A DNA stretch of 64,000 nt from Ferranicluibacter rubi. Its GTDB lineage: Bacteria > Pseudomonadota > Alphaproteobacteria > Rhizobiales > Rhizobiaceae. The stretch covers positions 124,001 through 188,000 of the forward strand of contig NZ_JAANCM010000003.1 of assembly GCF_011603255.1 (NCBI RefSeq). Direction: 5' to 3'. Below are positions 1 to 64,000 of this stretch, piece by piece (the first letter of the stretch is position 1; each line of letters opens with the position of its first letter). The notes under the pieces were generated by a model, which had not been told where the DNA came from, searched no databases, and saw only the letters and a program-made list of their open reading frames with translations. Position numbers and translations under genes: made by a program.

Positions 1-1
1 C

Positions 2-1198
2 TTCCAGGGTTTCCGCCGCCCGGACGGGCGTGTCGGCACGCGCAACTATATCGGCATTCTGTCGTCGGTGAACTGTTCCGCCACCGTCGCCGGCTTCATT
101 GCCGAGGCGGTCGAGCGGTCCGGCATTCTCAAGGATTACCCCGATATCGACGGCGTCATTCCCTTCACCCACGGCACCGGCTGCGGCATGGCGTCGAAAG
201 GGGAGGGGTACGATATTCTGGCCCGCACCCAATGGGGTTACGCGACCCATCCCAACCTTGCCGCCGTGGTTCTCGTCGGCCTCGGCTGCGAGGTCTTCCA
301 GATCCCGCGCCTGAAGCAGCAATATGGCATCGTCGAAGGCGATCATTTTCAGAGCCTGACGATCCAGGAAACCGGAGGAACACGCCGCTCGATCGAGGCC
401 GGCGTCGAACGCATTCGCGATCTCCTGCCAATGGCCGCAAAGGCGCGCCGGGAAACGGTTTCCGCTTCCGAAATCACGCTGGCCCTGCAATGTGGCGGTT
501 CCGACGGCTATTCCGGGCTCACGGCCAATCCTGCGCTCGGGGCGGCGGTGGACCAGCTCGTGCGGCAGGGCGGCACGGCCATCCTGTCGGAGACGCCCGA
601 GATTTTCGGCGCCGAACACCTGTTGACCCGCCGGGCCGAGAGCGAAGCAGTCGGGCAGAAGATCGTCGATCTGATCGACTGGTGGACCGACTATGCCGCG
701 CGCGCCGGCGGCGAGCTGAACAACAATCCGTCGCCCGGCAACAAGGCCGGCGGACTGACGACGATCCTCGAAAAATCGCTTGGCGCTGTCGCCAAGGGCG
801 GCACCTCGACCCTGCGCGGGGTCTATGCCTATGCCGAGCGCATCGATCGCAAGGGCTTCGTCTATATGGACACGCCAGGCTACGATCCGGTTGCCGCAAC
901 GGGGCAGGTGGCCGGCGGCGCCAATGTGATCGCGTTTACCACAGGGCGTGGCTCGGCCTACGGCTGCAAGCCGACGCCGTCGATCAAGCTCGCCACCAAT
1001 TCCGATCTCTATCGCCGCATGGAAGAGGATATGGACATCAATTGCGGCGACGTCCTCGAAGGCGTGAGCATCGAGGAGAAGGGCCGCGAGATCTTCCAGA
1101 CGGTGCTGCGCGTCGCCTCCGGCGAGCGCTCGAAGTCGGAGGAGCTCGGCTATGGTGCGAACGAGTTCGTTCCGTGGCAGATCGGGGCGACGATGTGA
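2..1198 (+). CDS. UxaA-family sugar-acid dehydratase (altronate/galactarate type), 5' end outside the window
   Basis: The frame is already open at the window edge and gives the last 398 residues of a dehydratase of the UxaA/GarD superfamily. These cytoplasmic enzymes remove water from altronate- or galactarate-type sugar acids to give 2-keto-3-deoxy acids. The visible part begins GFRRPDGRVGTRNYIGIL, the usual start of the large domain, and carries GTGCGMASKGEGYD and NNNPSPGNKAGGLTTILEKS, both typical of the family. An internal GTG at 68 could be read as a start, but the homologous residues before it argue that the gene simply continues upstream. The exact substrate cannot be told from this part. 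It converges on the cyclase gene with only about 40 bp between them. Confidence 0.9.
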   Translation, partial: FQGFRRPDGRVGTRNYIGILSSVNCSATVAGFIAEAVERSGILKDYPDIDGVIPFTHGTGCGMASKGEGYDILARTQWGYATHPNLAAVVLVGLGCEVFQIPRLKQQYGIVEGDHFQSLTIQETGGTRRSIEAGVERIRDLLPMAAKARRETVSASEITLALQCGGSDGYSGLTANPALGAAVDQLVRQGGTAILSETPEIFGAEHLLTRRAESEAVGQKIVDLIDWWTDYAARAGGELNNNPSPGNKAGGLTTILEKSLGAVAKGGTSTLRGVYAYAERIDRKGFVYMDTPGYDPVAATGQVAGGANVIAFTTGRGSAYGCKPTPSIKLATNSDLYRRMEEDMDINCGDVLEGVSIEEKGREIFQTVLRVASGERSKSEELGYGANEFVPWQIGATM

Positions 1199-1241
1199 TG
1201 CCGGATGGCTGACATCAAGCCATGCCGCGACGGGTGAGAGG

Positions 1242-2096
1242 CTATCTCCCGACACCAGCCTGCAACGCGGGCGGCAGCACATGGGCATGATTGCCGTCGT
1301 TGCGAAGCTGCTCCGGAATGTCGTCCGCGTGCAGAATGAGGTTTCGGCCCGAGGCCTTGGCGATGTAGAGAGCCTTGTCCGCGGCGGCAAATAGCTGCGC
1401 GAAGCCTTGATAGTGGGCAAACTCGGCGACACCAGCGGAGACGGTCACCGCAGTTTGGACGCCACCGAGGTTGATGGGGTTGCGCGAAATACGCACGACG
1501 GCCTCGCCGGCAAGCACCATCCGCTCTGCCGCTTCCATGCCGACGATGAGAACCGCAAACTCCTCGCCGCCGATGCGCGCAAGAACATGCGGCGGCTGGA
1601 AATTGTCATTGAGGACGGAGGCGACAGAGACGATGGCGCGGTCGCCTGCCTCATGTCCGAAACTGTCGTTCAGTGCCTTGAAACGGTCGATGTCGAAAAC
1701 GACGAGGGAGGCTTCGCCCTTGTGTTCGGCATAGGCTGCGAGAAAGGCACGGCGATTGAGAAGACCCGATAGCTGATCGGTGCGGCTCAACGCCTCGAAG
1801 CGAGCCCGCGAGATCGACAGATCGTGGATCGCAAGACCAATGATATACAGGATGGTGAAGATCAGCGGCGTGCCGAGCAGCGTCGTGATGAGCACGCCGA
1901 CCGTCGCCGCCGGTACCAGCCGGTAGGGCAGCAGCCCGAACGCGTCCAGCACCAGATGGCCGATCACATTGAGGATATCGCCGACGAAGACGACGCCGAG
2001 GGCGGAGCGTAGGGCGACGAAGAAGACATCGCGGCGTGAAGCAAATGCATCCGTTGCGCAGAAAACAAGAATAGTGCGTTTCGCCCAGGCGATCAT
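1242..2096 (-). CDS. membrane-bound diguanylate cyclase (GGDEF)
   Basis: A 284-residue protein with hydrophobic segments over roughly residues 22-95 and a GGDEF domain over about 100-265. The active-site motif is GGEEF at 176-180, preceded by the metal-binding region FDIDRFKALND, so it should make cyclic-di-GMP from two GTP at the inner membrane. The inhibitory I-site (RxxD about five residues before GGEEF) is absent: that position reads QPPH, so product inhibition through it is not expected. No EAL or known sensor domain is visible beyond the membrane part. AAGGAG lies about 10 nt before the ATG at 2096. It stands alone and converges with the dehydratase. Confidence 0.9.
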   Translation of the reverse strand: MIAWAKRTILVFCATDAFASRRDVFFVALRSALGVVFVGDILNVIGHLVLDAFGLLPYRLVPAATVGVLITTLLGTPLIFTILYIIGLAIHDLSISRARFEALSRTDQLSGLLNRRAFLAAYAEHKGEASLVVFDIDRFKALNDSFGHEAGDRAIVSVASVLNDNFQPPHVLARIGGEEFAVLIVGMEAAERMVLAGEAVVRISRNPINLGGVQTAVTVSAGVAEFAHYQGFAQLFAAADKALYIAKASGRNLILHADDIPEQLRNDGNHAHVLPPALQAGVGR

Positions 2097-2304
2097 GAAG
2101 TCGGGTCTCCTTCATGCCGCAGTTTAAAGCGCATGATCTAACAGATTGCATACAAATTGGGCCGACCCTAATTTGAGGGTATCCGTCGAGGCTCGTTTCA
2201 AACGAAAAGCCGCCCGTATGCTTTACGAAGCCTTACCCTCTTTGCCCTCAGCCATCTCTTGCCATGCCGCTGATCGACGACGACAGAGGTCGAGAAAAGA
2301 ACGC

Positions 2305-2335
2305 TTGACTGAGAGTGCACTCGAACCCGTAGCCT
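2305..2335 (+). promoter_or_regulatory. MerR-type promoter with 19-bp spacer and palindromic operator
   Basis: A -35 element TTGACT (2305-2310) and a -10-like TAGCCT (2330-2335) are separated by exactly 19 bp, the overlong spacer typical of promoters remodelled by MerR-family activators. The perfect palindrome GAGTGCACTC (2313-2322) lies inside the spacer. The MerR gene starts 31 bp downstream, so autoregulation is the simplest reading. The architecture is seen in the sequence; binding is inferred. Confidence 0.6.
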
Positions 2336-2365
2336 TTGAAGCGTCGTTGAAAGAGAAGAGGGCCT

Positions 2366-2794
2366 ATGAAGATCGGTGAGCTTGCAAAACGCTCCGGACT
2401 ATCGGCGCATACGATCCGCTACTATGAGCGTATCGGTCTGCTGCCCTATGCCGATCGCGATGGGTCGAGCCAACGCGATTATGATGCGGCCATCCTCATC
2501 TGGATCGCCTTCCTGCGCCGGCTGAAGGCGACGGGCATGCCGATCCGGGAGATGCTGCTCTACGCCGAACTTCGCAGCCGCGGTCCCGCAACGGAACCGG
2601 AGCGGCGTGTCCTTCTGGAGCAGCACCGGAATCGTGTCGGCGAACATATCGCCGATCTCCAGGCCAATCTTCTCGTCCTCGATGCCAAGATCTCCGGATA
2701 TGCCGGGGCAGAAAAAGGGACAGACCATCATGACACAGGAACACCAAATGACGGGCGAAAGCCGACTGGAAAGAGGCAGGCGGGCACTCGCTGA
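2366..2794 (+). CDS. MerR-family transcriptional regulator
   Basis: A 142-residue regulator with the MerR winged-helix at residues 1-70 (MKIGELAKRSGLSAHTIRYYERIGLL) followed by a helical dimerisation region. There is no pair of C-terminal cysteines as in metal-sensing MerR, CueR or ZntR, so it more likely belongs to the small-molecule or aldehyde/redox-sensing branch. Its end overlaps the start of the next gene (2730), which implies co-transcription and a shared stimulus. The 19-bp-spacer promoter just upstream supports autoregulation. Family assignment is firm; the inducer is unknown. Confidence 0.92.
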   Translation: MKIGELAKRSGLSAHTIRYYERIGLLPYADRDGSSQRDYDAAILIWIAFLRRLKATGMPIREMLLYAELRSRGPATEPERRVLLEQHRNRVGEHIADLQANLLVLDAKISGYAGAEKGTDHHDTGTPNDGRKPTGKRQAGTR

Positions 2795-3143
2795 AATCGA
2801 CGGGCAGGCCGGGGAAAATGTCGTTGCCGCACTGGCGGATATCGCCCCGGATTTTGCGACATACCTCCTCGAATTCCCGTTCGGCGACATCTACAGCCGG
2901 CCGGGCCTTGACTTACGTGCCCGGGAGATCGCGACCATTGCGGCTTTGACAGCCATGGGCACCGCGGCGCCACAGCTGAAGGTTCATATCGAGGCGGGGC
3001 TGAATGTCGGGCTATCACGGGAGGAGATCACGGAAATCATGATGCAGATGGCGGTCTATGCGGGGTTTCCGTCGGCACTCAACGGTCTGTCTGCAGCAAA
3101 GGAGGTCTTTGGAAAACGCGATGTTCTCCCGCTGACGATGTAG
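2730..3143 (+). CDS. carboxymuconolactone decarboxylase (AhpD-like) family protein
   Basis: A 137-residue all-helical protein of the CMD/AhpD superfamily. The segment LRAREIATIAALTAMGTAAPQ followed by HIEAGLNVGLSREEITEIM is the family core. It has alanines and glycines where AhpD has its CxxC pair, so peroxidase-type redox chemistry is unlikely and a decarboxylase-like or unknown role fits better. The start chosen is the ATG at 2730, preceded by AAGGGA; it lies inside the end of the MerR gene, so the two form an operon. An in-frame ATG at 2748 is an alternative. Confidence 0.88.
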   Translation: MTQEHQMTGESRLERGRRALAEIDGQAGENVVAALADIAPDFATYLLEFPFGDIYSRPGLDLRAREIATIAALTAMGTAAPQLKVHIEAGLNVGLSREEITEIMMQMAVYAGFPSALNGLSAAKEVFGKRDVLPLTM

Positions 3144-3344
3144 ACGATCAACGTTTCCCGCGATGATCCGGCGATGCTGGCGCTTCCACCGCCGTTGAGC
3201 TGGCTTGTTGCGGGCACGCGCGTCGCGATCTCAAAGGAGCTGTGGGTAGACAGCTCTTGCTCATTTTATAACCCCGTAAGCCGCTTGACACATTTTTAGG
3301 CCCCTCATAGAAATTGAACCAATCGGTAAAAATGGGGAACGCAA

Positions 3345-4331
3345 ATGACGAAGCAATTCTTGATGTCGCGCCGTGCCGTTCTGGCATCGGGAATGGTTTT
3401 GGGCGCAAGCGCGTTTGCGCCCTCCCTTCGCGCCGCAACGCCGGTGATGGTGGCCGGCATTCACGGGTCTCCGGTCGAAAATGCTTGGAACTCGGTGCTG
3501 CACAAGGCGCTGCAGGACGCCGCAAAGGAAGGCGTTATTGAATACGTCTTCTCGGAAGGCGTCTCCGGCACGGACTATCCCCGCGCCATGCGGGAATATG
3601 CGGAGCAGGGGGCGAAGCTGATCATCGGCGAGACGTTCCCGGTCGAGAAGCAGGCGCGCGAGGTTGCGGCAGATTATCCCGACACGGCCTTCGTGATGGG
3701 CTCCAGCGGTAAGGAAGCTGGCAACAATTTCGGTGTCTTCGGCACATGGAACTTCGACGGCGCCTACCTCGCGGGCATGCTTGCCGGCAAGATGACCAAG
3801 TCGAACGTCGTTGGCTCGGTCGGCGCGATGCCGATCCCCGAGGTCAACATGCTGATCAACGCGTTTGCGGCCGGCGTGAAGGCTGTAAACCCCGATGCGA
3901 AGCATCTCGTCACCTTCATCGGCACGTTCTTCGACCCGCCGAAGGCGCGCGAAGCCGGTCTCGCACAGATCGATGCCGGCGCGGATATTCTCTTCGGCGA
4001 GCGCATCGGCACGGCCGACGCCGCCAAGGAGCGTGGCATCAAGTCCGTGGGATCGCTGGTCGATTACACGCCGCGTTATCCCGATACGGTCTTTGCGAAC
4101 GCGCTGTGGAACTTCCGGCCGATCCTCGACGCCGCTCTGGCCGATATCGCCGCGGGCAAGCCGACCGGCCGCGACTACACCGCCTATGGCCTGATGAAAG
4201 AAGGCGGCAGCGATATCGTCTTCGTGAAGGGCGTCGCCCCGGCAGACGCCGAAGCCGCGATGGAAGCCAAGCGCGCCGAGATCAAGGCGGGCACGTTCGA
4301 CGTTCCGAGAGTGGCGGACGAGCCGAAGTAG
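3345..4331 (+). CDS. BMP-family ABC transporter substrate-binding protein
   Basis: A 328-residue periplasmic binding protein of the basic-membrane-protein (BMP/Med/TmpC) family, which delivers nucleosides, purines or related compounds to ABC importers. The N-terminus carries a twin-arginine-like signal (SRRAVLASGMVLGAS) with probable cleavage after SLRA. The mature part has typical segments such as YVFSEGVSGTDY, NFDGAYLAGMLAGKM and NAFAAGVKAVNP. It heads a run of five genes with an amidase, one double ATPase and two permeases, a complete importer. The substrate is not determined; the amidase suggests a molecule with an amide bond. Confidence 0.93.
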   Translation: MTKQFLMSRRAVLASGMVLGASAFAPSLRAATPVMVAGIHGSPVENAWNSVLHKALQDAAKEGVIEYVFSEGVSGTDYPRAMREYAEQGAKLIIGETFPVEKQAREVAADYPDTAFVMGSSGKEAGNNFGVFGTWNFDGAYLAGMLAGKMTKSNVVGSVGAMPIPEVNMLINAFAAGVKAVNPDAKHLVTFIGTFFDPPKAREAGLAQIDAGADILFGERIGTADAAKERGIKSVGSLVDYTPRYPDTVFANALWNFRPILDAALADIAAGKPTGRDYTAYGLMKEGGSDIVFVKGVAPADAEAAMEAKRAEIKAGTFDVPRVADEPK

Positions 4332-4338
4332 CCTGCGC

Positions 4339-5757
4339 GTGACCACGGATGCGACGGCTCTGGCGGAGGCGATCGCCAGCGGCCGCCTCACCAGCACACA
4401 GGCCATGCAGGCGTCGTTCGCTGCTGCCGAGACCGTTGCAGGCCTCGGCGCCATCACCTATCGCGACGAGGCGAGGGGCCTTGCCGCAGCGGCGGCGATC
4501 GACGCCCTCCCGCCAGGCTCGCCAGAGCGTGCCGCTATGCGGTTCGCCGGTGTGCCGACGCTTGCCAAGGACCTTGGCGGGCCGTTTGCGGGCTTTCCGG
4601 TCGCGGCAGGTTCCAACCTGCTGGCGCGCGGCAGCACGCATGCCGACAGCCCGGACTCCGATCTTGCCGAACGCTTCCGCGCGTCCGGCCTCTGCCTCTT
4701 CGGGCTGACCACCAGCCCGGAATTCGGACTGTCGCTCGCAAGCGAGCCGGCCATCGGTCCGATCTGCCGCAATCCGCTCGACCCAGGCCGGACGGCCGGC
4801 GGGTCCTCCGGTGGGGCCGCGGCCGCGGTTGCCGCCGGCATCGTCGCCATCGCCCATGCAACGGATGCGGGCGGTTCCATTCGCGTGCCCGCCGCCTGCT
4901 GCGGCCTCGTCGGCCTCAAGCCCAGCCGTGGGGCGATGCCGGCCGGCCCGAGCTTCGGCAACCACCTTGGCGGCATCGCGTCGGAACTTGCCGTCTGCCG
5001 CTCGGTCCGCGACACATCTGCGATTTTTTCAGCCCTGAGCGGGAATGCGCGCGGGCCGTTCCCACCTGTGAAAAACGCACAACGGACCTCCGCTCCGCTT
5101 CGCATCGGCATCCTGACCGACACCGGCGCGCTTTACCCGACAGACGCCGACCGGATGGCCATCGTCGAGGCAGCAGGACAGGCGCTTGAGGCTGATGGGC
5201 ACCGGCTGGTACCAGTGCCGTTCACGGCAATCGAAGAAGCCTGCGCTTCAAGTCGCCGCGCCTTCGTCGATATCGTTTGCGCGAACCTCGCCGGCTCCGT
5301 CACTACATTCGGTCTCGATGCCGCGCGCGCGGAAACGCTGACGCAGGCAGTCATCGCGCGGGGCCTGTCGCTACCGGCCGTCGATCTCTGGAGAAGCCTG
5401 AACGCCATGGTTCTCGTCAGCCGCGATCTATGGCGTCTCTTCGATGGTATCGACGCTCTGCTCTGCCCGATCCTCTCAGGACCGCCACTCCCCATCGGTT
5501 CCTTCCCGAGCGATCACGCGGATCTCGACCTGCACTTCGGGCGCATGGCGGCATTCGCGCCGCTGGCCTCGCTGGCCAATGCCTCGGGATGTCCGGCCCT
5601 CACGCTTCCCTTCGGCACCGACACTCATGGCTTGCCGCTGCCGGTCCAGATCATGGCGCCGATGGGCGGCGAAGCACTGCTCCTACAGCTCGCGCACCGT
5701 CTGGAGCAGGAGCAGCGCTATACGCATCCGTTCCCCATCGCCGGATTGGCGTCATGA
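4339..5757 (+). CDS. amidase-signature hydrolase
   Basis: A 472-residue amidase-signature enzyme. The Ser-cisSer-Lys triad is visible as K77 (TLAKDLGGP), S156 (AGGSSGGAA) and S180 (TDAGGSIRVPA), with spacings of 79 and 24 residues that equal those of peptide amidase. It has no signal peptide, so it should hydrolyse an amide in the cytoplasm after import. Translation starts at GTG 4339, seven bases after the binding-protein stop, and its stop overlaps the ATPase start (ATGA), so it is tightly bound into the transport operon. The substrate is unknown but probably is the transported molecule or a product of it. Confidence 0.93.
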   Translation: MTTDATALAEAIASGRLTSTQAMQASFAAAETVAGLGAITYRDEARGLAAAAAIDALPPGSPERAAMRFAGVPTLAKDLGGPFAGFPVAAGSNLLARGSTHADSPDSDLAERFRASGLCLFGLTTSPEFGLSLASEPAIGPICRNPLDPGRTAGGSSGGAAAAVAAGIVAIAHATDAGGSIRVPAACCGLVGLKPSRGAMPAGPSFGNHLGGIASELAVCRSVRDTSAIFSALSGNARGPFPPVKNAQRTSAPLRIGILTDTGALYPTDADRMAIVEAAGQALEADGHRLVPVPFTAIEEACASSRRAFVDIVCANLAGSVTTFGLDAARAETLTQAVIARGLSLPAVDLWRSLNAMVLVSRDLWRLFDGIDALLCPILSGPPLPIGSFPSDHADLDLHFGRMAAFAPLASLANASGCPALTLPFGTDTHGLPLPVQIMAPMGGEALLLQLAHRLEQEQRYTHPFPIAGLAS

Positions 5758-7283
5758 CGAAACCAGTGCTGGAGATCGTCGGCGTCAGCAAGCGTTTCGG
5801 CACCAACCTTGCCAATGACGGCATCTCGCTTTCGCTTGCGAAGGGCGAGATCGTCGCGCTTCTCGGTGAGAACGGCGCCGGCAAGACAACGCTGATGAGC
5901 ATTCTCTTCGGCCATTACGTGCCCGACAGCGGCAAGGTGCTGATCAACGGAACCGCATTGCCGCCGGGCAAGCCGCGCGCCGCCATTCGCGCCGGCATCG
6001 GCATGGTGCACCAGCACTTCTCGCTCGCCCCCAACCTCACGGCCCTTGAAAACGTGACGACGGGAACGGAAAGCCTCTGGTCGCTGTGCTCCCGCCGCGC
6101 CGAGGCGCGTGCCAAGCTGCTCGACATCGCACAGCGCTTCGGGCTGAGCGTCGATCCCGACGCCCGGCTCGGGGATCTGTCGGTAGGCGAGCAGCAGCGC
6201 GTGGAAATATTGAAAGCGCTCTACAACGACGCTCGCATTCTGGTGCTGGACGAGCCGACCGCGGTGCTGACGCAGGCCGAGGCCGAGACGCTGTTCGCGA
6301 CGCTGAAGGTCATGGCGCGCCAGGGGCTTTCGCTCATCTTCATATCGCACAAGCTGGACGAGGTGATGGCGACCGCCGACCGCATCATCGTTCTGCGCGG
6401 CGGCCGGCATGTGGCGGACCGCAAGGCCTCGGAAACCACAAAAGCGGAGCTTGCCGAGCTCATGGTCGGGCGCAGCGTGTCGCGGCCCGTGCGTGTAGCA
6501 GCCACACCGGGCGAAACGGTTCTGGAAGCCGCCGCCGTCTCCGTGCGCCATCAAGGCGTGGATACGCTGAAGGCGGTGGATTTCCGCCTGCGGGCCGGCG
6601 AAGTGCTCGGCATCATCGGCGTGTCCGGAAACGGGCAGGGGGTGCTGGCGCAGCTTTTGTCCGGAACCATATCCCGCACCTCCGGCGACCTCCTCCTGTT
6701 CGGCAAGCCCGTCGATCATCTCTCCGTTGCGGATGTCGTGGCCGCCGGCATCGGGCGCATTCCGGAGGATCGCAACAAGGAGGGCGCGATCGGCGAGATG
6801 GCGATCTGGGAAAACGCCATTCTCGAACGGCTTCCGAACTATGCGAAGTACGGCCTCGTGGACCGTGCGGGCGGCATGCGGTTTGCCAGCGACATCATCG
6901 CGCAGTTCGACGTGCGCGGGGGAACGCCCGCCACGCGCACCCGGCTGCTGTCCGGCGGCAACATGCAGAAGCTCATTCTCGGCCGCAACCTCATCAACCG
7001 GCCGCGCATCCTGCTCGCCGCCCAGCCCGCGCGCGGTCTCGATGAAGGCGCCGTCGCTGCCGTTCACGAGCGCATCTTGGAAGCCCGCAAGGCCGGCACC
7101 GCCGTGCTGCTGATCTCCGAGGATCTGGACGAGGTGATGGCACTGGCCGACCGTATCCAGGCCATCGTTGGTGGCCGGCTGTCGCCGCCGATCCGCAACG
7201 AGGATGCCGACCGGCAAAGGCTCGGCCTGATGATGGCGGGCGAGTGGCACACAGAGCACACCGAGGTGACCCATGCGGTTTGA
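5754..7283 (+). CDS. BMP-type ABC transporter, duplicated ATP-binding protein
   Basis: A 509-residue double ATPase of the nucleoside/simple-sugar class (like YufO or RbsA). The first half has a Walker A motif (GENGAGKT, residues 38-45), signature LSVGEQQRVEI and Walker B ILVLDEPTA. The second half is degenerate: Walker A is GVSGNGQG and Walker B ends in LLAAQPARG, with LSGGNMQK as signature, as is usual in this class. The ATG at 5754 overlaps the amidase stop; upstream in-frame codons belong to amidase sequence. It energises the two permeases that follow. Confidence 0.95.
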   Translation: MTKPVLEIVGVSKRFGTNLANDGISLSLAKGEIVALLGENGAGKTTLMSILFGHYVPDSGKVLINGTALPPGKPRAAIRAGIGMVHQHFSLAPNLTALENVTTGTESLWSLCSRRAEARAKLLDIAQRFGLSVDPDARLGDLSVGEQQRVEILKALYNDARILVLDEPTAVLTQAEAETLFATLKVMARQGLSLIFISHKLDEVMATADRIIVLRGGRHVADRKASETTKAELAELMVGRSVSRPVRVAATPGETVLEAAAVSVRHQGVDTLKAVDFRLRAGEVLGIIGVSGNGQGVLAQLLSGTISRTSGDLLLFGKPVDHLSVADVVAAGIGRIPEDRNKEGAIGEMAIWENAILERLPNYAKYGLVDRAGGMRFASDIIAQFDVRGGTPATRTRLLSGGNMQKLILGRNLINRPRILLAAQPARGLDEGAVAAVHERILEARKAGTAVLLISEDLDEVMALADRIQAIVGGRLSPPIRNEDADRQRLGLMMAGEWHTEHTEVTHAV

Positions 7284-8322
7284 GCGGCGCGAACACAGGC
7301 CTCTCGCTCTGGTCATCGCCACGCCGATCCTGGCGATCGTGGTGGCGCTCGCCATATCCGGCGTGCTGATCGCCATTGCCGGCGCCCCGGTTCTGGAGGC
7401 CTATTGGCGCATCCTGAAGGGCGCGTTCGGCTCGCGCCTGTCCGTCACGGAAACGCTGACACGCGCCACGCCGCTGATGCTGACCGGCCTTGCCGCCGCC
7501 GTCGCCTTTCGGGCGCGGCTGTGGAACATCGGCGCCGAAGGCCAGCTCTATCTCGGCGCCATCGTCGTGGCCGCCACAAGCTCGCATCTCCTCGGCGGTC
7601 TTCCGCCCATCGTACAGATCCCCGCGCTGCTCGTTCTCGGCGCAATTGCCGGCATGGTTCTCCTGCTGGTGCCGCTCTGGCTGCGGCTTCGCTTCTCGGT
7701 CGATGAAGTGGTGACGACGCTGCTGCTCAACTTCGTCGCCGTCCTCTTCGTCTCCATGTTGATCGATACGGTCCTGAAAGACCCTGCAGCCTTCGGCTGG
7801 CCGCAATCGCAATCGGTGGCGGATGGCGCGATGTTGCCGAAGCTGCTGTCGCGCTCCCGCCTTCATCTCGGTCTCGCCATCGCGGTGGTCCTCGCTTTTC
7901 TCCTCCATTTCGTGCAATCGCGCACGGTCTTCGGCCTCAAGTCGCGCGCGGCCGGCCTCAATCCGCAGGCGGCCGTTTTCGCCGGCGTGCCGCTCGGCCG
8001 CACACTTGTTGGCGTCGCCTGCATATCGGGCGGCCTTGCAGGACTTGCCGGCGCGGTGGAGGTCATGGGCGTCAAGGGCTATGTGACGACGGATCTTTCG
8101 CCCGGCTACGGCTATTCCGGCATCGTCGTCGCCATGCTTGCCAACCTGCATCCGCTCGGCGTCGTGCTCGCCGCCTTGTTTACCGCGACCATGTTCGTCG
8201 GTGCCGACGGCATGAGCCGCAGCATGGGCATTCCAAGCTATATCGCGGATCTCACGGTGGCGCTGTCGCTGCTGACCATGCTGGTCGCCTTGTTCTTCAC
8301 CCAGTACAGGATCCGCCGATGA
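7273..8322 (+). CDS. BMP-type ABC transporter permease 1
   Basis: A 349-residue integral membrane protein of the branched-chain/ribose-type permease family, with about eight to ten hydrophobic segments. The conserved stretch AVAFRARLWNIGAEGQLYLGA and GYGYSGIVVAMLANLHPLG are hallmarks of the YufP-like BMP permeases. It overlaps the ATPase gene by 11 bp and is followed by the second permease with a 4-bp overlap, so all are translated together. It should form the inner-membrane pore with the next gene product. Confidence 0.94.
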   Translation: MRFERREHRPLALVIATPILAIVVALAISGVLIAIAGAPVLEAYWRILKGAFGSRLSVTETLTRATPLMLTGLAAAVAFRARLWNIGAEGQLYLGAIVVAATSSHLLGGLPPIVQIPALLVLGAIAGMVLLLVPLWLRLRFSVDEVVTTLLLNFVAVLFVSMLIDTVLKDPAAFGWPQSQSVADGAMLPKLLSRSRLHLGLAIAVVLAFLLHFVQSRTVFGLKSRAAGLNPQAAVFAGVPLGRTLVGVACISGGLAGLAGAVEVMGVKGYVTTDLSPGYGYSGIVVAMLANLHPLGVVLAALFTATMFVGADGMSRSMGIPSYIADLTVALSLLTMLVALFFTQYRIRR

Positions 8323-9263
8323 CCGCGGTGTTCGACATTCTCGCCTCCGCCGGGCTTTGGGCCGCCGTGCTGCGCATCGCCACGCCGCTGATCCTCGGCA
8401 CGCTGGGAGCGCTTCTCTGCGAAAAGGCAGGCGTCCTCAATCTCGGCATCGAGGGCATCATGACCTTCGGCGCGATGATCGGCTGGCTTTCGGTCTATAA
8501 CGGTGCCGACCTGTGGACGGGTCTGCTGATTGCGGCCGTCGCCGGTGCGGTCTTCGGCGCTCTGCATGCGCTTCTCACCGTCACGCTCGGCCTGTCGCAG
8601 CATGTGTCCGGTCTCGGCGTCACTCTGTTCGCCTCCAGTCTCAGCTATTTCCTGTTCCGCCTGCTCGTGCCGGTCGCCGGCACACCGCCGACCATCGAGC
8701 CGTTCCAGCCGATCGCGATCCCGGGTCTGAGCGATCTGCCCTTCGTCGGCCCGGCGCTCTTCGTACAGACGCCACCGACCTATCTCGCTATCCTCATCGC
8801 CCTCGTCATGGCCTACATGCTGTTTCGCACGCCTCTTGGCCTCGCTATCCGCATGACCGGCGAAAACCCGCATGCGGCGGAAGCACAAGGCATCAACCCG
8901 ATGGCGATCCGCTACGGCGCCGTCATGGCCGGCAGCGCCCTGATGGGCATGGCCGGCGCCTTCCTGACGCTTTCGGCCTTCAACAGCTTTTTCCCGACGA
9001 TGGTGCAGGGACGCGGCTGGATCTGCATCGCGCTCGTGGTCTTCTCTTCCTGGCGTCCGGGCTGCGCACTGCTCGGCGCGCTCCTCTTCGCCTTCTTCGA
9101 CAGCTTCCAGCTCCGCCTCCAGACCACGCTTGGCGGCACCGTCCCGTACCAGCTCTTCCTGATGACTCCCTACATCCTCTCCATCGCCGCCCTCGCCATC
9201 ATGGCCCGCCGCGCCCGCGTGCCGCAGGCGCTAATGCAGCCGTACAGGCGGGGTGAGCGGTGA
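8319..9263 (+). CDS. BMP-type ABC transporter permease 2
   Basis: A 314-residue membrane protein, second permease of the BMP importer (YufQ-like). It shows ATPLILGTLGALLCEKAGVL and NLGIEGIMTFGAMIGWLS, the family signature, and later GRGWICIALVVFSSW. It starts inside the end of the preceding permease gene (ATGA overlap). It is the last gene of the importer operon; an apparent insertion-sequence remnant lies about 85 bp downstream, so nothing further seems to belong to this unit. Confidence 0.94.
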   Translation: MTAVFDILASAGLWAAVLRIATPLILGTLGALLCEKAGVLNLGIEGIMTFGAMIGWLSVYNGADLWTGLLIAAVAGAVFGALHALLTVTLGLSQHVSGLGVTLFASSLSYFLFRLLVPVAGTPPTIEPFQPIAIPGLSDLPFVGPALFVQTPPTYLAILIALVMAYMLFRTPLGLAIRMTGENPHAAEAQGINPMAIRYGAVMAGSALMGMAGAFLTLSAFNSFFPTMVQGRGWICIALVVFSSWRPGCALLGALLFAFFDSFQLRLQTTLGGTVPYQLFLMTPYILSIAALAIMARRARVPQALMQPYRRGER

Positions 9264-9345
9264 AGAGGTGTGGCTGAGGTCGGAAAGCGTACATCGTGAT
9301 GCATAATAGTTCCATAACGTTGATTATGTGATCGTGTTTTGTTTT

Positions 9346-9505
9346 GTAGCCGCAAAGTTAAAGTGTCCTGTTTCTGCAAAGTTGGAATGTCACACTCCCC
9401 CGAATCTGGAGGACGTCTGGGAGTCAAGTTGTGGCACGACCGCAAGCGCGGATGGCGATCATCCAGCGGTTGGTAGCTCGGGGGTTTCCTATCTCGACAC
9501 GCCGG
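9346..9505 (+). mobile_element. probable IS end remnant with two terminal-type direct repeats
   Basis: Two near-identical direct repeats, GCAAAGTTAAAGTGTCC (9352-9368) and GCAAAGTTGGAATGTCA (9376-9392), stand 24 bp apart. They are followed by a possible GTG start at 9431 whose first codons read MARPQARMAIIQRLVARGFP before the frame runs into the ROK gene on the other strand. Multiple repeats of this kind followed by a basic short N-terminus resemble the left end of IS21-like elements. No transposase domain survives and no right end is seen. The assignment rests on pattern memory, so it is tentative. Confidence 0.4.
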
Positions 9506-9509
9506 ACGT

Positions 9510-10703
9510 TCACGTCAGCCGTCCGTGATGCCGCAGGACAAGGCCGACGGCGCCCATGCAGTTGTCGTTATCGAGAAAGCGGCCCGTTACGAAGGCAGGA
9601 TTGGCGCCTTCGCCGTCGCCGGGCTTGACCAGCGTATGCCGGGCGTAGGCCGAGCGGATCGGCGCGAGAAGCATTTCGCCCGCCGCCGCCATTCCGCCGC
9701 TGATGACGAAAAGGCCGGGATTGAGAATGGTTCCGACAGTCGCAAGTCCGCGTCCTGCGGCCTCACCGGCATCTTCCAGCAGGCGCTGGAATCCGACGTC
9801 GCCGGCCTGCGCCGTCTTCACAAATTCCGCCATGCCGATGCTGCGTGAAAGGCGTCTTTCCGCGATGCCGAGAACGGCCGTTCCGCTGCAGGAAAGCTCC
9901 ATGCAGCCGCGATTGCCGCAGGTGCAGAGATCGCCACGCGGATCGAGGACCATATGGCCGAATTCCCCCGCCGTGCCGGCAGCTCCCGTCAGCACCTTGC
10001 CGTTGGCGACGATCGCGCCGCCGATGCCGAGGTCGAGCTTGAACAGCACGAAATTCTCGAAACCCGCGGCAGCACCCCACATCATTTCGGCCAAGGCCGC
10101 GCAGTTGCTCTCATTGTCCGCAAAGATCGGCTTCTGCAGGACGGGCTCGAACGTCGCGCGCAGATCGACCCCCTGCCAGCCCGGAAGCTGCGAGCCCCGC
10201 ATGATCCGCCCGCTGGCAGCGATCGGAGCGGAGACGGCAAAACCTACGCCGAGGAGCCCGGAATATGGGAGACTGTGCTCCTTGTAGATGTTGTCGATCG
10301 CCTGCTTGGCCATACGCGTCGCTCGTTCCGGTTTGTAATCCCGCTCGAGCGGAATGGCGACATCCGCAACGATATTGTGGGCGACGTCGGCCAGCACCAC
10401 CCGCAATTCGTTGCGCCCCAGCAGGACGCCGAGACAGGTTCCGGCCTCCGGATTGAGCGAATGCGCAAGCGCCGGCCGTCCGATGCCGGGGCTGCGCGTT
10501 TCCACCTCAACGACAAGGCTCGATCGCTTGAGGTCCGCGAGGATCGTCGAGACGGTCGATCGGGCAAGGCCCGTCGTGCGGGCAATCTGCGCGGCGCTGA
10601 CGGCGCCGTGCCCGCTCAGGGCGCGGACGACCCGCGCCACCGGCGTATCGACCTGACGCTCGTCGAGAAGGCCCCGCAGTCCGCCGCTGATCATATTGGC
10701 CAT
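9510..10703 (-). CDS. ROK-family transcriptional regulator
   Basis: A 397-residue repressor of the ROK (NagC/XylR/Mlc) family with an N-terminal winged helix (VSAAQIARTTGLARSTVSTI) and a C-terminal sugar-kinase-like domain. The zinc-binding motif GDLCTCGNRGC follows the GEFGHM sequence. The chosen ATG at 10703 has AGGGGG about ten bases upstream; longer starts lack this. It is divergent from a sugar ABC importer operon and most likely represses it until a sugar binds the ROK domain. Regulation of the neighbour is inferred from position. Confidence 0.93.
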   Translation of the reverse strand: MANMISGGLRGLLDERQVDTPVARVVRALSGHGAVSAAQIARTTGLARSTVSTILADLKRSSLVVEVETRSPGIGRPALAHSLNPEAGTCLGVLLGRNELRVVLADVAHNIVADVAIPLERDYKPERATRMAKQAIDNIYKEHSLPYSGLLGVGFAVSAPIAASGRIMRGSQLPGWQGVDLRATFEPVLQKPIFADNESNCAALAEMMWGAAAGFENFVLFKLDLGIGGAIVANGKVLTGAAGTAGEFGHMVLDPRGDLCTCGNRGCMELSCSGTAVLGIAERRLSRSIGMAEFVKTAQAGDVGFQRLLEDAGEAAGRGLATVGTILNPGLFVISGGMAAAGEMLLAPIRSAYARHTLVKPGDGEGANPAFVTGRFLDNDNCMGAVGLVLRHHGRLT

Positions 10704-10894
10704 ATAGCGTCTTTCCCCCTGCCCGTGCGGGCCTGCCTCGATGGTCGATATGCCCGTCGGCTGGCCGCCTCGTCCATCTGAAAGCACTCATATTCTGTCG
10801 GAGCAAGGCCGCTTGGACAGAAAATGACCTGCGCACATATGCTCGACCACACATCTTCTATGACATAAGTGCGGCGATCACAATTCCGTTTTCG

Positions 10895-10910
10895 CATGAC
10901 TTTTGTCATG
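10895..10910. promoter_or_regulatory. candidate operator in the ROK/ABC divergent region
   Basis: The inverted repeat CATGAC-TTTT-GTCATG sits between the divergent ROK gene (start 10703) and the sugar-binding protein gene (start 10993). Its position upstream of the importer suits a repressor or activator site. The repeat is visible; the link to the ROK protein is an inference. Confidence 0.4.
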
Positions 10911-10992
10911 GCTGACAGAATTCAGGTTGACAAATCGAGGCTCTGCCAGTCTAAAAGACGGCGAGGATGAGGAAACACCAAGGGAGGACACC

Positions 10993-12237
10993 ATGAGAAT
11001 GATCACGAACGCGTTGCGGACGGGCACCATGCTCGCGACGTTGGCGATGTGCAGCGGCGTGGCTCTGGCCGAAGACGTTACGCTCTGGACGCTGAATTTC
11101 AGCTCGGAGGCGTCGAACGCCGCCATGCAGAAGATCGCCTCCGATTTCGAGGCTGCCAATCCCGGCGTGAACGTCGAGATCGTCACGCGCGGCGTCGATG
11201 ACCACAAGACGGCCCTTCGGGTGGCTGCAGGGTCGGACCGTGGGCCCGACATCTTCTTCAGCTGGGCGGGCCTCGGACTCGGCGGCGAATATATCAAGGC
11301 CGGCCTCAGCCTGCCGCTCGACAAATACTACGCGCAGTACAAGTGGGACGACGAGCTCGTTCCGGCAGCCGCTTCCTTCTCCAAGATCTACGAGGGTGGT
11401 CGCCACGGCGTGCCCTTCACGTTCAAGGGCGAGGCGCTCTACTACAACAAGGCGCTCTTCACGCAGGCCGGCATTACCGAAGCACCGAAAAACTATGACG
11501 AGCTGGTCGCGGACGCCGAGAAGCTGAAAGCCGCCGGCATTCCGGCCATCACCTTCGGCGGCACGGTGAACTGGCACCTGATGCGCCTGATGGACGTCAT
11601 CCTGGAGTCAAAGTGCGGCATCGAAAAGCATGATGCCCTGATGAACATGAAGACGAGCTGGAAGACCGAGCCCTGCGCCGCGGCCTCCTTCGCCGAGCTC
11701 GACACGTGGAGCAAGAACTACATTCTCAGCCCGTTCATGGGCATCGACAATGCCCAGTCGTTCAATCTCTTCGTCGGCGGCCGCGCGGCGATGATGCTGG
11801 AGGGTGACTGGCTCGTGCAGCAGCTTGCGGAAGCTGGAAACCTCGACGACTACGACGTCTTCCCCTTCCCCACCGGCACCAACCGGCTCTACGGCTTTGC
11901 CGAGTACCACTACATCAGCAGCAAGAGCAAAAATCCGGATACGGCTGCCAAGTTCCTCGACTATTTCATGTCGACGCCGGTGCAGCAGGCGAGCCTCGGG
12001 CAGTTCAGCACGACCTCGATCAACAAGAACGTCGCCTACAAGGATCTGCGTCCTCTCGACAAGAAGTGGGTCGATATCTTCAATACCTATACGCAGGTCT
12101 ACATGAATGGCGACCAGGCGTTCCCGCTCGACGTGACGACGGAGTATTTCCGCGTCATCAATGAGGTGGCGAGCGGCAACATGGCGGCGGCAGACGCCGG
12201 CGGCCAGCTTCAAACCTTCATCGACAACCGGCGCTAG
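10993..12237 (+). CDS. sugar ABC transporter substrate-binding protein (family 1)
   Basis: A 414-residue periplasmic binding protein of the MalE/UgpB class. Residues 1-26 form a Sec signal (hydrophobic TMLATLAMCSGVALA before EDVTLW). The body has the family's AGSDRGPDIFFSWAG and GRAAMMLEGDWLVQQ. The ATG at 10993 is preceded by GGGAGGA, making it the better start than codons further upstream. It opens an operon with two permeases, a glycosidase and an ATPase. The partner enzyme suggests an oligosaccharide with an unusual terminal sugar as substrate; this is inference. Confidence 0.95.
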   Translation: MRMITNALRTGTMLATLAMCSGVALAEDVTLWTLNFSSEASNAAMQKIASDFEAANPGVNVEIVTRGVDDHKTALRVAAGSDRGPDIFFSWAGLGLGGEYIKAGLSLPLDKYYAQYKWDDELVPAAASFSKIYEGGRHGVPFTFKGEALYYNKALFTQAGITEAPKNYDELVADAEKLKAAGIPAITFGGTVNWHLMRLMDVILESKCGIEKHDALMNMKTSWKTEPCAAASFAELDTWSKNYILSPFMGIDNAQSFNLFVGGRAAMMLEGDWLVQQLAEAGNLDDYDVFPFPTGTNRLYGFAEYHYISSKSKNPDTAAKFLDYFMSTPVQQASLGQFSTTSINKNVAYKDLRPLDKKWVDIFNTYTQVYMNGDQAFPLDVTTEYFRVINEVASGNMAAADAGGQLQTFIDNRR

Positions 12238-12249
12238 GCGTCATTTTGA

Positions 12250-12273
12250 GCCGGTCCCGCAAGAGGGGCCGGC
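12250..12273 (+). promoter_or_regulatory. intercistronic stem-loop after the sugar-binding protein gene
   Basis: GCCGGTCCC (12250-12258) pairs with GGGGCCGGC (12265-12273) around a 6-nt loop, without a T-run. Such hairpins after binding-protein genes commonly protect the upstream mRNA and lower expression of the permease genes. Confidence 0.5.
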
Positions 12274-12358
12274 CTTCCTCCCTTCTGTCACATCGCCTGC
12301 GTTCCGTACGGCTGCCTGCGCACCGCATGGCCCGCCTTCGTAGTGCGTGGAGTGTCTT

Positions 12359-13258
12359 ATGACGTCCAGATACATTTTCTCAGACCAGCGCACGCAGGCC
12401 GCGATGCTGATTGCCCCGGCGATCGTCATCTACGCGGTGTTTGCCATCTATCCCATGATCGACGTCGTAACCTTGAGCTTCCAGCGATGGAACGGGCTCG
12501 ATGCGACCAAGGAATTCGTCGGCTTCAGCAATTACGTCGACATCTTCACGAAGGATCCGGTGTTCTGGGGTGCGTTCCGCAACACGGTCATCTGGACGAT
12601 CCTGTCGACCATCTTCCCTCCGCTCGTCGGGCTTCTGCTGGCGCTCGGTGTCAACCAGCCGATCTTTGGGCGCAATGGGCTGCGGGCGATCTTCTATCTC
12701 CCCGTCATCATCGCCCCCATCGCGGTCGCCACCATGTGGCGCTGGATGTACGATCCCTTTTTCGGATTGTTCGGCCAGGTCCTGACGTCCATGGGCCTCC
12801 AGAGCTGGATCCAGGATTGGCTGGGAAATCGCAACATTGCGCTTTATTCCGCCTTCGTCGCCTATCTCTGGCAGACGGTCGGCTTTTCCATGGTGCTGTT
12901 TCTCGCCGGCTTGCAGGGCGTCAGCAAGACGCTGATCGAGGCCGCGCGCATCGATGGCGCTGGCCGCTGGAAAGTGTTTCGTCACGTCACCTTCCCGGCG
13001 CTGAAGCCCACCATCACCATCGTTCTGGTGCTCGCCATCATTTCCTCGCTCAAGGCGTTCGACATCATCTACGGCCTGACGGGCGGCGGGCCGGCGCAAT
13101 CGACGCAGATGCTGGCGCTCTGGGCCTTTACCCAGTCCATGCAGATCTTCGACTTCGGTCGCGGCAGCGCCATCTCGGTCGTCCTCCTGCTCATCACCCT
13201 CTCCGTGGTCATCCCCTACCTGCGCTGGACACGGAAATCCGAGGAGAACGAGGAATGA
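12359..13258 (+). CDS. sugar ABC transporter permease (MalF-like)
   Basis: A 299-residue inner-membrane permease with six hydrophobic segments and the EAA loop (EAARIDGAGRWKVFRHVTFPAL) that docks on the ATPase. It begins with SRYIFSDQRTQAAMLIAPA, the normal N-terminus of this family. The ATG at 12359 was preferred to a GTG at 12347 because homologues start near this point. Its stop overlaps the next permease start (ATGA). It is separated from the binding-protein gene by 121 bp that contain the hairpin. Confidence 0.95.
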   Translation: MTSRYIFSDQRTQAAMLIAPAIVIYAVFAIYPMIDVVTLSFQRWNGLDATKEFVGFSNYVDIFTKDPVFWGAFRNTVIWTILSTIFPPLVGLLLALGVNQPIFGRNGLRAIFYLPVIIAPIAVATMWRWMYDPFFGLFGQVLTSMGLQSWIQDWLGNRNIALYSAFVAYLWQTVGFSMVLFLAGLQGVSKTLIEAARIDGAGRWKVFRHVTFPALKPTITIVLVLAIISSLKAFDIIYGLTGGGPAQSTQMLALWAFTQSMQIFDFGRGSAISVVLLLITLSVVIPYLRWTRKSEENEE

Positions 13259-14127
13259 CGATGATGTCCGCCTCCATCCACGCCAACACCCTGGAAAAGC
13301 CACAGCGGGACTGGGTTCTCGTTGCGCTCTGGGCCACGCTCGCCTTGGTCGCGCTGATCTGGGTTGCGCCCTTCGTCTTCATCGTCTTCACCTCGCTGAA
13401 GTCCAATGCGGCCGTCATGAGTTCCAGCGCGTTCGCGCCTCCGGTCGATCCGAAGTTTGCCAATTATTCCGGTGCCTGGGATCGTGGCCGCTTCAACACG
13501 ACCTTCTTCAACAGCGTCATCATTACCGCCATCAAGGTGCCGCTCGGTCTCTTCATCTCGGCCATGGCCGCCTATGCTTTGGCGAAGATCGAGTTCGCGG
13601 GGCGCAAGATGTTGCTGCTCGCCATTCTGTTCGGAACGATGATCCCGTTTCAGGTCATGCTGGCGCCGCTCTTCACGCTGGTGAACGGCCTGCACCTGAT
13701 CGACACCTATCCCGGCGTCATCCTGCCTTACCTCGCCTTCGGCATTCCCTATCAGGTCTTCATCCTCCAGAGCTTCTTCCGCGGCATTCCGAAGGAACTC
13801 AGCGAAGCCGCCCGCATCGATGGCGCCTCGCATTTCGTGATCTTCCGGCGGATCTTCCTGCCGGTGTCGCTGCCTGTGCTCGCCGCTCTCCTGATCCTCG
13901 ACTTCGTGTCCACCTGGAACGAGTTCGCCATGGCGCTCGTCCTCCTGCAGGATCGGGACATGTGGACCCTCCCCCTTGGCCTGTCCGCCTTCCAAGGGCA
14001 ATTCTCACGAGATTACGGCCAGCTCAATGCCGCCATCGTCATGACGGTGCTGCCCGCCGCCATCGTCTACCTCATCTTCCAGCGCTACTTCGTGTCGGGG
14101 CTTACCTCCGGCGCGGTCAAGGGCTGA
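13255..14127 (+). CDS. sugar ABC transporter permease (MalG-like)
   Basis: A 290-residue permease, the second membrane subunit of the importer. Six hydrophobic segments are visible, with the EAA loop LSEAARIDGASHFVIFRRI and the C-terminal VSGLTSGAVKG typical of MalG-type proteins. Start ATG 13255 overlaps the previous stop. It is followed 22 bp later by the glycosidase gene, so enzyme and transporter are one transcription unit. Confidence 0.95.
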   Translation: MTMMSASIHANTLEKPQRDWVLVALWATLALVALIWVAPFVFIVFTSLKSNAAVMSSSAFAPPVDPKFANYSGAWDRGRFNTTFFNSVIITAIKVPLGLFISAMAAYALAKIEFAGRKMLLLAILFGTMIPFQVMLAPLFTLVNGLHLIDTYPGVILPYLAFGIPYQVFILQSFFRGIPKELSEAARIDGASHFVIFRRIFLPVSLPVLAALLILDFVSTWNEFAMALVLLQDRDMWTLPLGLSAFQGQFSRDYGQLNAAIVMTVLPAAIVYLIFQRYFVSGLTSGAVKG

Positions 14128-14149
14128 AACAGACATCAAGGACGCAGAT

Positions 14150-15664
14150 ATGACCGATACCACCATCGCCAAATGGGACCTGTTCGAAGCCAGCCTGAAC
14201 GGTCCCTCCTCCGGCAACCCCTTCGTCGAGGTCGATCTCGAGGCCCACTTCAGCCAGAAGAGCCGCACCGTTCGCGTGCCGGGCTTCTATGATGGCGACG
14301 GCGTCTACAAGATCCGTTTCATGCCCGACAATGAAGGGGAATGGTCCTATGTGACGCGCTCCTCCGCGCCCGAACTCGACGGAACGTCCGGCACCTTCAC
14401 CGTCGGCCCGGCAAGACCCGATGTGCATGGGCCGGTCCAGGTGGCCAACAGGTTCCACTTCGCGCATGCCGATGGCACGCCGTATCTTTCCTTCGGCACC
14501 ACCTGCTACGCCTGGACGCACCAGCCGCTGGACCTTCAGGCCAAGACGCTGGAAACGCTGAAGCAGGCGCGTTTCAACAAGATGCGCATGGGGGTCTTCC
14601 CGAAAGACTATCCGTTCAACATCAACGAGCCGCTGCATGACGTCTACGAACGGGATGCGGAAGGGGAACTCGATTTCGACCGGCCGAACCCCGAAAGCTT
14701 CCGTCATTTCGAAAACCAGGTGAAGGCGCTCGGCGATCTCGGCATCGAGGCGGATATCATCATCTTCCATCCCTATGATCGCTGGGGCTATTGCGACATG
14801 AGCGCCGAGCAGGACTATCGCTACGTTGCCTATCTCACGGCCCGTCTTGCAGCCTATCGCAATATCTGGTGGTCGCTGGCCAACGAGTACGACTTCCTCC
14901 TCGATACCAAGCCGATGGGCCAGTGGGATCGCTACTTCCAGATCATCGAGGAGAACGACCCCTACCGCCACCTGAAATCCATCCACAACGGCGATGTGAA
15001 CGCCAATTACGACCACCGCCGCGCATGGGTCAGCCATGTCTGCATCCAGAACTGGGATGTGAAGCGCACGCAGGAATGGCGGGAGGCCTATGGAAAGCCC
15101 GTCGTCAACGACGAGCCGGAGTACGAGGGCAATATCATGCTCTCCTGGGGCAACATCTCGGCCCGCGAGCTGGTGCACCGGTACTGGATCACCATGCTGC
15201 GCGGCGGCTATGCCGGGCATGGTGAAACCTTCATGCACCCCGAGGATATTCTCTGGTGGGCAAAGGGCGGCGTGCTGCATGGGGACGCCTGGCAGCGCAT
15301 CGGCTTCCTGCGCGATCTTCTCGAAGAGGATGTGAGCGTCGGGCTGACCCCGATCGCGCGCGAGGCGAACTGGCCATGGAGCCGCGTGTCCGGCGCGACC
15401 GACGGCGATGTCACCTATATCTATCTCGGCGAGCACCAGCCCGTCATCTGGGCACCGGGCCTGCCGCAGGAGATGGGCGATTACGAGGTCGATGTCATCG
15501 ATACGTGGGCGATGACGGTGACGCCTGCGACCATCGTCGATGCACCCGCCAACCATCCGACCCGGCACGGCGCTTCGCTCCGCCCGCGCCGACCGGATGC
15601 GGCCTTTGCCGTGGAACTGCCGGGCAAGCCGAACCTCGCCATCCGCATCCGGCCGAAGCCATAG
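14150..15664 (+). CDS. DUF5060/DUF4038 glycoside hydrolase-like protein (apiosidase-related)
   Basis: A 504-residue protein with an N-terminal beta domain of the DUF5060 kind (about 1-90), a TIM-barrel of the DUF4038/apiosidase-like kind (about 95-400) and a C-terminal beta domain (DUF5605-like). Likely catalytic acids are E246 in NEYD and E322 or E324 in NDEPEYEG, which lie at the usual barrel positions. No signal peptide is present, so it would act in the cytoplasm on sugars imported by the flanking ABC system. Characterised relatives (GH140) release apiose from plant pectin, but distance to them cannot be judged here, so substrate is open. Confidence 0.85.
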   Translation: MTDTTIAKWDLFEASLNGPSSGNPFVEVDLEAHFSQKSRTVRVPGFYDGDGVYKIRFMPDNEGEWSYVTRSSAPELDGTSGTFTVGPARPDVHGPVQVANRFHFAHADGTPYLSFGTTCYAWTHQPLDLQAKTLETLKQARFNKMRMGVFPKDYPFNINEPLHDVYERDAEGELDFDRPNPESFRHFENQVKALGDLGIEADIIIFHPYDRWGYCDMSAEQDYRYVAYLTARLAAYRNIWWSLANEYDFLLDTKPMGQWDRYFQIIEENDPYRHLKSIHNGDVNANYDHRRAWVSHVCIQNWDVKRTQEWREAYGKPVVNDEPEYEGNIMLSWGNISARELVHRYWITMLRGGYAGHGETFMHPEDILWWAKGGVLHGDAWQRIGFLRDLLEEDVSVGLTPIAREANWPWSRVSGATDGDVTYIYLGEHQPVIWAPGLPQEMGDYEVDVIDTWAMTVTPATIVDAPANHPTRHGASLRPRRPDAAFAVELPGKPNLAIRIRPKP

Positions 15665-15677
15665 AAAGGGAACCGCC

Positions 15678-16748
15678 ATGTCGACCGTCCAGATCCGCGA
15701 CGTCCGCAAATCCTACGGCGCCCATCCCGTGCTTCACGGTGTCGATATCGACATCGCGGACGGGGAGTTCGTCATCCTCGTCGGTCCGTCCGGCTGCGGA
15801 AAATCGACGCTGCTGCGCATGGTCGCGGGCCTCGAGTCCATTACCGGCGGCACGATCAGCATCGACGAGCGCGTGGTGAACGGGCTGGAGCCGAAGGACC
15901 GGGATATCGCGATGGTTTTCCAGAACTATGCGCTCTACCCGCAGATGACCGTGGCGCAGAACATGGGTTTTGCCCTAGAGCTGGCCGGCGCCCGCAAGGA
16001 GGAGATCAAGCGCAAGGTGGACCATGCCGCCGGCATTCTCGGGCTGGAGCCGCTTTTGCAGCGCAAGCCGGCCCAACTTTCGGGCGGTCAGCGCCAGCGC
16101 GTCGCCATGGGCCGCGCCATCGTGCGCGATCCCAAGGTCTTCCTGTTCGACGAGCCGCTGTCCAATCTCGACGCCAAGCTGCGCGTCAAGATGCGCGCCG
16201 AGATCAAGGCCCTGCATCAGCGCTTGAAGACGACGATCGTCTACGTCACCCATGACCAGATCGAAGCCATGACCATGGCCGACAAGATCGTCGTCATGCA
16301 GGGCGGCCATATCGAGCAGATCGGCACGCCGCTGGAACTCTACGACCACCCGAAAAACGTCTTCGTCGCCGGCTTCCTCGGATCGCCCGCCATGAACTTC
16401 CTCGACGGCGTCATCATCGGTGAGGACGGAAGCTTTCTGGAACTGGGTGGTGCCGGCCGCGTACCGCTTGCCAACGGCTATCGAAATGCGGACGGAAAAT
16501 CTGTCATCGTCGGCGTCCGTCCGGAGGACATCGGCATCGCAGAGGCCAACGGCATTCCGGCAGAGGTGATCGTCGTAGAGCCGACCGGGTCCGAAACGCA
16601 TCTGGCGGTGCGGCTGGGCGGACAGGAGATTATCGTCGTCCTGCGATCACGCGTGTCGCTGGCTCCGGGCGAGCAGGTACACCTTTCGTTTGAGGGCGCG
16701 AGATTCCATGTCTTCGACAAGGAGACGCAAGAGCGCCTGCAGCGATAG
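15678..16748 (+). CDS. sugar ABC transporter ATP-binding protein (UgpC/MalK-like)
   Basis: A 356-residue ATPase with Walker A GPSGCGKST, signature LSGGQRQRVAMGRA, Walker B VFLFDEPLSNLD and a C-terminal OB-like (TOBE) region from about residue 235. It is the ATPase of the importer encoded just upstream, 13 bp after the glycosidase stop. The ATG at 15678 is preceded by AAAGGGA. This class often serves several sugar importers. Confidence 0.96.
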   Translation: MSTVQIRDVRKSYGAHPVLHGVDIDIADGEFVILVGPSGCGKSTLLRMVAGLESITGGTISIDERVVNGLEPKDRDIAMVFQNYALYPQMTVAQNMGFALELAGARKEEIKRKVDHAAGILGLEPLLQRKPAQLSGGQRQRVAMGRAIVRDPKVFLFDEPLSNLDAKLRVKMRAEIKALHQRLKTTIVYVTHDQIEAMTMADKIVVMQGGHIEQIGTPLELYDHPKNVFVAGFLGSPAMNFLDGVIIGEDGSFLELGGAGRVPLANGYRNADGKSVIVGVRPEDIGIAEANGIPAEVIVVEPTGSETHLAVRLGGQEIIVVLRSRVSLAPGEQVHLSFEGARFHVFDKETQERLQR

Positions 16749-16960
16749 CGACAGACGTCCGATACCCTGACCGACGATCCGCAGACCGTTCCGTAAGCAT
16801 CCCACTTCGCATCTGTCTTCGCGACCATCGACATCCCACCTTTGAGATGAGGTCTTGAAAGCGCCCTTCTAGCCTCCTGAAAAGGTTGCTTCCGCCTTAC
16901 ATGGATTGTACCCCTGCAAGCGCAGAAAAAACCTGTGACGGACCGACAGCAGGGGGCGAC

Positions 16961-18667
16961 ATGGTATCGACAGACCGCGCGAATACCGGCTGGGGCCGGG
17001 CGCTCGAGAGGCTTTCGGCATCGTCCACCGGCCAGGAAGAGGGTGAAGACCTGAAGCAGGCGGTGGTGCGGATCATCGTCTCCGGTATCGCCTTCGTCAC
17101 CGTCGTGCCGGGCACGCTTGTGGGCTACTGGCGGGATCTGCCGCCGGGTATCCTGTTGCTCTTCGTGATCTATCTGCCGTTCTCCTGTGCGGTCTGGTGG
17201 TGGATGAAGACGCATCCGGGCGACCAGCCCTGGCGGCGGACGATCGCCATCGTCTGCGACATACCGGCGCTGACCTATACGTTGGCCAATGGCGGCGCGG
17301 GCATGTTGCCGCTCTTTGCACTTCTCCTTTGGGTCACCGTCGGCAACGGGTTGCGGTTCGGACCGCGCATCCTGATCGCCTCGACGGTGATGGCGCTGGC
17401 CTCGATTGCCGTTGCCGCCGTGTTCAACGATTACATGCGGCAGAACCCCTATATCGTGGTGACCCTGATCGCGACGGCCGTTCTGGTGCCGGCTTATATT
17501 TTCGTGCTCATGAAGCGCGTCCACCGGGCCTACATTGCGGCGCGGGAAGCCAACCTTTCGAAATCCCGTTTTCTGGCGCAGGCCAGCCACGATCTTCGCC
17601 AGCCCGTCCACGCCATCAGCCTCTTTACCGCCTGCCTCCGCGATGCCGATCTGCGGCAGAGCGAGCTGGGCATGGTCGACAACATCGACCGCTCGCTGCA
17701 GAGTATCTCACGCCTCTTCAAGTCGCTCCTCGACGTCTCGACGCTCGACAGCGGCAAGGTCGTGCCACGCTACGAGGCCGTCGCGATCGCCGACATCCTC
17801 GATGACGTGCTGCAGCAGAACACGGACATGGCGCAAGCGAACGACTGCAAGCTCGGCGTCAGCAACTGTAAGAGCGTCGTCATCACGGATCGCGCGCTTC
17901 TGACGACCATGCTGCAGAACATCGTCAGCAACGCGATCAAATATGCACCGGGCCGCGCTATCATGATCGGCTGCCGACGTGAAAAGGGCATGCTCTCGGT
18001 GCAGGTCTACGATCAGGGACCCGGCATTTCGCCGGAGCATCAGCAACGGGTTTTCGAGGAGTTCTATCAGGTGCGCGCGCGGGGCGACCGCGATATCGAG
18101 GGCGTCGGTCTCGGCCTGTCGATCGTCAAGCGGCTGGCCCAGCTTATGGACATGAAAGTCAGGCTGCGCTCGACGCCGGGGCGCGGAACCAGCGTGACGC
18201 TGGCCGGGTTGGCAATCTCTTCCCGCGATGCCCCGGTTCCGCGCCGTGCGGTCCGCACCGCGCAAGCGGCACCTGGCATAGACGGCCTGCGCATTCTGCT
18301 CGTAGAGGATGACGGTGCCGTGCTGTGCGCGACCGCAAGCCTCCTGCGGAAATGGGGCTGCGCGGTGCAGGCGGAAACCGGCGTTCCCACCGAAGTTGCA
18401 CCCTGCGATCTCGTCATCGCCGATTTCGACCTCGGCGAAGGCACGACCGGAAGCGACTGCATCAAGGCCGTTCGCCGGATGCTCGGGCGGCTGGTCCCGG
18501 CCGTGGTCATGAGCGGCCACGACCCCGGCCGCGTTCGCGACGAACTCGGCGATGATGACATCCCCATCCTGTCGAAGCCGGTGCGCCCCGCCGAACTACG
18601 CTCCGTCATCATGGCCGCAGCCATGGAAGCCGAGGGAAGGACGACCGGGGAAGCCGCGCTCTCGTAG
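16961..18667 (+). CDS. hybrid sensor histidine kinase/response regulator
   Basis: A 568-residue inner-membrane kinase. Six hydrophobic segments span about residues 35-185; the dimerisation/phosphoacceptor box is SKSRFLAQASHDLRQPVHAI with H210. The ATPase domain follows (NIVSNAIKYAPG, DQGPGIS, GVGLGLSIVKRL). A C-terminal receiver domain starts at LRILLVEDD with the phosphoacceptor in DFDLGE. The DLRQPVHA variant is common in kinases paired with LuxR-type regulators, and such a regulator lies convergently next door. The start ATG 16961 has AGGGGG four bases upstream; a TTG at 16886 is rejected. The signal sensed is unknown. Confidence 0.93.
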   Translation: MVSTDRANTGWGRALERLSASSTGQEEGEDLKQAVVRIIVSGIAFVTVVPGTLVGYWRDLPPGILLLFVIYLPFSCAVWWWMKTHPGDQPWRRTIAIVCDIPALTYTLANGGAGMLPLFALLLWVTVGNGLRFGPRILIASTVMALASIAVAAVFNDYMRQNPYIVVTLIATAVLVPAYIFVLMKRVHRAYIAAREANLSKSRFLAQASHDLRQPVHAISLFTACLRDADLRQSELGMVDNIDRSLQSISRLFKSLLDVSTLDSGKVVPRYEAVAIADILDDVLQQNTDMAQANDCKLGVSNCKSVVITDRALLTTMLQNIVSNAIKYAPGRAIMIGCRREKGMLSVQVYDQGPGISPEHQQRVFEEFYQVRARGDRDIEGVGLGLSIVKRLAQLMDMKVRLRSTPGRGTSVTLAGLAISSRDAPVPRRAVRTAQAAPGIDGLRILLVEDDGAVLCATASLLRKWGCAVQAETGVPTEVAPCDLVIADFDLGEGTTGSDCIKAVRRMLGRLVPAVVMSGHDPGRVRDELGDDDIPILSKPVRPAELRSVIMAAAMEAEGRTTGEAALS

Positions 18668-18747
18668 CGGGAAGTGCTCTCGTCTGTTGTTTTTGCCGCA
18701 TTGTCCAACGCCGAAGCAATTCTGCTTCGGCTGGAAATGCTCCATGG

Positions 18748-19377
18748 CTAGCGCGTCACCAGCAACCCTTCGGCAGCACCTTTGGCAACGGCCGCGGCCC
18801 GCGAGGCGACACCGAGCGAGCGGAACAGGGCCGACACGTGGATCCGCACGGTGAACGGGGATATGCCGAGCTCGATGCCGATTTCCTTGTTGCTCTTGCC
18901 CTCGGCAATCAGCATGAGAACGGCCGATTGGCGATCGGTCAGTGTCACCGGCTTCACCTCCGCCTTGCCGCCGGCGCTATCCGGCAGCAGCAGCACCACA
19001 TCGCCATTCCGCACGGCCTCGATCGCCTCGATCATGGCCTCCGGCGACACCGCCTTGTTGATGAAGCCGTTGATGCCGCAGGCCATGGCCGCATCCACCG
19101 TTGCCAACTCGTCGGTCATGGAGATGATGACGATGGACGATTGCCGGAACTCCTGACGAAGGGCCGGAAGCGTCTCCATGATGCTGTGCCGGGAGAAGAA
19201 TAGGTCGAGCAGGAACATGGAGGGCGGCTTGGCGTCGCGCCTTGCAGTGGCGAGCGCCTCTTCCAGCGTATCGCTCGCGACCACCGTCGCCAGCGGTAGC
19301 CTTCGCCCGATGAGGGCGCTCAATCCGTCACGAAACACAGGATGGTCATCGACCACGATGATGGTTTCTGTCGTCAA
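18748..19377 (-). CDS. LuxR-family response regulator
   Basis: A 209-residue regulator with a receiver domain (acidic pair VDDHPVF, phosphoacceptor D58 in FLLDLFF, conserved lysine in INKAVS) and a C-terminal LuxR helix-turn-helix (LTDRQSAVLMLIAEGKSNKE). The start is taken as TTG at 19377, since GGGAGA lies about 9 nt before it and the receiver begins right there; longer in-frame starts add unrelated residues. It converges with the hybrid kinase gene across 80 bp, which makes the kinase its likely partner, by inference. Confidence 0.88.
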   Translation of the reverse strand: MTTETIIVVDDHPVFRDGLSALIGRRLPLATVVASDTLEEALATARRDAKPPSMFLLDLFFSRHSIMETLPALRQEFRQSSIVIISMTDELATVDAAMACGINGFINKAVSPEAMIEAIEAVRNGDVVLLLPDSAGGKAEVKPVTLTDRQSAVLMLIAEGKSNKEIGIELGISPFTVRIHVSALFRSLGVASRAAAVAKGAAEGLLVTR

Positions 19378-19529
19378 AACGGGGTCTCCCGGGTCTTGCG
19401 ACCGAACACTTACCAGCCCGCGCCTTCGAAAGACATCTCCGTCTTCGCGGCCGATATATGCGGGAGGCTCTGTCCGTATCGTGTTGAAACAACGAGATAG
19501 GTTCTTCCGCACCTCCTGTGACGACTGTG

Positions 19530-20114
19530 TCAATCAGGCTTGGACAGCGCGATGGTGCGCTGGAGAGCGGCGTCGAACCCTTTGAGCGAAATGGAAAAGG
19601 GAACCTCGGCCTCGGGATCGCTGGCCTGCGCCTTGACGATCAGCTTCGTGCCGGAACGCAGGGACTGCGTGATGCCATCGGTGAACAGGAGAGACACGAC
19701 ACAGCCGACCGGCAGGCAGGTGCGAAACGGCGCCGGTTTTCCGGGCGGCAGATCATCGACGGCGAAGGTCGCGCCCTTCTGCAAGGCGAGGCCGAAGGGT
19801 AGGATGAGATTGCCTCTGAGACGGCCATCCTCGGCGGGGCGAAGCTCCACCAGCAGAACGCGCTGGCCGTTTCCATTGGCCTGCGTCTGGGAGAGCGAGC
19901 ATTCCCGGCCACGGACCCGGTCCCCCGTTTGGCGAGCGCCCTTGGCCGTGTCGCCGGCGTTATCCCCAGAAGCAGCTTGCGTCGCGCAACGCACGGTCCA
20001 GTCGTCATAGCTTTCCGACAATGCAGAAGGCTTCGTTGCCGTCTGGGCGGAAACGTCCATCACGGCGGCGCATGCGAGCGCCGCCGTGATGGACAGGAGA
20101 AACAGCCGGCGCAT
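19530..20114 (-). CDS. IalB-family (invasion-associated locus B) protein
   Basis: A 194-residue exported protein of the IalB family, known from Bartonella and common across Rhizobiales. A signal peptide (MRRLFLLSITAALACAAVMD, cleavage near VSA-Q) precedes the conserved YDDWTVRC motif. Paired cysteines in the domain (WTVRC, RECSL, FRTCLPVGCVVSL) suggest disulfides in the periplasm. It begins in the stop codon of the autotransporter gene (TGATG overlap), so the two are translationally coupled. The molecular role is not established for the family as a whole. Confidence 0.88.
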   Translation of the reverse strand: MRRLFLLSITAALACAAVMDVSAQTATKPSALSESYDDWTVRCATQAASGDNAGDTAKGARQTGDRVRGRECSLSQTQANGNGQRVLLVELRPAEDGRLRGNLILPFGLALQKGATFAVDDLPPGKPAPFRTCLPVGCVVSLLFTDGITQSLRSGTKLIVKAQASDPEAEVPFSISLKGFDAALQRTIALSKPD

Positions 20115-23100
20115 CAGAAGCGCACGCGCAGCTTCGCGTCGACGCCGTTGGCGATGCCGTCGTCGCCGAACTCGCCGTTGTAGGAAACGCCGAGCGTGGT
20201 CGTCGGTGACAGGGTCATGTCCAGTCCGACCTGCACGATAAAGGCATCCTGCGAAACCGGCGCACCCTTCACGGCGTAGCTGTCGCTGCCGGCAAAGGCG
20301 AGGCGCGAGGCGGGATCGATATCCCCGAAGGCATGCCGCCAGCCGAGCGTACCGCTCGCAACCGTGGGAAGGCCGCCGAGCGTGACGTCCGACGAGGCGC
20401 GCAGCCCCAGCGTCGTGAACGTCGTGTTGGTCGTGTCCCCCTCACCCCGCAGCGCGGCGGAGCCGCCCTTTTCGCGGAAGCCGTCGGTATCCAGATTGAC
20501 GTGCGCCACATTCACGAAGGGCTCGAAGGCAGCGAATTGCGTCTGGATCTCATAGCCGAGTTCGCCGTAGACCTGGAACGAGCCGGCATCGTAGTCGGCC
20601 TTCAGATCCTGCGAAACGCCGGGGAAATCCACCGACCGCTTCGTGGAGATCTGGTGGTTGGTGTAGGAGAGGCCCGAACGCAGCGACAGCGCGCCCAACT
20701 GCGTGCCACCGTAGAGACCGATGGTGTAGTTGTCGCTGTCGGCCGAGGACGACCGGCTGTCGACGTCGATGCCGGTGCGGCTGTAGCCGAGGAAGGCGCC
20801 GAGCCGCGAGACCGGACCGACCAGCGTGTCGATACCCGTCACCAGGCCGCCGGTCGAGACATCCGCTTCCGCCACGCCATTGCCGGCGTCGATATTGCTC
20901 CAGGAGCCGAACGCCTGGCCCCAGACGGACCACGCGGGATCGACAACCTTAGGCGTGACGGCCGACATGGGATCGTCGGTCCAGCGACCATTGTCCCAGT
21001 AGTTGTTGACGGGCACGGGCTTGGCCGCAACGTCGCCCGAGGCGGCGCGCAGACGGTCGTTGGTCGCATCGCGCGTCTGGCGGTCGCCGGTGATCAGGCC
21101 GGATTTGACCGACGCGTGCGCCTCGCCCGACAACCTGTCGAAGGCGCCCCGGGCCTCGTCGGCACTCAGCAACAACAGGCTGTTGTAGAGCGCGAGCGAC
21201 CCCCCGCTCTGCTCGAGCGTGTTGAGCGACCGCGCGACAGCAACTTGGTTGCGCGTATCGGCAACGCTGTCGAACAGGCCGGTTTCCGGAGGTTCAGGAT
21301 TCGTGGGCGGCTCCGGGTTTGTCGGAGGCTCGGGATTGGTCGGCGGCTCCGGCGTTGGCGGCTCGGGATTCGTGGGTGGCTCCGGATTCGTCGGAGGCTG
21401 GGGATTCGTCGGCGGTTCCGGCGTTGGCGGGTTCGGGTTTGTCGGCGGCTCCGGGTTCGTAGGCGGTGTCGTCGGCGGTTCGGGGTTGGTGGGCGGTGTC
21501 GTTGGCGGCTCCGGGTTGGTCGGAGGCGTCGTCGGCGGTTCCGGGTTCGTCGGCGGCGTGGTGGGCGGCTCGGGGTTGGGTTGCCCGTTGCCCGGATCCT
21601 TGACGGAAATCCTGAGATCCACATCCTTGGCGGTCTGGTCGAGAGCGACGTCGAGGAAGGCGGATTTCGATACGGCCTGGGCGAAGGTGCCGGTGATGCC
21701 GCCCTGCGCCGTCAGGATCTTGTAGGTCTGGCCCGTCTGATAGCTGGTCGCCGCATCCAGCGCGGTCACCTGAACCGAGCTGTCCTTGCCGATCGTCGCG
21801 CGCCCAAGGGCATCGACCGTGATCTTGTTGCCAGCGGCGTCGGTGCCGGCATATTGTTTGACGGTTTCCACCGATATGCGGTCGCTCGCGCCGTTGCCGG
21901 CGACATCGACATCGTAGATCGCGCCATCGGCGAGATCGAGATCCCCGCGCACGGTGAACGTTCCCAGCGGATTGCCCGTGTCGCCGGGCGAGATCGTCGC
22001 CCCGCGATCAACAAAGGTGGTGCCGATGGTGCCGAAGCCGGCCAGCTTTCCATAGGCGCCGGTCACGTTGCGCTGGCCATTCAGCGTATCGCCCCAGACG
22101 TCGATGGTGCTCGTATAGATCTCGCTGCCGAGGAAATTGGTGATGACCTGACCCGTCTGGCCGCCGATGACCAGCGTGCCGTTCTTCACGTCGAAATTCG
22201 TGCGATCCGGGGTAACGGTGTCGTCATCGGCAATGGCCGTGCCGAGGTCGCCCTTGAGCACCAGCCGGCTGTTTCCGTCCACGATGACGCCGCCGGCATA
22301 GCTGTCGAGCGAGGCAAAGCCCGTGAGGTCGCCGGAGAGGATCGTCTCGCCGGAAAGACTGACGATCGACCCGTCGCCGACGATCTTGTTGGCAAAGTCA
22401 TAGCCTGTATTGGTGTGGTTGAAGACCAGGCGGCCGGAGCCCGAGGTGCCGAAGTTCACGACGGTTCCCGTGCTGACCGTGCCGGCAGCTTGCGTATCGA
22501 GCGCACGCGGAAGGCCTTGCAGCGCACTCGTATCGATCTGCCCGCCGACGACGAGATAGCCGTCCGTGCCGATATTGATCCCATTGGCGACATTCAGGGT
22601 ACCGCCATTGGCGACCACAATATGGCTGTCGGCGACGACGCTCATCGTGTTCGTCGCGGTAAAGGACGATCCCGCGCCGGTAACGGTCAGGTTGCCGCTG
22701 TCGTCGAGAACAGCGCGCGACGTGCTCATCTGGCCGCCGTCGGCAATCGTCAGATTGCCGGTGAGATCCAGCCGGCCCGTATTGATCCAGCTCGAGCCCG
22801 TCCCCGTGACGATTGCGCCGCTCTCCGCCGTGCTCGTCATAAACTGGCCGATCGAGGCGCTGTTGGACAGAATCGCACCGCCCTGCTCGACCTTGATGAG
22901 GCTCGGCGTTCCGAGCAGACCCTGCATGCCGAGGTAGTCGGCCGAGACGACCGATCCAGCGCCGGTTACCAGCAGCTTGCCATGCGCGCCCTGGCCGTCG
23001 CCGATATAGATGTTCTTCGCATCCGCCTTGCCGCCGCCTTCGACGATCAGCGTGCCGTCGCCGCCGGTGAGGCACAGGACGGAGTAACCGTTGCAACCGC

Positions 23101-23488
23101 CGCCGACGGTCAGGCTGTTGCCGAGCACATAGGGCGTTCGCACCACGTTCAGGGCGGAGCCGGGCCCGGAGACGGTGACGGTCGCCTGCGATCCGCCGAC
23201 CCCGGCGATGATACCGCGATTGGCGATCAGCACATCCGCACCATTGTTGATGGTCAGCGTGGTGCCCTTGTTTTCAAGCCCGATGATCATGTCATCGGCA
23301 AAACTCTGGTCCGTGCTCCAGACGACATTGCCGCTGTCCTGGATATAATCCTTGTCATCCAGCGCGAGCACCGGGCCGGCCAGAAGCGAGGCAGAGACCG
23401 GCAGCAGCAGCAGGGAGCGGCGGGTGACGGTCAATGCCGTCGAACTGCGTAAGCCACGATTCCGGTTTCGCAATTGCTCTTGTCGTCC
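20114..23488 (-). CDS. autotransporter (type Va) with beta-helical passenger and Pro-rich linker
   Basis: A 1124-residue autotransporter. The long N-terminal signal has a basic n-region (RNRNRGLRSS) and a hydrophobic core ending about residue 41. The passenger (about 45-630) is rich in G/T/S beta repeats such as VTGAGSSFTATNTMSV. A Pro-rich repeat linker covers about 634-734. The beta-barrel occupies about the last 270 residues, from SVWGQAFGSW to the terminal LRVRF with its aromatic last residue, as needed for outer-membrane insertion. No catalytic triad of a protease passenger was seen, so an adhesin-like role is the likeliest. The start at 23488 rather than 23506 is a guess; both fit. Confidence 0.9.
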   Translation of the reverse strand, partial: GRQEQLRNRNRGLRSSTALTVTRRSLLLLPVSASLLAGPVLALDDKDYIQDSGNVVWSTDQSFADDMIIGLENKGTTLTINNGADVLIANRGIIAGVGGSQATVTVSGPGSALNVVRTPYVLGNSLTVGGGCNGYSVLCLTGGDGTLIVEGGGKADAKNIYIGDGQGAHGKLLVTGAGSVVSADYLGMQGLLGTPSLIKVEQGGAILSNSASIGQFMTSTAESGAIVTGTGSSWINTGRLDLTGNLTIADGGQMSTSRAVLDDSGNLTVTGAGSSFTATNTMSVVADSHIVVANGGTLNVANGINIGTDGYLVVGGQIDTSALQGLPRALDTQAAGTVSTGTVVNFGTSGSGRLVFNHTNTGYDFANKIVGDGSIVSLSGETILSGDLTGFASLDSYAGGVIVDGNSRLVLKGDLGTAIADDDTVTPDRTNFDVKNGTLVIGGQTGQVITNFLGSEIYTSTIDVWGDTLNGQRNVTGAYGKLAGFGTIGTTFVDRGATISPGDTGNPLGTFTVRGDLDLADGAIYDVDVAGNGASDRISVETVKQYAGTDAAGNKITVDALGRATIGKDSSVQVTALDAATSYQTGQTYKILTAQGGITGTFAQAVSKSAFLDVALDQTAKDVDLRISVKDPGNGQPNPEPPTTPPTNPEPPTTPPTNPEPPTTPPTNPEPPTTPPTNPEPPTNPNPPTPEPPTNPQPPTNPEPPTNPEPPTPEPPTNPEPPTNPEPPTNPEPPETGLFDSVADTRNQVAVARSLNTLEQSGGSLALYNSLLLLSADEARGAFDRLSGEAHASVKSGLITGDRQTRDATNDRLRAASGDVAAKPVPVNNYWDNGRWTDDPMSAVTPKVVDPAWSVWGQAFGSWSNIDAGNGVAEADVSTGGLVTGIDTLVGPVSRLGAFLGYSRTGIDVDSRSSSADSDNYTIGLYGGTQLGALSLRSGLSYTNHQISTKRSVDFPGVSQDLKADYDAGSFQVYGELGYEIQTQFAAFEPFVNVAHVNLDTDGFREKGGSAALRGEGDTTNTTFTTLGLRASSDVTLGGLPTVASGTLGWRHAFGDIDPASRLAFAGSDSYAVKGAPVSQDAFIVQVGLDMTLSPTTTLGVSYNGEFGDDGIANGVDAKLRVRF
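21285..21586 (-). repeat. Pro-rich tandem repeat inside the autotransporter gene
   Basis: On the coding strand the DNA encodes four ten-residue units NPEPPTTPPT followed by about eleven shorter units of the NPEPPT / TPEPPT / NPQPPT kind. The repeats are 18 or 30 bp long with synonymous differences. The stretch joins passenger and barrel and is likely to be length-variable between strains. Confidence 0.9.
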
Positions 23489-23698
23489 CATGCTTTCCAT
23501 CTCCACTGCTCAAGCTGACCTCCCAAAAATCGGGTAAAATTCGGTAAGGTCGAGATAGCGGATAAAACACAGTCCAACGGGCACCGCCATTAGCACGCAT
23601 GTGCTAGTCGTATCAGGCGAAGTCCGGCTTTTTTACTCGTTTATCGTTTAATGGGCACCGCGGACATCCCCGCCGCGAACCTCCTGCCGCCGAGGGGG

Positions 23699-24598
23699 TC
23701 AGTCCAGCGAGGGCATATAGGCGGGCAGCTGCTCCTCGAAATATTTGCAGAACGAGGCGATCCGCGGGGGTAGCGTCTGGTAGGGCGGATAGAACAGGGT
23801 CAGCCAGAGATCCGGCGGGGCCCAGCCCTTGAAGACGTGCACGAGACGTCCGGTGCGGATGTGTTCGGCGATATTGAAGCCGGGGAGCATGGCCACCCCT
23901 GCGCCGTCGGCCGCCATGTCGGCAAGGACCTCGCCACTATTGGCGCTGAAGTCGCGACCCGCCGATATCGTCATGCTGGAACCGCCATCCGAGAGAACCC
24001 AGCTCTCCCGCCGGCTATCGCCGCTATAGGCAAGGCAATCGTCCGGTGTCAACTCGTTCGGATGTGTCATCTCGACGAAACGGCTGCCGGGTGCGGCAAC
24101 CAGAATGCGCGGCACGACCCGGATCTTCCGCCAGATGGTGAACTTGTCCGAGGGCTGTGCGGAAATGCGGATCGCGAGATCATAGTCGTCGTTGACGATG
24201 TTCACCAATCCATCCGACAGCGAGATCTCGAAGCTCATCTTCGGAAACTTTGTCTTGAAGCCGGAGAGGATCGGCGGCAGCACGGCCTTGCCGAACCAGG
24301 TCGGCGCGCTGATCCGCAGGCGCCCCTGATCAGCCTTGTGCGCGTTCATGACGTCGCGCCGCGCGTCCTCCAGCGTCTTCATTGCCGGCTGGATCTGCGC
24401 GGCGAACACCGCGCCATCCGTCGTCAGCGAGACCTGACGCGTGGTGCGCACGAAGAGTTGCACACCCAGTTCCGCCTCCAGCGCCGCAATGGCTCGCGTG
24501 ACGGCGGCGGGCGTCATGTCGAGTTCGCGCGCCACCTGCGCGAAGTTCCGTTTTTCGGCAGCCAGCAGAAATGTGCGCAGAGCCTTATAGTCGTTCAT
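23699..24598 (-). CDS. LysR-family transcriptional regulator
   Basis: A 299-residue LysR regulator: helix-turn-helix at 1-60 (MNDYKALRTFLLAAEKRNFA, AVTRAIAALEAELGVQLFVR) and an effector domain with the usual two-lobed layout. It is divergent from the isochorismatase gene with a 265-bp intergenic region that contains several GCAAT half-sites, so it probably controls that operon and itself. The effector is unknown. Confidence 0.94.
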   Translation of the reverse strand: MNDYKALRTFLLAAEKRNFAQVARELDMTPAAVTRAIAALEAELGVQLFVRTTRQVSLTTDGAVFAAQIQPAMKTLEDARRDVMNAHKADQGRLRISAPTWFGKAVLPPILSGFKTKFPKMSFEISLSDGLVNIVNDDYDLAIRISAQPSDKFTIWRKIRVVPRILVAAPGSRFVEMTHPNELTPDDCLAYSGDSRRESWVLSDGGSSMTISAGRDFSANSGEVLADMAADGAGVAMLPGFNIAEHIRTGRLVHVFKGWAPPDLWLTLFYPPYQTLPPRIASFCKYFEEQLPAYMPSLD

Positions 24599-24740
24599 GA
24601 CATTGTTTCACCTGTGGCAATTTGTTGACGAGGAATATTGCGTATCGACCGTAGGATCAATGGTGGGTCTCGCACGCCGGCTCCAAAAGCATTCCCGCAA
24701 TCAATCTCCCGGGCATTGTTGCCGTTCTGATAATTCATTC

Positions 24741-24754
24741 GCAATATTTATTGC
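24741..24754. promoter_or_regulatory. candidate LysR-binding palindrome
   Basis: GCAATA-TT-TATTGC lies 110 bp before the isochorismatase start. The same half-sites recur as GCAAT (24617-24621) and ATTGC (24637-24641) next to the LysR start. Two clusters of shared half-sites in a divergent LysR region are the usual arrangement of recognition and activation sites; binding is inferred. Confidence 0.45.
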
Positions 24755-24863
24755 AATTTTGTAGATCGGACTTTTGCCGTAGGGTTGATGTCAGCAGCAG
24801 AGACGAAAGCTGCTTGTCACCGATAAGCCCGCAGAAGCGGCCGGAAACCAAGAGGAAAAGACC

Positions 24864-25553
24864 ATGTCCAAGTTCGACGTCCTGACCCCAGCCAACAGCC
24901 AGCTCATCTTCATCGACCAGCAGCCCCAGATGGCTTTCGGCGTTCAGTCGATCGATCGCCAGACCCTGAAGAACAATGTGGTCGGCCTCGCCAAGGCCGG
25001 CAAGATCTTCGACATTCCCACGACCATCACGACGGTGGAGACCGAGAGCTTCTCCGGCAACACCTTCCCGGAACTTCTGGCCGTGCATCCGGAGAACGAT
25101 ATCCTCGAGCGCACCTCGATGAATTCCTGGGACGACCAGAACGTTCGGGATGCGCTGGCGAAGAACGCCGCGAACGGCCGCAGGAAGATCGTCGTCTCCG
25201 GCCTCTGGACCGAAGTCTGCAACACGACCTTCGCCCTGTCCGCGCTGCGTGACGTGCCGGACTACGAAATCTACATGGTTGCCGATGCCTCCGGCGGCAC
25301 GTCGCTCGAAGCGCACAATCGCGCCATGGACCGCATGATTCAGGCCGGCGTCATTCCTGTTACCTGGCAGCAGGTCTTGCTCGAATGGCAGCGGGACTGG
25401 GCCCGCAAGGAAACCTATGATGCCGTCACCACACTGGTGAAGGAGCATTCCGGCGCCTACGGCATGGGCATCGATTACGCCTACACCATGGTTCATGGCG
25501 CTGACGAGCGCGTCAAACATGGCAAGCGCATCGGCCCCAACCCCGCCAAGTAG
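24864..25553 (+). CDS. isochorismatase-superfamily hydrolase (YcaC-like)
   Basis: A 229-residue cysteine hydrolase. Catalytic D18 (FIDQQPQM) and nucleophile C119 (GLWTEVCNTTFALSAL) with the cis-peptide motif before it are visible. YcaC-like members are cytoplasmic amidohydrolases or related enzymes of unknown natural substrate. AGAGGAAAAG precedes the ATG at 24864. It leads an operon with a XapX protein and an amidohydrolase and is divergent from LysR. It ends before a stem-loop, so part of its transcripts may stop there. Confidence 0.92.
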   Translation: MSKFDVLTPANSQLIFIDQQPQMAFGVQSIDRQTLKNNVVGLAKAGKIFDIPTTITTVETESFSGNTFPELLAVHPENDILERTSMNSWDDQNVRDALAKNAANGRRKIVVSGLWTEVCNTTFALSALRDVPDYEIYMVADASGGTSLEAHNRAMDRMIQAGVIPVTWQQVLLEWQRDWARKETYDAVTTLVKEHSGAYGMGIDYAYTMVHGADERVKHGKRIGPNPAK

Positions 25554-25564
25554 AACCCAGCCAG

Positions 25565-25594
25565 GACCGCTCCGGTCGTCCTGTCGGAGCGGTC
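25565..25594 (+). terminator. stem-loop after the isochorismatase gene
   Basis: GACCGCTCCG (25565-25574) is fully complementary to CGGAGCGGTC (25585-25594) around a 10-nt loop. No T-run follows, so it may be a stabilising or attenuating hairpin rather than a full terminator. Confidence 0.5.
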
Positions 25595-25619
25595 GTCCTG
25601 CAATCGTGGAGCATATCCC

Positions 25620-25907
25620 ATGAAAGTCTATCTCCTGTCCCTCGGTGCCGGGCTGCTTGTCGGCATCGTCTATAGCCTGCTCAACGTCCGCTCGCCGGCA
25701 CCGCCCGTCATCGCGCTTGTCGGCCTTCTCGGCATTCTCGTCGGCGAGCAGGTCGTTCCCCTCGCAAAGTCGCTCTGGACGCGCGAGCCGGCGGCCGTTT
25801 CCTGGCTTCATCAGATCAAGCCGCACGTGTTCGGTCACCTGCCGAAGGGCGGCGGACATGTCGAGGTCGCCCGCGCCCTGAAATCGTCTGTCGAGGAGCG
25901 CAGTTGA
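25620..25907 (+). CDS. XapX-domain small membrane protein
   Basis: A 95-residue protein with two hydrophobic segments in its first 50 residues (LLSLGAGLLVGIVYSLLNVR and PPVIALVGLLGILVGEQ), the XapX domain, and a soluble tail. The domain's function is not known; it is regularly found beside amidohydrolases and hydrolases such as the flanking genes. Its stop codon overlaps the ATG of the amidohydrolase (TGATG), so the two are coupled. Confidence 0.9.
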   Translation: MKVYLLSLGAGLLVGIVYSLLNVRSPAPPVIALVGLLGILVGEQVVPLAKSLWTREPAAVSWLHQIKPHVFGHLPKGGGHVEVARALKSSVEERS

Positions 25908-27889
25908 TGGCCACGCGTCGAAACGTCCTTGCGGGAGCATCGAGCTTGGCGTTGTCCAACCTCTTCCCACCGGCGAAAGCCGCCGATCCCAACCAGACCG
26001 GAGCGAACACCATGCATCCAGACCGCATTCTCCATAACGGCCGCGTCACCACGCTCGACCGCGCCAACCCCAATGCGACGGCCATTGCCATCAAGGACGG
26101 GCTGTTTCTGGAGGTCGGTTCCGACAGCGAGATCATGGCGCTGGCCGGGCCCGAGACCAAGATCGTCGACCTCAAGGGCAAGCGCGTACTTCCCGGGCTG
26201 ATCGACAACCATACCCACGTCATCCGTGGCGGCCTGAACTACAATATGGAGCTGCGATGGGACGGCGTACGCTCGCTTGCCGATGCCATGGACATGCTCA
26301 AGCGTCAGGTGGCGATCACGCCGGCGCCGCAATGGGTGCGCGTGGTCGGTGGCTTCAGCGAGCATCAGTTCGCCGAAAAGCGCCTGCCGACGATCGAGGA
26401 GATCAACGCGATCGCCCCGGATACGCCGGTCTTCCTGCTCCACCTCTATGATCGCGCGCTGCTGAACGGCGCCGCCCTGCGCGCGGTCGGCTATACAAGG
26501 GAAACGCCGAACCCACCCGGCGGCGAGATCACCCGGGATGCCAACGGCAATCCGACGGGCTTGCTGCTGGCGAAGCCGAATGCGGGCATCCTCTATTCGA
26601 CGCTTGCCAAGGGGCCGAAGCTGCCGCTCGACTATCAGGTCAATTCGACCCGGCACTTCATGCGCGAGCTCAACCGGCTGGGTGTGACGGGCGTCATCGA
26701 TGCGGGCGGTGGCTTCCAGAACTACCCCGACGACTATGCCGTCATCCAGAAACTGTCGGATGAAGGTCAGATGACGGTGCGGCTCGCCTACAACCTCTTT
26801 ACCCAGAAGCCGAAGGAGGAGAAACAGGACTTTCTCGACTGGACGGCGAGCGTCAAATACAAGCAGGGCAACGATTATTTCCGTCACAATGGTGCCGGCG
26901 AAATGCTGGTTTTCTCTGCCGCCGATTTCGAGGACTTTCGCCAGCCGCGCCCGGAAATGGCACCGGAGATGGAAGGCGAGCTTGAGGAGGTCGTCCGGGT
27001 TCTGGCCGAGAACCGTTGGCCCTGGCGCATGCACGCCACCTATGACGAAACCATCTCCCGCTCGCTCGATGTGTTCGAGAAGGTCAACAAGGATATTCCG
27101 CTTGAAGGCCTCAACTGGTTCTTCGACCATGCAGAAACGATCTCGGACCGCTCCATCGACCGGATCGCCGCGCTCGGCGGTGGTATCGCCACCCAGCACC
27201 GCATGGCCTATCAGGGCGAATATTTCGTCGAGCGCTATGGCCATGGCGTCGCCGAAGCCACGCCGCCCATCAGGAAGATGCTCGACAAGGGCGTCAACGT
27301 GTCCGCCGGTACGGATGCGACCCGTGTCGCCTCCTACAACCCGTGGGTTTCTCTCTCCTGGATGGTCACGGGCAAGACGGTCGGCGGCATGCAGCTCTAT
27401 CCGCGCGCCAATTGCCTCGACCGCGAGACGGCGCTGCGCATGTGGACCGAAAAGGTCACCTGGTTCTCCAACGAGGAAGGCAAGAAGGGCCGCATCGAGA
27501 AGGGTCAGTTCGCCGATCTCGTCGTGCCGGACAAGGACTTCTTCACGTGTGCGGAAGACGAGATCTCGTTCCTGACCTCTGAACTGACCATGGTCGGCGG
27601 CAGGATCGTCTATGGAGCGGGCGACTTCAAGGCGCTGGACGAGAACGACGTGCCCCCGGCTATGCCGGACTGGTCGCCGGTGCGCACGTTCGGTGGTTAT
27701 GCGGCTTGGGGCGAACCGGAGGGTGCCGGTGCCCGCTCGTTGCGCCGAACCGCCATCAGCACCTGCGGCTGCGCCAGCGATTGTGGCGTCCATGGGCACG
27801 ACCATGCCGGTGCGTGGACGTCGAAACTGCCGATCTCCGACCTCAAGGGCTTCTTCGGCGCCCTCGGCTGCTCCTGCTGGGCCGTGTAA
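25907..27889 (+). CDS. YtcJ-like amidohydrolase with Cys/His-rich C-terminal tail
   Basis: A 660-residue metal-dependent amidohydrolase. A Tat-like leader (ATRRNVLAGASSLALSNLF) precedes the composite domain; the metal motif DNHTHVIRGG, a further H in WRMHATYDE, FDHAET and SAGTDATR mark the active site. The ATG at 25907 overlaps the XapX stop. Unusually, the last 45 residues contain TCGCASDCGVHGHDH and end GALGCSCWAV, five cysteines and three histidines that could hold a metal or cofactor. Substrate unknown; the operon with isochorismatase suggests an amide or ester pathway. Confidence 0.9.
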   Translation: MATRRNVLAGASSLALSNLFPPAKAADPNQTGANTMHPDRILHNGRVTTLDRANPNATAIAIKDGLFLEVGSDSEIMALAGPETKIVDLKGKRVLPGLIDNHTHVIRGGLNYNMELRWDGVRSLADAMDMLKRQVAITPAPQWVRVVGGFSEHQFAEKRLPTIEEINAIAPDTPVFLLHLYDRALLNGAALRAVGYTRETPNPPGGEITRDANGNPTGLLLAKPNAGILYSTLAKGPKLPLDYQVNSTRHFMRELNRLGVTGVIDAGGGFQNYPDDYAVIQKLSDEGQMTVRLAYNLFTQKPKEEKQDFLDWTASVKYKQGNDYFRHNGAGEMLVFSAADFEDFRQPRPEMAPEMEGELEEVVRVLAENRWPWRMHATYDETISRSLDVFEKVNKDIPLEGLNWFFDHAETISDRSIDRIAALGGGIATQHRMAYQGEYFVERYGHGVAEATPPIRKMLDKGVNVSAGTDATRVASYNPWVSLSWMVTGKTVGGMQLYPRANCLDRETALRMWTEKVTWFSNEEGKKGRIEKGQFADLVVPDKDFFTCAEDEISFLTSELTMVGGRIVYGAGDFKALDENDVPPAMPDWSPVRTFGGYAAWGEPEGAGARSLRRTAISTCGCASDCGVHGHDHAGAWTSKLPISDLKGFFGALGCSCWAV

Positions 27890-27900
27890 CCGTCAAGAAG

Positions 27901-27924
27901 GACGGGCGGCACATGTCGCCCGTC
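27901..27924 (+). terminator. stem-loop after the amidohydrolase gene
   Basis: GACGGGCG (27901-27908) pairs with CGCCCGTC (27917-27924) around an 8-nt loop, 11 bp after the stop, between convergent genes. There is no clear T-run. Confidence 0.5.
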
Positions 27925-27957
27925 GCACGGACGGAGTGGTTTCGGGATGGTCGTTTG

Positions 27958-28266
27958 CTACGCCGCCTTCGCCAAGGGCCTGGCACGATCCACCCGCGCC
28001 CGCTCGTCGGGCGAATTCATGACGTTCCACAGGTCGCTGCGCCGCTGCGTGTTCAGCCAGAAATCCGGGCTGTTGCCGAACACGCGCGCCAGAATGAGCG
28101 CGGTCGCCGCCGTCACGTTGCGCCGGTCGTTGCAGAGTTCGTTCACATGCTTGCGCTGGACGCCCATCGCCTCGGCCAGCACCGCCTGCGTCAGGCCGAG
28201 TGGCTGCATGAACTCTTCCGTCAGGATTTCGCCGACCGTTGCCGGCTTGCGTGTGGTCATCAACAT
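27958..28266 (-). CDS. higA: HigA-family antitoxin (XRE), apparently orphan
   Basis: A 102-residue XRE-type DNA-binding protein of the HigA/VapI family: VGEILTEEFMQPLGLTQAVL followed by the helix-turn-helix LAEAMGVQRKHVNELCNDRR and the conserved RVFGNSPDFWLNTQRRSDLW. HigA neutralises the RelE-like ribonuclease toxin HigB and represses its own promoter. GAGGTG stands before the ATG at 28266; an ATG at 28260 is also possible. No full higB precedes it; only a short remnant is found there. So it may be a solitary antitoxin or regulator. Confidence 0.88.
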   Translation of the reverse strand: MLMTTRKPATVGEILTEEFMQPLGLTQAVLAEAMGVQRKHVNELCNDRRNVTAATALILARVFGNSPDFWLNTQRRSDLWNVMNSPDERARVDRARPLAKAA

Positions 28267-28275
28267 GGCATCACC

Positions 28276-28398
28276 TCACCGATAGCTGTGGTCGTCGAGA
28301 TAAACATCCGACGCTTCGCCGCGACCGCCGTCCAATCGGAAGGCCAGCTGCCATTGAATGTACAACGAATTTTTGCCGTGCCAAGCGCTTCCACCGAA
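28276..28398 (-). pseudogene. possible higB toxin 3' remnant
   Basis: On the minus strand, the 40 codons right before higA end in QWQLAFRLDGGRG and SDVYLDDHSYR, which resembles the HigB C-terminus (W-x-x-x-F ... DG ... DYH) in position and pattern. There is no ATG and an in-frame stop lies at 28399-28401, while HigB is normally about 92 residues. I read it as a toxin gene that lost its first half. The similarity is short and judged by eye. Confidence 0.4.
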
Positions 28399-28411
28399 TT
28401 ATTTCATTAAT

Positions 28412-28424
28412 CGATATAATATCG
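28412..28424. promoter_or_regulatory. palindrome overlapping a TATAAT box, candidate higBA operator
   Basis: CGATAT-A-ATATCG is a perfect inverted repeat containing TATAAT on the plus strand. It sits just upstream of the higB remnant, where HigA would be expected to bind, and 92 bp before the DoxX gene on the other side. Confidence 0.4.
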
Positions 28425-28515
28425 TGACTATTCGTTCAATTGTTTGTCGATGTGTAAACTAGCATCATCGCTCCATCGAATGCAGCCGATCATCGGCCAA
28501 CCTCAAGGAGCAGAC

Positions 28516-28953
28516 ATGACCCTCTCATCGACAGCCACGATACGCGGCAGTGCCTCGCGTCTGATCGGATCCCCGGTTACGCGGACCCTCTCGCTTCTCG
28601 CGCTTTGTGCAGCCTACATTCAAGGGCCGCTGACCAAGATCCTCGACTTCGACGGCGCGCTTGCCGAGATGAACCATTTTGGTCTGCAGCCCGCGACTTT
28701 CTTCGCCATTGCCGTTATCGTCTTTGAACTGACGGCCTCAGCGATGGTCGTCTCAGGCTTCCTGCGCTGGGCCGGCGCACTCTCGCTTGCCGCCTTCACA
28801 CTTCTCGCCACGTTCATCGCCTTACGTTTCTGGGACATGGCGCCGGGCATGGATCGCATGATGGCGACCAATGCCTTCTTCGAACATCTCGGCCTCGCAG
28901 GGGCTTTCGTCCTCGTGGCAGCAGTGGACCTCAACAAGGGAGCCCGCACATGA
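28516..28953 (+). CDS. DoxX-family membrane protein
   Basis: A 145-residue inner-membrane protein with four hydrophobic segments. The DoxX features are the early GPLTKILDFDGALAEM stretch and the second-helix FFAIAVIVFELTASAMVVSG. Members are linked to redox or thiol stress in several bacteria, though biochemical function is unclear. AAGGAG precedes the ATG at 28516. Its end overlaps the MFS gene (ATGA), so the two are one unit. Confidence 0.9.
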   Translation: MTLSSTATIRGSASRLIGSPVTRTLSLLALCAAYIQGPLTKILDFDGALAEMNHFGLQPATFFAIAVIVFELTASAMVVSGFLRWAGALSLAAFTLLATFIALRFWDMAPGMDRMMATNAFFEHLGLAGAFVLVAAVDLNKGART

Positions 28954-30548
28954 CAGCCGCAAAATCGACCGGGGGCAGCTTCGCGCCTCTCGCACAGCCC
29001 GTTTTCGCCGTCCTCTGGATCGCCACGGTTCTCGGCAATACCGGCAGCTTCATGCGCGACGTCGCCAGTTCCTGGCTGATGACGGACATCTCCGCCTCGC
29101 CTGCCGCCGTCGCCATGGTGCAGGCGGCGGGCACTCTGCCCATCTTTCTGCTCGCCATTCCCGCCGGCGTGCTCACCGATATTCTCGACCGGCGCAAGTT
29201 CCTGATCGCGGTCCAGCTCCTGCTAGCATCCGTCAGTATCTCGCTGATGATCCTCTCGCAGATGGGCATGCTTTCCGTCAGCGCGCTGATCGGCCTGACC
29301 TTTCTCGGCGGCATCGGTGCCGCCCTGATGGGGCCGACATGGCAGGCGATCGTGCCCGAGCTGGTCAAGCGCGAAGATGTGAAGAGTGCCGTGGCGCTCA
29401 ACTCGCTCGGCATCAACATTGCCCGCTCTATCGGCCCGGCGGCCGGCGGCCTTCTCCTCGCGGCCTTCGGCGCCGGCATCACTTACGGCGCCGACGTCGC
29501 CAGCTATATCTTCGTCATCGCCGCGCTCGTCTGGTGGCCCCGCGCCAGGAAGGCGGACGATGCGCTGCAGGAGAACTTCTTCGGCGCTTTCCGAGCCGGG
29601 CTTCGCTACACCCGGTCGAGCCGGCCGCTCCATGTCGTGCTGATCCGCGCCGCAGTCTTCTTCGCCTTCGCCAGTGCCGTCTGGGCGTTGCTGCCGCTGG
29701 TCGCGCGCCAGCTTCTCGGCGGGGATGCGAGCTTCTACGGCATCCTGCTCGGCGCCGTCGGCGCCGGTGCCATCGGTGGCGCACTGGTCATGCCGAAGCT
29801 GCGCGAGCGTCTTAGCGCCGACGGCCTCCTCCTGACATCGGCCCTCACCACAGCGGCTGTCATGGGTATCCTGTCGCTCGCCCCGCCGAAGGCGATTGCG
29901 ATCGTCGCCCTGCTCTTCCTCGGCGCCGCCTGGATCACGGCCCTGACCACGCTGAACGGTGCCGCACAGGCTGTGCTTCCCAACTGGGTCCGCGGCCGCG
30001 GCCTTGCCGTCTACCTCACGGTGTTCAACGGCGCGATGACGGCCGGCAGCCTCGGCTGGGGTGCCGTCGGCGAAGCCGTTGGTATCCGCTCGACATTGGT
30101 GATCGGCGCTGCCGGCCTTCTCGTTGCCGGTTTCCTGATGCACCGGGTGAAGCTGCCGGCCGGCGATGCCGACATGGTGCCGTCCAACCATTGGCCGGAA
30201 CCCCTCGTTGCCGAACCCGTCGCCCATGATCGCGGTCCCGTCCTGATCCTCATCGAGTACACGGTCGAGAAGCAGAACCACCGTGCCTTCCTCCACGCCA
30301 TCGACGGACTGTCCCACGAGCGTCGCCGGGATGGTGCCTACGGCTGGGGCGTGACCGAGGACTCGTCCGATCCGGAGAAGATCGTGGAATGGTTCATGGT
30401 CGAATCCTGGGCGGAACATCTGCGGCAGCACAAGCGGGTTTCCAACGCCGACGCCGATCTGCAGGGCAAGGTTCTGGCCTATCACCGTGGCCCGGAAAAG
30501 CCGGTCGTCCGTCACTTCCTGACGATCAACCGTCCGGGCGCTGCGTGA
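28950..30548 (+). CDS. MFS transporter, transmembrane secretion effector type (MFS_3)
   Basis: A 532-residue exporter. About 12 hydrophobic segments occupy residues 15-400, with the loop AIPAGVLTDILDRRKFLIAV typical of the DHA3/EntS branch. A soluble tail of about 110 residues (from RGPVLILIEYTVEK) has the ferredoxin-like pattern of antibiotic-biosynthesis-monooxygenase domains; the tail is part of the MFS_3 family model rather than a new fusion. It probably exports a small toxic or signalling compound. It overlaps the DoxX gene. Confidence 0.9.
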   Translation: MTAAKSTGGSFAPLAQPVFAVLWIATVLGNTGSFMRDVASSWLMTDISASPAAVAMVQAAGTLPIFLLAIPAGVLTDILDRRKFLIAVQLLLASVSISLMILSQMGMLSVSALIGLTFLGGIGAALMGPTWQAIVPELVKREDVKSAVALNSLGINIARSIGPAAGGLLLAAFGAGITYGADVASYIFVIAALVWWPRARKADDALQENFFGAFRAGLRYTRSSRPLHVVLIRAAVFFAFASAVWALLPLVARQLLGGDASFYGILLGAVGAGAIGGALVMPKLRERLSADGLLLTSALTTAAVMGILSLAPPKAIAIVALLFLGAAWITALTTLNGAAQAVLPNWVRGRGLAVYLTVFNGAMTAGSLGWGAVGEAVGIRSTLVIGAAGLLVAGFLMHRVKLPAGDADMVPSNHWPEPLVAEPVAHDRGPVLILIEYTVEKQNHRAFLHAIDGLSHERRRDGAYGWGVTEDSSDPEKIVEWFMVESWAEHLRQHKRVSNADADLQGKVLAYHRGPEKPVVRHFLTINRPGAA

Positions 30549-30556
30549 GGAGACAA

Positions 30557-30578
30557 GGAGGCGGAGCGATCCGCCTCC
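30557..30578 (+). terminator. stem-loop after the MFS gene
   Basis: GGAGGCGGA (30557-30565) pairs perfectly with TCCGCCTCC (30570-30578) across a GCGA loop, directly after the MFS stop. No T-run. Confidence 0.5.
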
Positions 30579-30692
30579 CGATCATTGCGAAAAGCGCAAC
30601 GAACTCGACAGTATTGCAGCAATTGTTTGAACCTACGCTTTCCGACAAAATCGCTTCATCAGACAGGCAGCAGCACCAACCGAGGAACCGAT

Positions 30693-31682
30693 ATGACGGA
30701 CAACGATCTTCCCCTGACACGTAGAACTGCGCTGCTCTCCGGAGCCGTCGCCGTCGCATCCCTCGCACTGCCGGCCTCGCTTTCGCTTGCAGCCGATGCC
30801 GCACACGCCCCACCAACCCAACCCAAAGCACAGGAAACCAAGAGCATGAACACCATCACCACCAAGGACGGCGTCGAGATCTTCTTCAAGGACTGGGGAC
30901 GCAAGGACGCGCAGCCGATCGTTTTTCACCATGGCTGGCCGCTGTCCTCCGACGACTGGGATGCCCAGATGCTGTTCTTCCTCTCCAAAGGCTACCGCGT
31001 CGTCGCCCATGACCGGCGCGGTCACGGCCGCTCGGCGCAGGTCGCCGATGGTCACGACATGGATCATTACGCCGCCGATGCCTTCGCGGTCTTCGAACAT
31101 CTCGACCTCAAGAATGCTGTTCATATCGGTCACTCCACAGGCGGCGGCGAAGTTGCACGCTACGTCGCCAAGCACGGCCAGCCGGCCGGCCGCGTCGCCA
31201 AGGCCGTCCTCGTTTCCGCCGTTCCGCCGCTGATGCTGAAGACCGAAGGCAACCCGGACGGCCTGCCGATGGAGGTGTTCGACGGCTTCCGTTCGGCGCT
31301 TGCCGCCAACCGCGCACAGTTCTTCCGCGATGTCCCGGCCGGCCCGTTCTACGGCTTCAACCGCGATGGCGCGACGGTGCAGGAAGGCGTGATCCAGAAT
31401 TGGTGGCGTCAGGGCATGATGGGTGGCGCAAAGGCCCATTATGACGGCATCAAGGCCTTCTCCGAAACCGACCAGACCGAAGACCTGAAGGCCATCACGG
31501 TCCCGACGCTGGTGCTGCATGGCGAGGACGACCAGATCGTCCCGATCGGCGCCTCGGCCCACAAGTCCGTGAAGCTCCTGAAGAACGGCACGCTCAAGAC
31601 CTATCCCGGCTTCGCGCACGGCATGCTGACCGTCAATGCCGACGTGCTCAACGCCGACCTGCTGGCCTTCGTGCAAGCCTGA
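30693..31682 (+). CDS. exported alpha/beta hydrolase, chloroperoxidase-like
   Basis: A 329-residue alpha/beta hydrolase of the non-heme chloroperoxidase/esterase group. The catalytic triad is S148 (GHSTGGGE), D280 (HGEDDQIVP) and H309 (GFAHGM). The usual cytoplasmic form starts at a point matching M52 here (MNTITTKDG); this copy has a 51-residue leader with a twin-arginine-type motif ([10 protein letters not shown]), a hydrophobic core and ADAAHA, so it is likely secreted to the periplasm. The start ATG 30693 was taken because it gives this complete leader. Substrate unknown. Confidence 0.9.
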
Positions 31683-31789
31683 CCATGCCAAGGCGACGGG
31701 TGCACGCCTTGCATCCGTTGCTGCCTTCCCTCTTCGCCCGGCGGGGACGATCATCCTCCTCCGGGGCGCCCGAACGAAACGGTAACGAT

Positions 31790-32482
31790 ATGACCCGCAA
31801 CGCCACAGCTCTTCAGCTCACCCCCGAGCTGGTCGCAAAAACGCTGCGGGTCGTCGAGGATCAGGGGCCTGAACCGAACCGCACGCCGATCTCGCCGGCT
31901 GAGCTGGACGACCTCGTCCACCGCATCGAGGCGGAAGCGGACGGTGACATCTGGGTGTTTGCCTACGGCTCCCTGATGTGGAACCCGGGCTTTGCGGCCT
32001 CGGCGAGCGAGCCCGCCATCGCCTATGGATGGCACCGCGCGTTTTCCCTGCGGATCGAACGCCTGCGGGCGACCTCGGCAGCACCGGGGCTGATGCTCGC
32101 GCTGAGGCCGGGCGGAAGCTGTGCCGGCCGCATCCTGAAGCTGCCGGCCGAAACGCGGCGGCAAGAGCTGCGCACGCTTCTCGCCCGCGAGATCCGCTAT
32201 GCCGAAGTGACCGGCATGGTGCGCTGGATACCGGTCAGGACGCCGGCGGGCACCCGCAAGGTTCTCACATTCTGGGCCAGCACCAGGCATTGTCCCCTGA
32301 CCGAAAGCATTCCCCTTGAAGAAGCCGCCGTGCTGATCGCCCAGGCCTGCGGCCCCGCCGGATCCTGCGCCGAGTACCTTCACCGGACGGTCTCGGATCT
32401 TTGCGAACGCAACATTCTCGACCGCAACCTCTGGCGCCTGCAGGAGATGGTTGCCGCAAGGCTGAACGCTCTTCCTGCGTGA
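31790..32482 (+). CDS. gamma-glutamylcyclotransferase, ChaC-like
   Basis: A 230-residue protein with the ChaC/GGCT opening WVFAYGSLMWNPGF at residues 50-63. ChaC enzymes cleave glutathione to 5-oxoproline and Cys-Gly in the cytoplasm. The following pattern (RAFSLRIERLRATSAAPGLM, then GRILKLP) matches the beta-barrel core, though the region around the expected catalytic glutamate is not clear to me. The ATG at 31790 is preceded by a weak AACGGTAACG. It sits 107 bp after the hydrolase gene and might be co-expressed with it. Confidence 0.85.
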   Translation: MTRNATALQLTPELVAKTLRVVEDQGPEPNRTPISPAELDDLVHRIEAEADGDIWVFAYGSLMWNPGFAASASEPAIAYGWHRAFSLRIERLRATSAAPGLMLALRPGGSCAGRILKLPAETRRQELRTLLAREIRYAEVTGMVRWIPVRTPAGTRKVLTFWASTRHCPLTESIPLEEAAVLIAQACGPAGSCAEYLHRTVSDLCERNILDRNLWRLQEMVAARLNALPA

Positions 32483-32764
32483 CGCGGAGGCCTGCGAAGG
32501 ACGTGCCCTTCACGTCTGCGCGAGAACAGGCGAAATTCTCTGTCGAAACGGTGCAGATCTCGGCCATCTTCTTGCGCGAACGCCCGAATATTTTTACAAA
32601 TCCGTCGCTTACGATGCGAGCCAAACATGGCCGCATCGAGGGTCGAGGGCCCTGCCCTCTCTTCCCTGCGCCACCCATCGCGGCGCCGGACGAAGGAATG
32701 GCCCGACGCAGCATCACCAGCGGGTTGGGAGGCCCGCGTCCCCCCGCGTCCCAAGGAGACGGAC

Positions 32765-33880
32765 ATGACATTGAAGACCATTACGGCGGCGCTGGCGGCA
32801 ACGCTCGCCTTTTCGCCACTCGCCGCGACGCTTGCCCATGCCGACATCACCATCGGTCTCGTCGCACCGCTGACCGGCCCGGTCGCGGCCATCGGCGCGC
32901 AGATCAAGAACGGCGCCGAAACGGCCGTCGAGGAGCTGAACAAGAAGGGCGGCGTCAACGGCGAGAAGCTCGTTCTGAAGATCGCCGACGATGCCGGCGA
33001 GCCGAAACAGGGCGTCTCCGCTGCCAACCAGCTGATCGCCGAAGACATTCGCTTCGTCGTCGGCCCGGTCACGTCGGGCGTATCGATCCCGGCCTCCGTC
33101 GCCTTCGCCGAGAACGGCACGCTGATGGTCACCCCCACCGCGACATCGCCGGAACTGACTGCGCGCGGCCTGACCACCGTCTTTCGCACCTGCGGTCGCG
33201 ATGACCAGCAGGCGGACGTTGCCGCAAAGTATGTCGTCGAGAAGTTCAAGGACAAGAAGATCGCGATCCTCAACGACAAGGGTCAGTACGGCAAGGGCCT
33301 TGCCGATGCCTTCAAGACCTCGCTGAACGCCGCCGGCATTACGGAAATCTTCAACGACGCGCTAACGGCCGGCGACAAGGATTTCAGCGCCCTCGTGACG
33401 CGCATGAAGTCGGAAGGCGTCGAGGTTCTCTACTTCGGCGGTTACCACCCGGAAGCGGGCCTCCTGGTGCGCCAGATGAAGGATGCCGGCATGACCGTGC
33501 AGCTGGTCGCCGGCGATGGCCTTTCGAACAGCGAGTTCATCGCCACCGGCGGCGATGACGCCAACGGCACCATCTATACCAATGCCGCCGACGCGCTGAA
33601 GAGCGCCGACAGCAAGGCCGCAGCCGCCGCGCTGACCGCCAAGAACATCCCGGTCGAAGCCTTCACGCTGAACGCCTATGCCGCCGTCGAAGTCATCGCC
33701 GCTGGCATCACCAAAGCGGGCAGCAAGGACGATGCCGAAGTTGTCGCCCAGGCTCTGAAGGACGGCGCGCCCATCAAGACCGCCATCGGCGATCTGACCT
33801 ACGGCCAAACCGGAGACCTGACCTCGCAGAGCTTCTCCGTCTACAAGTGGGAAGGCGGCAAGACCGTCGCGGCCGAATAA
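32765..33880 (+). CDS. branched-chain amino-acid-type ABC substrate-binding protein (LivK-like)
   Basis: A 371-residue periplasmic protein of the Leu/Ile/Val-binding family. A Sec signal ([20 protein letters not shown], cleavage after AHA) is followed by [18 protein letters not shown] and [15 protein letters not shown], both highly conserved. AAGGAGACGGAC precedes the ATG at 32765. No permease or ATPase genes adjoin, so it must feed an importer encoded elsewhere. It is the sole gene of its unit, closed by a good terminator. Confidence 0.95.
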
Positions 33881-33903
33881 TCCGGCCAATCCTAAAACGG
33901 CAG

Positions 33904-33927
33904 CGGGCGCCTTCATGGCGCCCGTTT
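33904..33927 (+). terminator. rho-independent terminator after the LivK-like gene
   Basis: CGGGCGCC (33904-33911), loop TTCAT, GGCGCCCG (33917-33924), then TTT. An 8-bp GC-only stem 24 bp after the stop codon. Confidence 0.75.
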
Positions 33928-34009
33928 GCGTGATGTCATGCTCGAATCGATTTCGGTAGAAGAGATAATGCCGTAAGGAACGGGCAAATCGGCATTTGGA
34001 GGCCATGAA

Positions 34010-34255
34010 GTGAGCAATGACTGGAACAAGGGTGTCTCGCTCGCGCTGGAAGGACCCGGCACGTTCACCACCATTACCAACAATCAGCAGGCATCCTGGG
34101 CGCTGATCGAAGACTGGCCTCTCGAGGACGGCGAGGCGCTGGACGCGGCGCTCCTGACGCTGGAGGCTGCGATGAAAGGCAAGAAATCGGCAGAAGCCGC
34201 CCGGCTGTCCTTCATCGCCGCCGCCCATGAGGCCGGCATCGAGATCAAGGAATAA
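34010..34255 (+). CDS. DUF982 protein
   Basis: An 81-residue protein of the DUF982 family, which is almost confined to rhizobia and relatives. Typical segments are VSLALEGPGTFTTITNNQQA, the central ASWALIEDWP and the helical end SAEAARLSFIAAAHEAGIEI. It is cytoplasmic with no known function. GGAGG stands a few bases before the start codon. It stands alone, convergent with the anti-sigma gene. Confidence 0.88.
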   Translation: MSNDWNKGVSLALEGPGTFTTITNNQQASWALIEDWPLEDGEALDAALLTLEAAMKGKKSAEAARLSFIAAAHEAGIEIKE

Positions 34256-34264
34256 AACGACGCC

Positions 34265-34969
34265 TTACCGCGTGATCTTGGCAAAGCCCTTCGCGAGGAT
34301 CAGGCCCGTCGGTCGGCCGGTCGGGGAGCCACCCGCCTGTTCCAGGGTCAGCTCGTAGAGCTGGCTGTCGTGCGGCTTGGGAAGGGCAGGTCCATCCAGT
34401 CGCACCGAGCGGGCGTCGTCGATCAGACCGAGCGAGACCGGGCCGCGTTCGGGCGACGGCAGGGTCCAGACCTCGATCGTCTTGCCCTCGGGAACCGTAA
34501 AGTCCGCCAGCAGCCGGACGGCTGCCTTTTCGTTGCCGAAATCCTCCACGATTGCCTGGATGTCGCCGGCCTCGTTGACGAGTACTGCCACGACGAGCGG
34601 CTCGACGGTGCGCATGAGATTGAATGAGAGCGCAACGGCGAGGATGACGGCAGCGACCATGGCCGCAAGCGCCGTCGCCCGCCAGCTGCCCGGCCGGTTG
34701 TCGTTTGCCGTCAGTCTTGATACGTCGGCAGGCGCAGCACCCTGCACAGGCAGCGCGGCATCGATGCGGCTCCAGAGATCGTCATCGATAACGGTTGGCT
34801 CCGCCGTGTCGTCCAGCGGCAGAAAACGCTCCCGGCTGGCGGCGATCGCGGCCTTGAGGTCGGGATCGCGCTCCATATCGGCCTCGACCTGCCGCGCCTC
34901 CATCGCATCCAGCAAGCCCAGCACATATTCGTCGGCGATGCCGCCGATATCGGTCCGGTCTTCGCTCAT
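34265..34969 (-). CDS. anti-sigma factor (RskA-like)
   Basis: A 234-residue inner-membrane anti-sigma factor. The N-terminal cytosolic part (1-95) contains the sigma-binding helices (IADEYVLGLLDAMEARQVEA), one membrane segment lies at about 98-117, and the periplasmic part is an RskA-type domain (EVWTLPSPERGPVSLG ... PTGLILAKG). The ATG at 34969 overlaps the sigma factor stop. It should hold the sigma factor at the membrane until an envelope signal triggers its release. Confidence 0.92.
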   Translation of the reverse strand: MSEDRTDIGGIADEYVLGLLDAMEARQVEADMERDPDLKAAIAASRERFLPLDDTAEPTVIDDDLWSRIDAALPVQGAAPADVSRLTANDNRPGSWRATALAAMVAAVILAVALSFNLMRTVEPLVVAVLVNEAGDIQAIVEDFGNEKAAVRLLADFTVPEGKTIEVWTLPSPERGPVSLGLIDDARSVRLDGPALPKPHDSQLYELTLEQAGGSPTGRPTGLILAKGFAKITR

Positions 34970-35517
34970 GTCATGCACTCCCGCAATGCGGAGAGACCGC
35001 GCCGGATCCAGGACTTCGTCGTGCCGAGTGGGATACTCAGCCGGCCGGCGATCTCGCCATGGGAATATCCGCCGATATAGGCCATGAGAATGCCGCGCCT
35101 TTTGGTGTCGTCGAGAGCGCCCAGGCAATCGTGAAGCCGGGAGGTTCGATCGAGCCGATGCCAGGCCGCCATGACGTGATCCACCTGATCACGCTCGCGC
35201 AGGACATCGACATCTTCGACCGTATATTCCCGCTTGCCGTCACGCAGCAGGTTGAGGGCGCGGTTTCGCACGATGGCGTAGATCCAGCCACGGGCCGAGC
35301 CGCGATCCGGCTGATACTGATGGGCCTGCGTCCAGATGCGGATGAAGCTTTCCTGAACCACCTCTTCCGCCAGATCACGCCGCCGCACGATACGCTCGGC
35401 AATCGTCACCAGACGGCCGGCCTCCCGATCGAAGATGCCGCGCAATGCTGTGCGATCACCCTTCGCGCAGGCGGCAAGTGCCGTCGTCAGATCGTCCGGC
35501 GCTGCGCCCATCGACAT
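34966..35517 (-). CDS. ECF sigma factor (SigK-like)
   Basis: A 183-residue sigma factor with region 2 (RIVRRRDLAEEVVQESFIRI and RGWIYAIVRNRALNLLRDGK) and region 4 (YIGGYSHGEIAGRLSIPLGT, TKSWIRRGLSALRECM). Its stop overlaps the anti-sigma start (ATGA), the normal arrangement. It is divergent from the DUF4394 gene, which is a likely target. The trigger is unknown. Confidence 0.94.
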   Translation of the reverse strand: MSMGAAPDDLTTALAACAKGDRTALRGIFDREAGRLVTIAERIVRRRDLAEEVVQESFIRIWTQAHQYQPDRGSARGWIYAIVRNRALNLLRDGKREYTVEDVDVLRERDQVDHVMAAWHRLDRTSRLHDCLGALDDTKRRGILMAYIGGYSHGEIAGRLSIPLGTTKSWIRRGLSALRECMT

Positions 35518-35717
35518 TTAAGACCTTTCATATCGCACCGCTCCGTCGGCGCGACCTTACATACTCTACCCGCCGGTCGGCAGAAATGGATGCGGGCTAA
35601 AAATATTTTTCAACCTGCTGCATCCAAACGGGTCAGCTCCCGTGTCTTCAAGACAGAAAGCATCGCCGTCCACGCGCAGATGCCTTCCGAAAATGGATCA
35701 ACACACGGGAGATTTCC

Positions 35718-36506
35718 ATGAAGACCGTTCGTTTCGCCTTGATCACCTCCACCGTTCTCGTTGCCAGCGCCGGCAGCCTTCTCGCCGCGCCGGTCCTCGG
35801 CCTCACCGGCGACAAGACCCTCGTCATGTTCGACACGGAGAAACCCGCCGTCACGAAGAGCATGGATGTCACCGGCGTCGATAAGCTCGTCGGCATCGAC
35901 TTTCGCCCCGGAAACAAGACCGTCATCGGCGTCACGCCGGAAAACGAGATCGTCTCGATCAACCTCGAGACGGGTGCCGCGACGTCTGTCGCCAAGATGG
36001 ACAAGATGCTGACGGTGACGGCCGCCCCTGTCGTGGTCGATTTCAACCCGATGGCCGATCGGCTACGCTTCATGACCGGCACGACCAACCACCGCGTCCA
36101 CCCGGATACCGGCGCCGTCACGGTCGATGGCACGCTCGCCTTCGAAGATGGCGACATGCACAAGGGTGAGACGCCGGACATCGTCGCTGCAGCCTATACC
36201 AATTCGATCGGCAAGCCGGAGAAGACGGCGATGTACAATATCGATGCAACGATCGGCGGCCTGATCCAGCAGACGAAGCCAAATGACGGCACCTTGAAAG
36301 CCATCGGCAAGCTCGGCCTGAAGGACAAGCCGGCAACCTATGCCTTCGATATCCAGGGCATGAAGAACGGTGGCAACGCCGCCTATCTCGCCGCCGGCAA
36401 GACGCTCTACACGGTGAACCTGGAGACCGGTGCTGCCACCGAAGTCGGTGCGATCACAGGCCTCGACAACGACCTGCGCGATATCGCGATCCTGCCGGCG
36501 ATGTAA
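35718..36506 (+). CDS. DUF4394 exported protein
   Basis: A 262-residue secreted protein with a Sec signal (MKTVRFALITSTVLVASAGS, cleavage near LLA) and DUF4394 beta-propeller-like repeats: VGIDFRPGNKTVIGVTPEN and DFNPMADRLRFMTGTTNHR are the typical patterns. Function is unknown. It lies divergent from the ECF sigma gene with 200 bp between, which makes it a candidate regulon member. A strong hairpin closes the unit. Confidence 0.88.
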   Translation: MKTVRFALITSTVLVASAGSLLAAPVLGLTGDKTLVMFDTEKPAVTKSMDVTGVDKLVGIDFRPGNKTVIGVTPENEIVSINLETGAATSVAKMDKMLTVTAAPVVVDFNPMADRLRFMTGTTNHRVHPDTGAVTVDGTLAFEDGDMHKGETPDIVAAAYTNSIGKPEKTAMYNIDATIGGLIQQTKPNDGTLKAIGKLGLKDKPATYAFDIQGMKNGGNAAYLAAGKTLYTVNLETGAATEVGAITGLDNDLRDIAILPAM

Positions 36507-36519
36507 CCGTCGCCAGAAC

Positions 36520-36549
36520 TGTGCGGCCGTGCTGATGCGCGGCCGCACA
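36520..36549. terminator. stem-loop between the convergent DUF4394 and LacI genes
   Basis: TGTGCGGCCG (36520-36529) pairs with CGGCCGCACA (36540-36549) over a 10-nt loop. It can serve either direction between two convergent genes, though no T-run is obvious. Confidence 0.55.
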
Positions 36550-36577
36550 TCTGTGCCCTCGTCCGCATCTTCGTCGT

Positions 36578-37678
36578 TTACAGGCTCCGGATGCGGGGAC
36601 TAGCAGATTGGTTGCCCCGCACCGCGACGGACGCGCGTTCCACGAGCTGTGTCGGAAGGACCAGATGTCGCGGCGCGCATCGCTCACCGCTCAGCCTTTC
36701 GATCAGCATTTTCGCTGCGGCCTCTCCCATTTCGTAGACGGGCTGGCGGACGACGGTGACCGGTGGCGTCGTCACCGCCGTCCACGCGGCATCGTGGAAG
36801 GTGACGAGCGATAGCGCCTCCGGCATTTCGATGCCATGCTCGCGCGCCACCTTGAAGATCTCCAGTGCGATGAGGCTGTCCGACGCGATGATGGCGCTGG
36901 GGGCCGTGGCCTCGCGCAGCAGGTCGATCGTCAACCGGCGCGTTGCGTCAGGCGTGTTGGCACCCAGCCGCACCCATCGCGGCATCTCGGCGATACCGGC
37001 CTGCGCGCCGACCTCAAGGAACCCCTCGATGCGTTCACGCACGGATGCCGTCAGGATGTCGCGCGTGTCGCGATAGAGATGCGTCGGCGTATCGCAGGCC
37101 GTGACATAGGCGATCTCGCGGTGGCCGCGCTCGACCAGCAGACGTGTGACGGCTTCCGCCGCCTGCCGGTCGTCCGCCGTGACGCTGTCGACCGCCAGTG
37201 CCGCGATGGCGCGGTCCAGCAGGACCAGCGGCCGGCCCGCATGGCCGATGTCTTCGAGATGACCGATCGCGCTCTCCTGTGCCGGCGACACGATCAGGCC
37301 ATCGACCCGCTTTGCCACCAGAGTCTCGATCGCCGCGCGCTCGGCCGCGACATCCTCACCCGAATTGGCAAGGACGACATTGAAGCCGCTCGCGCGGGCC
37401 GCATCCGAAATGCCCCGCACGGCCGACCCGAAGAACGGGTTCTCGATATCGCCGACGACGACGCCAATCGTTCCCGACCGGCCGGTGGTCATGCTGCGGG
37501 CCAGTTCGTTGGGGCGATAATCCAACTCTTGCGCGGCCAGCATCACCGCATCCCGCGCCTTGTCGCTCACGGTTCCATAGCCGCCGAGCACGCGCGCGGC
37601 CGTGGCTTTCGACACGCCCGACAGACGCGCTACGTCGGCCACTGTCGCAGCGGTGTTTTTCGGCTGAGGTTCTTTCAT
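36578..37678 (-). CDS. LacI-family transcriptional regulator
   Basis: A 366-residue repressor. The DNA-binding part is at residues 10-60 (ATVADVARLSGVSKATAARV and DYRPNELARSMTTGRSGTIG) and the sugar-binding-like domain follows. It is divergent from an amino-acid-type ABC importer operon. Two LacI-type palindromes lie in the shared upstream region, which strongly suggests control of that operon and of itself. The inducer cannot be read from the sequence. Confidence 0.94.
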   Translation of the reverse strand: MKEPQPKNTAATVADVARLSGVSKATAARVLGGYGTVSDKARDAVMLAAQELDYRPNELARSMTTGRSGTIGVVVGDIENPFFGSAVRGISDAARASGFNVVLANSGEDVAAERAAIETLVAKRVDGLIVSPAQESAIGHLEDIGHAGRPLVLLDRAIAALAVDSVTADDRQAAEAVTRLLVERGHREIAYVTACDTPTHLYRDTRDILTASVRERIEGFLEVGAQAGIAEMPRWVRLGANTPDATRRLTIDLLREATAPSAIIASDSLIALEIFKVAREHGIEMPEALSLVTFHDAAWTAVTTPPVTVVRQPVYEMGEAAAKMLIERLSGERCAPRHLVLPTQLVERASVAVRGNQSASPRIRSL

Positions 37679-37744
37679 TCACCCAGCTTTACAAGAGATA
37701 TTGACGGCGGGTCAACGCGTATATATCAATCGTAAATGCATCAA

Positions 37745-37777
37745 GAGACCGGTCTCATTTAAAAAGAAACCGGTCTC
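37745..37777. promoter_or_regulatory. tandem LacI-type operators
   Basis: The perfect palindrome GAGACCGGTCTC (37745-37756) and its near copy GAAACCGGTCTC (37766-37777) have a central CG and lie 21 bp apart centre to centre, two DNA turns, so two dimers would bind the same face. They are between the divergent LacI gene (67 bp away) and the importer (128 bp away). Confidence 0.75.
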
Positions 37778-37904
37778 ACGCTTCATCATAACGAGATCGG
37801 CTCATGACATCACGGTCACGCCGGAGGGAGATCCTCTGTCTGGCGAAGCCTCTTGATGTCCTGCAAAGCCGATCCGCCCTACCCACCAGAGACGGAGAAC
37901 CATC

Positions 37905-38744
37905 ATGACGATTTCAGCTTTGTCCAAACTCTCGCTCAGCCCCGTTCTGCGAACGGCAGCCCTTGCCGTCACACTCGCTCTCTCGGGCGGCCTGTCTACA
38001 GCCGCGCTCGCAGCCGAGAACCCTTATGGCCTGATCGACCCGCAAACCATCAGCGTCGGCACGATGGGGGATGCAAAGCCCTACACCTTCACCACGGTCG
38101 AGGGTGGCTTCACGGGCTTCGACATCGAGCTGTTCCTCGACGTCGCCAAGCGCATGGGGTTCACGAAGGAACAGGTCATCTTCACGGGCCAGGAATTCTC
38201 AGCCCTGATGCCGTCCGTTGCGAACGGTCGCTTCGACGTTGCGGTTGCCGCCATCGGCACGACCGACAAGCGCAAGCAGACGGTCGATTTCTCCGACGGC
38301 TATCTCGCCGGCTACCTCTCCGTCGTCACGCCAGAGGCTGCGATCACGGATGCAGCTTCGCTCAAAGGCAAGCGCCTCGGCGTCGTGCAGGGAACGTTGC
38401 AGGAGATCTACGCAGAAAAGACGTTCACCAGCACCGATCTCGTTAAGTTCCCAGACAACAATTCCGCGATATCGGGCCTGAACAACGGTACCGTCGACGC
38501 GCACTTCCTCGACTACGAGGCCGCCAAGGACTACACGACGCGCTATCCCGCGCTGAAGGTCGCCATCAATATTCCCAGCTTCGACGCGCCGGCCGGCTTC
38601 GTCATCCGCAAGGGCAACGACGCTCTGCGGACGGCATTCAACACGGCGCTCCACGCGGCGATGCAGGACGGCACCTGGAAAACGCTCTACGAAAAGTGGT
38701 TCCCCGGCTCGCCGATGCCGGATGCCTATCTCCCCAAGAAGTGA
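37905..38744 (+). CDS. amino-acid-type ABC substrate-binding protein (family 3)
   Basis: A 279-residue periplasmic binding protein of solute-binding family 3. The leader ends near ALAAEN after a hydrophobic core ([15 protein letters not shown]). Conserved patterns are [20 protein letters not shown] and [20 protein letters not shown]. It should bind a polar amino acid, opine or related amine. It opens an operon with a fused permease-ATPase and a FAD oxidoreductase; the latter suggests the ligand is oxidised at its amino group once imported. Confidence 0.94.
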
Positions 38745-38784
38745 CGCCTGGACCCGGTCGCATGTCGCGGCCGGGTATTCATCT

Positions 38785-38818
38785 GCCGCCGCCCGGCATT
38801 GTGTGTGCCGGCGGCGGC
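38785..38818 (+). promoter_or_regulatory. intercistronic stem-loop after the amino-acid-binding protein gene
   Basis: CCGCCGCCCGGCA pairs with TGCCGGCGGCGG (38806-38817) with one bulged base and a short TTGTGTG loop. It lies between binding-protein and permease genes and lacks a T-run, so it fits an mRNA-stabilising or attenuating role. Confidence 0.5.
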
Positions 38819-38843
38819 TGGAGACACTTTGAAGGAAGACTGC

Positions 38844-40358
38844 ATGAACTGGTTCGACAATATCAGCCGGAGCTTTTTCGACTGGAACGCGATGGCCGAA
38901 GTTCTGCCGACGATGATCACGGTCGGGCTGAAGAACACCCTCATCCTCGCGGCCGCATCCACGGTCTTCGGGGTCATCATCGGCATGATTCTCGCCATCA
39001 TGGGCATATCGCGGTCTGCCTGGCTGCGCATTCCCGCCCGGCTCTACACCGATATCTTCCGTGGTCTTCCCGCCATCGTCACCATCCTGTTGATCGGCCA
39101 GGGTTTTGCGCGGATCGGGCGGGACCTGTTCGGCCCCTCCCCCTATCCGCTCGGGATTCTGGCTCTCAGCCTCATTGCCGGGGCCTATATCGGCGAGATC
39201 TTCCGCTCGGGCATCCAGAGCGTCGATCGCGGGCAGATGGAAGCGTCGCGGGCGCTCAGCATGAGCTACGGCCAGGGCATGCGCATCATCGTCGTACCGC
39301 AGGGCGTGCGCCGGGTGCTGCCGGCTCTGGTCAACCAGTTCATCGGCAATGTGAAGGATTCGAGCCTCGTCTACTTCCTCGGCCTTCTCGCTTCCGAGCG
39401 CGAAATCTTTCGCGTGGGGCAGGATCAGGCCGTCGTCACCGGCAACCTCTCGCCGCTGCTGCTGGCCGGCGTCTTCTACCTCGTCATTACCGTGCCGCTG
39501 ACGCATGTAGTCAACACCATCGACACGCGTCTGCGGATCGGCAAGCAGAAAACGACCACGGTCACGAGCGGACTGGAGGAAGTCTCAGAACTCGACCGTG
39601 CGCAACAGACCAAGGACACCAGCGCCGCCTTCAAGGGTGGCAGCATCGAGGTGCGCGACCTGACCATGGCCTATGGCGAACTCGACGTGCTGAAGGGCGT
39701 CGATCTCACCGTCAAGCCGGGCAGCGTGACCTGCATCATCGGCCCGTCGGGCTCCGGCAAATCGACGCTGCTGCGCTGCCTCAACCGCCTCGTCGAGCCG
39801 AAAGGCGGAACGCTGCTTCTGGATGGCGACAGCATTCTCGCGATGAAGCCCGAGAAGCTGCGCCGGCGCGTCGGCATGGTGTTCCAGCATTTCAATCTCT
39901 TTCCCGATCACACCGCCCTCGACAACGTCATGCTGTCTCTCACCAAGATCAAGCATATGCCGCGCGGTGAAGCCGAACGCATCGCCAAGGCCCGGCTTGC
40001 CGATGTCGGCCTTGCCAGCCGCCAGCATCACCGGCCCGGCGGGCTGTCCGGCGGCCAGCAGCAGCGCGTCGCCATCGCCCGGGCGCTTGCCATGGAGCCT
40101 GAAGTCATCCTGTTCGACGAAGTCACGAGCGCGCTGGATCCGGAACTGGTCAAGGGCGTCCTGAACCTGATGGCGGATCTCGGGGGACGCGGCATGACCA
40201 TGGTCGTCGTCACCCACGAAATGGGCTTTGCCCGACGGGTGGCCGATCAGGTCGTGTTCATGGACGAGGGCCGCGTGGTGGAAGCCGGCACGCCGGCACA
40301 GATCTTCGACGACCCGCAAAGCCCGCGCCTGCGGCGCTTCCTCGCCGAAGTGCTGTGA
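38844..40358 (+). CDS. fused amino-acid ABC permease/ATP-binding protein
   Basis: A 504-residue fusion. Residues about 1-235 form a HisM/GlnP-type permease with the EAA loop (RSGIQSVDRGQMEASRALSM, about 121-140). Residues about 265-504 form the ATPase, with Walker A GPSGSGKS at 300-307, signature LSGGQQQRVAIARAL and Walker B VILFDEVTSALDP. The joint is a short polar linker at about 235-265. The start chosen is ATG 38844 (MNWFDNISR) after GAAGGA. One polypeptide therefore supplies both subunits; as a dimer it makes a complete importer core. Such fusions are known but less common than split genes. Confidence 0.93.
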   Translation: MNWFDNISRSFFDWNAMAEVLPTMITVGLKNTLILAAASTVFGVIIGMILAIMGISRSAWLRIPARLYTDIFRGLPAIVTILLIGQGFARIGRDLFGPSPYPLGILALSLIAGAYIGEIFRSGIQSVDRGQMEASRALSMSYGQGMRIIVVPQGVRRVLPALVNQFIGNVKDSSLVYFLGLLASEREIFRVGQDQAVVTGNLSPLLLAGVFYLVITVPLTHVVNTIDTRLRIGKQKTTTVTSGLEEVSELDRAQQTKDTSAAFKGGSIEVRDLTMAYGELDVLKGVDLTVKPGSVTCIIGPSGSGKSTLLRCLNRLVEPKGGTLLLDGDSILAMKPEKLRRRVGMVFQHFNLFPDHTALDNVMLSLTKIKHMPRGEAERIAKARLADVGLASRQHHRPGGLSGGQQQRVAIARALAMEPEVILFDEVTSALDPELVKGVLNLMADLGGRGMTMVVVTHEMGFARRVADQVVFMDEGRVVEAGTPAQIFDDPQSPRLRRFLAEVL

Positions 40359-40455
40359 CGCGAACACCGTGATACGGACGCCTTTTTCGGCTCCGCCGTC
40401 TCCGTCAACCGGGAACCCGTTTCCATTCCATCAGCAAGCAGTGAAAGACACTCCC

Positions 40456-41580
40456 ATGTCCGACAAAACCATATCGTCCGCCGTCATCATCGGCGCCGGC
40501 ATCTTCGGCGTTTCCACAGCCGTGCAGCTTCTGCGGCGCGGCGTTTCCGTGACCCTCGTGAATGACGGCCCGGTCGCCAACGGCGCGTCCGGCCGCTCGC
40601 TGTCCTGGCTGAATTCCGCCCGGATGCGCTCCAATCCCTATCATCTGCTGCGCATGGCCGGCATCGACCGGTACAGAACATTGGCGAGCCGGATCGGCCC
40701 GGTGGACTGGCTCCGCTTCGATGGCGGCCTCACCTGGGATGCGGACGACGCCACCAACGAGATCGCGGCGGCCTATGCCCATGAAGTATCGCTGGCCTAT
40801 GACGCTCAGCATCTGACGCCCGGCGATGTGGACAAGTGGACGCCCGGCGTCGATGCCACAGCCATCACGGGGAATTCGGCAATCTTCAATCCCGGCGAAG
40901 GCTGGGTGGATCTGCCCTCGTTGATCGACCTTCTCCTTGCCGACGTCACCGCCCTCGGCGGCACGCTCGTCACCACCGAAGGCAGCGCCAGCGTCATCGT
41001 CGAAAACGACCGCGCCGCCGGCGTGCAGACGACGGCAGGCGTGCGGCACATGGCGGATGCCGTGCTGATCGCCACCGGCCCTGCGGTACCGGCCATGGCT
41101 GCCGAACTGGGCGCGACGATCCTCGATGGCACGCCGGTCGCTCTTCTTCTGACGACCAAGCCGATCGACCATCCGCTGAAAGCCGTGCTCAACACGCCGC
41201 GCGTCGCCGTGCGCCCCACCCCGGACGGTGCCTTCGTCATCGATGCCGACTGGGCTGCAGACGAGGTCGTCACCCATGCCGACGGCGCCTACGAGGTGAA
41301 GGACACGACCGTATCTGGCCTGTTGGCCGAGGCGTCAAAAGTGCTCTCCGGTCATCCCAAGCTGGAACTCGCGTCCTACGCCGCCGGGCGCAAGCCCATT
41401 CCGGCCGATGGCGATCCGGTGCTGGGCGCGTTGCCGACCGTGCCAGGCTGCCATGTCGCCTTCAGCCATAGCGGCGCAACGCTCGGCCTCATCGTCGGCG
41501 AACTCACCGCCTATGAAATGGCAACCGGCCAACGCCACCCGCTGCTCGAAACATTCCGCCCGGAGCGCTTCAGCGCCTGA
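40456..41580 (+). CDS. FAD-dependent amine/amino-acid oxidoreductase (DAO family)
   Basis: A 374-residue flavoprotein of the D-amino-acid oxidase/glycine oxidase/sarcosine oxidase family. The FAD-binding dinucleotide motif is VIIGAGIFGVSTAVQLLRRG near the N-terminus, and the C-terminal GCHVAFSHSGATLGLIVGEL completes the FAD site. It likely oxidises the C-N bond of the imported compound in the cytoplasm. It follows the transporter by 97 bp in the same direction and a 12-bp hairpin closes the operon. Confidence 0.9.
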   Translation: MSDKTISSAVIIGAGIFGVSTAVQLLRRGVSVTLVNDGPVANGASGRSLSWLNSARMRSNPYHLLRMAGIDRYRTLASRIGPVDWLRFDGGLTWDADDATNEIAAAYAHEVSLAYDAQHLTPGDVDKWTPGVDATAITGNSAIFNPGEGWVDLPSLIDLLLADVTALGGTLVTTEGSASVIVENDRAAGVQTTAGVRHMADAVLIATGPAVPAMAAELGATILDGTPVALLLTTKPIDHPLKAVLNTPRVAVRPTPDGAFVIDADWAADEVVTHADGAYEVKDTTVSGLLAEASKVLSGHPKLELASYAAGRKPIPADGDPVLGALPTVPGCHVAFSHSGATLGLIVGELTAYEMATGQRHPLLETFRPERFSA

Positions 41581-41589
41581 TGCCACGGA

Positions 41590-41624
41590 TCGAAGGGGCG
41601 GCCCCGAAGGCGCCGCCCCTTCGA
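41590..41624 (+). terminator. stem-loop closing the importer/oxidoreductase operon
   Basis: TCGAAGGGGCGG (41590-41601) and CCGCCCCTTCGA (41613-41624) form a perfect 12-bp stem with an 11-nt loop ten bases after the stop. No T-run follows. Confidence 0.6.
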
Positions 41625-41706
41625 TATGGCACAACGCCCTCTCCCGACCCCTGTGGAATTGCAGACGCACTATCGACAGGAGCCGGCTCGCCTATCCCGA
41701 TCGCAC

Positions 41707-42930
41707 CTAGAAGACCTTGCCCTCCTTCAGATGCGTCGTCGTTTCGTTCAGAAGATAGTCACCGACCACACGCGACTTGTGCAGCAGGGGATTGTGATTG
41801 AGGACAGTCCGGATATTGCGCCAATGGCGGTCGAAATTGTTGTCGCGCGACGTGGCGGAGCCGCCACCGAGCTCGAACATCCGTTCGGCGCTGCGCGGCC
41901 CGAGCTGGCCGAGGATGAGTTGGGTCTGCGCCGTTGCGAGTGCGCTGGAGATGAGCGCCTGTTCGATCTCCGCCTCGTTACGCCGGGCAAAGGCGGCGAC
42001 GGTCCGGTCCAGTGCCGCCGCGGCCGCCGCGACAGCTTGATCGATCGCGAAGGCGTTCGCGGCGATCTCTCCGATCACCTGCTGCACGAAGGGATCCTGC
42101 CTTGCGGTTTCGGCTGCGCTATGGGCCGTGGAACGTGCCTGCCGCCGGACATAGGCAATCCCGTCCGAAAGCACGTTGCGCACGGCACCCGCCGCACTGG
42201 CGGCGAGATGCAGCTGCCGTTGCGTGGAACAGTGCCGCCCGACGAGATCGTCGAGGCTTCGCCGTGTGAACTCGTGCGGAAACACCTCGACATTGTCGAG
42301 AATAATGCCGCCACTGGCCGTCAGGCGCTGGCCCATGCCGTCCCAGTCATCCAGGATCGTGATGCCTTCGCGCTCGACGGGCAGCAGCACCCCGACAGGC
42401 TGGCCCTGTTCGTCCAGAGCGCTGAAAGAGGCGAAATCGGCAAAGGCCGTGCCGGTCGCGTACCACTTCCGGCCGTTCAAGCGGAACGTGTCGCCTTGTC
42501 GCACGATGGTCGTCGTAACTTGCCCCGGCCGTGCCGTCCCCTGTTCCGTATGCGCGCCGCCGAAGAGCTTTCCCGCAAGGATCAGCTCCACCGCGCCGGC
42601 ATCGCGCCGGTCGGGCGCGCTCAGGATCGTGTTCTCGACATAATTGAAATGCGAACGCAAGGCATGCGCGACGTTGGAATCCGCCGCGCCGATGGAAGCG
42701 ATCATCTCGATAAAGTCCACTGCGGAGCCTCCGGGTCCGCCCAGCGCCACGGGAATGCGCAACGTGCCGAGGCCCAGTTCGCGGAACAGGCGAAAAGCTT
42801 CGAAAGGCAGTTCGCGGTCGCGGTCCCGCCGTGCAGCATCCTTTGCGATCTCGGCCGTGAAGGTGGGGATGCGCGCGAGGAGATCCTCGCGTGTCGGGCG
42901 TCTGGTCGTCTGCAATGTGGCGATGCTCAA
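41707..42930 (-). CDS. DszC/SfnB-like flavin-dependent monooxygenase (acyl-CoA dehydrogenase fold)
   Basis: A 407-residue protein of the acyl-CoA dehydrogenase superfamily. It has the monooxygenase-branch pattern GGGSATSRDNNFDRHWRNIR followed by HNPLLHKSRVVGDYLLNE rather than the acyl-CoA dehydrogenase end, and the length is close to DszC (417). Relatives oxygenate sulfur compounds, such as sulfide to sulfone, with reduced flavin supplied by a separate reductase. It is the last gene of a minus-strand run with a Dpp-type importer and lies 9 kb from the DszA/DszB homologues. The exact reaction is an inference; some members act on amines. Confidence 0.82.
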   Translation of the reverse strand: MSIATLQTTRRPTREDLLARIPTFTAEIAKDAARRDRDRELPFEAFRLFRELGLGTLRIPVALGGPGGSAVDFIEMIASIGAADSNVAHALRSHFNYVENTILSAPDRRDAGAVELILAGKLFGGAHTEQGTARPGQVTTTIVRQGDTFRLNGRKWYATGTAFADFASFSALDEQGQPVGVLLPVEREGITILDDWDGMGQRLTASGGIILDNVEVFPHEFTRRSLDDLVGRHCSTQRQLHLAASAAGAVRNVLSDGIAYVRRQARSTAHSAAETARQDPFVQQVIGEIAANAFAIDQAVAAAAAALDRTVAAFARRNEAEIEQALISSALATAQTQLILGQLGPRSAERMFELGGGSATSRDNNFDRHWRNIRTVLNHNPLLHKSRVVGDYLLNETTTHLKEGKVF

Positions 42931-43060
42931 GCAAAGGCCTCCCGGAATGGGCGTCTGCGCGAGTGACCGGATCTTCTCCGGTCGCTCGGTTTCATTGATT
43001 TCGTTTGTCTTTTCGGGATAACCGGTTTCCCCCTATCCCTCACAAACTCTCGTGGCTCGG

Positions 43061-44677
43061 TCAGCTCTCGAAGGAGATCTCGGCGCCGTTGCTCCAGAGG
43101 TCCTCGACGCCGATCTTCAGGTTCTTGATCCGCTTGTCATAGACCGTGATCACGGAAGGCGTGACGATGTCGAGCGTCGGCAGGTCCTGCACCACCAGCG
43201 TCTGGAATTCCTTGAAAAGCTGCAGCCGCTTCTTCTCGTCGATTTCGACCGCCGCAGCCTCCAGCAGACGATCGACGTCCGGGTTGGAATATCTCGAACC
43301 ATTGGTGAAGGGCACGCCCGGTTTGAAGTTCTTCGACCAGTAGAGCCGCTGGATGCCAACCGTGGGATCATAGAGATTGCTCATGCCCTCGATGGCGATG
43401 TCGAAATCGCGATCGGTGAAGATCCGCTTCACGAACGTGGCGAAATCCTGACTGCGAAGCTCGACCTTGATGCCGACCTTGGAGAGCGCCTGAGCGAAAT
43501 ACTCCGCCGTCTGCTTGGGAGGACCGGACGGCTGCGTGGGATCGATGAAGAGCTTGAAGCGGAAACCGTCGGCACCCCGCTTGTAGCCGGCTTCGTCCAG
43601 AAGCTTTTCCGCCTTCTCCGGACTGAAGTCGTATTTCGGCAGATCCGGCGTATAGAATTTGACCAGGTCGGGGCTGACCGGGCCGTCGAGCCGCGTTGCA
43701 TAGCCGAGATAGACGGTGTTGACGATGAAGTCCTTGTCGATCGCATGGGCGATCGCGTGACGCACCTTGATGTCGGCGAGGTACTTGTTTTCGAGATTGA
43801 ACTCGGCGCGCGCAATGCTCGGCGAATAGGGCGCGGGCGCGGTATCGACCACAAGGTTCGGATTGGCCTTGAGGCGTTCGATATCTGTCAGCGGCAGGTT
43901 GGCGGTGGAGATCTGCACTTCCCCGGTTTCGATCGCCGCCACCGCCGCAGCGGGGTCGATGATGAAGCGGAAGATGATCTGGTCGAGATAGGGCTTGGGC
44001 GCTCCCCAGTAATTCTCGTTGCGTTCGAAGAGTGCATGGCTGCCACGCACCCACTCCACGAACTTGTAGGGCCCGGTGCCGACGGGCGCGACATTGTGCG
44101 GGTTCTCGGCGATCTTCGTGCCTTCATAAAGATGCTTCGGCACGATCGGCGCTTCGAAGCTGGCAAAGGCGCTGAGAAGATAGGGCGCAGGCTTGGACAG
44201 AAGCAGCTCGACCTCATGGCTGCCCAGCACGTTGGCCTTCTGCACGGAGGCGAAGGTCGCCCGACCGCGCGGGTGGTTTTCCTTCAGCGCCAGGATGGAG
44301 AAGGCGACGTCCTCGGCCGTGAAGTCCCGGCCATCATGCCATTTGACGCCCTTCCTGAGCTTGAACCAGTAGCGAAGGCCATCCTTGCTGACCGTCCATT
44401 CGGTTGCCAGGAGCGGCTGCGGGGCAAAATTGCGGTCATAGGTCAGCAAACTCTCGGTCGCCTTGCCACTGACGTAATAGGCGGCGCCTGCGGAGTGGGC
44501 GATGAGCACGAGAACGGGCGGTTCCGTTCCAATGTTGATCGAAACGGTGCCGCCGCGCGTCGGCTCGGTCTCAGCCCACACGCCTTGCGGAATGGCGGTA
44601 GTGGCCGCCAGCGCGACGGTGGAAAGCAGGAGGGCGCGGCGGGTCGGCGTCGGACCCCAGGTCGTCTTGATCGTCAT
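43061..44677 (-). CDS. peptide/nickel-type ABC substrate-binding protein (family 5, DppA-like)
   Basis: A 538-residue periplasmic protein of solute-binding family 5. The leader (RRALLLSTVALAATTAIPQG, cleavage after VWA) is Tat- or Sec-like. Family patterns include LLTYDRNFAPQPLLATEW and LRKGVKWHDGRDFTAEDVAF. The start ATG 44677 has GGGGAA upstream, better than codons further out. Its transport partners are the dppB-C-D-F-like genes upstream. With two sulfur-oxygenase-type clusters around it, the ligand need not be a peptide. Confidence 0.93.
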   Translation of the reverse strand: MTIKTTWGPTPTRRALLLSTVALAATTAIPQGVWAETEPTRGGTVSINIGTEPPVLVLIAHSAGAAYYVSGKATESLLTYDRNFAPQPLLATEWTVSKDGLRYWFKLRKGVKWHDGRDFTAEDVAFSILALKENHPRGRATFASVQKANVLGSHEVELLLSKPAPYLLSAFASFEAPIVPKHLYEGTKIAENPHNVAPVGTGPYKFVEWVRGSHALFERNENYWGAPKPYLDQIIFRFIIDPAAAVAAIETGEVQISTANLPLTDIERLKANPNLVVDTAPAPYSPSIARAEFNLENKYLADIKVRHAIAHAIDKDFIVNTVYLGYATRLDGPVSPDLVKFYTPDLPKYDFSPEKAEKLLDEAGYKRGADGFRFKLFIDPTQPSGPPKQTAEYFAQALSKVGIKVELRSQDFATFVKRIFTDRDFDIAIEGMSNLYDPTVGIQRLYWSKNFKPGVPFTNGSRYSNPDVDRLLEAAAVEIDEKKRLQLFKEFQTLVVQDLPTLDIVTPSVITVYDKRIKNLKIGVEDLWSNGAEISFES

Positions 44678-44760
44678 GATATTCCCCAAAGCAGCCATCC
44701 GGCAGGGCGGACGGCCCGAATTCGTCAGACACCCGCCTCCGGGCGATGCGTCACACACTA

Positions 44761-44790
44761 TATTGTCTATAAATTTTATCGAGATAATAG
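44761..44790. promoter_or_regulatory. AT-rich imperfect palindrome upstream of the family 5 binding protein
   Basis: TATTGTCTATAAA is followed by TTTATCGAGATAATA, an imperfect inverted repeat in the 301-bp gap between the binding protein (start 44677) and the aldo/keto reductase (stop 44979). A terminator for the upstream gene lies in the same gap, so this stretch is where a separate promoter or operator for the binding protein would be. No other feature was seen in the gap. Confidence 0.35.
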
Positions 44791-44905
44791 ATTTCTGTCC
44801 GCGTGAGATTGATTGGAAAAACTCAAGCGTTTTCCGCTTCTCCGCAGAAATGCCGGTTCCCTCGCGCGGACGCGAACAAACGTGAGGCGAGACAGCAGGA
44901 GAGAC

Positions 44906-44935
44906 GAAAAAGCCCCGGAGTCGATGTCCGGGGCT
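44906..44935 (-). terminator. rho-independent terminator after the aldo/keto reductase gene
   Basis: On the minus strand a 9-bp GC-rich stem (AGCCCCGGA at 44927-44935 pairing with 44911-44919 across a 7-nt loop) is followed by five U residues. It ends the transporter/aldo-keto reductase unit about 45 bp after the stop. Confidence 0.75.
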
Positions 44936-44978
44936 TCGGTGCGGGACGCGGCCGCTCTATGTTCGACAAGAAACGAAT

Positions 44979-46040
44979 TCAGGCGACGCGCTGGGGACGA
45001 GCGAGCGGAACGACTGCGCCGGAGGGAGCAGAGGTGCGGGGAACGCGCCCTTCGACCGGATGCCCCGGATCCGTGAAGCCGGGCGTGGAGGGGTGCCCGG
45101 TTGCGACCAGCCGATCGACGAGCGCCTCGTCCTCCGCATCCAGCGTCACATCGAGCGCGCGGAGATAGGCATCCCAATGCGCTTCTGTGCGCGGGCCGGC
45201 GATGGCGGACGTAACGAGCTTGTTGTTCAGCACCCAGGCCAGGGCAAAATCGGCAGGTGAAATGCCCTTCGCCTGCGCATGGGCGGCGATCTGCTTGGCG
45301 ATCGCGATCGATTCCTCGCGGAACTCGACGTCGTGCATGCGCTTGTCGCCGCGACCGGCCCGGGTATCTGCAGCCGGGGCTTCTCCAACGTTGTATTTGC
45401 CGGTGAGCACGCCGCGTGCGAGCGGGCTGTAGGAGACGACACCGAGACCGTATGCGGCCGCGGCCGGAAGCTGCTCGGCTTCGGCCGTGCGATTGACGAT
45501 ATTGTAGAGCGGCTGGCTGGCGACCGGCCGGTCGATGCCCAGCTGGTCGGCGAGATGCGCGACCTCCGCGATGCGCCAGCCGCGGAAATTGGACACGCCG
45601 AAATAGCGCAGCTTGCCGGCCTTGATGAGGTCGGCGATCGCCCGGACCGGCTCTTCCAGCGGGGCGTCGAATACGGCCCGGTGGAAGTAGAGAATGTCGA
45701 TATAGTCGGTGCCGAGGTTGCGCAGCGAGTTCTCGACCGTCTGATAGATCCATTTGCGCGAGTAGCCCCCGCGGTTCGGGCCGCCGTTGCGGGCGTTCAC
45801 GAACTTGGTGGCAACGACCCAGCTGTCGCGGTTCTTGGCGATGCCGCGGCCGACGACCTTTTCCGACTGGCCGTCGTGGTAGACATCGGCCGTATCGATA
45901 AAATTGATGCCCTGTTCATGCGCCTTGTCGATGATGCGGAAGGCGACGTCATCCGGCGTCTGGTTGCCGAACATCATGGCCCCCAGCGTCAGTGGAGAGA
46001 CCTTGAGGGCACTGCGCCCGAGATAGCGGTGGTCGACCAT
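44979..46040 (-). CDS. aldo/keto reductase
   Basis: A 353-residue NADPH-type aldo/keto reductase. Catalytic D49, Y54, K79 and H120 are in place (NFIDTADVYHDGQSE, VATKF, DILYFH). The chosen ATG at 46040 has AAGGAG upstream; the longer open frame would add 74 unrelated residues. It follows the transporter ATPase gene by 19 bp, so it is expressed with the importer. It might reduce an aldehyde released from the imported compound; this is inference. Confidence 0.93.
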   Translation of the reverse strand: MVDHRYLGRSALKVSPLTLGAMMFGNQTPDDVAFRIIDKAHEQGINFIDTADVYHDGQSEKVVGRGIAKNRDSWVVATKFVNARNGGPNRGGYSRKWIYQTVENSLRNLGTDYIDILYFHRAVFDAPLEEPVRAIADLIKAGKLRYFGVSNFRGWRIAEVAHLADQLGIDRPVASQPLYNIVNRTAEAEQLPAAAAYGLGVVSYSPLARGVLTGKYNVGEAPAADTRAGRGDKRMHDVEFREESIAIAKQIAAHAQAKGISPADFALAWVLNNKLVTSAIAGPRTEAHWDAYLRALDVTLDAEDEALVDRLVATGHPSTPGFTDPGHPVEGRVPRTSAPSGAVVPLARPQRVA

Positions 46041-46059
46041 CGTGAAAAACTCCTTTGAT

Positions 46060-47004
46060 TCAGTGGATGTGGCTCGCAAGGTGGCAGGCGACCTGATGGC
46101 CGGGTGCAACGGTGCGGAATTCGGGTTCGTGCGTGCGACAGAGGTCGGTGGCAAGCGGACAGCGGGTGTGAAACCGGCAGCCTGTGGGAATGTCGCTGGG
46201 GCTCGGCAGGTCGCCGCCCAGCGGTGCCGCCTGACGCGGACGTGCGGGATCGGGAACCGCATCCATCAGCGCCCGCGTATAGGGATGCCGCGGATCCGAC
46301 CAGAGCGTCGCATTGTCGGCGCTCTCCACGATCCGGCCGAGATACATCACGAGCACCCGGTCCGCAAAATAGCGCACGACGGAAAGGTCATGGCTGATGA
46401 AGAGATAGGACAGGCCGAATTCCTTCTTCATCTCCACGAGCAGATTAAGGATCTGCGCCTGGATGGAGAGATCGAGCGCCGAGACGGGTTCGTCGCAGAC
46501 GACCAGCTCCGGACTGAGGAGCAGCGCCCGGGCGATGCCGATGCGCTGCCGCTGTCCGCCGGAGAATTCGTGCGGATAGCGGTTGATCGAATCCGCCGGC
46601 AGCCCGACCTTGGCGACGATCCCCGAAATGACCTGCTGCCGTCTGGCGCGGTCGCCCGCCTTGTGCACGATCAGCGGCGCCTCGAGGATCTCGCCGATTG
46701 TCTGGCGCGGATTGAGGGAGGCATAGGGGTCCTGAAAGATCATCTGGATCGACTTGCGCACGCTGCGCAGGCTTTTCTGATCGCGTGTGGTGATATCCTC
46801 GCCCTTGAACGCGATACGGCCCGCCGTCGGCTCGACCAGCCGCAGCACCGTCTTGCCGAGCGTGGACTTGCCGCAGCCGCTTTCGCCGACGAGACCCACG
46901 GTTTCGCCACGCTCCACCACGAGATCGACGCCATCCACGGCTCGCAGCAGGCCGTCGCGGCTCTTGTAATGAGTTTTGAGGTCAGAAACGGAGAGAAGCG
47001 GCAT
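46060..47004 (-). CDS. Dpp/Opp-type ABC ATP-binding protein (DppF-like)
   Basis: A 314-residue ATPase with Walker [10 protein letters not shown], signature [15 protein letters not shown], Walker [13 protein letters not shown] and the oligopeptide-transporter C-terminal motif with cysteines ([15 protein letters not shown]) that may carry an iron-sulfur cluster in this class. Its start lies inside the DppD-like gene (23-bp overlap). It is the second ATPase of the importer. Confidence 0.95.
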
Positions 47005-47983
47005 GGGGCACGGCCTTGCTGGATGTCGTGAAGGGGCAGGCGACCAGCCGATCTTCCGCCGGAACGATCAACGGGGGCACGTGATGGCCGCAGCTGGCCC
47101 GCGCCTGGTTGCATCGCGGCCGGAAGGGACAGCCCGCCTCGCCGACGGCCGAGACGATGGAGCCGGGGATTTCGGTCAGCGGGCCGTCGCGATAGTGGAA
47201 ATCGCGCTTGAGCCGGGGCGAGGCCGAAAGCAGGCCGCGTGTGTAGGGATGCAGCGGATCGTCGAAGAGGTCGCCCGGCAACGCCTGCTCGACCTTTCGC
47301 CCGGCATACATGACGACGACATTGTCGGCCCATTGCGCGACGACGCCGAGATCATGCGTGATGAGGATCACGGCCATCCGCAGCTCGCGCCGAAGCGTGT
47401 CCAGCAGGTCGAGCACCTGCGCTTGAATGGTGACGTCGAGCGCCGTGGTCGGCTCGTCGGCGATCAGCAGCTTCGGTTTGCAGGCAACCGCGATGGCGAT
47501 CATCACGCGCTGACGCATGCCGCCAGACAGCTGGTGCGGATAATCGTCGATCCGCTTGTCCGGCGCGGGGATGCGGACCAGCTCCAGAAGTTCGATCGCG
47601 CGCCTGCGCGCCGCCCTGCCCGACAGCTTTTCATGGACCATCAGCACCTCGGCGATCTGCCGGCCGATGGTCATGACCGGATTGAGGCTCGTCATCGGCT
47701 CCTGAAAGATCATCGCGATCTCGCGCCCGCGCAGATGCCGCATCTCGCGCGCGGCAAGCCCGGTCAGCTCGCGCCCACCGAAGGAAATGCGGCTCTCCGC
47801 CGCGATCTCGGCCGCGCTCGGCAGAAGCTGCATCAACGCCAGGGCCGTCAGCGATTTCCCGGAGCCGGATTCCCCGACGATCGCCAGGGTCTCGCTGTGT
47901 CCGATCTCGAAGGACAGGTTGCGCACGGGTTCGGCGCGGGTAAAGCGGATGGTGAGGTTATCAACCTGAAGCAAAGAGGTCAT
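46982..47983 (-). CDS. Dpp/Opp-type ABC ATP-binding protein (DppD-like)
   Basis: A 333-residue ATPase with Walker A GESGSGKS, signature LSGGMRQRVMIAIAV, Walker B LLIADEPTTALD and the C-terminal CPFRPRCNQARASC motif of the family. It is the first ATPase of the importer and starts 3 bp after the DppC-like stop, so expression is coupled. Confidence 0.95.
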   Translation of the reverse strand: MTSLLQVDNLTIRFTRAEPVRNLSFEIGHSETLAIVGESGSGKSLTALALMQLLPSAAEIAAESRISFGGRELTGLAAREMRHLRGREIAMIFQEPMTSLNPVMTIGRQIAEVLMVHEKLSGRAARRRAIELLELVRIPAPDKRIDDYPHQLSGGMRQRVMIAIAVACKPKLLIADEPTTALDVTIQAQVLDLLDTLRRELRMAVILITHDLGVVAQWADNVVVMYAGRKVEQALPGDLFDDPLHPYTRGLLSASPRLKRDFHYRDGPLTEIPGSIVSAVGEAGCPFRPRCNQARASCGHHVPPLIVPAEDRLVACPFTTSSKAVPHAASLRF

Positions 47984-47986
47984 CGC

Positions 47987-48991
47987 TCAGCGATCCTGCG
48001 AGAAGCGGGGATTGAGGGCATCGTTCAACCCGTCGCCGATGAGATTGAGAGCGAGCACGGTGAAGACGATGGCGAGCCCCGGCAAAGCGGTCAGATACCA
48101 GGCGGTTCGCACGAGCTCGCGGCCGGTGCCGATCATCGAACCCCAGCTGACGACGTTGGGATCGCCCAGGCCCATGAAGGACAGAGCAGACTCCATCAGA
48201 ATGGCTGTCGCCACCATGACCGACGACGTGACGATGATAGGCGGCAGCGCATTCGGCAGGATCTCGTGGAAGATGATGCGGCCATGGCCGTAGCCGAGGC
48301 TGCGGGCCGCCACGACGAAATCCTTCTCTCGGATCGCGCGGAACTCGGCCCGCGTCAGCCGCGCCACCGTCGGCCAGGAAATGATGGCGATCGCCAGCGT
48401 CACGGTCGTTGCAGAGGGCTGGGCGATCGCGACCAAGACGACGAGCAGCACGAAACTCGGCAATGTCTGGAAGATCTCGATCAGCCGCACGAGGACATCA
48501 TCGACCCAGCCGCCGAAGTAGCCTGCCGTTGCTCCGACCAGCACGCCGAATGTCAGGCCGAGCACCGTCGCGAACAGACCGACGAACAGCGAGATGCGCG
48601 CGCCGTGCAGGATGCCGGCCAGCACGTCCCGGCCGAGCCCGTCCGTCCCGAGGGGATAGGCCGGGTCCTGTCCCGGCCAGAGAAACGGACGGGCGACCAT
48701 GGACAGGGGGTCTTCGGGATAGAGGATCGGCGCGGCGAGAGCGACGAGGATGACGAAGGCGAGAAAACCGGCCCCGAACAGAGCGTTCGGGTTCGTCAGG
48801 AACACCGTCAGCGCCCGCCGGCCATTCGTGATTGCGACCGTCGCACTCTGCTGGGAGCGAGCGTCCGGCGCCTTCATGTTGGACCATGCCGGGCCGTCGG
48901 CCGCAGCGCCGGTTGCCGCAGCCTCCTGCGCGGCTGCGGCCTGCCGCTCGGCGGCACGATCGCGTATGTTTACGGCATCGGCGATGGACAT
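47987..48991 (-). CDS. Dpp-type ABC permease (DppC-like)
   Basis: A 334-residue permease with a long polar Ala/Gln-rich N-terminus (about 60 residues) before the first membrane segment (ALFGAGFLAFVILVALAAPI), then five more segments and the DppC motif EILPNALPPIIVTSSVMVA. The ATG at 48991 overlaps the stop of the DppB-like gene (TGATG). The extended N-terminus is longer than in common DppC proteins. Confidence 0.93.
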   Translation of the reverse strand: MSIADAVNIRDRAAERQAAAAQEAAATGAAADGPAWSNMKAPDARSQQSATVAITNGRRALTVFLTNPNALFGAGFLAFVILVALAAPILYPEDPLSMVARPFLWPGQDPAYPLGTDGLGRDVLAGILHGARISLFVGLFATVLGLTFGVLVGATAGYFGGWVDDVLVRLIEIFQTLPSFVLLVVLVAIAQPSATTVTLAIAIISWPTVARLTRAEFRAIREKDFVVAARSLGYGHGRIIFHEILPNALPPIIVTSSVMVATAILMESALSFMGLGDPNVVSWGSMIGTGRELVRTAWYLTALPGLAIVFTVLALNLIGDGLNDALNPRFSQDR

Positions 48992-49977
48992 CAGCGTGCT
49001 CCGATACGAGGGTCGACCCAGGCGTGGAGGAGATCCACGGCGGCGTTGGCGGCGATCACGAGAAGCGAGGAGAGAAGCAGGATGCCGAGCAGGACGGTGA
49101 AGTCGCGCGCCATGACGGCTTCGAAGGCGAGCCGGCCGAGGCCCGGCCAGCTGTAGACGGTTTCCACCACCACCGCGCCGCCCAGCATGCCGCCGACATG
49201 CATGCCGGCCATGGTCGTGATGGGAATCAGCGCGTTGCGCAGGATGTGACGGGACGTCACGCGAAACGGCGTCAGGCCTTTTGCATAGGCGGTGCGAACG
49301 AAATCCTGGTTCTTCACCTCGAGCATCGAAGCCCGCGTCAGCCGCGCGTAGATCGCCACGTAGAACAAGGCGAGCGAGGTTGCCGGCAGCACCATGTAGC
49401 GCGCCGTGTCGAGCAGTGCCGGAAGACCGGTCAATCGAGACCCGATCGTGCCGGCGCCGCCGCTCGGCAGCCAGCCGAGCTTGACCGAGAAGAGGACGAT
49501 CAGCATCAGGCCGATCCAGAAGCTGGGGATGGAATAGAACAGCAGCGAGACGATCGACAGCAGGCGGTCCGGGATACGGCCCGCGAACGCCGCCATCAGC
49601 GCGCCGAGGACGATGCCGAGCAGGATGGCGATCGCCAGCGCCGAGACCATCAGCGTCAGCGTACCGGGAAGCCGCTGGCCGATCAGCTCGGCGACCGGCA
49701 TGCCGTAGCGCGGCGAAAATCCTAAGCTGAAATGCGCCAGATTGTTGAGATAGTCCCCGAGCTGCACGAGAACGGGATTGTCGAGGCCGAAGCGTGAGCG
49801 GAGCGCCGCGACGCTTTCCGTCGTCGCCGACCCCGCCTCGCCGGCCATCACATCGGCCGCATCGCCGGGTGCAAGCTGGAGCAGGAAGAAGTTCAGGACG
49901 ATGATTCCGAGCAGCGTCGGGATCGCGTGCAGCAGCGTGCGTCGCAATGTTCGCACGGTTCTCAGCAGCGCTGCCAT
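48991..49977 (-). CDS. Dpp-type ABC permease (DppB-like)
   Basis: A 328-residue permease with six membrane segments. Its start (LLHAIPTLLGIIVLNFFLLQ, then LAPGDAADVMAG) and the EAA-type loop (TPFRVTSRHILRNALIPIT) are typical DppB. The ATG at 49977 has GGTGGAGG upstream and was preferred to an upstream start at 50058. It is the first gene of the minus-strand importer operon and faces the DszB-like genes across a 314-bp divergent region. Confidence 0.93.
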   Translation of the reverse strand: MAALLRTVRTLRRTLLHAIPTLLGIIVLNFFLLQLAPGDAADVMAGEAGSATTESVAALRSRFGLDNPVLVQLGDYLNNLAHFSLGFSPRYGMPVAELIGQRLPGTLTLMVSALAIAILLGIVLGALMAAFAGRIPDRLLSIVSLLFYSIPSFWIGLMLIVLFSVKLGWLPSGGAGTIGSRLTGLPALLDTARYMVLPATSLALFYVAIYARLTRASMLEVKNQDFVRTAYAKGLTPFRVTSRHILRNALIPITTMAGMHVGGMLGGAVVVETVYSWPGLGRLAFEAVMARDFTVLLGILLLSSLLVIAANAAVDLLHAWVDPRIGAR

Positions 49978-50291
49978 CGTCCTCCACCTTTCAGGTTCGA
50001 GCCTTCCGCTTGTGCGGACCAATCCATCCGGAAGCGAGGGAACGCGCCATCCGTCCAATTAGTAGTTGACCAAATCTGTAGTCTTTGTCAAACGTAGCGA
50101 CGGAAAATTGCCCCCGATATCGGCGGTTTTTAATAATGACGTTTTCAGTATCGGCCGGATATAGGTCTGAAATAGAATATTCGTCTATTTATTGCGCTAT
50201 ACGGGAGATGAATATCTGCGGTTCGGGCGGACGAGAGAAAAGCCATTGCCTGTTTTGAGCAGGCGGAAAACGGACGCCACAGGAGGGCAGC
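49978..50291. promoter_or_regulatory. divergent intergenic region between importer and desulfinase operons
   Basis: This 314-bp gap must hold the promoters of both operons. An AT-richer core at about 50055-50215 includes the imperfect inverted repeat GTTGACCAAA ... TTTGTCAAAC (50064-50092) and, read on the minus strand, a TTGACA box. No regulator gene is present in either operon, so control is likely by a distant regulator, perhaps a sulfate-starvation one; that last point is conjecture. Confidence 0.4.
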
Positions 50292-51332
50292 ATGACCATT
50301 CAGAACGCCATTTCCCAGATCTGGTATACACGCTGCCCTGTCCCGACCCCGGTCGGGCTCGCCTCGCAACTCGGTCTGCTGGAGGAAACCTTCGCCCGGG
50401 AGGGGATCGCGCTTCGCTCCATCATCGACAGCAAGGATCGGGACGTCCGATCCAGCCATTTCACGCATCACCTCGACTATTCCTTCCGCCACGGCGGGAA
50501 CGTACCTCCGATCCGGGCGCGCTCGGAAGGCAATCCGACCCGGCTCGTCGGCATCACCTGGACGGACGAGTTTCAGGCGATCATCACCCTGTCCGGCTCC
50601 GGCATCGAGACGACCCGGGACCTCGTCGGTCGTCGGTTCGGCGTCCCCCGCCGGCCGCCGGGCATCGTCGATTTCATGGCGACGACGGCGCTGAAGGGCC
50701 TCGTCTCGGCGCTCTCGCTGGAGGGACTCGGTCCCCACGAGGTCGATATCGTCGATATCGCCATTCAAGGCTCGGTGCTCGACGATCGCGAAGGCCCGCA
50801 GCTCTACGGCCTTCGCAACCGGCAGGCCTACGGGCCGGAAATCGCCGCCCTGCTGCGCGGCGAGGTCGATGCCATCTATGTCAAGGGAACGCCCGGCATC
50901 AGCGTCGCCAATCTCTTTGCGACCCGCACGGTGACCGAGTTCGGCTTTCACCCCGATCCCAAAATCCGCATCAATTCCGGCTCACCGCGCATCCTGACCG
51001 TCGATGAAAGGCTGGCCGAGGACCGGCCGGATCTCGTCGCCCGCCTCCTTGAGACCCTGCAGCGCGCCGGCGCCTGGGCGGAAAGCCATCCGGACGAGGT
51101 GCGCCGCTTCGTTGCCCGCGAGGTCGGGGCTTCCGAAGAGGTCGTCGCGTCCGCCAACGGGCCGGACCTGCACCGGCATCTCGGCATCGGGCTCGAGCCG
51201 GAGCTGGTCGATGCCATCGGCCACTACAAGGATTTCCTGTACGCATGGGGGTTCCTCGCCGCTGACTTCGATATCGGCGACTGGGTCGATCGCCGGCCCT
51301 GGGCCCTGCTCGAAACGCGTGCCGTCGCCTGA
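50292..51332 (+). CDS. DszB-like sulfinate desulfinase, copy 1
   Basis: A 346-residue protein with the periplasmic-binding-protein fold but no signal peptide. The N-terminus carries YTRCPVPTP (C15) and, 41 residues later, HFTHHLDYSFRHGG (H56 and R66). Rhodococcus DszB has C27, H60 and R70 as catalytic residues in the same motifs, and the His-Arg distance of 10 is identical, followed in both by GG..PP. DszB hydrolyses an aromatic sulfinate to phenol plus sulfite in the cytoplasm. Automatic annotation would probably call this an SsuA-type binding protein. GGAGGG precedes the ATG at 50292. It opens a six-gene operon. Actual substrate unknown. Confidence 0.8.
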   Translation: MTIQNAISQIWYTRCPVPTPVGLASQLGLLEETFAREGIALRSIIDSKDRDVRSSHFTHHLDYSFRHGGNVPPIRARSEGNPTRLVGITWTDEFQAIITLSGSGIETTRDLVGRRFGVPRRPPGIVDFMATTALKGLVSALSLEGLGPHEVDIVDIAIQGSVLDDREGPQLYGLRNRQAYGPEIAALLRGEVDAIYVKGTPGISVANLFATRTVTEFGFHPDPKIRINSGSPRILTVDERLAEDRPDLVARLLETLQRAGAWAESHPDEVRRFVAREVGASEEVVASANGPDLHRHLGIGLEPELVDAIGHYKDFLYAWGFLAADFDIGDWVDRRPWALLETRAVA

Positions 51333-51344
51333 TCGGAGAGCTTC

Positions 51345-52574
51345 ATGACCACGTCCGGAGATTTTGCGGCGGTGATCGCCACGGCCGAAGCGCTCGGACA
51401 GCGCTTTGCACTGACCGCGCGGCATTATGACGAAACCGGCGAATTTCCCTTCGCCAATTTCGACGCGCTGCACGAGGCCGGGCTTCTGGGTCTCGTGACC
51501 GCGGTCGAGCACGGTGGCCTCGGCGGTGGATTGACGGAAGCGCTGGCGGTCATATCCGCCATCGCCCGCGGCGAGCCGTCCACCGCACTGGTCCTCTCGA
51601 TGCACTACAACCAGCACTATTCGCTCCGCGTTTCCGGCCAATGGCCGAAGCATCTGGTCGAGCGGGTAACGAAGGCCAACCGGGACGGTGTCGCCCTCAT
51701 CAACGCCGCGCAGGTGGAGCCCCGCGTCGGGTCTCCCTCGCATGGCGCGCTGCCCGAGACCATTGCGCGGCGCGTGGGTGACGCGTGGCGGATCACCGGA
51801 CACAAGACCTATGCGACCGGCATTCCGCTTCTGCGATGGGTCTCGGTTCTCGCCGTGACCGACGAGCCGGAACCACGCCTCGGCTCCTTCCTGGTGCCGA
51901 CGGATGCCGATGGCATCCGCGTGGAGAAGACTTGGAACGCCACCGGCATGCGCGCGACCAACAGCGACGATCTGATCCTCGATGATGTGGCGATTCCTCT
52001 GGACGATGCGCTGGATCTTGCGCCGGCCGGAGAAGGCCTGAAGCGCGACGAACGCGTGGGCGCTTGGTATTTCACGCTCGTACCGGCCATCTATGACGGT
52101 GCTGCGCGCGGTGCACGCGACTGGTTGATCGACTTTGCAACGAGCAGGGCTCCCGCGAGCCTTGGCGCTCCGCTTTCGACGGTTCCACGCATTCAGGATG
52201 GCATCGGCCAGATCGAGGCCTGGCTGACGGTCAATCGCCGCCTGCTCCGCTCGATCGCGGAGGATTTCGATGCCGGGCGGCCGTTCGGGCCGGATGCGGC
52301 GGCCGTAAAACACACGGTCATCGAAAACGCCGTTGCCGCAACCACGCTGGCACTGGAACTCGGCGGCAATCCCGGCATCAACCGTGACAACCCGCTGGAG
52401 CGACATCACCGCGACGCGCTTTCCGGCAGGGCGCACGCCCCGCAGAACAACCTGATTCGCACCATGCTCGCCAAGGCCGCACTCGGCCGGCATGCCGCTG
52501 CCCCGGCCGTTCCCATCGAGCCGGTGCCGGTCCGCCCCCGGCTCCAGCCCCGTCTCGCCATCGTCAGCCGCTAG
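51345..52574 (+). CDS. acyl-CoA-dehydrogenase-fold flavoprotein, possible DszC-type monooxygenase
   Basis: A 409-residue protein of the acyl-CoA dehydrogenase superfamily (ACAD type 2). It has the N-terminal helical domain (ALGQRFALTARHYDETGEFP), the beta domain (ITGHKTYATGIPLLRWVSVL) and a C-terminal helical domain with RDALSGRAHAPQNNLIRTML. The last part resembles oxygenase-type members rather than true acyl-CoA dehydrogenases. It lies between the two DszB-like genes, 12 bp after the first, so a role as flavin-dependent S- or C-oxygenase is likely by context. It would need reduced flavin from elsewhere. Confidence 0.8.
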   Translation: MTTSGDFAAVIATAEALGQRFALTARHYDETGEFPFANFDALHEAGLLGLVTAVEHGGLGGGLTEALAVISAIARGEPSTALVLSMHYNQHYSLRVSGQWPKHLVERVTKANRDGVALINAAQVEPRVGSPSHGALPETIARRVGDAWRITGHKTYATGIPLLRWVSVLAVTDEPEPRLGSFLVPTDADGIRVEKTWNATGMRATNSDDLILDDVAIPLDDALDLAPAGEGLKRDERVGAWYFTLVPAIYDGAARGARDWLIDFATSRAPASLGAPLSTVPRIQDGIGQIEAWLTVNRRLLRSIAEDFDAGRPFGPDAAAVKHTVIENAVAATTLALELGGNPGINRDNPLERHHRDALSGRAHAPQNNLIRTMLAKAALGRHAAAPAVPIEPVPVRPRLQPRLAIVSR

Positions 52575-52617
52575 CCCCAACCACGAGCCCGCGCCGCTCG
52601 CCAAAAGGAGCCTGCCC

Positions 52618-53652
52618 ATGTCCTCCCTCGCCTCCGTCTGGTACACGCGCTGCCCGGCGCCGACGCCCCTCTCGATCGCCCACCAGCTTGGCTGGATCGA
52701 CCGGTCTTTCCAGGCCGCCGGCGTTGCCGTGCGCTCGATCCGCGACAGCAAGGACCCGGCTGTTCGGCAGAGCCATTTCACCCATGCGCTCGATTACGCG
52801 TTCCGCCAGGGCGGCAATATCCCGCCGATCTCCGCGCGTTCCGGTGGGCGCGAGACCCGTGTCGTCGGCATCACCACGACCGACGAATTCCAGGCGATCA
52901 TCGCCCTCCCCGCGTCAGGCATCAGAACCGGCGCCGACCTCAAGGGCCGCCGTATCGGCGTGCCGCGCAAGTTGGATCAGACGATCATCGATTTCCAGCG
53001 CGCGACCGCGTTGAAGGGCATCGTCTCCGCCTTGTCGCTGGAAGGAATCGGTCACGGGGATGTCGAACTCGTCCACCTCGACAGTGCGGAGCCCACCCTG
53101 ATCGAGCGGGGCAACGACGCGTTTCTCGGCTTAAAACGCCGCTATCCCTATGGCGACGAGCTTTTGGCGCTCGCGCGCGGCGATATCGACGCCTTCTTCG
53201 TCAAAGGGGCAGAAGGCCTCGTGCTTGCCAACCAAATCAGCGCCATCGTCGTCTCCGAATTCGGCTTCCACACGGACGCCAAAATCCGCATCAACAACGG
53301 CACGCCGCGTCCGCTGACGGTCGACAAGCGTTTCCTTGACGACCATTTCGACCTGGTCACGGATCTCGTCCAGACGGTTCACGGCGTGGCCGCTTGGGCG
53401 CAAAGCAACCCGGATCAGGCCGTTCGTTTCATCGCCAACGAGATCGGCGTCGGCGAAGATGCGATCCGGGCGGCCAACGGCCCCGACGTGCACAAGCACC
53501 TGACGCTCTCGCTCGATGACGAGCAGGTCGACGCATTCGGCCATTTCAAGGATTTTCTGCTCGAATGGGGCTTCATCCCGGCAGATTTCGATGTGATCGA
53601 ATGGATCGATAGCCGGCCTCTCGAAGCGGCACACCGCCGCCTTGCTGCATGA
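52618..53652 (+). CDS. DszB-like sulfinate desulfinase, copy 2
   Basis: A 344-residue paralogue of the gene at 50292, similar over its whole length, with no signal peptide. The triad is kept: C12 in YTRCPAPTP, H53 and R63 in HFTHALDYAFRQGG, with the same spacing as in copy 1. It shares LKGIVSALSLEGIG and GDIDAFFVKGAEG with small changes that suggest a different ligand pocket. AAAAGGAG precedes the ATG at 52618. Its stop overlaps the next start (ATGA). Keeping two intact copies in one operon suggests two sulfinate substrates or a heteromer; both are inference. Confidence 0.8.
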   Translation: MSSLASVWYTRCPAPTPLSIAHQLGWIDRSFQAAGVAVRSIRDSKDPAVRQSHFTHALDYAFRQGGNIPPISARSGGRETRVVGITTTDEFQAIIALPASGIRTGADLKGRRIGVPRKLDQTIIDFQRATALKGIVSALSLEGIGHGDVELVHLDSAEPTLIERGNDAFLGLKRRYPYGDELLALARGDIDAFFVKGAEGLVLANQISAIVVSEFGFHTDAKIRINNGTPRPLTVDKRFLDDHFDLVTDLVQTVHGVAAWAQSNPDQAVRFIANEIGVGEDAIRAANGPDVHKHLTLSLDDEQVDAFGHFKDFLLEWGFIPADFDVIEWIDSRPLEAAHRRLAA

Positions 53653-54530
53653 GCCCGATTCTCGTCACCGGTGCGACCGGCAGGCTGGGTCAGTTGATCG
53701 TCGAGCGGCTTCTCGCGCAGCAGCGGCCCGTCCGTGTCCTGACGCGCCGGCCGGATACGGCACGCAAGCTGTTCGGGGCCGCGGTCGAGGTGGCGAGCGG
53801 CGCGTTTGCCGACCGGAGATCGCTTGAGACCGCCCTTCGCGGCATTGCCACCGTGCTTCTTCTTTCACCGATCGGTGAACGGCTGGTCTCAGACCAGACT
53901 GCGGTTGTGGATGCCGCGCTGGCAGCCGGCGTCCGGCGCATCGTCAAGATTTCCGGATCGGACTGGACGATCGAACCTCCCGGACGATCGATCTCCGGTG
54001 ATGCTCACGCTGCCGTCGAGCGGCATCTCGGCCGCCTGCCGCTGGAGCATGTGTCCCTGAGGCCGAACGCGTGGATGCAGGTGTCGCTTGCCAACACCCT
54101 TCGGCAAGTGCTTGCCGGCGGTCCGGTAACGGCGGTGAATCTCGACGCCGGCGTCGGCTACATCGATGCGCGCGATATCGCCGACGTCGCGGTGCACCTC
54201 CTTCTGGCCGATCGGATAGCCGGGGGGCCGTTGAACCTGACGGGACCGGCCGCCAAGACACCTCGGCAGATCGCGGATCTCCTCGCCACCGCGCTCGGGC
54301 GCCAAGTGGAAGCGGTGGAACACCAGCCTCCACCCCTGCTCCCGGGTGCCGGTTTCGAACAGCGCGCCGTGGCGCAATTCGCAACGCTGATTGCCGCCGG
54401 CCATGCGGCGGTGGCGACGGATGTGGTCCGGTCGCTTCTTGCCCGACCGCCGCGCAGCGTCGAAGCCTTCCTCTCGGACCAGCTAAGCGCAGAAGCGGTC
54501 CTCGCCCCGACCGCCGATATCGCGCCATGA
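53649..54530 (+). CDS. NmrA-like NAD(P)-binding protein
   Basis: A 293-residue atypical short-chain dehydrogenase of the NmrA/QOR2 type. The nucleotide-binding motif is VTGATGRLGQ at residues 5-14, and the fold continues with VRVLTRRPDTARKLF and VRRIVKISGSDW. Some relatives are quinone or azo reductases, others only sense NAD(P). It is translationally coupled to the second DszB-like gene. It could supply reducing power or act on the phenol or enol product; the sequence does not say which. Confidence 0.88.
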   Translation: MSPILVTGATGRLGQLIVERLLAQQRPVRVLTRRPDTARKLFGAAVEVASGAFADRRSLETALRGIATVLLLSPIGERLVSDQTAVVDAALAAGVRRIVKISGSDWTIEPPGRSISGDAHAAVERHLGRLPLEHVSLRPNAWMQVSLANTLRQVLAGGPVTAVNLDAGVGYIDARDIADVAVHLLLADRIAGGPLNLTGPAAKTPRQIADLLATALGRQVEAVEHQPPPLLPGAGFEQRAVAQFATLIAAGHAAVATDVVRSLLARPPRSVEAFLSDQLSAEAVLAPTADIAP

Positions 54531-54565
54531 GCCTCAAACACAGCAACCCTTGAGGAACCAAGGCT

Positions 54566-55216
54566 ATGTACCTCGTCATCTTCGGTGCCTCCGGCAACAT
54601 CGGCAGCCATCTTCGCAAGGAGGCCTTGGCGCGCGGGCACCACGTCACGGCCGTCACGCACGTATCCGACATCGAACCGGCGGAGCGGCTGACGGTCGTC
54701 AAGGCCGATATCGCGGACGCCGCTGCGGTGGCGAAGATTGTGGCCGGTCATGACGCCGTGATCAGCGCCTACAGCCCCGGCCTGCGCCGCATCTCCGCGG
54801 AAGAGGCCGCCGAACGGATCGGTGAGGCGCATGAGGCGCTTTTTGAGGGCGTCAAACGAGCCGGCGTGCGCCGCCTCATCCTCGTCGGTGGCGTCGGCAG
54901 CCTGGAGGCGAGCCCCGGCGTCGACGTCGTGGACAGCGAGTTCTATCCCGCAGACCACAAGGCGCACACGCTGCGCAACCGTGACATCCTGAAAAGCCTG
55001 AAGCGCGGCGATCACGATCTCGACTGGACCTATGTGTCGCCGCCGCTCGCCATTCAGGCGGGCGAACGCACCGGCACGTTCCGGCTGGGGGAAGACCGTC
55101 TGCTGCGCGACGGCAACGGCGACAGCCGCATCTCGGAAGCCGATTTCGCCATCGCCATTCTCGACGAACTCGAAAACGGCCAGTTCATCCGCCGGCGCTT
55201 CACGGCCGCTTACTAG
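54566..55216 (+). CDS. NAD(P)-dependent oxidoreductase (YwnB-like SDR)
   Basis: A 216-residue small atypical SDR. The dinucleotide motif FGASGNIGSHL stands at residues 5-15, and LILVGGVGSLEASPGVDV and WTYVSPPLAI are typical of the NAD(P)H-binding/flavin-reductase-like family (BLVRB-like). Members with that fold can reduce flavin, so it is the best local candidate for the reductase that the flavin monooxygenases need, but this is only a suggestion. It is 35 bp after the NmrA-like gene. Confidence 0.87.
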   Translation: MYLVIFGASGNIGSHLRKEALARGHHVTAVTHVSDIEPAERLTVVKADIADAAAVAKIVAGHDAVISAYSPGLRRISAEEAAERIGEAHEALFEGVKRAGVRRLILVGGVGSLEASPGVDVVDSEFYPADHKAHTLRNRDILKSLKRGDHDLDWTYVSPPLAIQAGERTGTFRLGEDRLLRDGNGDSRISEADFAIAILDELENGQFIRRRFTAAY

Positions 55217-55264
55217 GCCCGGCCGCCTGCCGACCGGCCCGTCGTTCCCAAGGATACAAGACTC

Positions 55265-56617
55265 ATGACCATCACGCAGCGCAAGCTCAACCTCAATGTC
55301 GGCATCAATACGACCGGCTACCTCGGCCATGCCTGGCCGTACCGCACCGGTACCCGGCACGATATCAACGATCCCGCATATTACCGGCGCCTGACCGAGC
55401 TTGCCCACAAGGGCCTGTTCGATGCTGTGTTCTTCTCCGACCATCCGGCCCTGATGACGGATCCCGAGGGGCGGCCCTTCCATACGATCGATCCGTTGAT
55501 CCTCTGTACGGCGCTTGCCGCCCAGGTGCCGGATATCGGTTTCGTGGCCACCATGTCCTCGACCTATAATTCGCCCTACAATCTTGCCCGGCGCACCCAG
55601 TCGACCGACATCGTTTCGGGTGGCCGGCTGATCATCAACATCGTCTCCTCGTTCAACCCCAACGTTGCCGCCAATTTCGGCTCCGAGCCTCTGCCGCAGC
55701 GCCACGAACGCTATGCCAAGGCCTCCGAGTTTCTCGACGTCGCCAAGAAGCTCTGGGCGAGCTGGGATCCCGCCCGGGAGGGCGACGTGCCGGAAGGCCG
55801 GTTCTGGGATGCGACGAGCGCCCACACGATCGATCATGACGGCACCTATTTCACCGTCAAAGGGCCGCTCAACGTGCCGGTCGGGCCGCAAGGCCACCCC
55901 GTGATCGCTCAGGCGGGTGCTTCGGAAGGGGGTATCGACCTTGCGGCACGGCATGGCGAGATCATCTACTGCAACATCCTGTCCCGTCCGGCTGGCCGCG
56001 CCTTCGGCGAGAAGGTCAGGGACAGGGCAAGGGCGTTCGGACGCGATCCCGCCAGCATCCGCATCGTTCCCGGTCTCGTGGCGATCGTCGGCGAGACACG
56101 TGCCGAAGCGCTCCGCAAGCACGAGCTTTTCAGCGGTGCCGGCTCGGAGGACGGGCTGATCGCCCGCTTTATCCGAGAGAACGGCATCGATCCCGCCGGC
56201 TTCGATCCGGATGCCATTCTCGATGCAGAGCGGTTCATTCCGGATCCCAACCGCCTGCTGGCGGTCGGCATGGGGCTGGGCCTGCTCGATCTCCTGACCC
56301 ACGAAAAGCTGACGGCGCGACAGGTCGTCCGACGCTCGGAAGGCCACCACCGACTGGTGATCGGCACGCCGGACGAGGTGGCCGATCAGATCATCGATCT
56401 CTGGGCCGACGGTACCGTCGACGGTTACACGCTGCAGCCGCCCCGGGCGCCGGATGATATCGAGGAGTTCGTCGCGAAGGTCGTGCCTATCCTGCAGGAT
56501 CGAGGTGTCTATCGAACGCGGTATGAGGAATCGACGATCCGCGAGCGGTACGGCCTGCCGTTTCCAGAGGGCACAACACGTCCCGCCGATCGTCCGGCGC
56601 TATCCCGGTTGGCTTGA
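55265..56617 (+). CDS. DszA/NtaA/SnaA-family FMN-dependent monooxygenase
   Basis: A 450-residue bacterial-luciferase-like monooxygenase, nearly the length of DszA (453). Shared features are GLFDAVFFSDHPAL, TMSSTYNSPYNLARRTQSTD, LIINIVSSFNPNVAANFGSE, the segment KKLWASWDP and the end VVPILQDRGVYRTRYEESTI. DszA cleaves a sulfone C-S bond using FMNH2 and O2 to give a sulfinate, which is the substrate of DszB. It closes the operon that starts with the DszB-like gene. Family assignment is firm; substrate is open, as NtaA-type members act on aminopolycarboxylates. Confidence 0.9.
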   Translation: MTITQRKLNLNVGINTTGYLGHAWPYRTGTRHDINDPAYYRRLTELAHKGLFDAVFFSDHPALMTDPEGRPFHTIDPLILCTALAAQVPDIGFVATMSSTYNSPYNLARRTQSTDIVSGGRLIINIVSSFNPNVAANFGSEPLPQRHERYAKASEFLDVAKKLWASWDPAREGDVPEGRFWDATSAHTIDHDGTYFTVKGPLNVPVGPQGHPVIAQAGASEGGIDLAARHGEIIYCNILSRPAGRAFGEKVRDRARAFGRDPASIRIVPGLVAIVGETRAEALRKHELFSGAGSEDGLIARFIRENGIDPAGFDPDAILDAERFIPDPNRLLAVGMGLGLLDLLTHEKLTARQVVRRSEGHHRLVIGTPDEVADQIIDLWADGTVDGYTLQPPRAPDDIEEFVAKVVPILQDRGVYRTRYEESTIRERYGLPFPEGTTRPADRPALSRLA

Positions 56618-56763
56618 GGCTCTGCGCTTCCGTGTCTGAGGCACAACCTGTCGGCCTATCCGGCGTCGAGGCGTCCCCGTGCGCGATCTTCAAGGGTGCT
56701 TTACGTCAGTCCAACGTGTCGCTTTGGCGCCTGCATGGCCCGCATCGCCACTGAACGAGCCGT

Positions 56764-56769
56764 TTGACA
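56764..56769 (+). promoter_or_regulatory. candidate -35 box of the MntA/HepT unit
   Basis: TTGACA lies 43 bp before the mntA start with an AT-richer stretch downstream; the best -10 candidate (TAGATT, 56790-56795) is 20 bp away, longer than ideal. Low certainty. Confidence 0.25.
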
Positions 56770-56811
56770 AAGAGAGTGGCTGATTTCAGTAGATTGCTGT
56801 AAGCTTTCGCC

Positions 56812-57108
56812 ATGAACAGAGCGGACGCCATTGCGAAGCTTCAGCGACATGCAGATGCCGTGAAAGGCATGGGGGCAACCGCTTTGTATCTTTTCGGCTC
56901 TACGCTACGCAACGAGGCGCACATATCAAGCGATCTCGACGTGTTTATCGATTACGATTCGACTAAACGTTTCTCTCTGCTTGATCTGGTCGGCATCAAA
57001 CAGTTCCTAGAGGAAGAGCTTGCGATGGAGGTGGATGTCACCACGCGCAACAGTCTTCACCCCATGCTGCGGACAGATATCGAACGCTCGGCCGTCAAGG
57101 TTTTCTGA
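56812..57108 (+). CDS. mntA: MntA-type minimal nucleotidyltransferase antitoxin
   Basis: A 98-residue minimal nucleotidyltransferase with the exact motif GS-x10-DxD (G29, S30, D41, D43: LYLFGSTLRNEAHISSDLDV). In the MntA/HepT system this enzyme neutralises the HepT ribonuclease by transferring AMP to a tyrosine. It overlaps the hepT gene by one base (TGATG). It is not related in function to the desulfurisation genes upstream. Confidence 0.88.
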   Translation: MNRADAIAKLQRHADAVKGMGATALYLFGSTLRNEAHISSDLDVFIDYDSTKRFSLLDLVGIKQFLEEELAMEVDVTTRNSLHPMLRTDIERSAVKVF

Positions 57109-57461
57109 TGGGCAGAAGCAGGATGGGGCCAGTTCTGGCGGAAATGCTCGAGGCTATTGAAGGCATCGAACGTCACACCGTTCGCAAATCTCTCATCGAG
57201 TTTGAACGCGACTGGCTGCTGCGTCTTGGCGTTCAGCGGGCGTTGGAAATCATATCGGAAGCCTCACGTCACATTCCCGATGACGTATTGACTGCCGAGC
57301 CGGAGGTGCCATGGAAAAACATCCGCGGCATCGGCAACATCCTACGTCACGAGTATCACAAAATCGCCGACGATGTGATTTGGGTGGTTGTGACTGAGAA
57401 TATCCTTCCATTGAAGGCGGCTGTCAAAGCTATTCAACAGCGGATTGGCGAAGAAGGTTAG
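57108..57461 (+). CDS. hepT: HepT-like (DUF86) toxin, variant active-site motif
   Basis: A 117-residue all-helical HEPN protein of the HepT/DUF86 family. The canonical ribonuclease motif is R-x4-6-H with a tyrosine two residues after the histidine. Here the motif region is GIGNILRHEY: H81 and Y83 (the AMPylation target in characterised pairs) are kept, but a glycine stands where the usual arginine (RN) is found. Arginines at 73 and 80 flank it. This subgroup may use another arginine or be weakly active. It is coupled to mntA. Confidence 0.85.
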   Translation: MGRSRMGPVLAEMLEAIEGIERHTVRKSLIEFERDWLLRLGVQRALEIISEASRHIPDDVLTAEPEVPWKNIRGIGNILRHEYHKIADDVIWVVVTENILPLKAAVKAIQQRIGEEG

Positions 57462-57649
57462 TTACCTCGGGCGATATGTCGCCTCGAATTTTTCACCATT
57501 CTTTAGCCAGATCCCCTTTCAATACCGCCACTCGTGATTGCCCGCGCATGTCTCGGAAGAATGCATACGGCAATGACTCCGGGCATCGCCCATGCCGCCG
57601 CCCCAATCACCGGTATGTTCCGGACGTTATCGGACAACACAAGGGCCGC

Positions 57650-57964
57650 CTAGCGGCTTGAAACATCCCGGGCACCCGCGTCCCGGAATGCGGCCTGCGC
57701 TTTGTCGACATCCTCAAGCGCCAGATCGACGGACACCTGAAGCTGACCTTCGAGCGCTGCATCCGTTCGAACGCCGTCCCCTTCCCGGTTCTCGACGTCG
57801 CCACCCGATGGCTGCGTCCCGGCGGTATTGTCCGACCCGGTTGCTTCGACGAAGACGTCGCTCCGGTCGATGCCATATTGCTGGACGAGATGTTCGATGG
57901 CGCGATCGGCAGCCTCGCGCGTGTCGAAGGTCGCGATGAGGGTTTTCACATTGTCGTTTGACAT
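57650..57964 (-). CDS. small hypothetical protein with stress-protein-like N-terminus
   Basis: A 104-residue cytoplasmic protein. The first 40 residues (VKTLIATFDTREAADRAIEH and YGIDRSDVFVEA) match in pattern the start of the general-stress-protein-like gene at 58743 (ferredoxin-like beta-alpha-beta). The middle is polar and Gly/Asp-rich, the end is a second helix (LEDVDKAQAAFRDAGA). I do not recognise a named family. The ATG at 57964 is preceded by a GGAGA stretch. It is likely real on codon pattern and the shared fold. Confidence 0.7.
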   Translation of the reverse strand: MSNDNVKTLIATFDTREAADRAIEHLVQQYGIDRSDVFVEATGSDNTAGTQPSGGDVENREGDGVRTDAALEGQLQVSVDLALEDVDKAQAAFRDAGARDVSSR

Positions 57965-58394
57965 GCATCGTCTCCTGTTGCGTCACGAGCAACGAAGGGC
58001 GACCCCTATGGTTCCGTCGGATCGGCGAGGCCTCCCTGCGCCTGCCGTTCGTCCTGGAAGCGATCCTGTAAGAGTGATGCCGTCTCTCCCGGTGCTCCTC
58101 CGTCGAAATCATGCAGCCGAGACCCGGAAAGATGTTGCAGGTCTGTACCATCATCAGGACAGTCTTCTGCGCGCCTTCTACTCTTTCTGCGTGTCAATCC
58201 GAAGCAGTACAATAGCCGCAGCTATCCAACGCAGGACATGCCGCAATCTGCATTGGCGCAATCCGAGGGATAAATTCATGAGGTCTTAAGTAAACGTCAC
58301 AGTACACAATCGCACGAACAAGGCGGAACATTCGGTATGGGAACGTGTTTCCAATCCGAGACCTGAAACATGGTCTGGAATAGAGGACCCACAC
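57965..58394. other. 430-bp gene-poor stretch
   Basis: No convincing gene was found here. Short frames exist on the minus strand, such as one at 58006-58212, but they resemble nothing I know and change reading character midway. The stretch should contain the promoters of the two divergent small genes on either side. Confidence 0.5.
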
Positions 58395-58712
58395 ATGAAG
58401 AAGCTTTTTCTCGCTACGGCTATTCTTGCCGTTTCTGCGTTCGGCGTAAATGCCCAGACCACACCGGCACCGTCGGCAAATGGCGACACACCGGCCGTCG
58501 CAACACCGGACTCGGGCAATTCGACGGCGCCTGTCGAAGGCGCGAACTCGTTCACCGAGGCTCAGGCCAAGGAGCGCATCGAGGCAGCAGGCTATACGGA
58601 ACTCGATGGCCTGATGCTCGACGACAAGGGTATCTGGCAGGCGAAGGCCATGAAGGACGGGAAATCGGCAGCGGTTTCCATGGACTATCAGGGCAACATC
58701 GTCTCGAAATAA
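58395..58712 (+). CDS. PepSY-domain exported small protein
   Basis: A 105-residue exported protein: signal peptide MKKLFLATAILAVSAFGVNA, a low-complexity Ala/Pro/Thr linker, then a PepSY-like domain (TEAQAKERIEAAGYTELDGL, then GIWQAKAMKDGK and DYQGNIVSK). PepSY proteins are thought to inhibit peptidases or bind ligands in the periplasm. It lies 30 bp before the stress protein in the same direction and is probably co-transcribed. Confidence 0.85.
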   Translation: MKKLFLATAILAVSAFGVNAQTTPAPSANGDTPAVATPDSGNSTAPVEGANSFTEAQAKERIEAAGYTELDGLMLDDKGIWQAKAMKDGKSAAVSMDYQGNIVSK

Positions 58713-58742
58713 CAAGCGCGCTTGCGCTGGAAGGCAATGATC

Positions 58743-59354
58743 ATGAAGACTGTAACAGGACTGTTCGACGACTATAGCGATGCAAGCGCCGCCGTGAGCG
58801 CGCTGGAAGCCCGTGGCATCCATTCCGACAACATCAGCATCGTATCCAACAATGCAGACGGCCGCTACAAGGATGGCGACCACGACAGCAACGCTGCCGA
58901 AGGTGCCGGAACCGGCGCCGGCATCGGTGCCGTGGTCGGCGGTGCAGGCGGGCTCCTGACGGGCCTCGGCATCATGGCCATCCCAGGCGTCGGACCGGTC
59001 GTCGCGGCCGGCTGGCTCGCCGCAACGGCGCTTGGCGCGGTTGCCGGTGCCGCAGCCGGTGGTGCGACGGGCGGCCTGATCGGTGCTCTCACATCCTCAG
59101 GTGTCGACGAAGATCATGCGCATGTCTACGCCGAAGGCGTTCGTCGCGGCGGCACGCTCGTCACGGCCAAGGTCGAGGACGACCTTCACGCCGAAGCCGA
59201 AGCGATCCTCAAGAAGTCGAACTGGGTCGATCCCGTCGAGCGGCGTAACGCCTATTCGCAGCAGGGCTGGACGAAGTTCGACGATACGGCTGCTCCCTAT
59301 GGCGCGACCGAAGTCGAAGAAGAGCGCGCACGCTATCCGCGTCGCACGCTGTAA
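58743..59354 (+). CDS. general stress protein with glycine-zipper segment
   Basis: A 203-residue protein. Residues 1-45 are the GspM/17M-like N-terminal domain (MKTVTGLFDDYSDASAAVSA, IHSDNISIV). A central Gly/Ala-rich hydrophobic stretch (about 60-120, such as GAGTGAGIGAVVGGAGG) looks like a glycine zipper that may insert in a membrane. The tail is charged. The ATG at 58743 has GGAAGG at good spacing. It is followed by a strong terminator. Role probably in osmotic or general stress by family resemblance. Confidence 0.85.
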   Translation: MKTVTGLFDDYSDASAAVSALEARGIHSDNISIVSNNADGRYKDGDHDSNAAEGAGTGAGIGAVVGGAGGLLTGLGIMAIPGVGPVVAAGWLAATALGAVAGAAAGGATGGLIGALTSSGVDEDHAHVYAEGVRRGGTLVTAKVEDDLHAEAEAILKKSNWVDPVERRNAYSQQGWTKFDDTAAPYGATEVEEERARYPRRTL

Positions 59355-59376
59355 CGAACCGCCGCAGATCATATGC

Positions 59377-59404
59377 AAAGGGCCGGAGCAATCCGGCCCT
59401 TTCG
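59377..59404 (+). terminator. rho-independent terminator after the stress protein gene
   Basis: AAAGGGCCGG (59377-59386), loop AGCAAT, CCGGCCCTTT (59393-59402). A perfect 10-bp stem flanked by A and T runs, able to work in both directions. Confidence 0.85.
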
Positions 59405-59590
59405 CTGTGCGAACCAAAGATAATCCGTCCGTGGAAGAGCGACAGGCCTGTGCGGCGTTGGGTATTGTCGTCAGAACGCCTTGCGTTCGACGAGATCGCT
59501 CTCTATTTCATCCCTATACCAAAAAGCTCAAGGCTTATGCTCGCTTTGCGAGGCAATGGCCCTGTGCGCATCGTTCCCAAAGGATATTTC

Positions 59591-59734
59591 ATGACCAATA
59601 TCGAAAAGCCGTACGAGCCCGTTTCGTTTGCCAAGAAGCACCGGATTTCCGTGGAAGACGCCACCGCCATCCTGAAGCAGGCTGAAGGCAACAAGAAGCT
59701 CGCCGACAAAGAGGGCCGCCGGGTCGCCGTTTGA
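59591..59734 (+). CDS. small hypothetical protein (47 aa)
   Basis: A 47-residue basic polypeptide beginning MTNIEKPYEPVSFAKKHRIS and continuing with a helix-turn-helix-like stretch ISVEDATAILKQA. AAAGGA lies at a good distance before the ATG at 59591. I do not recognise the family; its size and charge resemble other small rhizobial proteins of unknown role. It may be missed by automatic callers because of its length. Confidence 0.6.
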   Translation: MTNIEKPYEPVSFAKKHRISVEDATAILKQAEGNKKLADKEGRRVAV

Positions 59735-59837
59735 GCGGATCCTGGCGCATTGTTCTGCCGGCCCTATAATTCCGGCGATGGGTCGCATTTCCGATAACGG
59801 CCTACGACGCGTTCAGTGACAAGCGCAAGCGCGCTTT

Positions 59838-59990
59838 CTACTGCGATACCGACATGTAGCGGCTGAGAATTTCCGAAATGTCGGTATCTTCCTCGCGGTC
59901 ATCGACCTTCGCCCGGTCTTCAACGGCGTGAAGATGATGGTCCATGATCCTGCAGGCAGCGGCCTGGTTTTGATTCTTCAGTGCATATCG
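59838..59990 (-). pseudogene. 3' remnant of a GntR (FCD) regulator
   Basis: The last about 50 codons of a minus-strand gene can be read, ending at the stop 59838-59840. They include ALKNQNQAAACRIMDHHLHA followed by VEDRA, the C-terminal helix pattern of FCD-domain GntR regulators (alternating A/M/H-L-x-x-V-E). The rest, including the DNA-binding domain, is missing. The remnant ends at the same place where the ABC ATPase remnant begins, which points to one deletion. Confidence 0.55.
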
Positions 59991-60472
59991 ATTGCCGCGA
60001 GCCCGAATTCCTCGTCTGCGACGAGCCGACGTCGGCGCTCGACGTCTCGGTACAGGCCCAGATCCTCAATCTGATGCGCGGGCTGCAAGACAGGCTCGGC
60101 CTTACCTACCTCTTCATCAGCCACAACCTCGCCGTCGTGCGCCATATGGCGGATAGGATCGCCGTGATGTATCTTGGCCGGATCATCGAGGAGGCCGATA
60201 CGGAAGCGCTGTTTGCCAACCCGCAGCATACCTATACGCGGCTGCTGTTGCAGACGATCCCGGATGTCCGCGCGCCAAACCGCGACCGGGCCCTGATGGG
60301 CGGCGAGCCGCCGAGCCCGCTTGATCCGCCGAAGGGCTGCACCTTCCATCCGCGGTGTCCGATCGCGACCGAGCTTTGTAGCCGGGAAGCGCCGGAGCCT
60401 GTCAAACGTGCCGATGGCGGTCGCGTCGCATGCCACTTTCCGCAGCTGAGCCCCGAACAGCACGCCCTCTGA
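59981..60472 (+). pseudogene. truncated Opp/Dpp-type ABC ATPase (OppF-like), 3' part only
   Basis: The reading frame gives only the last 160 or so residues of an oligopeptide-type ATPase: Walker B FLVCDEPTSALDVS, H-loop LFISHNLAVV and the C-terminal GCTFHPRCPIATELC motif are present, but Walker A and the LSGGQ signature are absent. The GTG at 59981 looks like a chance start in the junction sequence. It cannot bind ATP as it stands. Its intact downstream neighbour is the amidohydrolase, so an importer operon once led into that gene. Confidence 0.85.
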
Positions 60473-60496
60473 CCGTATCCGGAACCGGGAGACCCC

Positions 60497-61696
60497 ATGA
60501 CACGCTCCGAAACACTCTTTACCCATGCCAGGCTGATGGATGGCACGCTGTGCGACATCGCCGTCGCCGACGGGCGCATCACCGCGATTTCCGCTGTCGG
60601 CACGCTTTCGCGCGTTGCCGACAGCATCGATATCGCCGGTGCGCTGCTGGTGCCGGCCTTCGTCGAGGGGCATATCCACCTCGATACCAGCCTCTACGGC
60701 GACCGGTGGATTCCGCATCGTCCGTGCACGGATGGATTCGATGTGCATGAGCGGGTCGCATTCCAGGCAGAGAACATGGCCTCGGCCGCGCCGATGGACA
60801 AACGTGCCCGCGATCAGCTCGACCTCTGCATCGCGAGCGGCTCTTTGCAGATGCGCAGTCATGTGATGGTCGATGGTTCGGTCGGGCTGAAATCGCTCGA
60901 GACGATCCTCGCCGTGCGCGAGGATTACAAGGATCTCATCGACATCCAGCTCGTCGCCTTCCCACAGTCCGGCATTCTTAAAAGCCCCGGCACGCCGGAG
61001 CTGCTGGACGCAGCACTCGGCCTCGGCGCGGACCTTATCGGCGGGCTCGACCCTGCGAGCTTCGACCGGGATGTGAATGGCCATCTCGACGTCGTCTTCG
61101 GTCTTGCCGAAAAGCACGGTGTCGATATCGACATTCACCTGCATGATGCAGGCTCGATGGGTGCCTTCACCATCGAGGAGATCTGCGCGCGCACGGCAGC
61201 GCTCGGCATGCAGGGGCACGTCACCGTCAGCCACGCCTACGGTCTCGGCGATCTCGCGCCCGATCCGGCGCGCCGGCTGGCGGCGAAAATCGCGAAGGCT
61301 GGGGTGGCCATCATGACCAACGCGCCCGGCAATCATGTCTTCCCACCCGTGGCGCTCCTGCGCGGCGAAGGCGTCACGGTCTTCAGCGGCAGCGACAATA
61401 TCCGCGATTCCTGGTGGCCCTATGGCGATGGGGACATGCTGCGCCGTGCCGAAATCATCGGCTACCGCTCCGGCTTCTACACGGACGCGGAGCTTGCCGC
61501 CGCCTTCGACGTGGTCACAACGGCTGGTGCAAAGGCGCTGCGTCTGGAGGGCTACGGCGTCGAGATCGGCGCCAAGGCCGATTTCGTCACGCTGGACGCC
61601 GCCCACATCCCCCTTGCCGTCGTTTCTGTGCCGAAGGGGCGTCGCGTGTTCAAGGCCGGACGGCTCGTCGCGCAGGATGGGACGGTGCTGCGGTAG
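60497..61696 (+). CDS. amidohydrolase, cytosine-deaminase-like
   Basis: A 399-residue metal-dependent deaminase/amidohydrolase of the CodA-like group. The metal and catalytic residues are visible as EGHIHLDTS, a later HLHDAGS, HVTVSHAYG and GSDNIRDSW (the last Asp being the usual catalytic one). It is cytoplasmic. The likely substrate is a cytosine-like or guanidine/triazine compound. It follows the truncated ATPase by 24 bp, so it may have lost its promoter with the deletion unless one lies within the remnant. Confidence 0.9.
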   Translation: MTRSETLFTHARLMDGTLCDIAVADGRITAISAVGTLSRVADSIDIAGALLVPAFVEGHIHLDTSLYGDRWIPHRPCTDGFDVHERVAFQAENMASAAPMDKRARDQLDLCIASGSLQMRSHVMVDGSVGLKSLETILAVREDYKDLIDIQLVAFPQSGILKSPGTPELLDAALGLGADLIGGLDPASFDRDVNGHLDVVFGLAEKHGVDIDIHLHDAGSMGAFTIEEICARTAALGMQGHVTVSHAYGLGDLAPDPARRLAAKIAKAGVAIMTNAPGNHVFPPVALLRGEGVTVFSGSDNIRDSWWPYGDGDMLRRAEIIGYRSGFYTDAELAAAFDVVTTAGAKALRLEGYGVEIGAKADFVTLDAAHIPLAVVSVPKGRRVFKAGRLVAQDGTVLR

Positions 61697-61878
61697 GCTC
61701 GCCGGTTTCGATGTCGCGATTTGCCCCGACGAGCGTCATCTTCCGCAAGAATCGAGGGTGACAGCCGGAGATATCATGAGTAAAGGAGTTAGGTATGAGA
61801 AAGCCTGGAATGCGATGACGACATCGGCTTGATGGCCGATGAAACGGTGCGTTCGCAGAACCGAGGTCGCAAGAGCGA

Positions 61879-62379
61879 ATGACGAACATCGAAGTCCGCC
61901 ATCAGGTCTATGTCGCCCAACGTCCGGCACTCGTTGCGTATGCATCGCGCATTCTCGGCTCCCGCGACACCGCCGAAGACATCGTTCAGGATGCCTTCCT
62001 CAGGTTCATGCCGGCGAATGCGCAGGAGACCTCGTCGGGACAGCTGGTCTCCTATCTCTACCGGATCGTCCGCAATCTCGCCTTCGATGTCATGAAACGG
62101 CAGAAGCTCGAAGCAAGGGAAAGCGTCGATCCACCCTACTGGACGGTGCCGTCCCGTCATCCGACGCCGGAGGATATCGTTGCCGCATCGGACGAATTGC
62201 GGCTGATCGAAAGGTTGCTCGAGGACTTGCCTCTGGAAACCCGGATCGCGCTCGAAATGCACCGGTTCGGCGGCTATACGCTGAGCGACATCGCGGCACA
62301 TCTGGGCATATCCGTTGCGACGGTGCATCGGCACGTCCGAACTGGGATGGTTCGTCTCGCCTCCGGCCTCGCCTCGTGA
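61879..62379 (+). CDS. FecI-type ECF sigma factor
   Basis: A 166-residue sigma factor with region 2 (SRDTAEDIVQDAFLRFMPAN, LVSYLYRIVRNLAFDVMKRQ) and region 4 (RFGGYTLSDIAAHLGISVAT, then VHRHVRTGM). It is followed by a FecR anti-sigma factor and a TonB receptor, so it belongs to an iron- or siderophore-signalling surface system. Control by iron through a distant regulator is likely but no box was identified. Confidence 0.93.
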   Translation: MTNIEVRHQVYVAQRPALVAYASRILGSRDTAEDIVQDAFLRFMPANAQETSSGQLVSYLYRIVRNLAFDVMKRQKLEARESVDPPYWTVPSRHPTPEDIVAASDELRLIERLLEDLPLETRIALEMHRFGGYTLSDIAAHLGISVATVHRHVRTGMVRLASGLAS

Positions 62380-62535
62380 GCGTGTGATTCAACCGTAAGC
62401 CATGAAAAATTATTGCCTCCTGCTCGTCTTTGCTAGACGACGTGCATCCTGCACGAGGCAACAGCCAGCGACGAGACGCTTCGATGGGCGCTCCTCTGTC
62501 GATCGGGATGCTGCGGTCATAGGAACTTCGCAACG

Positions 62536-63537
62536 GTGAAAACGAACCCACCTTTTCCGGAAGCAACGCTCGGCGAAGCCACGGACTGGTTCCTGGAGAT
62601 GCGGAACCGTCCTGATTGTCTTGAGACGCAGGCCGCCTTCCAGCAGTGGCTGTCGGCGTCCGAGGAGAACGCGGCTGCGTGGCGCCAGGTGGAGAAGACC
62701 TGGGCGCTGCTCGGCGAAACCCGCCCAGTTCACGCCGCGGACTGGGAAACGGCTGCAACGGGCACAGCGGCGGTCGTGCCTTTCACTGCGAAACGGTCCG
62801 AACCGCGTCGAAACCGGCTGGCCGGCGCCGCCCTGCTGGCGGTGGCGGCTTGCGCTGTGGCATTTCTGGCGGGCCCCACTCTTCTCCTGCACCTGCGCGC
62901 GGACGAAGTGACGGCGTCGGGAGAAAGCCGGCGCGTCGTGCTTGCCGATGGAACGACGGTGGATATGAGCGGTGGAACCGCCTTTACAGTGACGATCGAC
63001 AAGCAGGAGCGCCATGTCGAACTGCTGAAGGGCGAAGCCTTCTTCGACGTCGCGCATGATGCGGGCCGGCCTTTCACCGTCGATACCGACGGCGTCACCG
63101 TGACGGTTCTCGGCACCGCCTTCGACCTGCAGACCGGGGAGCAGGATACGACCGTGGAGCTTGCGCGCGGATCGGTCGCCATCTCCTATGACGGGGAGAG
63201 CCAGCGCAGCACGTTCGAACTCTCCCCCGGCGAGACCGCAGCAATCGACCGGGAGACCGGAACGGCGATCCGGGGAAAGGCCGATATCGAGGAGATGGGC
63301 GCCTGGCGAAGCGGCAAGCTCTCCGTCGACAACGTCACCATCGCCAGCGCCATCGAGCGCATCCAGCGCTATCACCCGGCCTGGATCACGATCGCTGACG
63401 GCACGCTCGGCTCTCTCCGCGTGACCGGCCTCTACGATCTGCGCGATCCCGATCGTGCGCTGAATGCGCTGGTCCGCCCCTTCGGCGGCAAGGTGCGGGC
63501 CGTCACGCCCTATGCCCGCATCGTCTCGCGCTACTGA
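62536..63537 (+). CDS. FecR-family anti-sigma regulator
   Basis: A 333-residue protein starting at GTG 62536. The N-terminal cytosolic part (FQQWLSASEENAAAWRQVEK) is the FecI-binding domain, one membrane helix lies at about 95-118, and the periplasmic FecR domain follows (RRVVLADGTTVDMSGGTAFT, GEAFFDVAHDAGRPFTVD). It passes the signal from the receptor's plug-side domain to the sigma factor. The last residues (FGGKVRAVTPYARIVSRY) are the receptor-contact segment. Confidence 0.93.
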   Translation: MKTNPPFPEATLGEATDWFLEMRNRPDCLETQAAFQQWLSASEENAAAWRQVEKTWALLGETRPVHAADWETAATGTAAVVPFTAKRSEPRRNRLAGAALLAVAACAVAFLAGPTLLLHLRADEVTASGESRRVVLADGTTVDMSGGTAFTVTIDKQERHVELLKGEAFFDVAHDAGRPFTVDTDGVTVTVLGTAFDLQTGEQDTTVELARGSVAISYDGESQRSTFELSPGETAAIDRETGTAIRGKADIEEMGAWRSGKLSVDNVTIASAIERIQRYHPAWITIADGTLGSLRVTGLYDLRDPDRALNALVRPFGGKVRAVTPYARIVSRY

Positions 63538-63676
63538 GTGATTTTCGCAGAAAAGATCGGTTCTCGGCACGATTGTCCGAAAAACGTCGATCGGGGTGAG
63601 AAAAAACGCAACGTCGATCGTCTTAGAAAGGATGCGCGTGCCGTGGCCATGCTCTGACAGAGAGACGAGAGTAAGA

Positions 63677-64000
63677 ATGCGTTCGCCGAGATGCCGACAG
63701 AAAGTCGCAGATCTGAAGATCAGCAGCCGCAGGCTTTTCAGCCTGCTTGCCACGACTGCGACGGTGGGGCTGGTTACCCTTGCAGCGGCAGAGGGATCGC
63801 CGGTCGCGGCGCAGACGGTCGAGGCGAAGCATGCGTTTTCCATTGCCGCGCAGCCGCTTTCTCAAGCTTTGAAGACCTTCGGCCGGCAATCCGGCCTGCA
63901 GATCACGCTGGCGGCGGAAACGACGCGCGGCGTGCAGGCCCGCCCCGTCAGCGGACAGCTGACCGCGCGGCAGGCACTGGCCGAGCTGCTTGCCGGCACC
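63677..64000 (+). CDS. TonB-dependent siderophore-type receptor, 5' part (runs out of the window)
   Basis: The first 108 codons are visible: a signal region (hydrophobic LFSLLATTATVGLVTLAAAE, cleavage near VAA-Q) and then a secretin/TonB short N-terminal (STN) domain (FSIAAQPLSQALKTFGRQSG, LQITLAAETT, ARQALAELLAGT). The STN domain is the one that contacts FecR in transducing receptors. The barrel lies beyond the window. The ATG at 63677 follows AGAGAGACGAGAG. Presence of the STN domain fits a FecA-type signalling receptor. Confidence 0.88.
   Translation, partial: MRSPRCRQKVADLKISSRRLFSLLATTATVGLVTLAAAEGSPVAAQTVEAKHAFSIAAQPLSQALKTFGRQSGLQITLAAETTRGVQARPVSGQLTARQALAELLAGT

Follow-up and report, generated by a model that had tools for sequence, protein, structure and literature searches.

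Gene content of the locus

The window analysed here is a stretch of 64,000 nt from Ferranicluibacter rubi (Rhizobiaceae; GCF_011603255.1, NZ_JAANCM010000003.1, positions 124,001-188,000 of the forward strand). In the ORF listing of this window six co-directional genes occupy 50292-56617 on the plus strand, where a preliminary description had placed them, and are separated by 12, 43, -4, 35 and 48 bp, in order. Pfam agreed with the acyl-CoA-dehydrogenase fold and the two Rossmann-type proteins described earlier. That description regarded the six genes as a 4S-like operon in itself. The gene content is 4S-like indeed; what had been missed is that the six genes belong to a larger divergent system and form only one of its halves. 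The second half (41707-50058, minus strand) contributes ACAD2, another acyl-CoA-dehydrogenase-fold protein, together with an aldo/keto reductase (AKR) and the full gene set of a peptide-type ABC importer. Relatives carry a group A FAD monooxygenase gene which is missing from the window cluster, and none was found elsewhere in the genome; an 8-codon ORF lies at the site. An Rfam scan of 43000-60000 returned zero matches at the gathering threshold.

Table 1. Features of the divergent gene cluster in the window.
Feature	Position	Strand	Assignment	Basis or remark
ACAD2	41707..42930	-	SfnB/DszC/MsuC-type flavin monooxygenase homologue	
SBP5	43061..44758	-	SBP_bac_5 solute-binding protein, signal-peptide-like N-terminus	start codon not fixed
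AKR	44979..46040	-	aldo/keto reductase	start picked by comparison with locus L022
ATP2	46060..47004	-	ABC transporter ATP-binding protein	
ATP1	46982..47983	-	ABC transporter ATP-binding protein	
PERM2	47990..49003	-	peptide-type ABC permease with OppC_N	start codon not fixed
PERM1	48991..50058	-	peptide-type ABC permease	TTG start of ORF shown; internal ATG at 49977 likelier
Palindrome	50066..50091	.	operator-like element TTGACNAA-N10-TTNGTCAA, 26 nt	between divergent halves
DszB1	50292..51332	+	DszB-type desulfinase homologue, 346 aa, no signal peptide	homology, model, hydropathy
ACAD1	51345..52574	+	acyl-CoA-dehydrogenase-fold flavoprotein, probable monooxygenase	family models, PDB, Pfam
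DszB2	52618..53652	+	second DszB-type protein, clade apart from DszB1	ATG at 52618
NmrA	53649..54530	+	NmrA-family NAD(P)-binding protein	Pfam
Short ORF	54527..54553	+	8 codons, at site where relatives begin the group A FAD monooxygenase gene	
NAD_binding_10	54566..55216	+	NAD(P)H-binding protein	Pfam
LLM	55265..56617	+	NtaA/DmoA-family FMN-dependent monooxygenase, proposed DszA role	TIGR03860, PDB

The flavoenzymes

The preliminary description saw a DszC homologue within the six-gene unit. ACAD1 scored only 37.3 bits against the DszC model (cut-off 850); judged by sequence it is a remote DszC relative and a poor stand-in. By eye, the YEGT base motif is absent from it, and its C-terminus (R..RD......H.P) resembles that of DszC. 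A near-best solved relative of ACAD1 is 5gj7 (PDB). A better candidate of the DszC/SfnB/MsuC type is ACAD2, encoded outside the six-gene range. It matched SfnB (1e-80), TdsC (3.7e-33) and MsuC (6.9e-30), with 271.6 bits against the SfnB equivalog TIGR04022 (cut-off 430.9) and 102.7 bits against the DszC model, both below the cut-offs. The DszA-like FMN monooxygenase of the preliminary description was retained in part. LLM exceeded the cut-off of the NtaA/DmoA family TIGR03860 (385.3 versus 279.7 bits), a family which includes DszA, but its closest solved relative is the EDTA monooxygenase EmoA (3.8e-93), followed by YtnJ/MoxC, whereas DszA matched at 1.2e-56. As stated earlier, a DszD-type flavin reductase is absent from the unit, and none was found within the cluster. 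The genome holds six PF01613 and seven PF03358 matches, which say little because each family also matches in 13 of 14 control genomes. At related loci flavin reductase genes were seen in 18 and Rrf2 genes in 20 of the 104 sources searched.

The kinship of LLM with EmoA and YtnJ/MoxC raises the question whether the flavoenzymes catabolize a non-sulfonyl compound by C-N or C-S cleavage and leave a side product to the DszB-like proteins. Such a compound might be an amine similar to EDTA or NTA, or else an S-alkylated cysteine or glutathione conjugate. Such conjugates are substrates of the CmoJ/YtnJ pathways. A peptide-type importer would fit, as would the amidase, M20 and ChaC genes which are present in a few related loci. 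We consider this unlikely: ACAD2 groups with the sulfur monooxygenases DszC, MsuC and SfnB, two desulfinase-type clades are maintained, and sulfur genes recur near related loci. Sulfur-linked neighbours seen there are rhodanese, MsuE and arylsulfatase, and the flavin reductase and Rrf2 genes counted above belong to the same group.

DszB1 and DszB2

Using phmmer against 177,635 distinct PDB sequences, DszB was the best match of both DszB1 (E 2e-15) and DszB2 (E 3.4e-10), in line with the two DszB-like proteins of the preliminary description; DszB2 had one weak SsuA-type match besides (E 0.0031). A profile search had been proposed there, and a profile of 10 DszB-like sequences retrieved two DszB sequences only from the PDB at E <= 0.001 (2.5e-23). 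The DszB triad is kept, as had been claimed. C15, H56 and R66 of DszB1 align with C27, H60 and R70 of DszB, and the counterparts in DszB2 are C12, H53 and R63, numbered from the ATG at 52618. The active-site set of DszB, to which RxGG also belongs, is intact in both proteins. A count of Cys, His and Arg showed that 123 of 127 related ORFs, both window proteins among them, retain all three (128 matched, one short match was dropped and at least two loci were counted twice, L011/L084 and L012/L111). Close kin dominate this set, and when its columns are ranked by conservation those of the triad come only 18th to 30th of 346. All three residues are missing in two of its ORFs, L016 and L017, which have signal peptides like those of solute-binding proteins. 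In DszB itself the mutation H60Q caused only a ~17-fold loss, and R70 was regarded as structural (PMC6100217).

Hydropathy revealed no hydrophobic N-terminal stretch in DszB1 or DszB2, whereas it is present in SBP5, L016, L017 and the solute-binding protein of L028. In a tree of 93 of the 127 rows, i.e. after removal of near-duplicates and with long branches flagged, DszB1 and DszB2 fell into two separate clades. The identity between DszB1 and DszB is about 24%. The structural model of DszB1 (pLDDT 86.5) was closer to DszB (7e-21) than to TauA/SsuA (5.5e-16) by Foldseek E-value; yet the TM-scores were 0.71-0.73 for DszB and 0.66-0.77 and 0.71-0.74 for the SsuA-type structures 2x26 and 3uif, so that a TM-score comparison of the modelled fold does not by itself discriminate between DszB and SsuA. 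Likewise, the SsuA-family model decides nothing: DszB1 and DszB2 scored 74.7 and 79.0 bits, below the cut-off of 163.5, and so did the annotated DszB of pMyong1 (65.4 bits). The attributes of SsuA/TauA solute-binding proteins, a signal peptide together with an SsuA-family score above cut-off, were found in neither protein. Ordinary SsuA solute-binding proteins were rejected as their identity because the triad is kept and a signal peptide is lacking.

Could DszB1 and DszB2 then be cytoplasmic binding or sensor proteins of the SsuA/NMT1 fold, occupied by a sulfur or thiamine-precursor ligand and devoid of chemistry? The fold is common to SsuA/TauA and, lower in the list, Thi5; SsuA equals DszB in TM-score, and weak matches to NMT1 and SsuA-family models exist. 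Against this stand the conserved residues, which are absent from the two clear solute-binding proteins, the profile which matches DszB only, and the lack of a signal peptide. We regard a binding or sensor function as quite improbable. By sequence, DszB1 and DszB2 look like DszB-type desulfinases. Their homologues are annotated as 'ABC transporter substrate-binding protein'.

Conservation of the divergent arrangement

Linkage was assessed in 81 loci, the window plus the best 80 of 158 relatives that two peptide patterns had retrieved; the counts therefore favour close kin. A match was the best local match at >=50-55% identity with no length limit (40-45% for LLM), and several loci were cut by contig ends. 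All four transporter genes were present in 76 of the 81 loci and divergent from the DszB1 gene in 75. AKR was present in 76, ACAD1 in 73, ACAD2 in 69 and some LLM in 79 loci. Of 93 loci searched for the palindrome, 83 had a match, 82 of them upstream of PERM1. The script placed five matches elsewhere; that of L082 likewise directly precedes PERM1 but is oppositely oriented. Altogether 87 matches were observed versus 4.7 in a Markov control; ten of the 93 loci had none, among them L060, where the contig ends. The importer and the strongly conserved promoter palindrome are part of the system. A global regulon was rejected: with <=2 mismatches the own genome had five forward matches, one of them exact, versus four in the reversed control.

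In an order-level scan (E <= 1e-10) 8 of 297 genomes matched, our own included; two of these matches are the triad-less solute-binding proteins L016 and L017, hence six genomes carry a DszB-type protein. A family-level scan at E <= 1e-80 also matched 8 of 297 genomes, our own included, with no match in the four other genomes listed from the same genus. A scan of viral contigs found no relative.

Comparison with known systems

With dszABC of Rhodococcus IGTS8, represented here by pMyong1 (L113), the cluster has in common the DszB active-site set, an NtaA/DmoA-family monooxygenase and an ACAD-fold monooxygenase. It differs by two desulfinase-type genes, two ACADs, an importer, an AKR, extra Rossmann-type proteins and a divergent layout. 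As noted in the preliminary description, the order dszA-dszB-dszC of L113 was not encountered. In addition, W155 of the biphenyl pocket of DszB is inside an insertion missing from the DszB1/DszB2 profile (indexed by eye), which agrees with the earlier view that dibenzothiophene is an unlikely substrate. A true dszABC pathway for dibenzothiophene is rejected as most improbable in spite of the presence of all three protein types, on the grounds of gene order, of ACADs which reach neither the DszC nor the SfnB cut-off, of an LLM which is not nearest to DszA, and of the missing W155 of the HBPS pocket, and the annotated DszB of pMyong1 sits apart from the window types on a very long branch, its place being unsure.

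Among named families ACAD2 is nearest to SfnB, TdsC and MsuC, i.e. to the sulfone/sulfinate oxidation systems SfnB/SfnG and MsuC of Pseudomonas, and the LLM2 gene seen at Rhizobium loci comes closest to SfnG; both remained under the equivalog cut-offs. The sfn/msu systems are not known to contain a DszB-type desulfinase.

The bdsABC operon of Gordonia terrae C-6 converts benzothiophene to o-hydroxystyrene and has low homology to dsz, according to the accessible part of its description (PMC3868597). It resembles the window as an operon of desulfinase, FMNH2 monooxygenase and LLM, and peptide ABC transporter genes were up-regulated together with it; gene order differs, and sulfonate-type transporter genes adjoin bdsABC (compared by description only; PMC3868597).

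A further comparison concerns pSymA of Sinorhizobium meliloti, where the divergent operons sma2085-2077 (five genes) and sma2087-2101 (eight genes) are reported in the accessible part of PMC5940162. They agree with the 5 and 8 seed matches at L021, and pSymA carries the cluster, probably in the form of these operons. Compared with them the window is without the FAD monooxygenase and a second NmrA match. That part of the paper gives no function for the operons, and control by sulfur is unsupported since the word 'sulfur' is absent from the main text (PMC5940162).

Proposed pathway

Taken together we propose, with a probability of roughly 0.7, that the locus encodes a regulated organosulfur import-and-desulfurisation system working like the 4S pathway. 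The peptide-type ABC importer would take up a sulfur compound, ACAD2 and perhaps ACAD1 would oxidize the sulfur towards the sulfone, and the NtaA/DmoA-family monooxygenase would cleave the C-S bond to yield a sulfinate. From this DszB1 and/or DszB2 would release sulfite by the Cys/His/Arg chemistry of DszB. Reduced FMN would be supplied by flavin reductases encoded elsewhere. Gene content, homology, active-site conservation, the missing signal peptides, the conserved linkage and the shared palindrome are observations; which reactions take place and in what order, on which substrate and whether under control by sulfur, is inference. Benzothiophene-like compounds are one substrate candidate, since a 4S-like desulfurisation of benzothiophene has been reported for Sinorhizobium sp. 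KT55 (the genes are not named in the accessible part of the report). More tentatively, and with considerable doubt, the cluster may serve specifically to take up and desulfurise aromatic or vinylic sulfur compounds from plants or soil, with rhizobial megaplasmids, among them the symbiotic pSymA, as its carriers. It might then be the missing genetic basis of the 4S-like benzothiophene desulfurisation in KT55, the two desulfinases serving two different sulfinates.

The papers considered here discuss DszB-type desulfinases for fuel-desulfurising bacteria. In the present case homologues are encountered in many rhizobia, the model symbiont S. meliloti included, within a conserved cluster that has an importer of its own. 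If the proposal is correct, it would point to a natural role of 4S-type chemistry, provide a candidate locus for benzothiophene desulfurisation in Sinorhizobium, correct a recurrent misannotation as 'ABC transporter substrate-binding protein' and supply biodesulfurisation with new desulfinases for its slow step. Reporter fusions for sma2085 and sma2087 already exist in S. meliloti (PMC5940162).

A divergent cluster with its own importer

Open reading frame calls and start sites bore out that the six genes of the preliminary description are real, run in the same direction and are closely packed. Family models assigned them, in gene order, to a DszB-like protein (DszB1), an ACAD-fold flavoprotein (ACAD1), a second DszB-like protein (DszB2), an NmrA protein, an NAD(P)H-binding protein and an NtaA/DmoA-family FMN monooxygenase (LLM). 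They form one half of a divergent system. The other half, on the minus strand, begins, according to which permease start is used, about 230 to 315 bp from the DszB1 start codon; it encodes two peptide-type permeases (PERM1 and PERM2), two ATPases, an aldo/keto reductase, an SBP_bac_5 binding protein (SBP5) and a second ACAD-fold protein (ACAD2). The central claim of a 4S-like operon stood; its extent did not, because the half with the importer, aldo/keto reductase, SBP5 and ACAD2 lies outside the range proposed. The locus, with its own importer, two genes of desulfinase type and an operator-like element that is conserved, is predicted to be a 4S-like desulfurisation cluster; such clusters are scattered through the Rhizobiaceae and their kin.

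DszB1 and DszB2 resemble desulfinases

Both SsuA-like proteins had been read as DszB-type, and the searches agreed. Among 177,635 distinct PDB sequences DszB was the top match for DszB1 (2e-15) and DszB2 (3.4e-10), the latter also having one weak SsuA-type match (0.0031). A profile of ten DszB-like sequences matched only DszB in the PDB at E <= 0.001 (2.5e-23). With an AlphaFold model of DszB1 (pLDDT 86.5, pTM 0.86), Foldseek ranked DszB (7e-21) before TauA (5.5e-16), SsuA (2.9e-15) and Thi5 (4.6e-12) by E-value. Because the TM-scores overlap (0.71-0.73 for DszB versus 0.66-0.77 for SsuA-type chains), the fold alone does not decide between DszB and SsuA. A hydrophobic N-terminus was sought in both window proteins and found in neither; SBP5 and the tested binding proteins have one.

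C15, H56 and R66 of DszB1 align with C27, H60 and R70 of DszB. All three residues are present in 123 of 127 related ORFs, and G69 (G73 of DszB) is invariant. Ranked by conservation, the triad columns come 18th to 30th among 346 in this set, which is rich in close kin; the triad is therefore well conserved without standing out. Of the four ORFs that depart from it, two encode binding proteins with hydrophobic N-termini (L016 and L017, which have Ala/Leu/Thr) and two encode DszB-like proteins in which Ser replaces Cys (L031 and L041). The latter, which have intact copies in the same loci, are possibly non-catalytic relatives.

The accessible part of a DszB study reports C27 as critical, RxGG as conserved in homologues and a cost of about 17-fold for H60Q, R70 being assumed structural; its favoured mechanism has C27 protonate the sulfinate-bearing carbon, with an H60-S25 dyad, and W155 is named as a pocket residue (PMC6100217). 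In our proteins S25 is aligned with Thr, i.e. the hydroxyl is retained, and W155 sits in an insertion which they lack (profile alignment, indexed by eye). Since the active-site residues and the hydroxyl are retained and the W155 stretch is missing, these sequences likely keep DszB chemistry and act on a different substrate. In the tree DszB1 and DszB2 belong to different clades, and DszB2 groups with a Paracoccus protein (100/96 support); thus neither is a recent duplicate.

Oxygenases and flavin supply

ACAD1 is closest to 5z8t and 5gj7 (219.1 and 218.4 bits). The DszC-type flavoprotein of the preliminary description is right in its ACAD fold, but likeness of ACAD1 to DszC is only remote. ACAD2 comes nearer: its closest PDB entries are a 'probable monooxygenase' (8cda, 9e-42), TdsC (3.7e-33), MsuC (6.9e-30) and DszC (1.3e-21), and it matched the SfnB model at 1e-80, under the model cut-off. 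The YEGT base motif is missing from both proteins (alignment, by eye). Common to ACAD1, ACAD2 and the DszC of pMyong1 is the C-terminal pattern R..R[DN]......H.P. We infer that its His corresponds to DszC His391, which takes part in flavin hydroperoxide formation according to the available text of PMC11134501.

LLM belongs to the family that contains DszA, but EDTA monooxygenase is nearest, so that 'DszA-like' applies to the family and not to the closest relative. The preliminary description saw no obvious DszD flavin reductase in the six-gene unit, and no flavin reductase is encoded in the whole cluster. The genome holds six PF01613 and seven PF03358 matches, and both families occur in 13 of 14 control genomes.

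A fixed core and variable partners

A species-genome collection was scanned with two peptide patterns, yielding 158 relatives; the best 80 of these and the window make up the 81 loci compared here (best local matches, without length limit). SBP5 was present in 81/81 at no less than 43% identity, PERM1 in 80, all four transporter genes in 76, and these diverge from DszB1 in 75. The aldo/keto reductase was found in 76, ACAD1 in 73, ACAD2 in 69, both ACAD-fold genes together in 63 and some LLM in 79; at least two DszB-like ORFs occurred in 16. The LLM type differs between loci (NtaA/DmoA-like, SfnG-like, YtnJ-like), suggesting that the core is fixed while substrates vary. Among 104 sources searched a flavin reductase was seen in 18, Rrf2 in 20 and a LysR gene in 20, mostly in Agrobacterium and Devosia kin. 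Rhodanese and ChaC lie near a few related loci, MsuE and arylsulfatase near some; the ChaC-like gene is a hint of glutathione-like substrates.

Of the 16 loci that have two DszB-like ORFs, 14 carry the gene of a group A FAD monooxygenase between the NmrA and NAD(P)H-binding genes, with only a fragment of it in L037. It is absent at the window locus and at L047 and was found nowhere else in this genome; hence the enzyme seems dispensable. In another relative (L036) no match to the NAD(P)H-binding gene was obtained.

The distribution is patchy. Among 297 genomes from the order, 6, own included, have a DszB-type protein (eight matched, two being binding proteins); at a stricter cut-off 8 of 297 genomes of the family matched, own included. 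Matching plasmid records numbered 94, with 50 from Sinorhizobium and 22 from Rhizobium.

A palindrome between the halves

In 14 aligned intergenic regions a palindrome is kept while most of the surrounding sequence varies. Of 93 loci, 82 have it upstream of PERM1 at a distance of no more than 400 bp; it stays beside PERM1 where the neighbour on the other side is SBP5 rather than DszB1, is strongly conserved over many genera and has a single exact match in the genome. Probably it is the operator of a local regulator. An Rrf2, LysR or HTH gene adjoins the cluster in some relatives.

Proposed pathway and precedents

Judging from linkage, the importer would bring the substrate in. ACAD2, and perhaps ACAD1, would by family oxygenate the sulfur, LLM would cleave the C-S bond, and DszB1 and DszB2, in keeping with their sequences and active site, would desulfinate. 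Sulfite enters assimilation, and that released here would do likewise. Processing of the carbon skeleton may fall to the aldo/keto reductase together with the NmrA and NAD(P)H-binding proteins.

The S. meliloti 2011 pSymA record (L021) has five and eight seed matches in the same layout as the divergent five-gene and eight-gene operons sma2085-2077 and sma2087-2101, which are probably this locus. The agreeing counts fall short of proof: L021 carries no annotation, and in Ensifer canadensis (L022) an HTH gene on the opposite strand stands before the eighth gene. Our search of mostly open-access literature returned no paper giving this rhizobial locus a desulfinase function. For organic sulfur, a Sinorhizobium genome survey names ssu, tau and arylsulfatase clusters, and its accessible table shows no DszB-type cluster (PMC4053727). 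As far as the available sections go, the nearest functional precedent is bdsABC of Gordonia terrae C-6; for Sinorhizobium sp. KT55 the same source cites desulfurisation of benzothiophene, via the sulfone to o-hydroxystyrene, and it wrote in 2013 that the genetics of benzothiophene desulfurisation had yet to be worked out (PMC3868597). KT55 seems to lack dibenzothiophene desulfurisation, according to an excerpt of PMC4327732. A Chelatococcus speaks against a simple link: in the accessible portion of PMC4839641, its dibenzothiophene desulfurisation was attributed to peptides that match DszABC as known from bacteria, including DszB and DszC peptides with actinobacterial matches. Another Chelatococcus, C. 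asaccharovorans (L042), has the present cluster all the same.

Other genes in the window

The ATPase fragment and Amidohydro_3 protein downstream of the cluster may be what is left of a second transport system of the peptide type.

Positions of individual features in the window and in related loci
Sequence	Position	Strand	Feature	Remark
Window	37905-38744		SBP_bac_3 gene	Precedes the fusion ORF
Window	38799-40358		Single ORF fusing ABC permease and ABC ATPase domains	
Window	40228-41580		DAO-type oxidoreductase	Comes after the fusion ORF
Window	41707-42930		ACAD2	
Window	50066-50091		Palindrome TTGACNAA-N10-TTNGTCAA	26 nt, between the divergent halves
Window	54527-54553		8-codon ORF	Overlaps NmrA stop, where relatives begin the FAD monooxygenase gene
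Window	56813-57460		Two small genes	Resemble a nucleotidyltransferase/HEPN pair (by reading only)
Window	59981-60472		Short peptide-type ABC ATPase fragment	53% match to cluster ATPase
Window	60497-61696		Amidohydro_3 protein	Follows the fragment
L031	7240-8967	-	DszB-like protein	Ser at catalytic Cys position, His replaced too
L041	1852-2952	-	DszB-like protein	Ser at catalytic Cys position, His replaced too
L056	15198-16016	-	ChaC-like (gamma-glutamyl cyclotransferase) gene	Family in four loci
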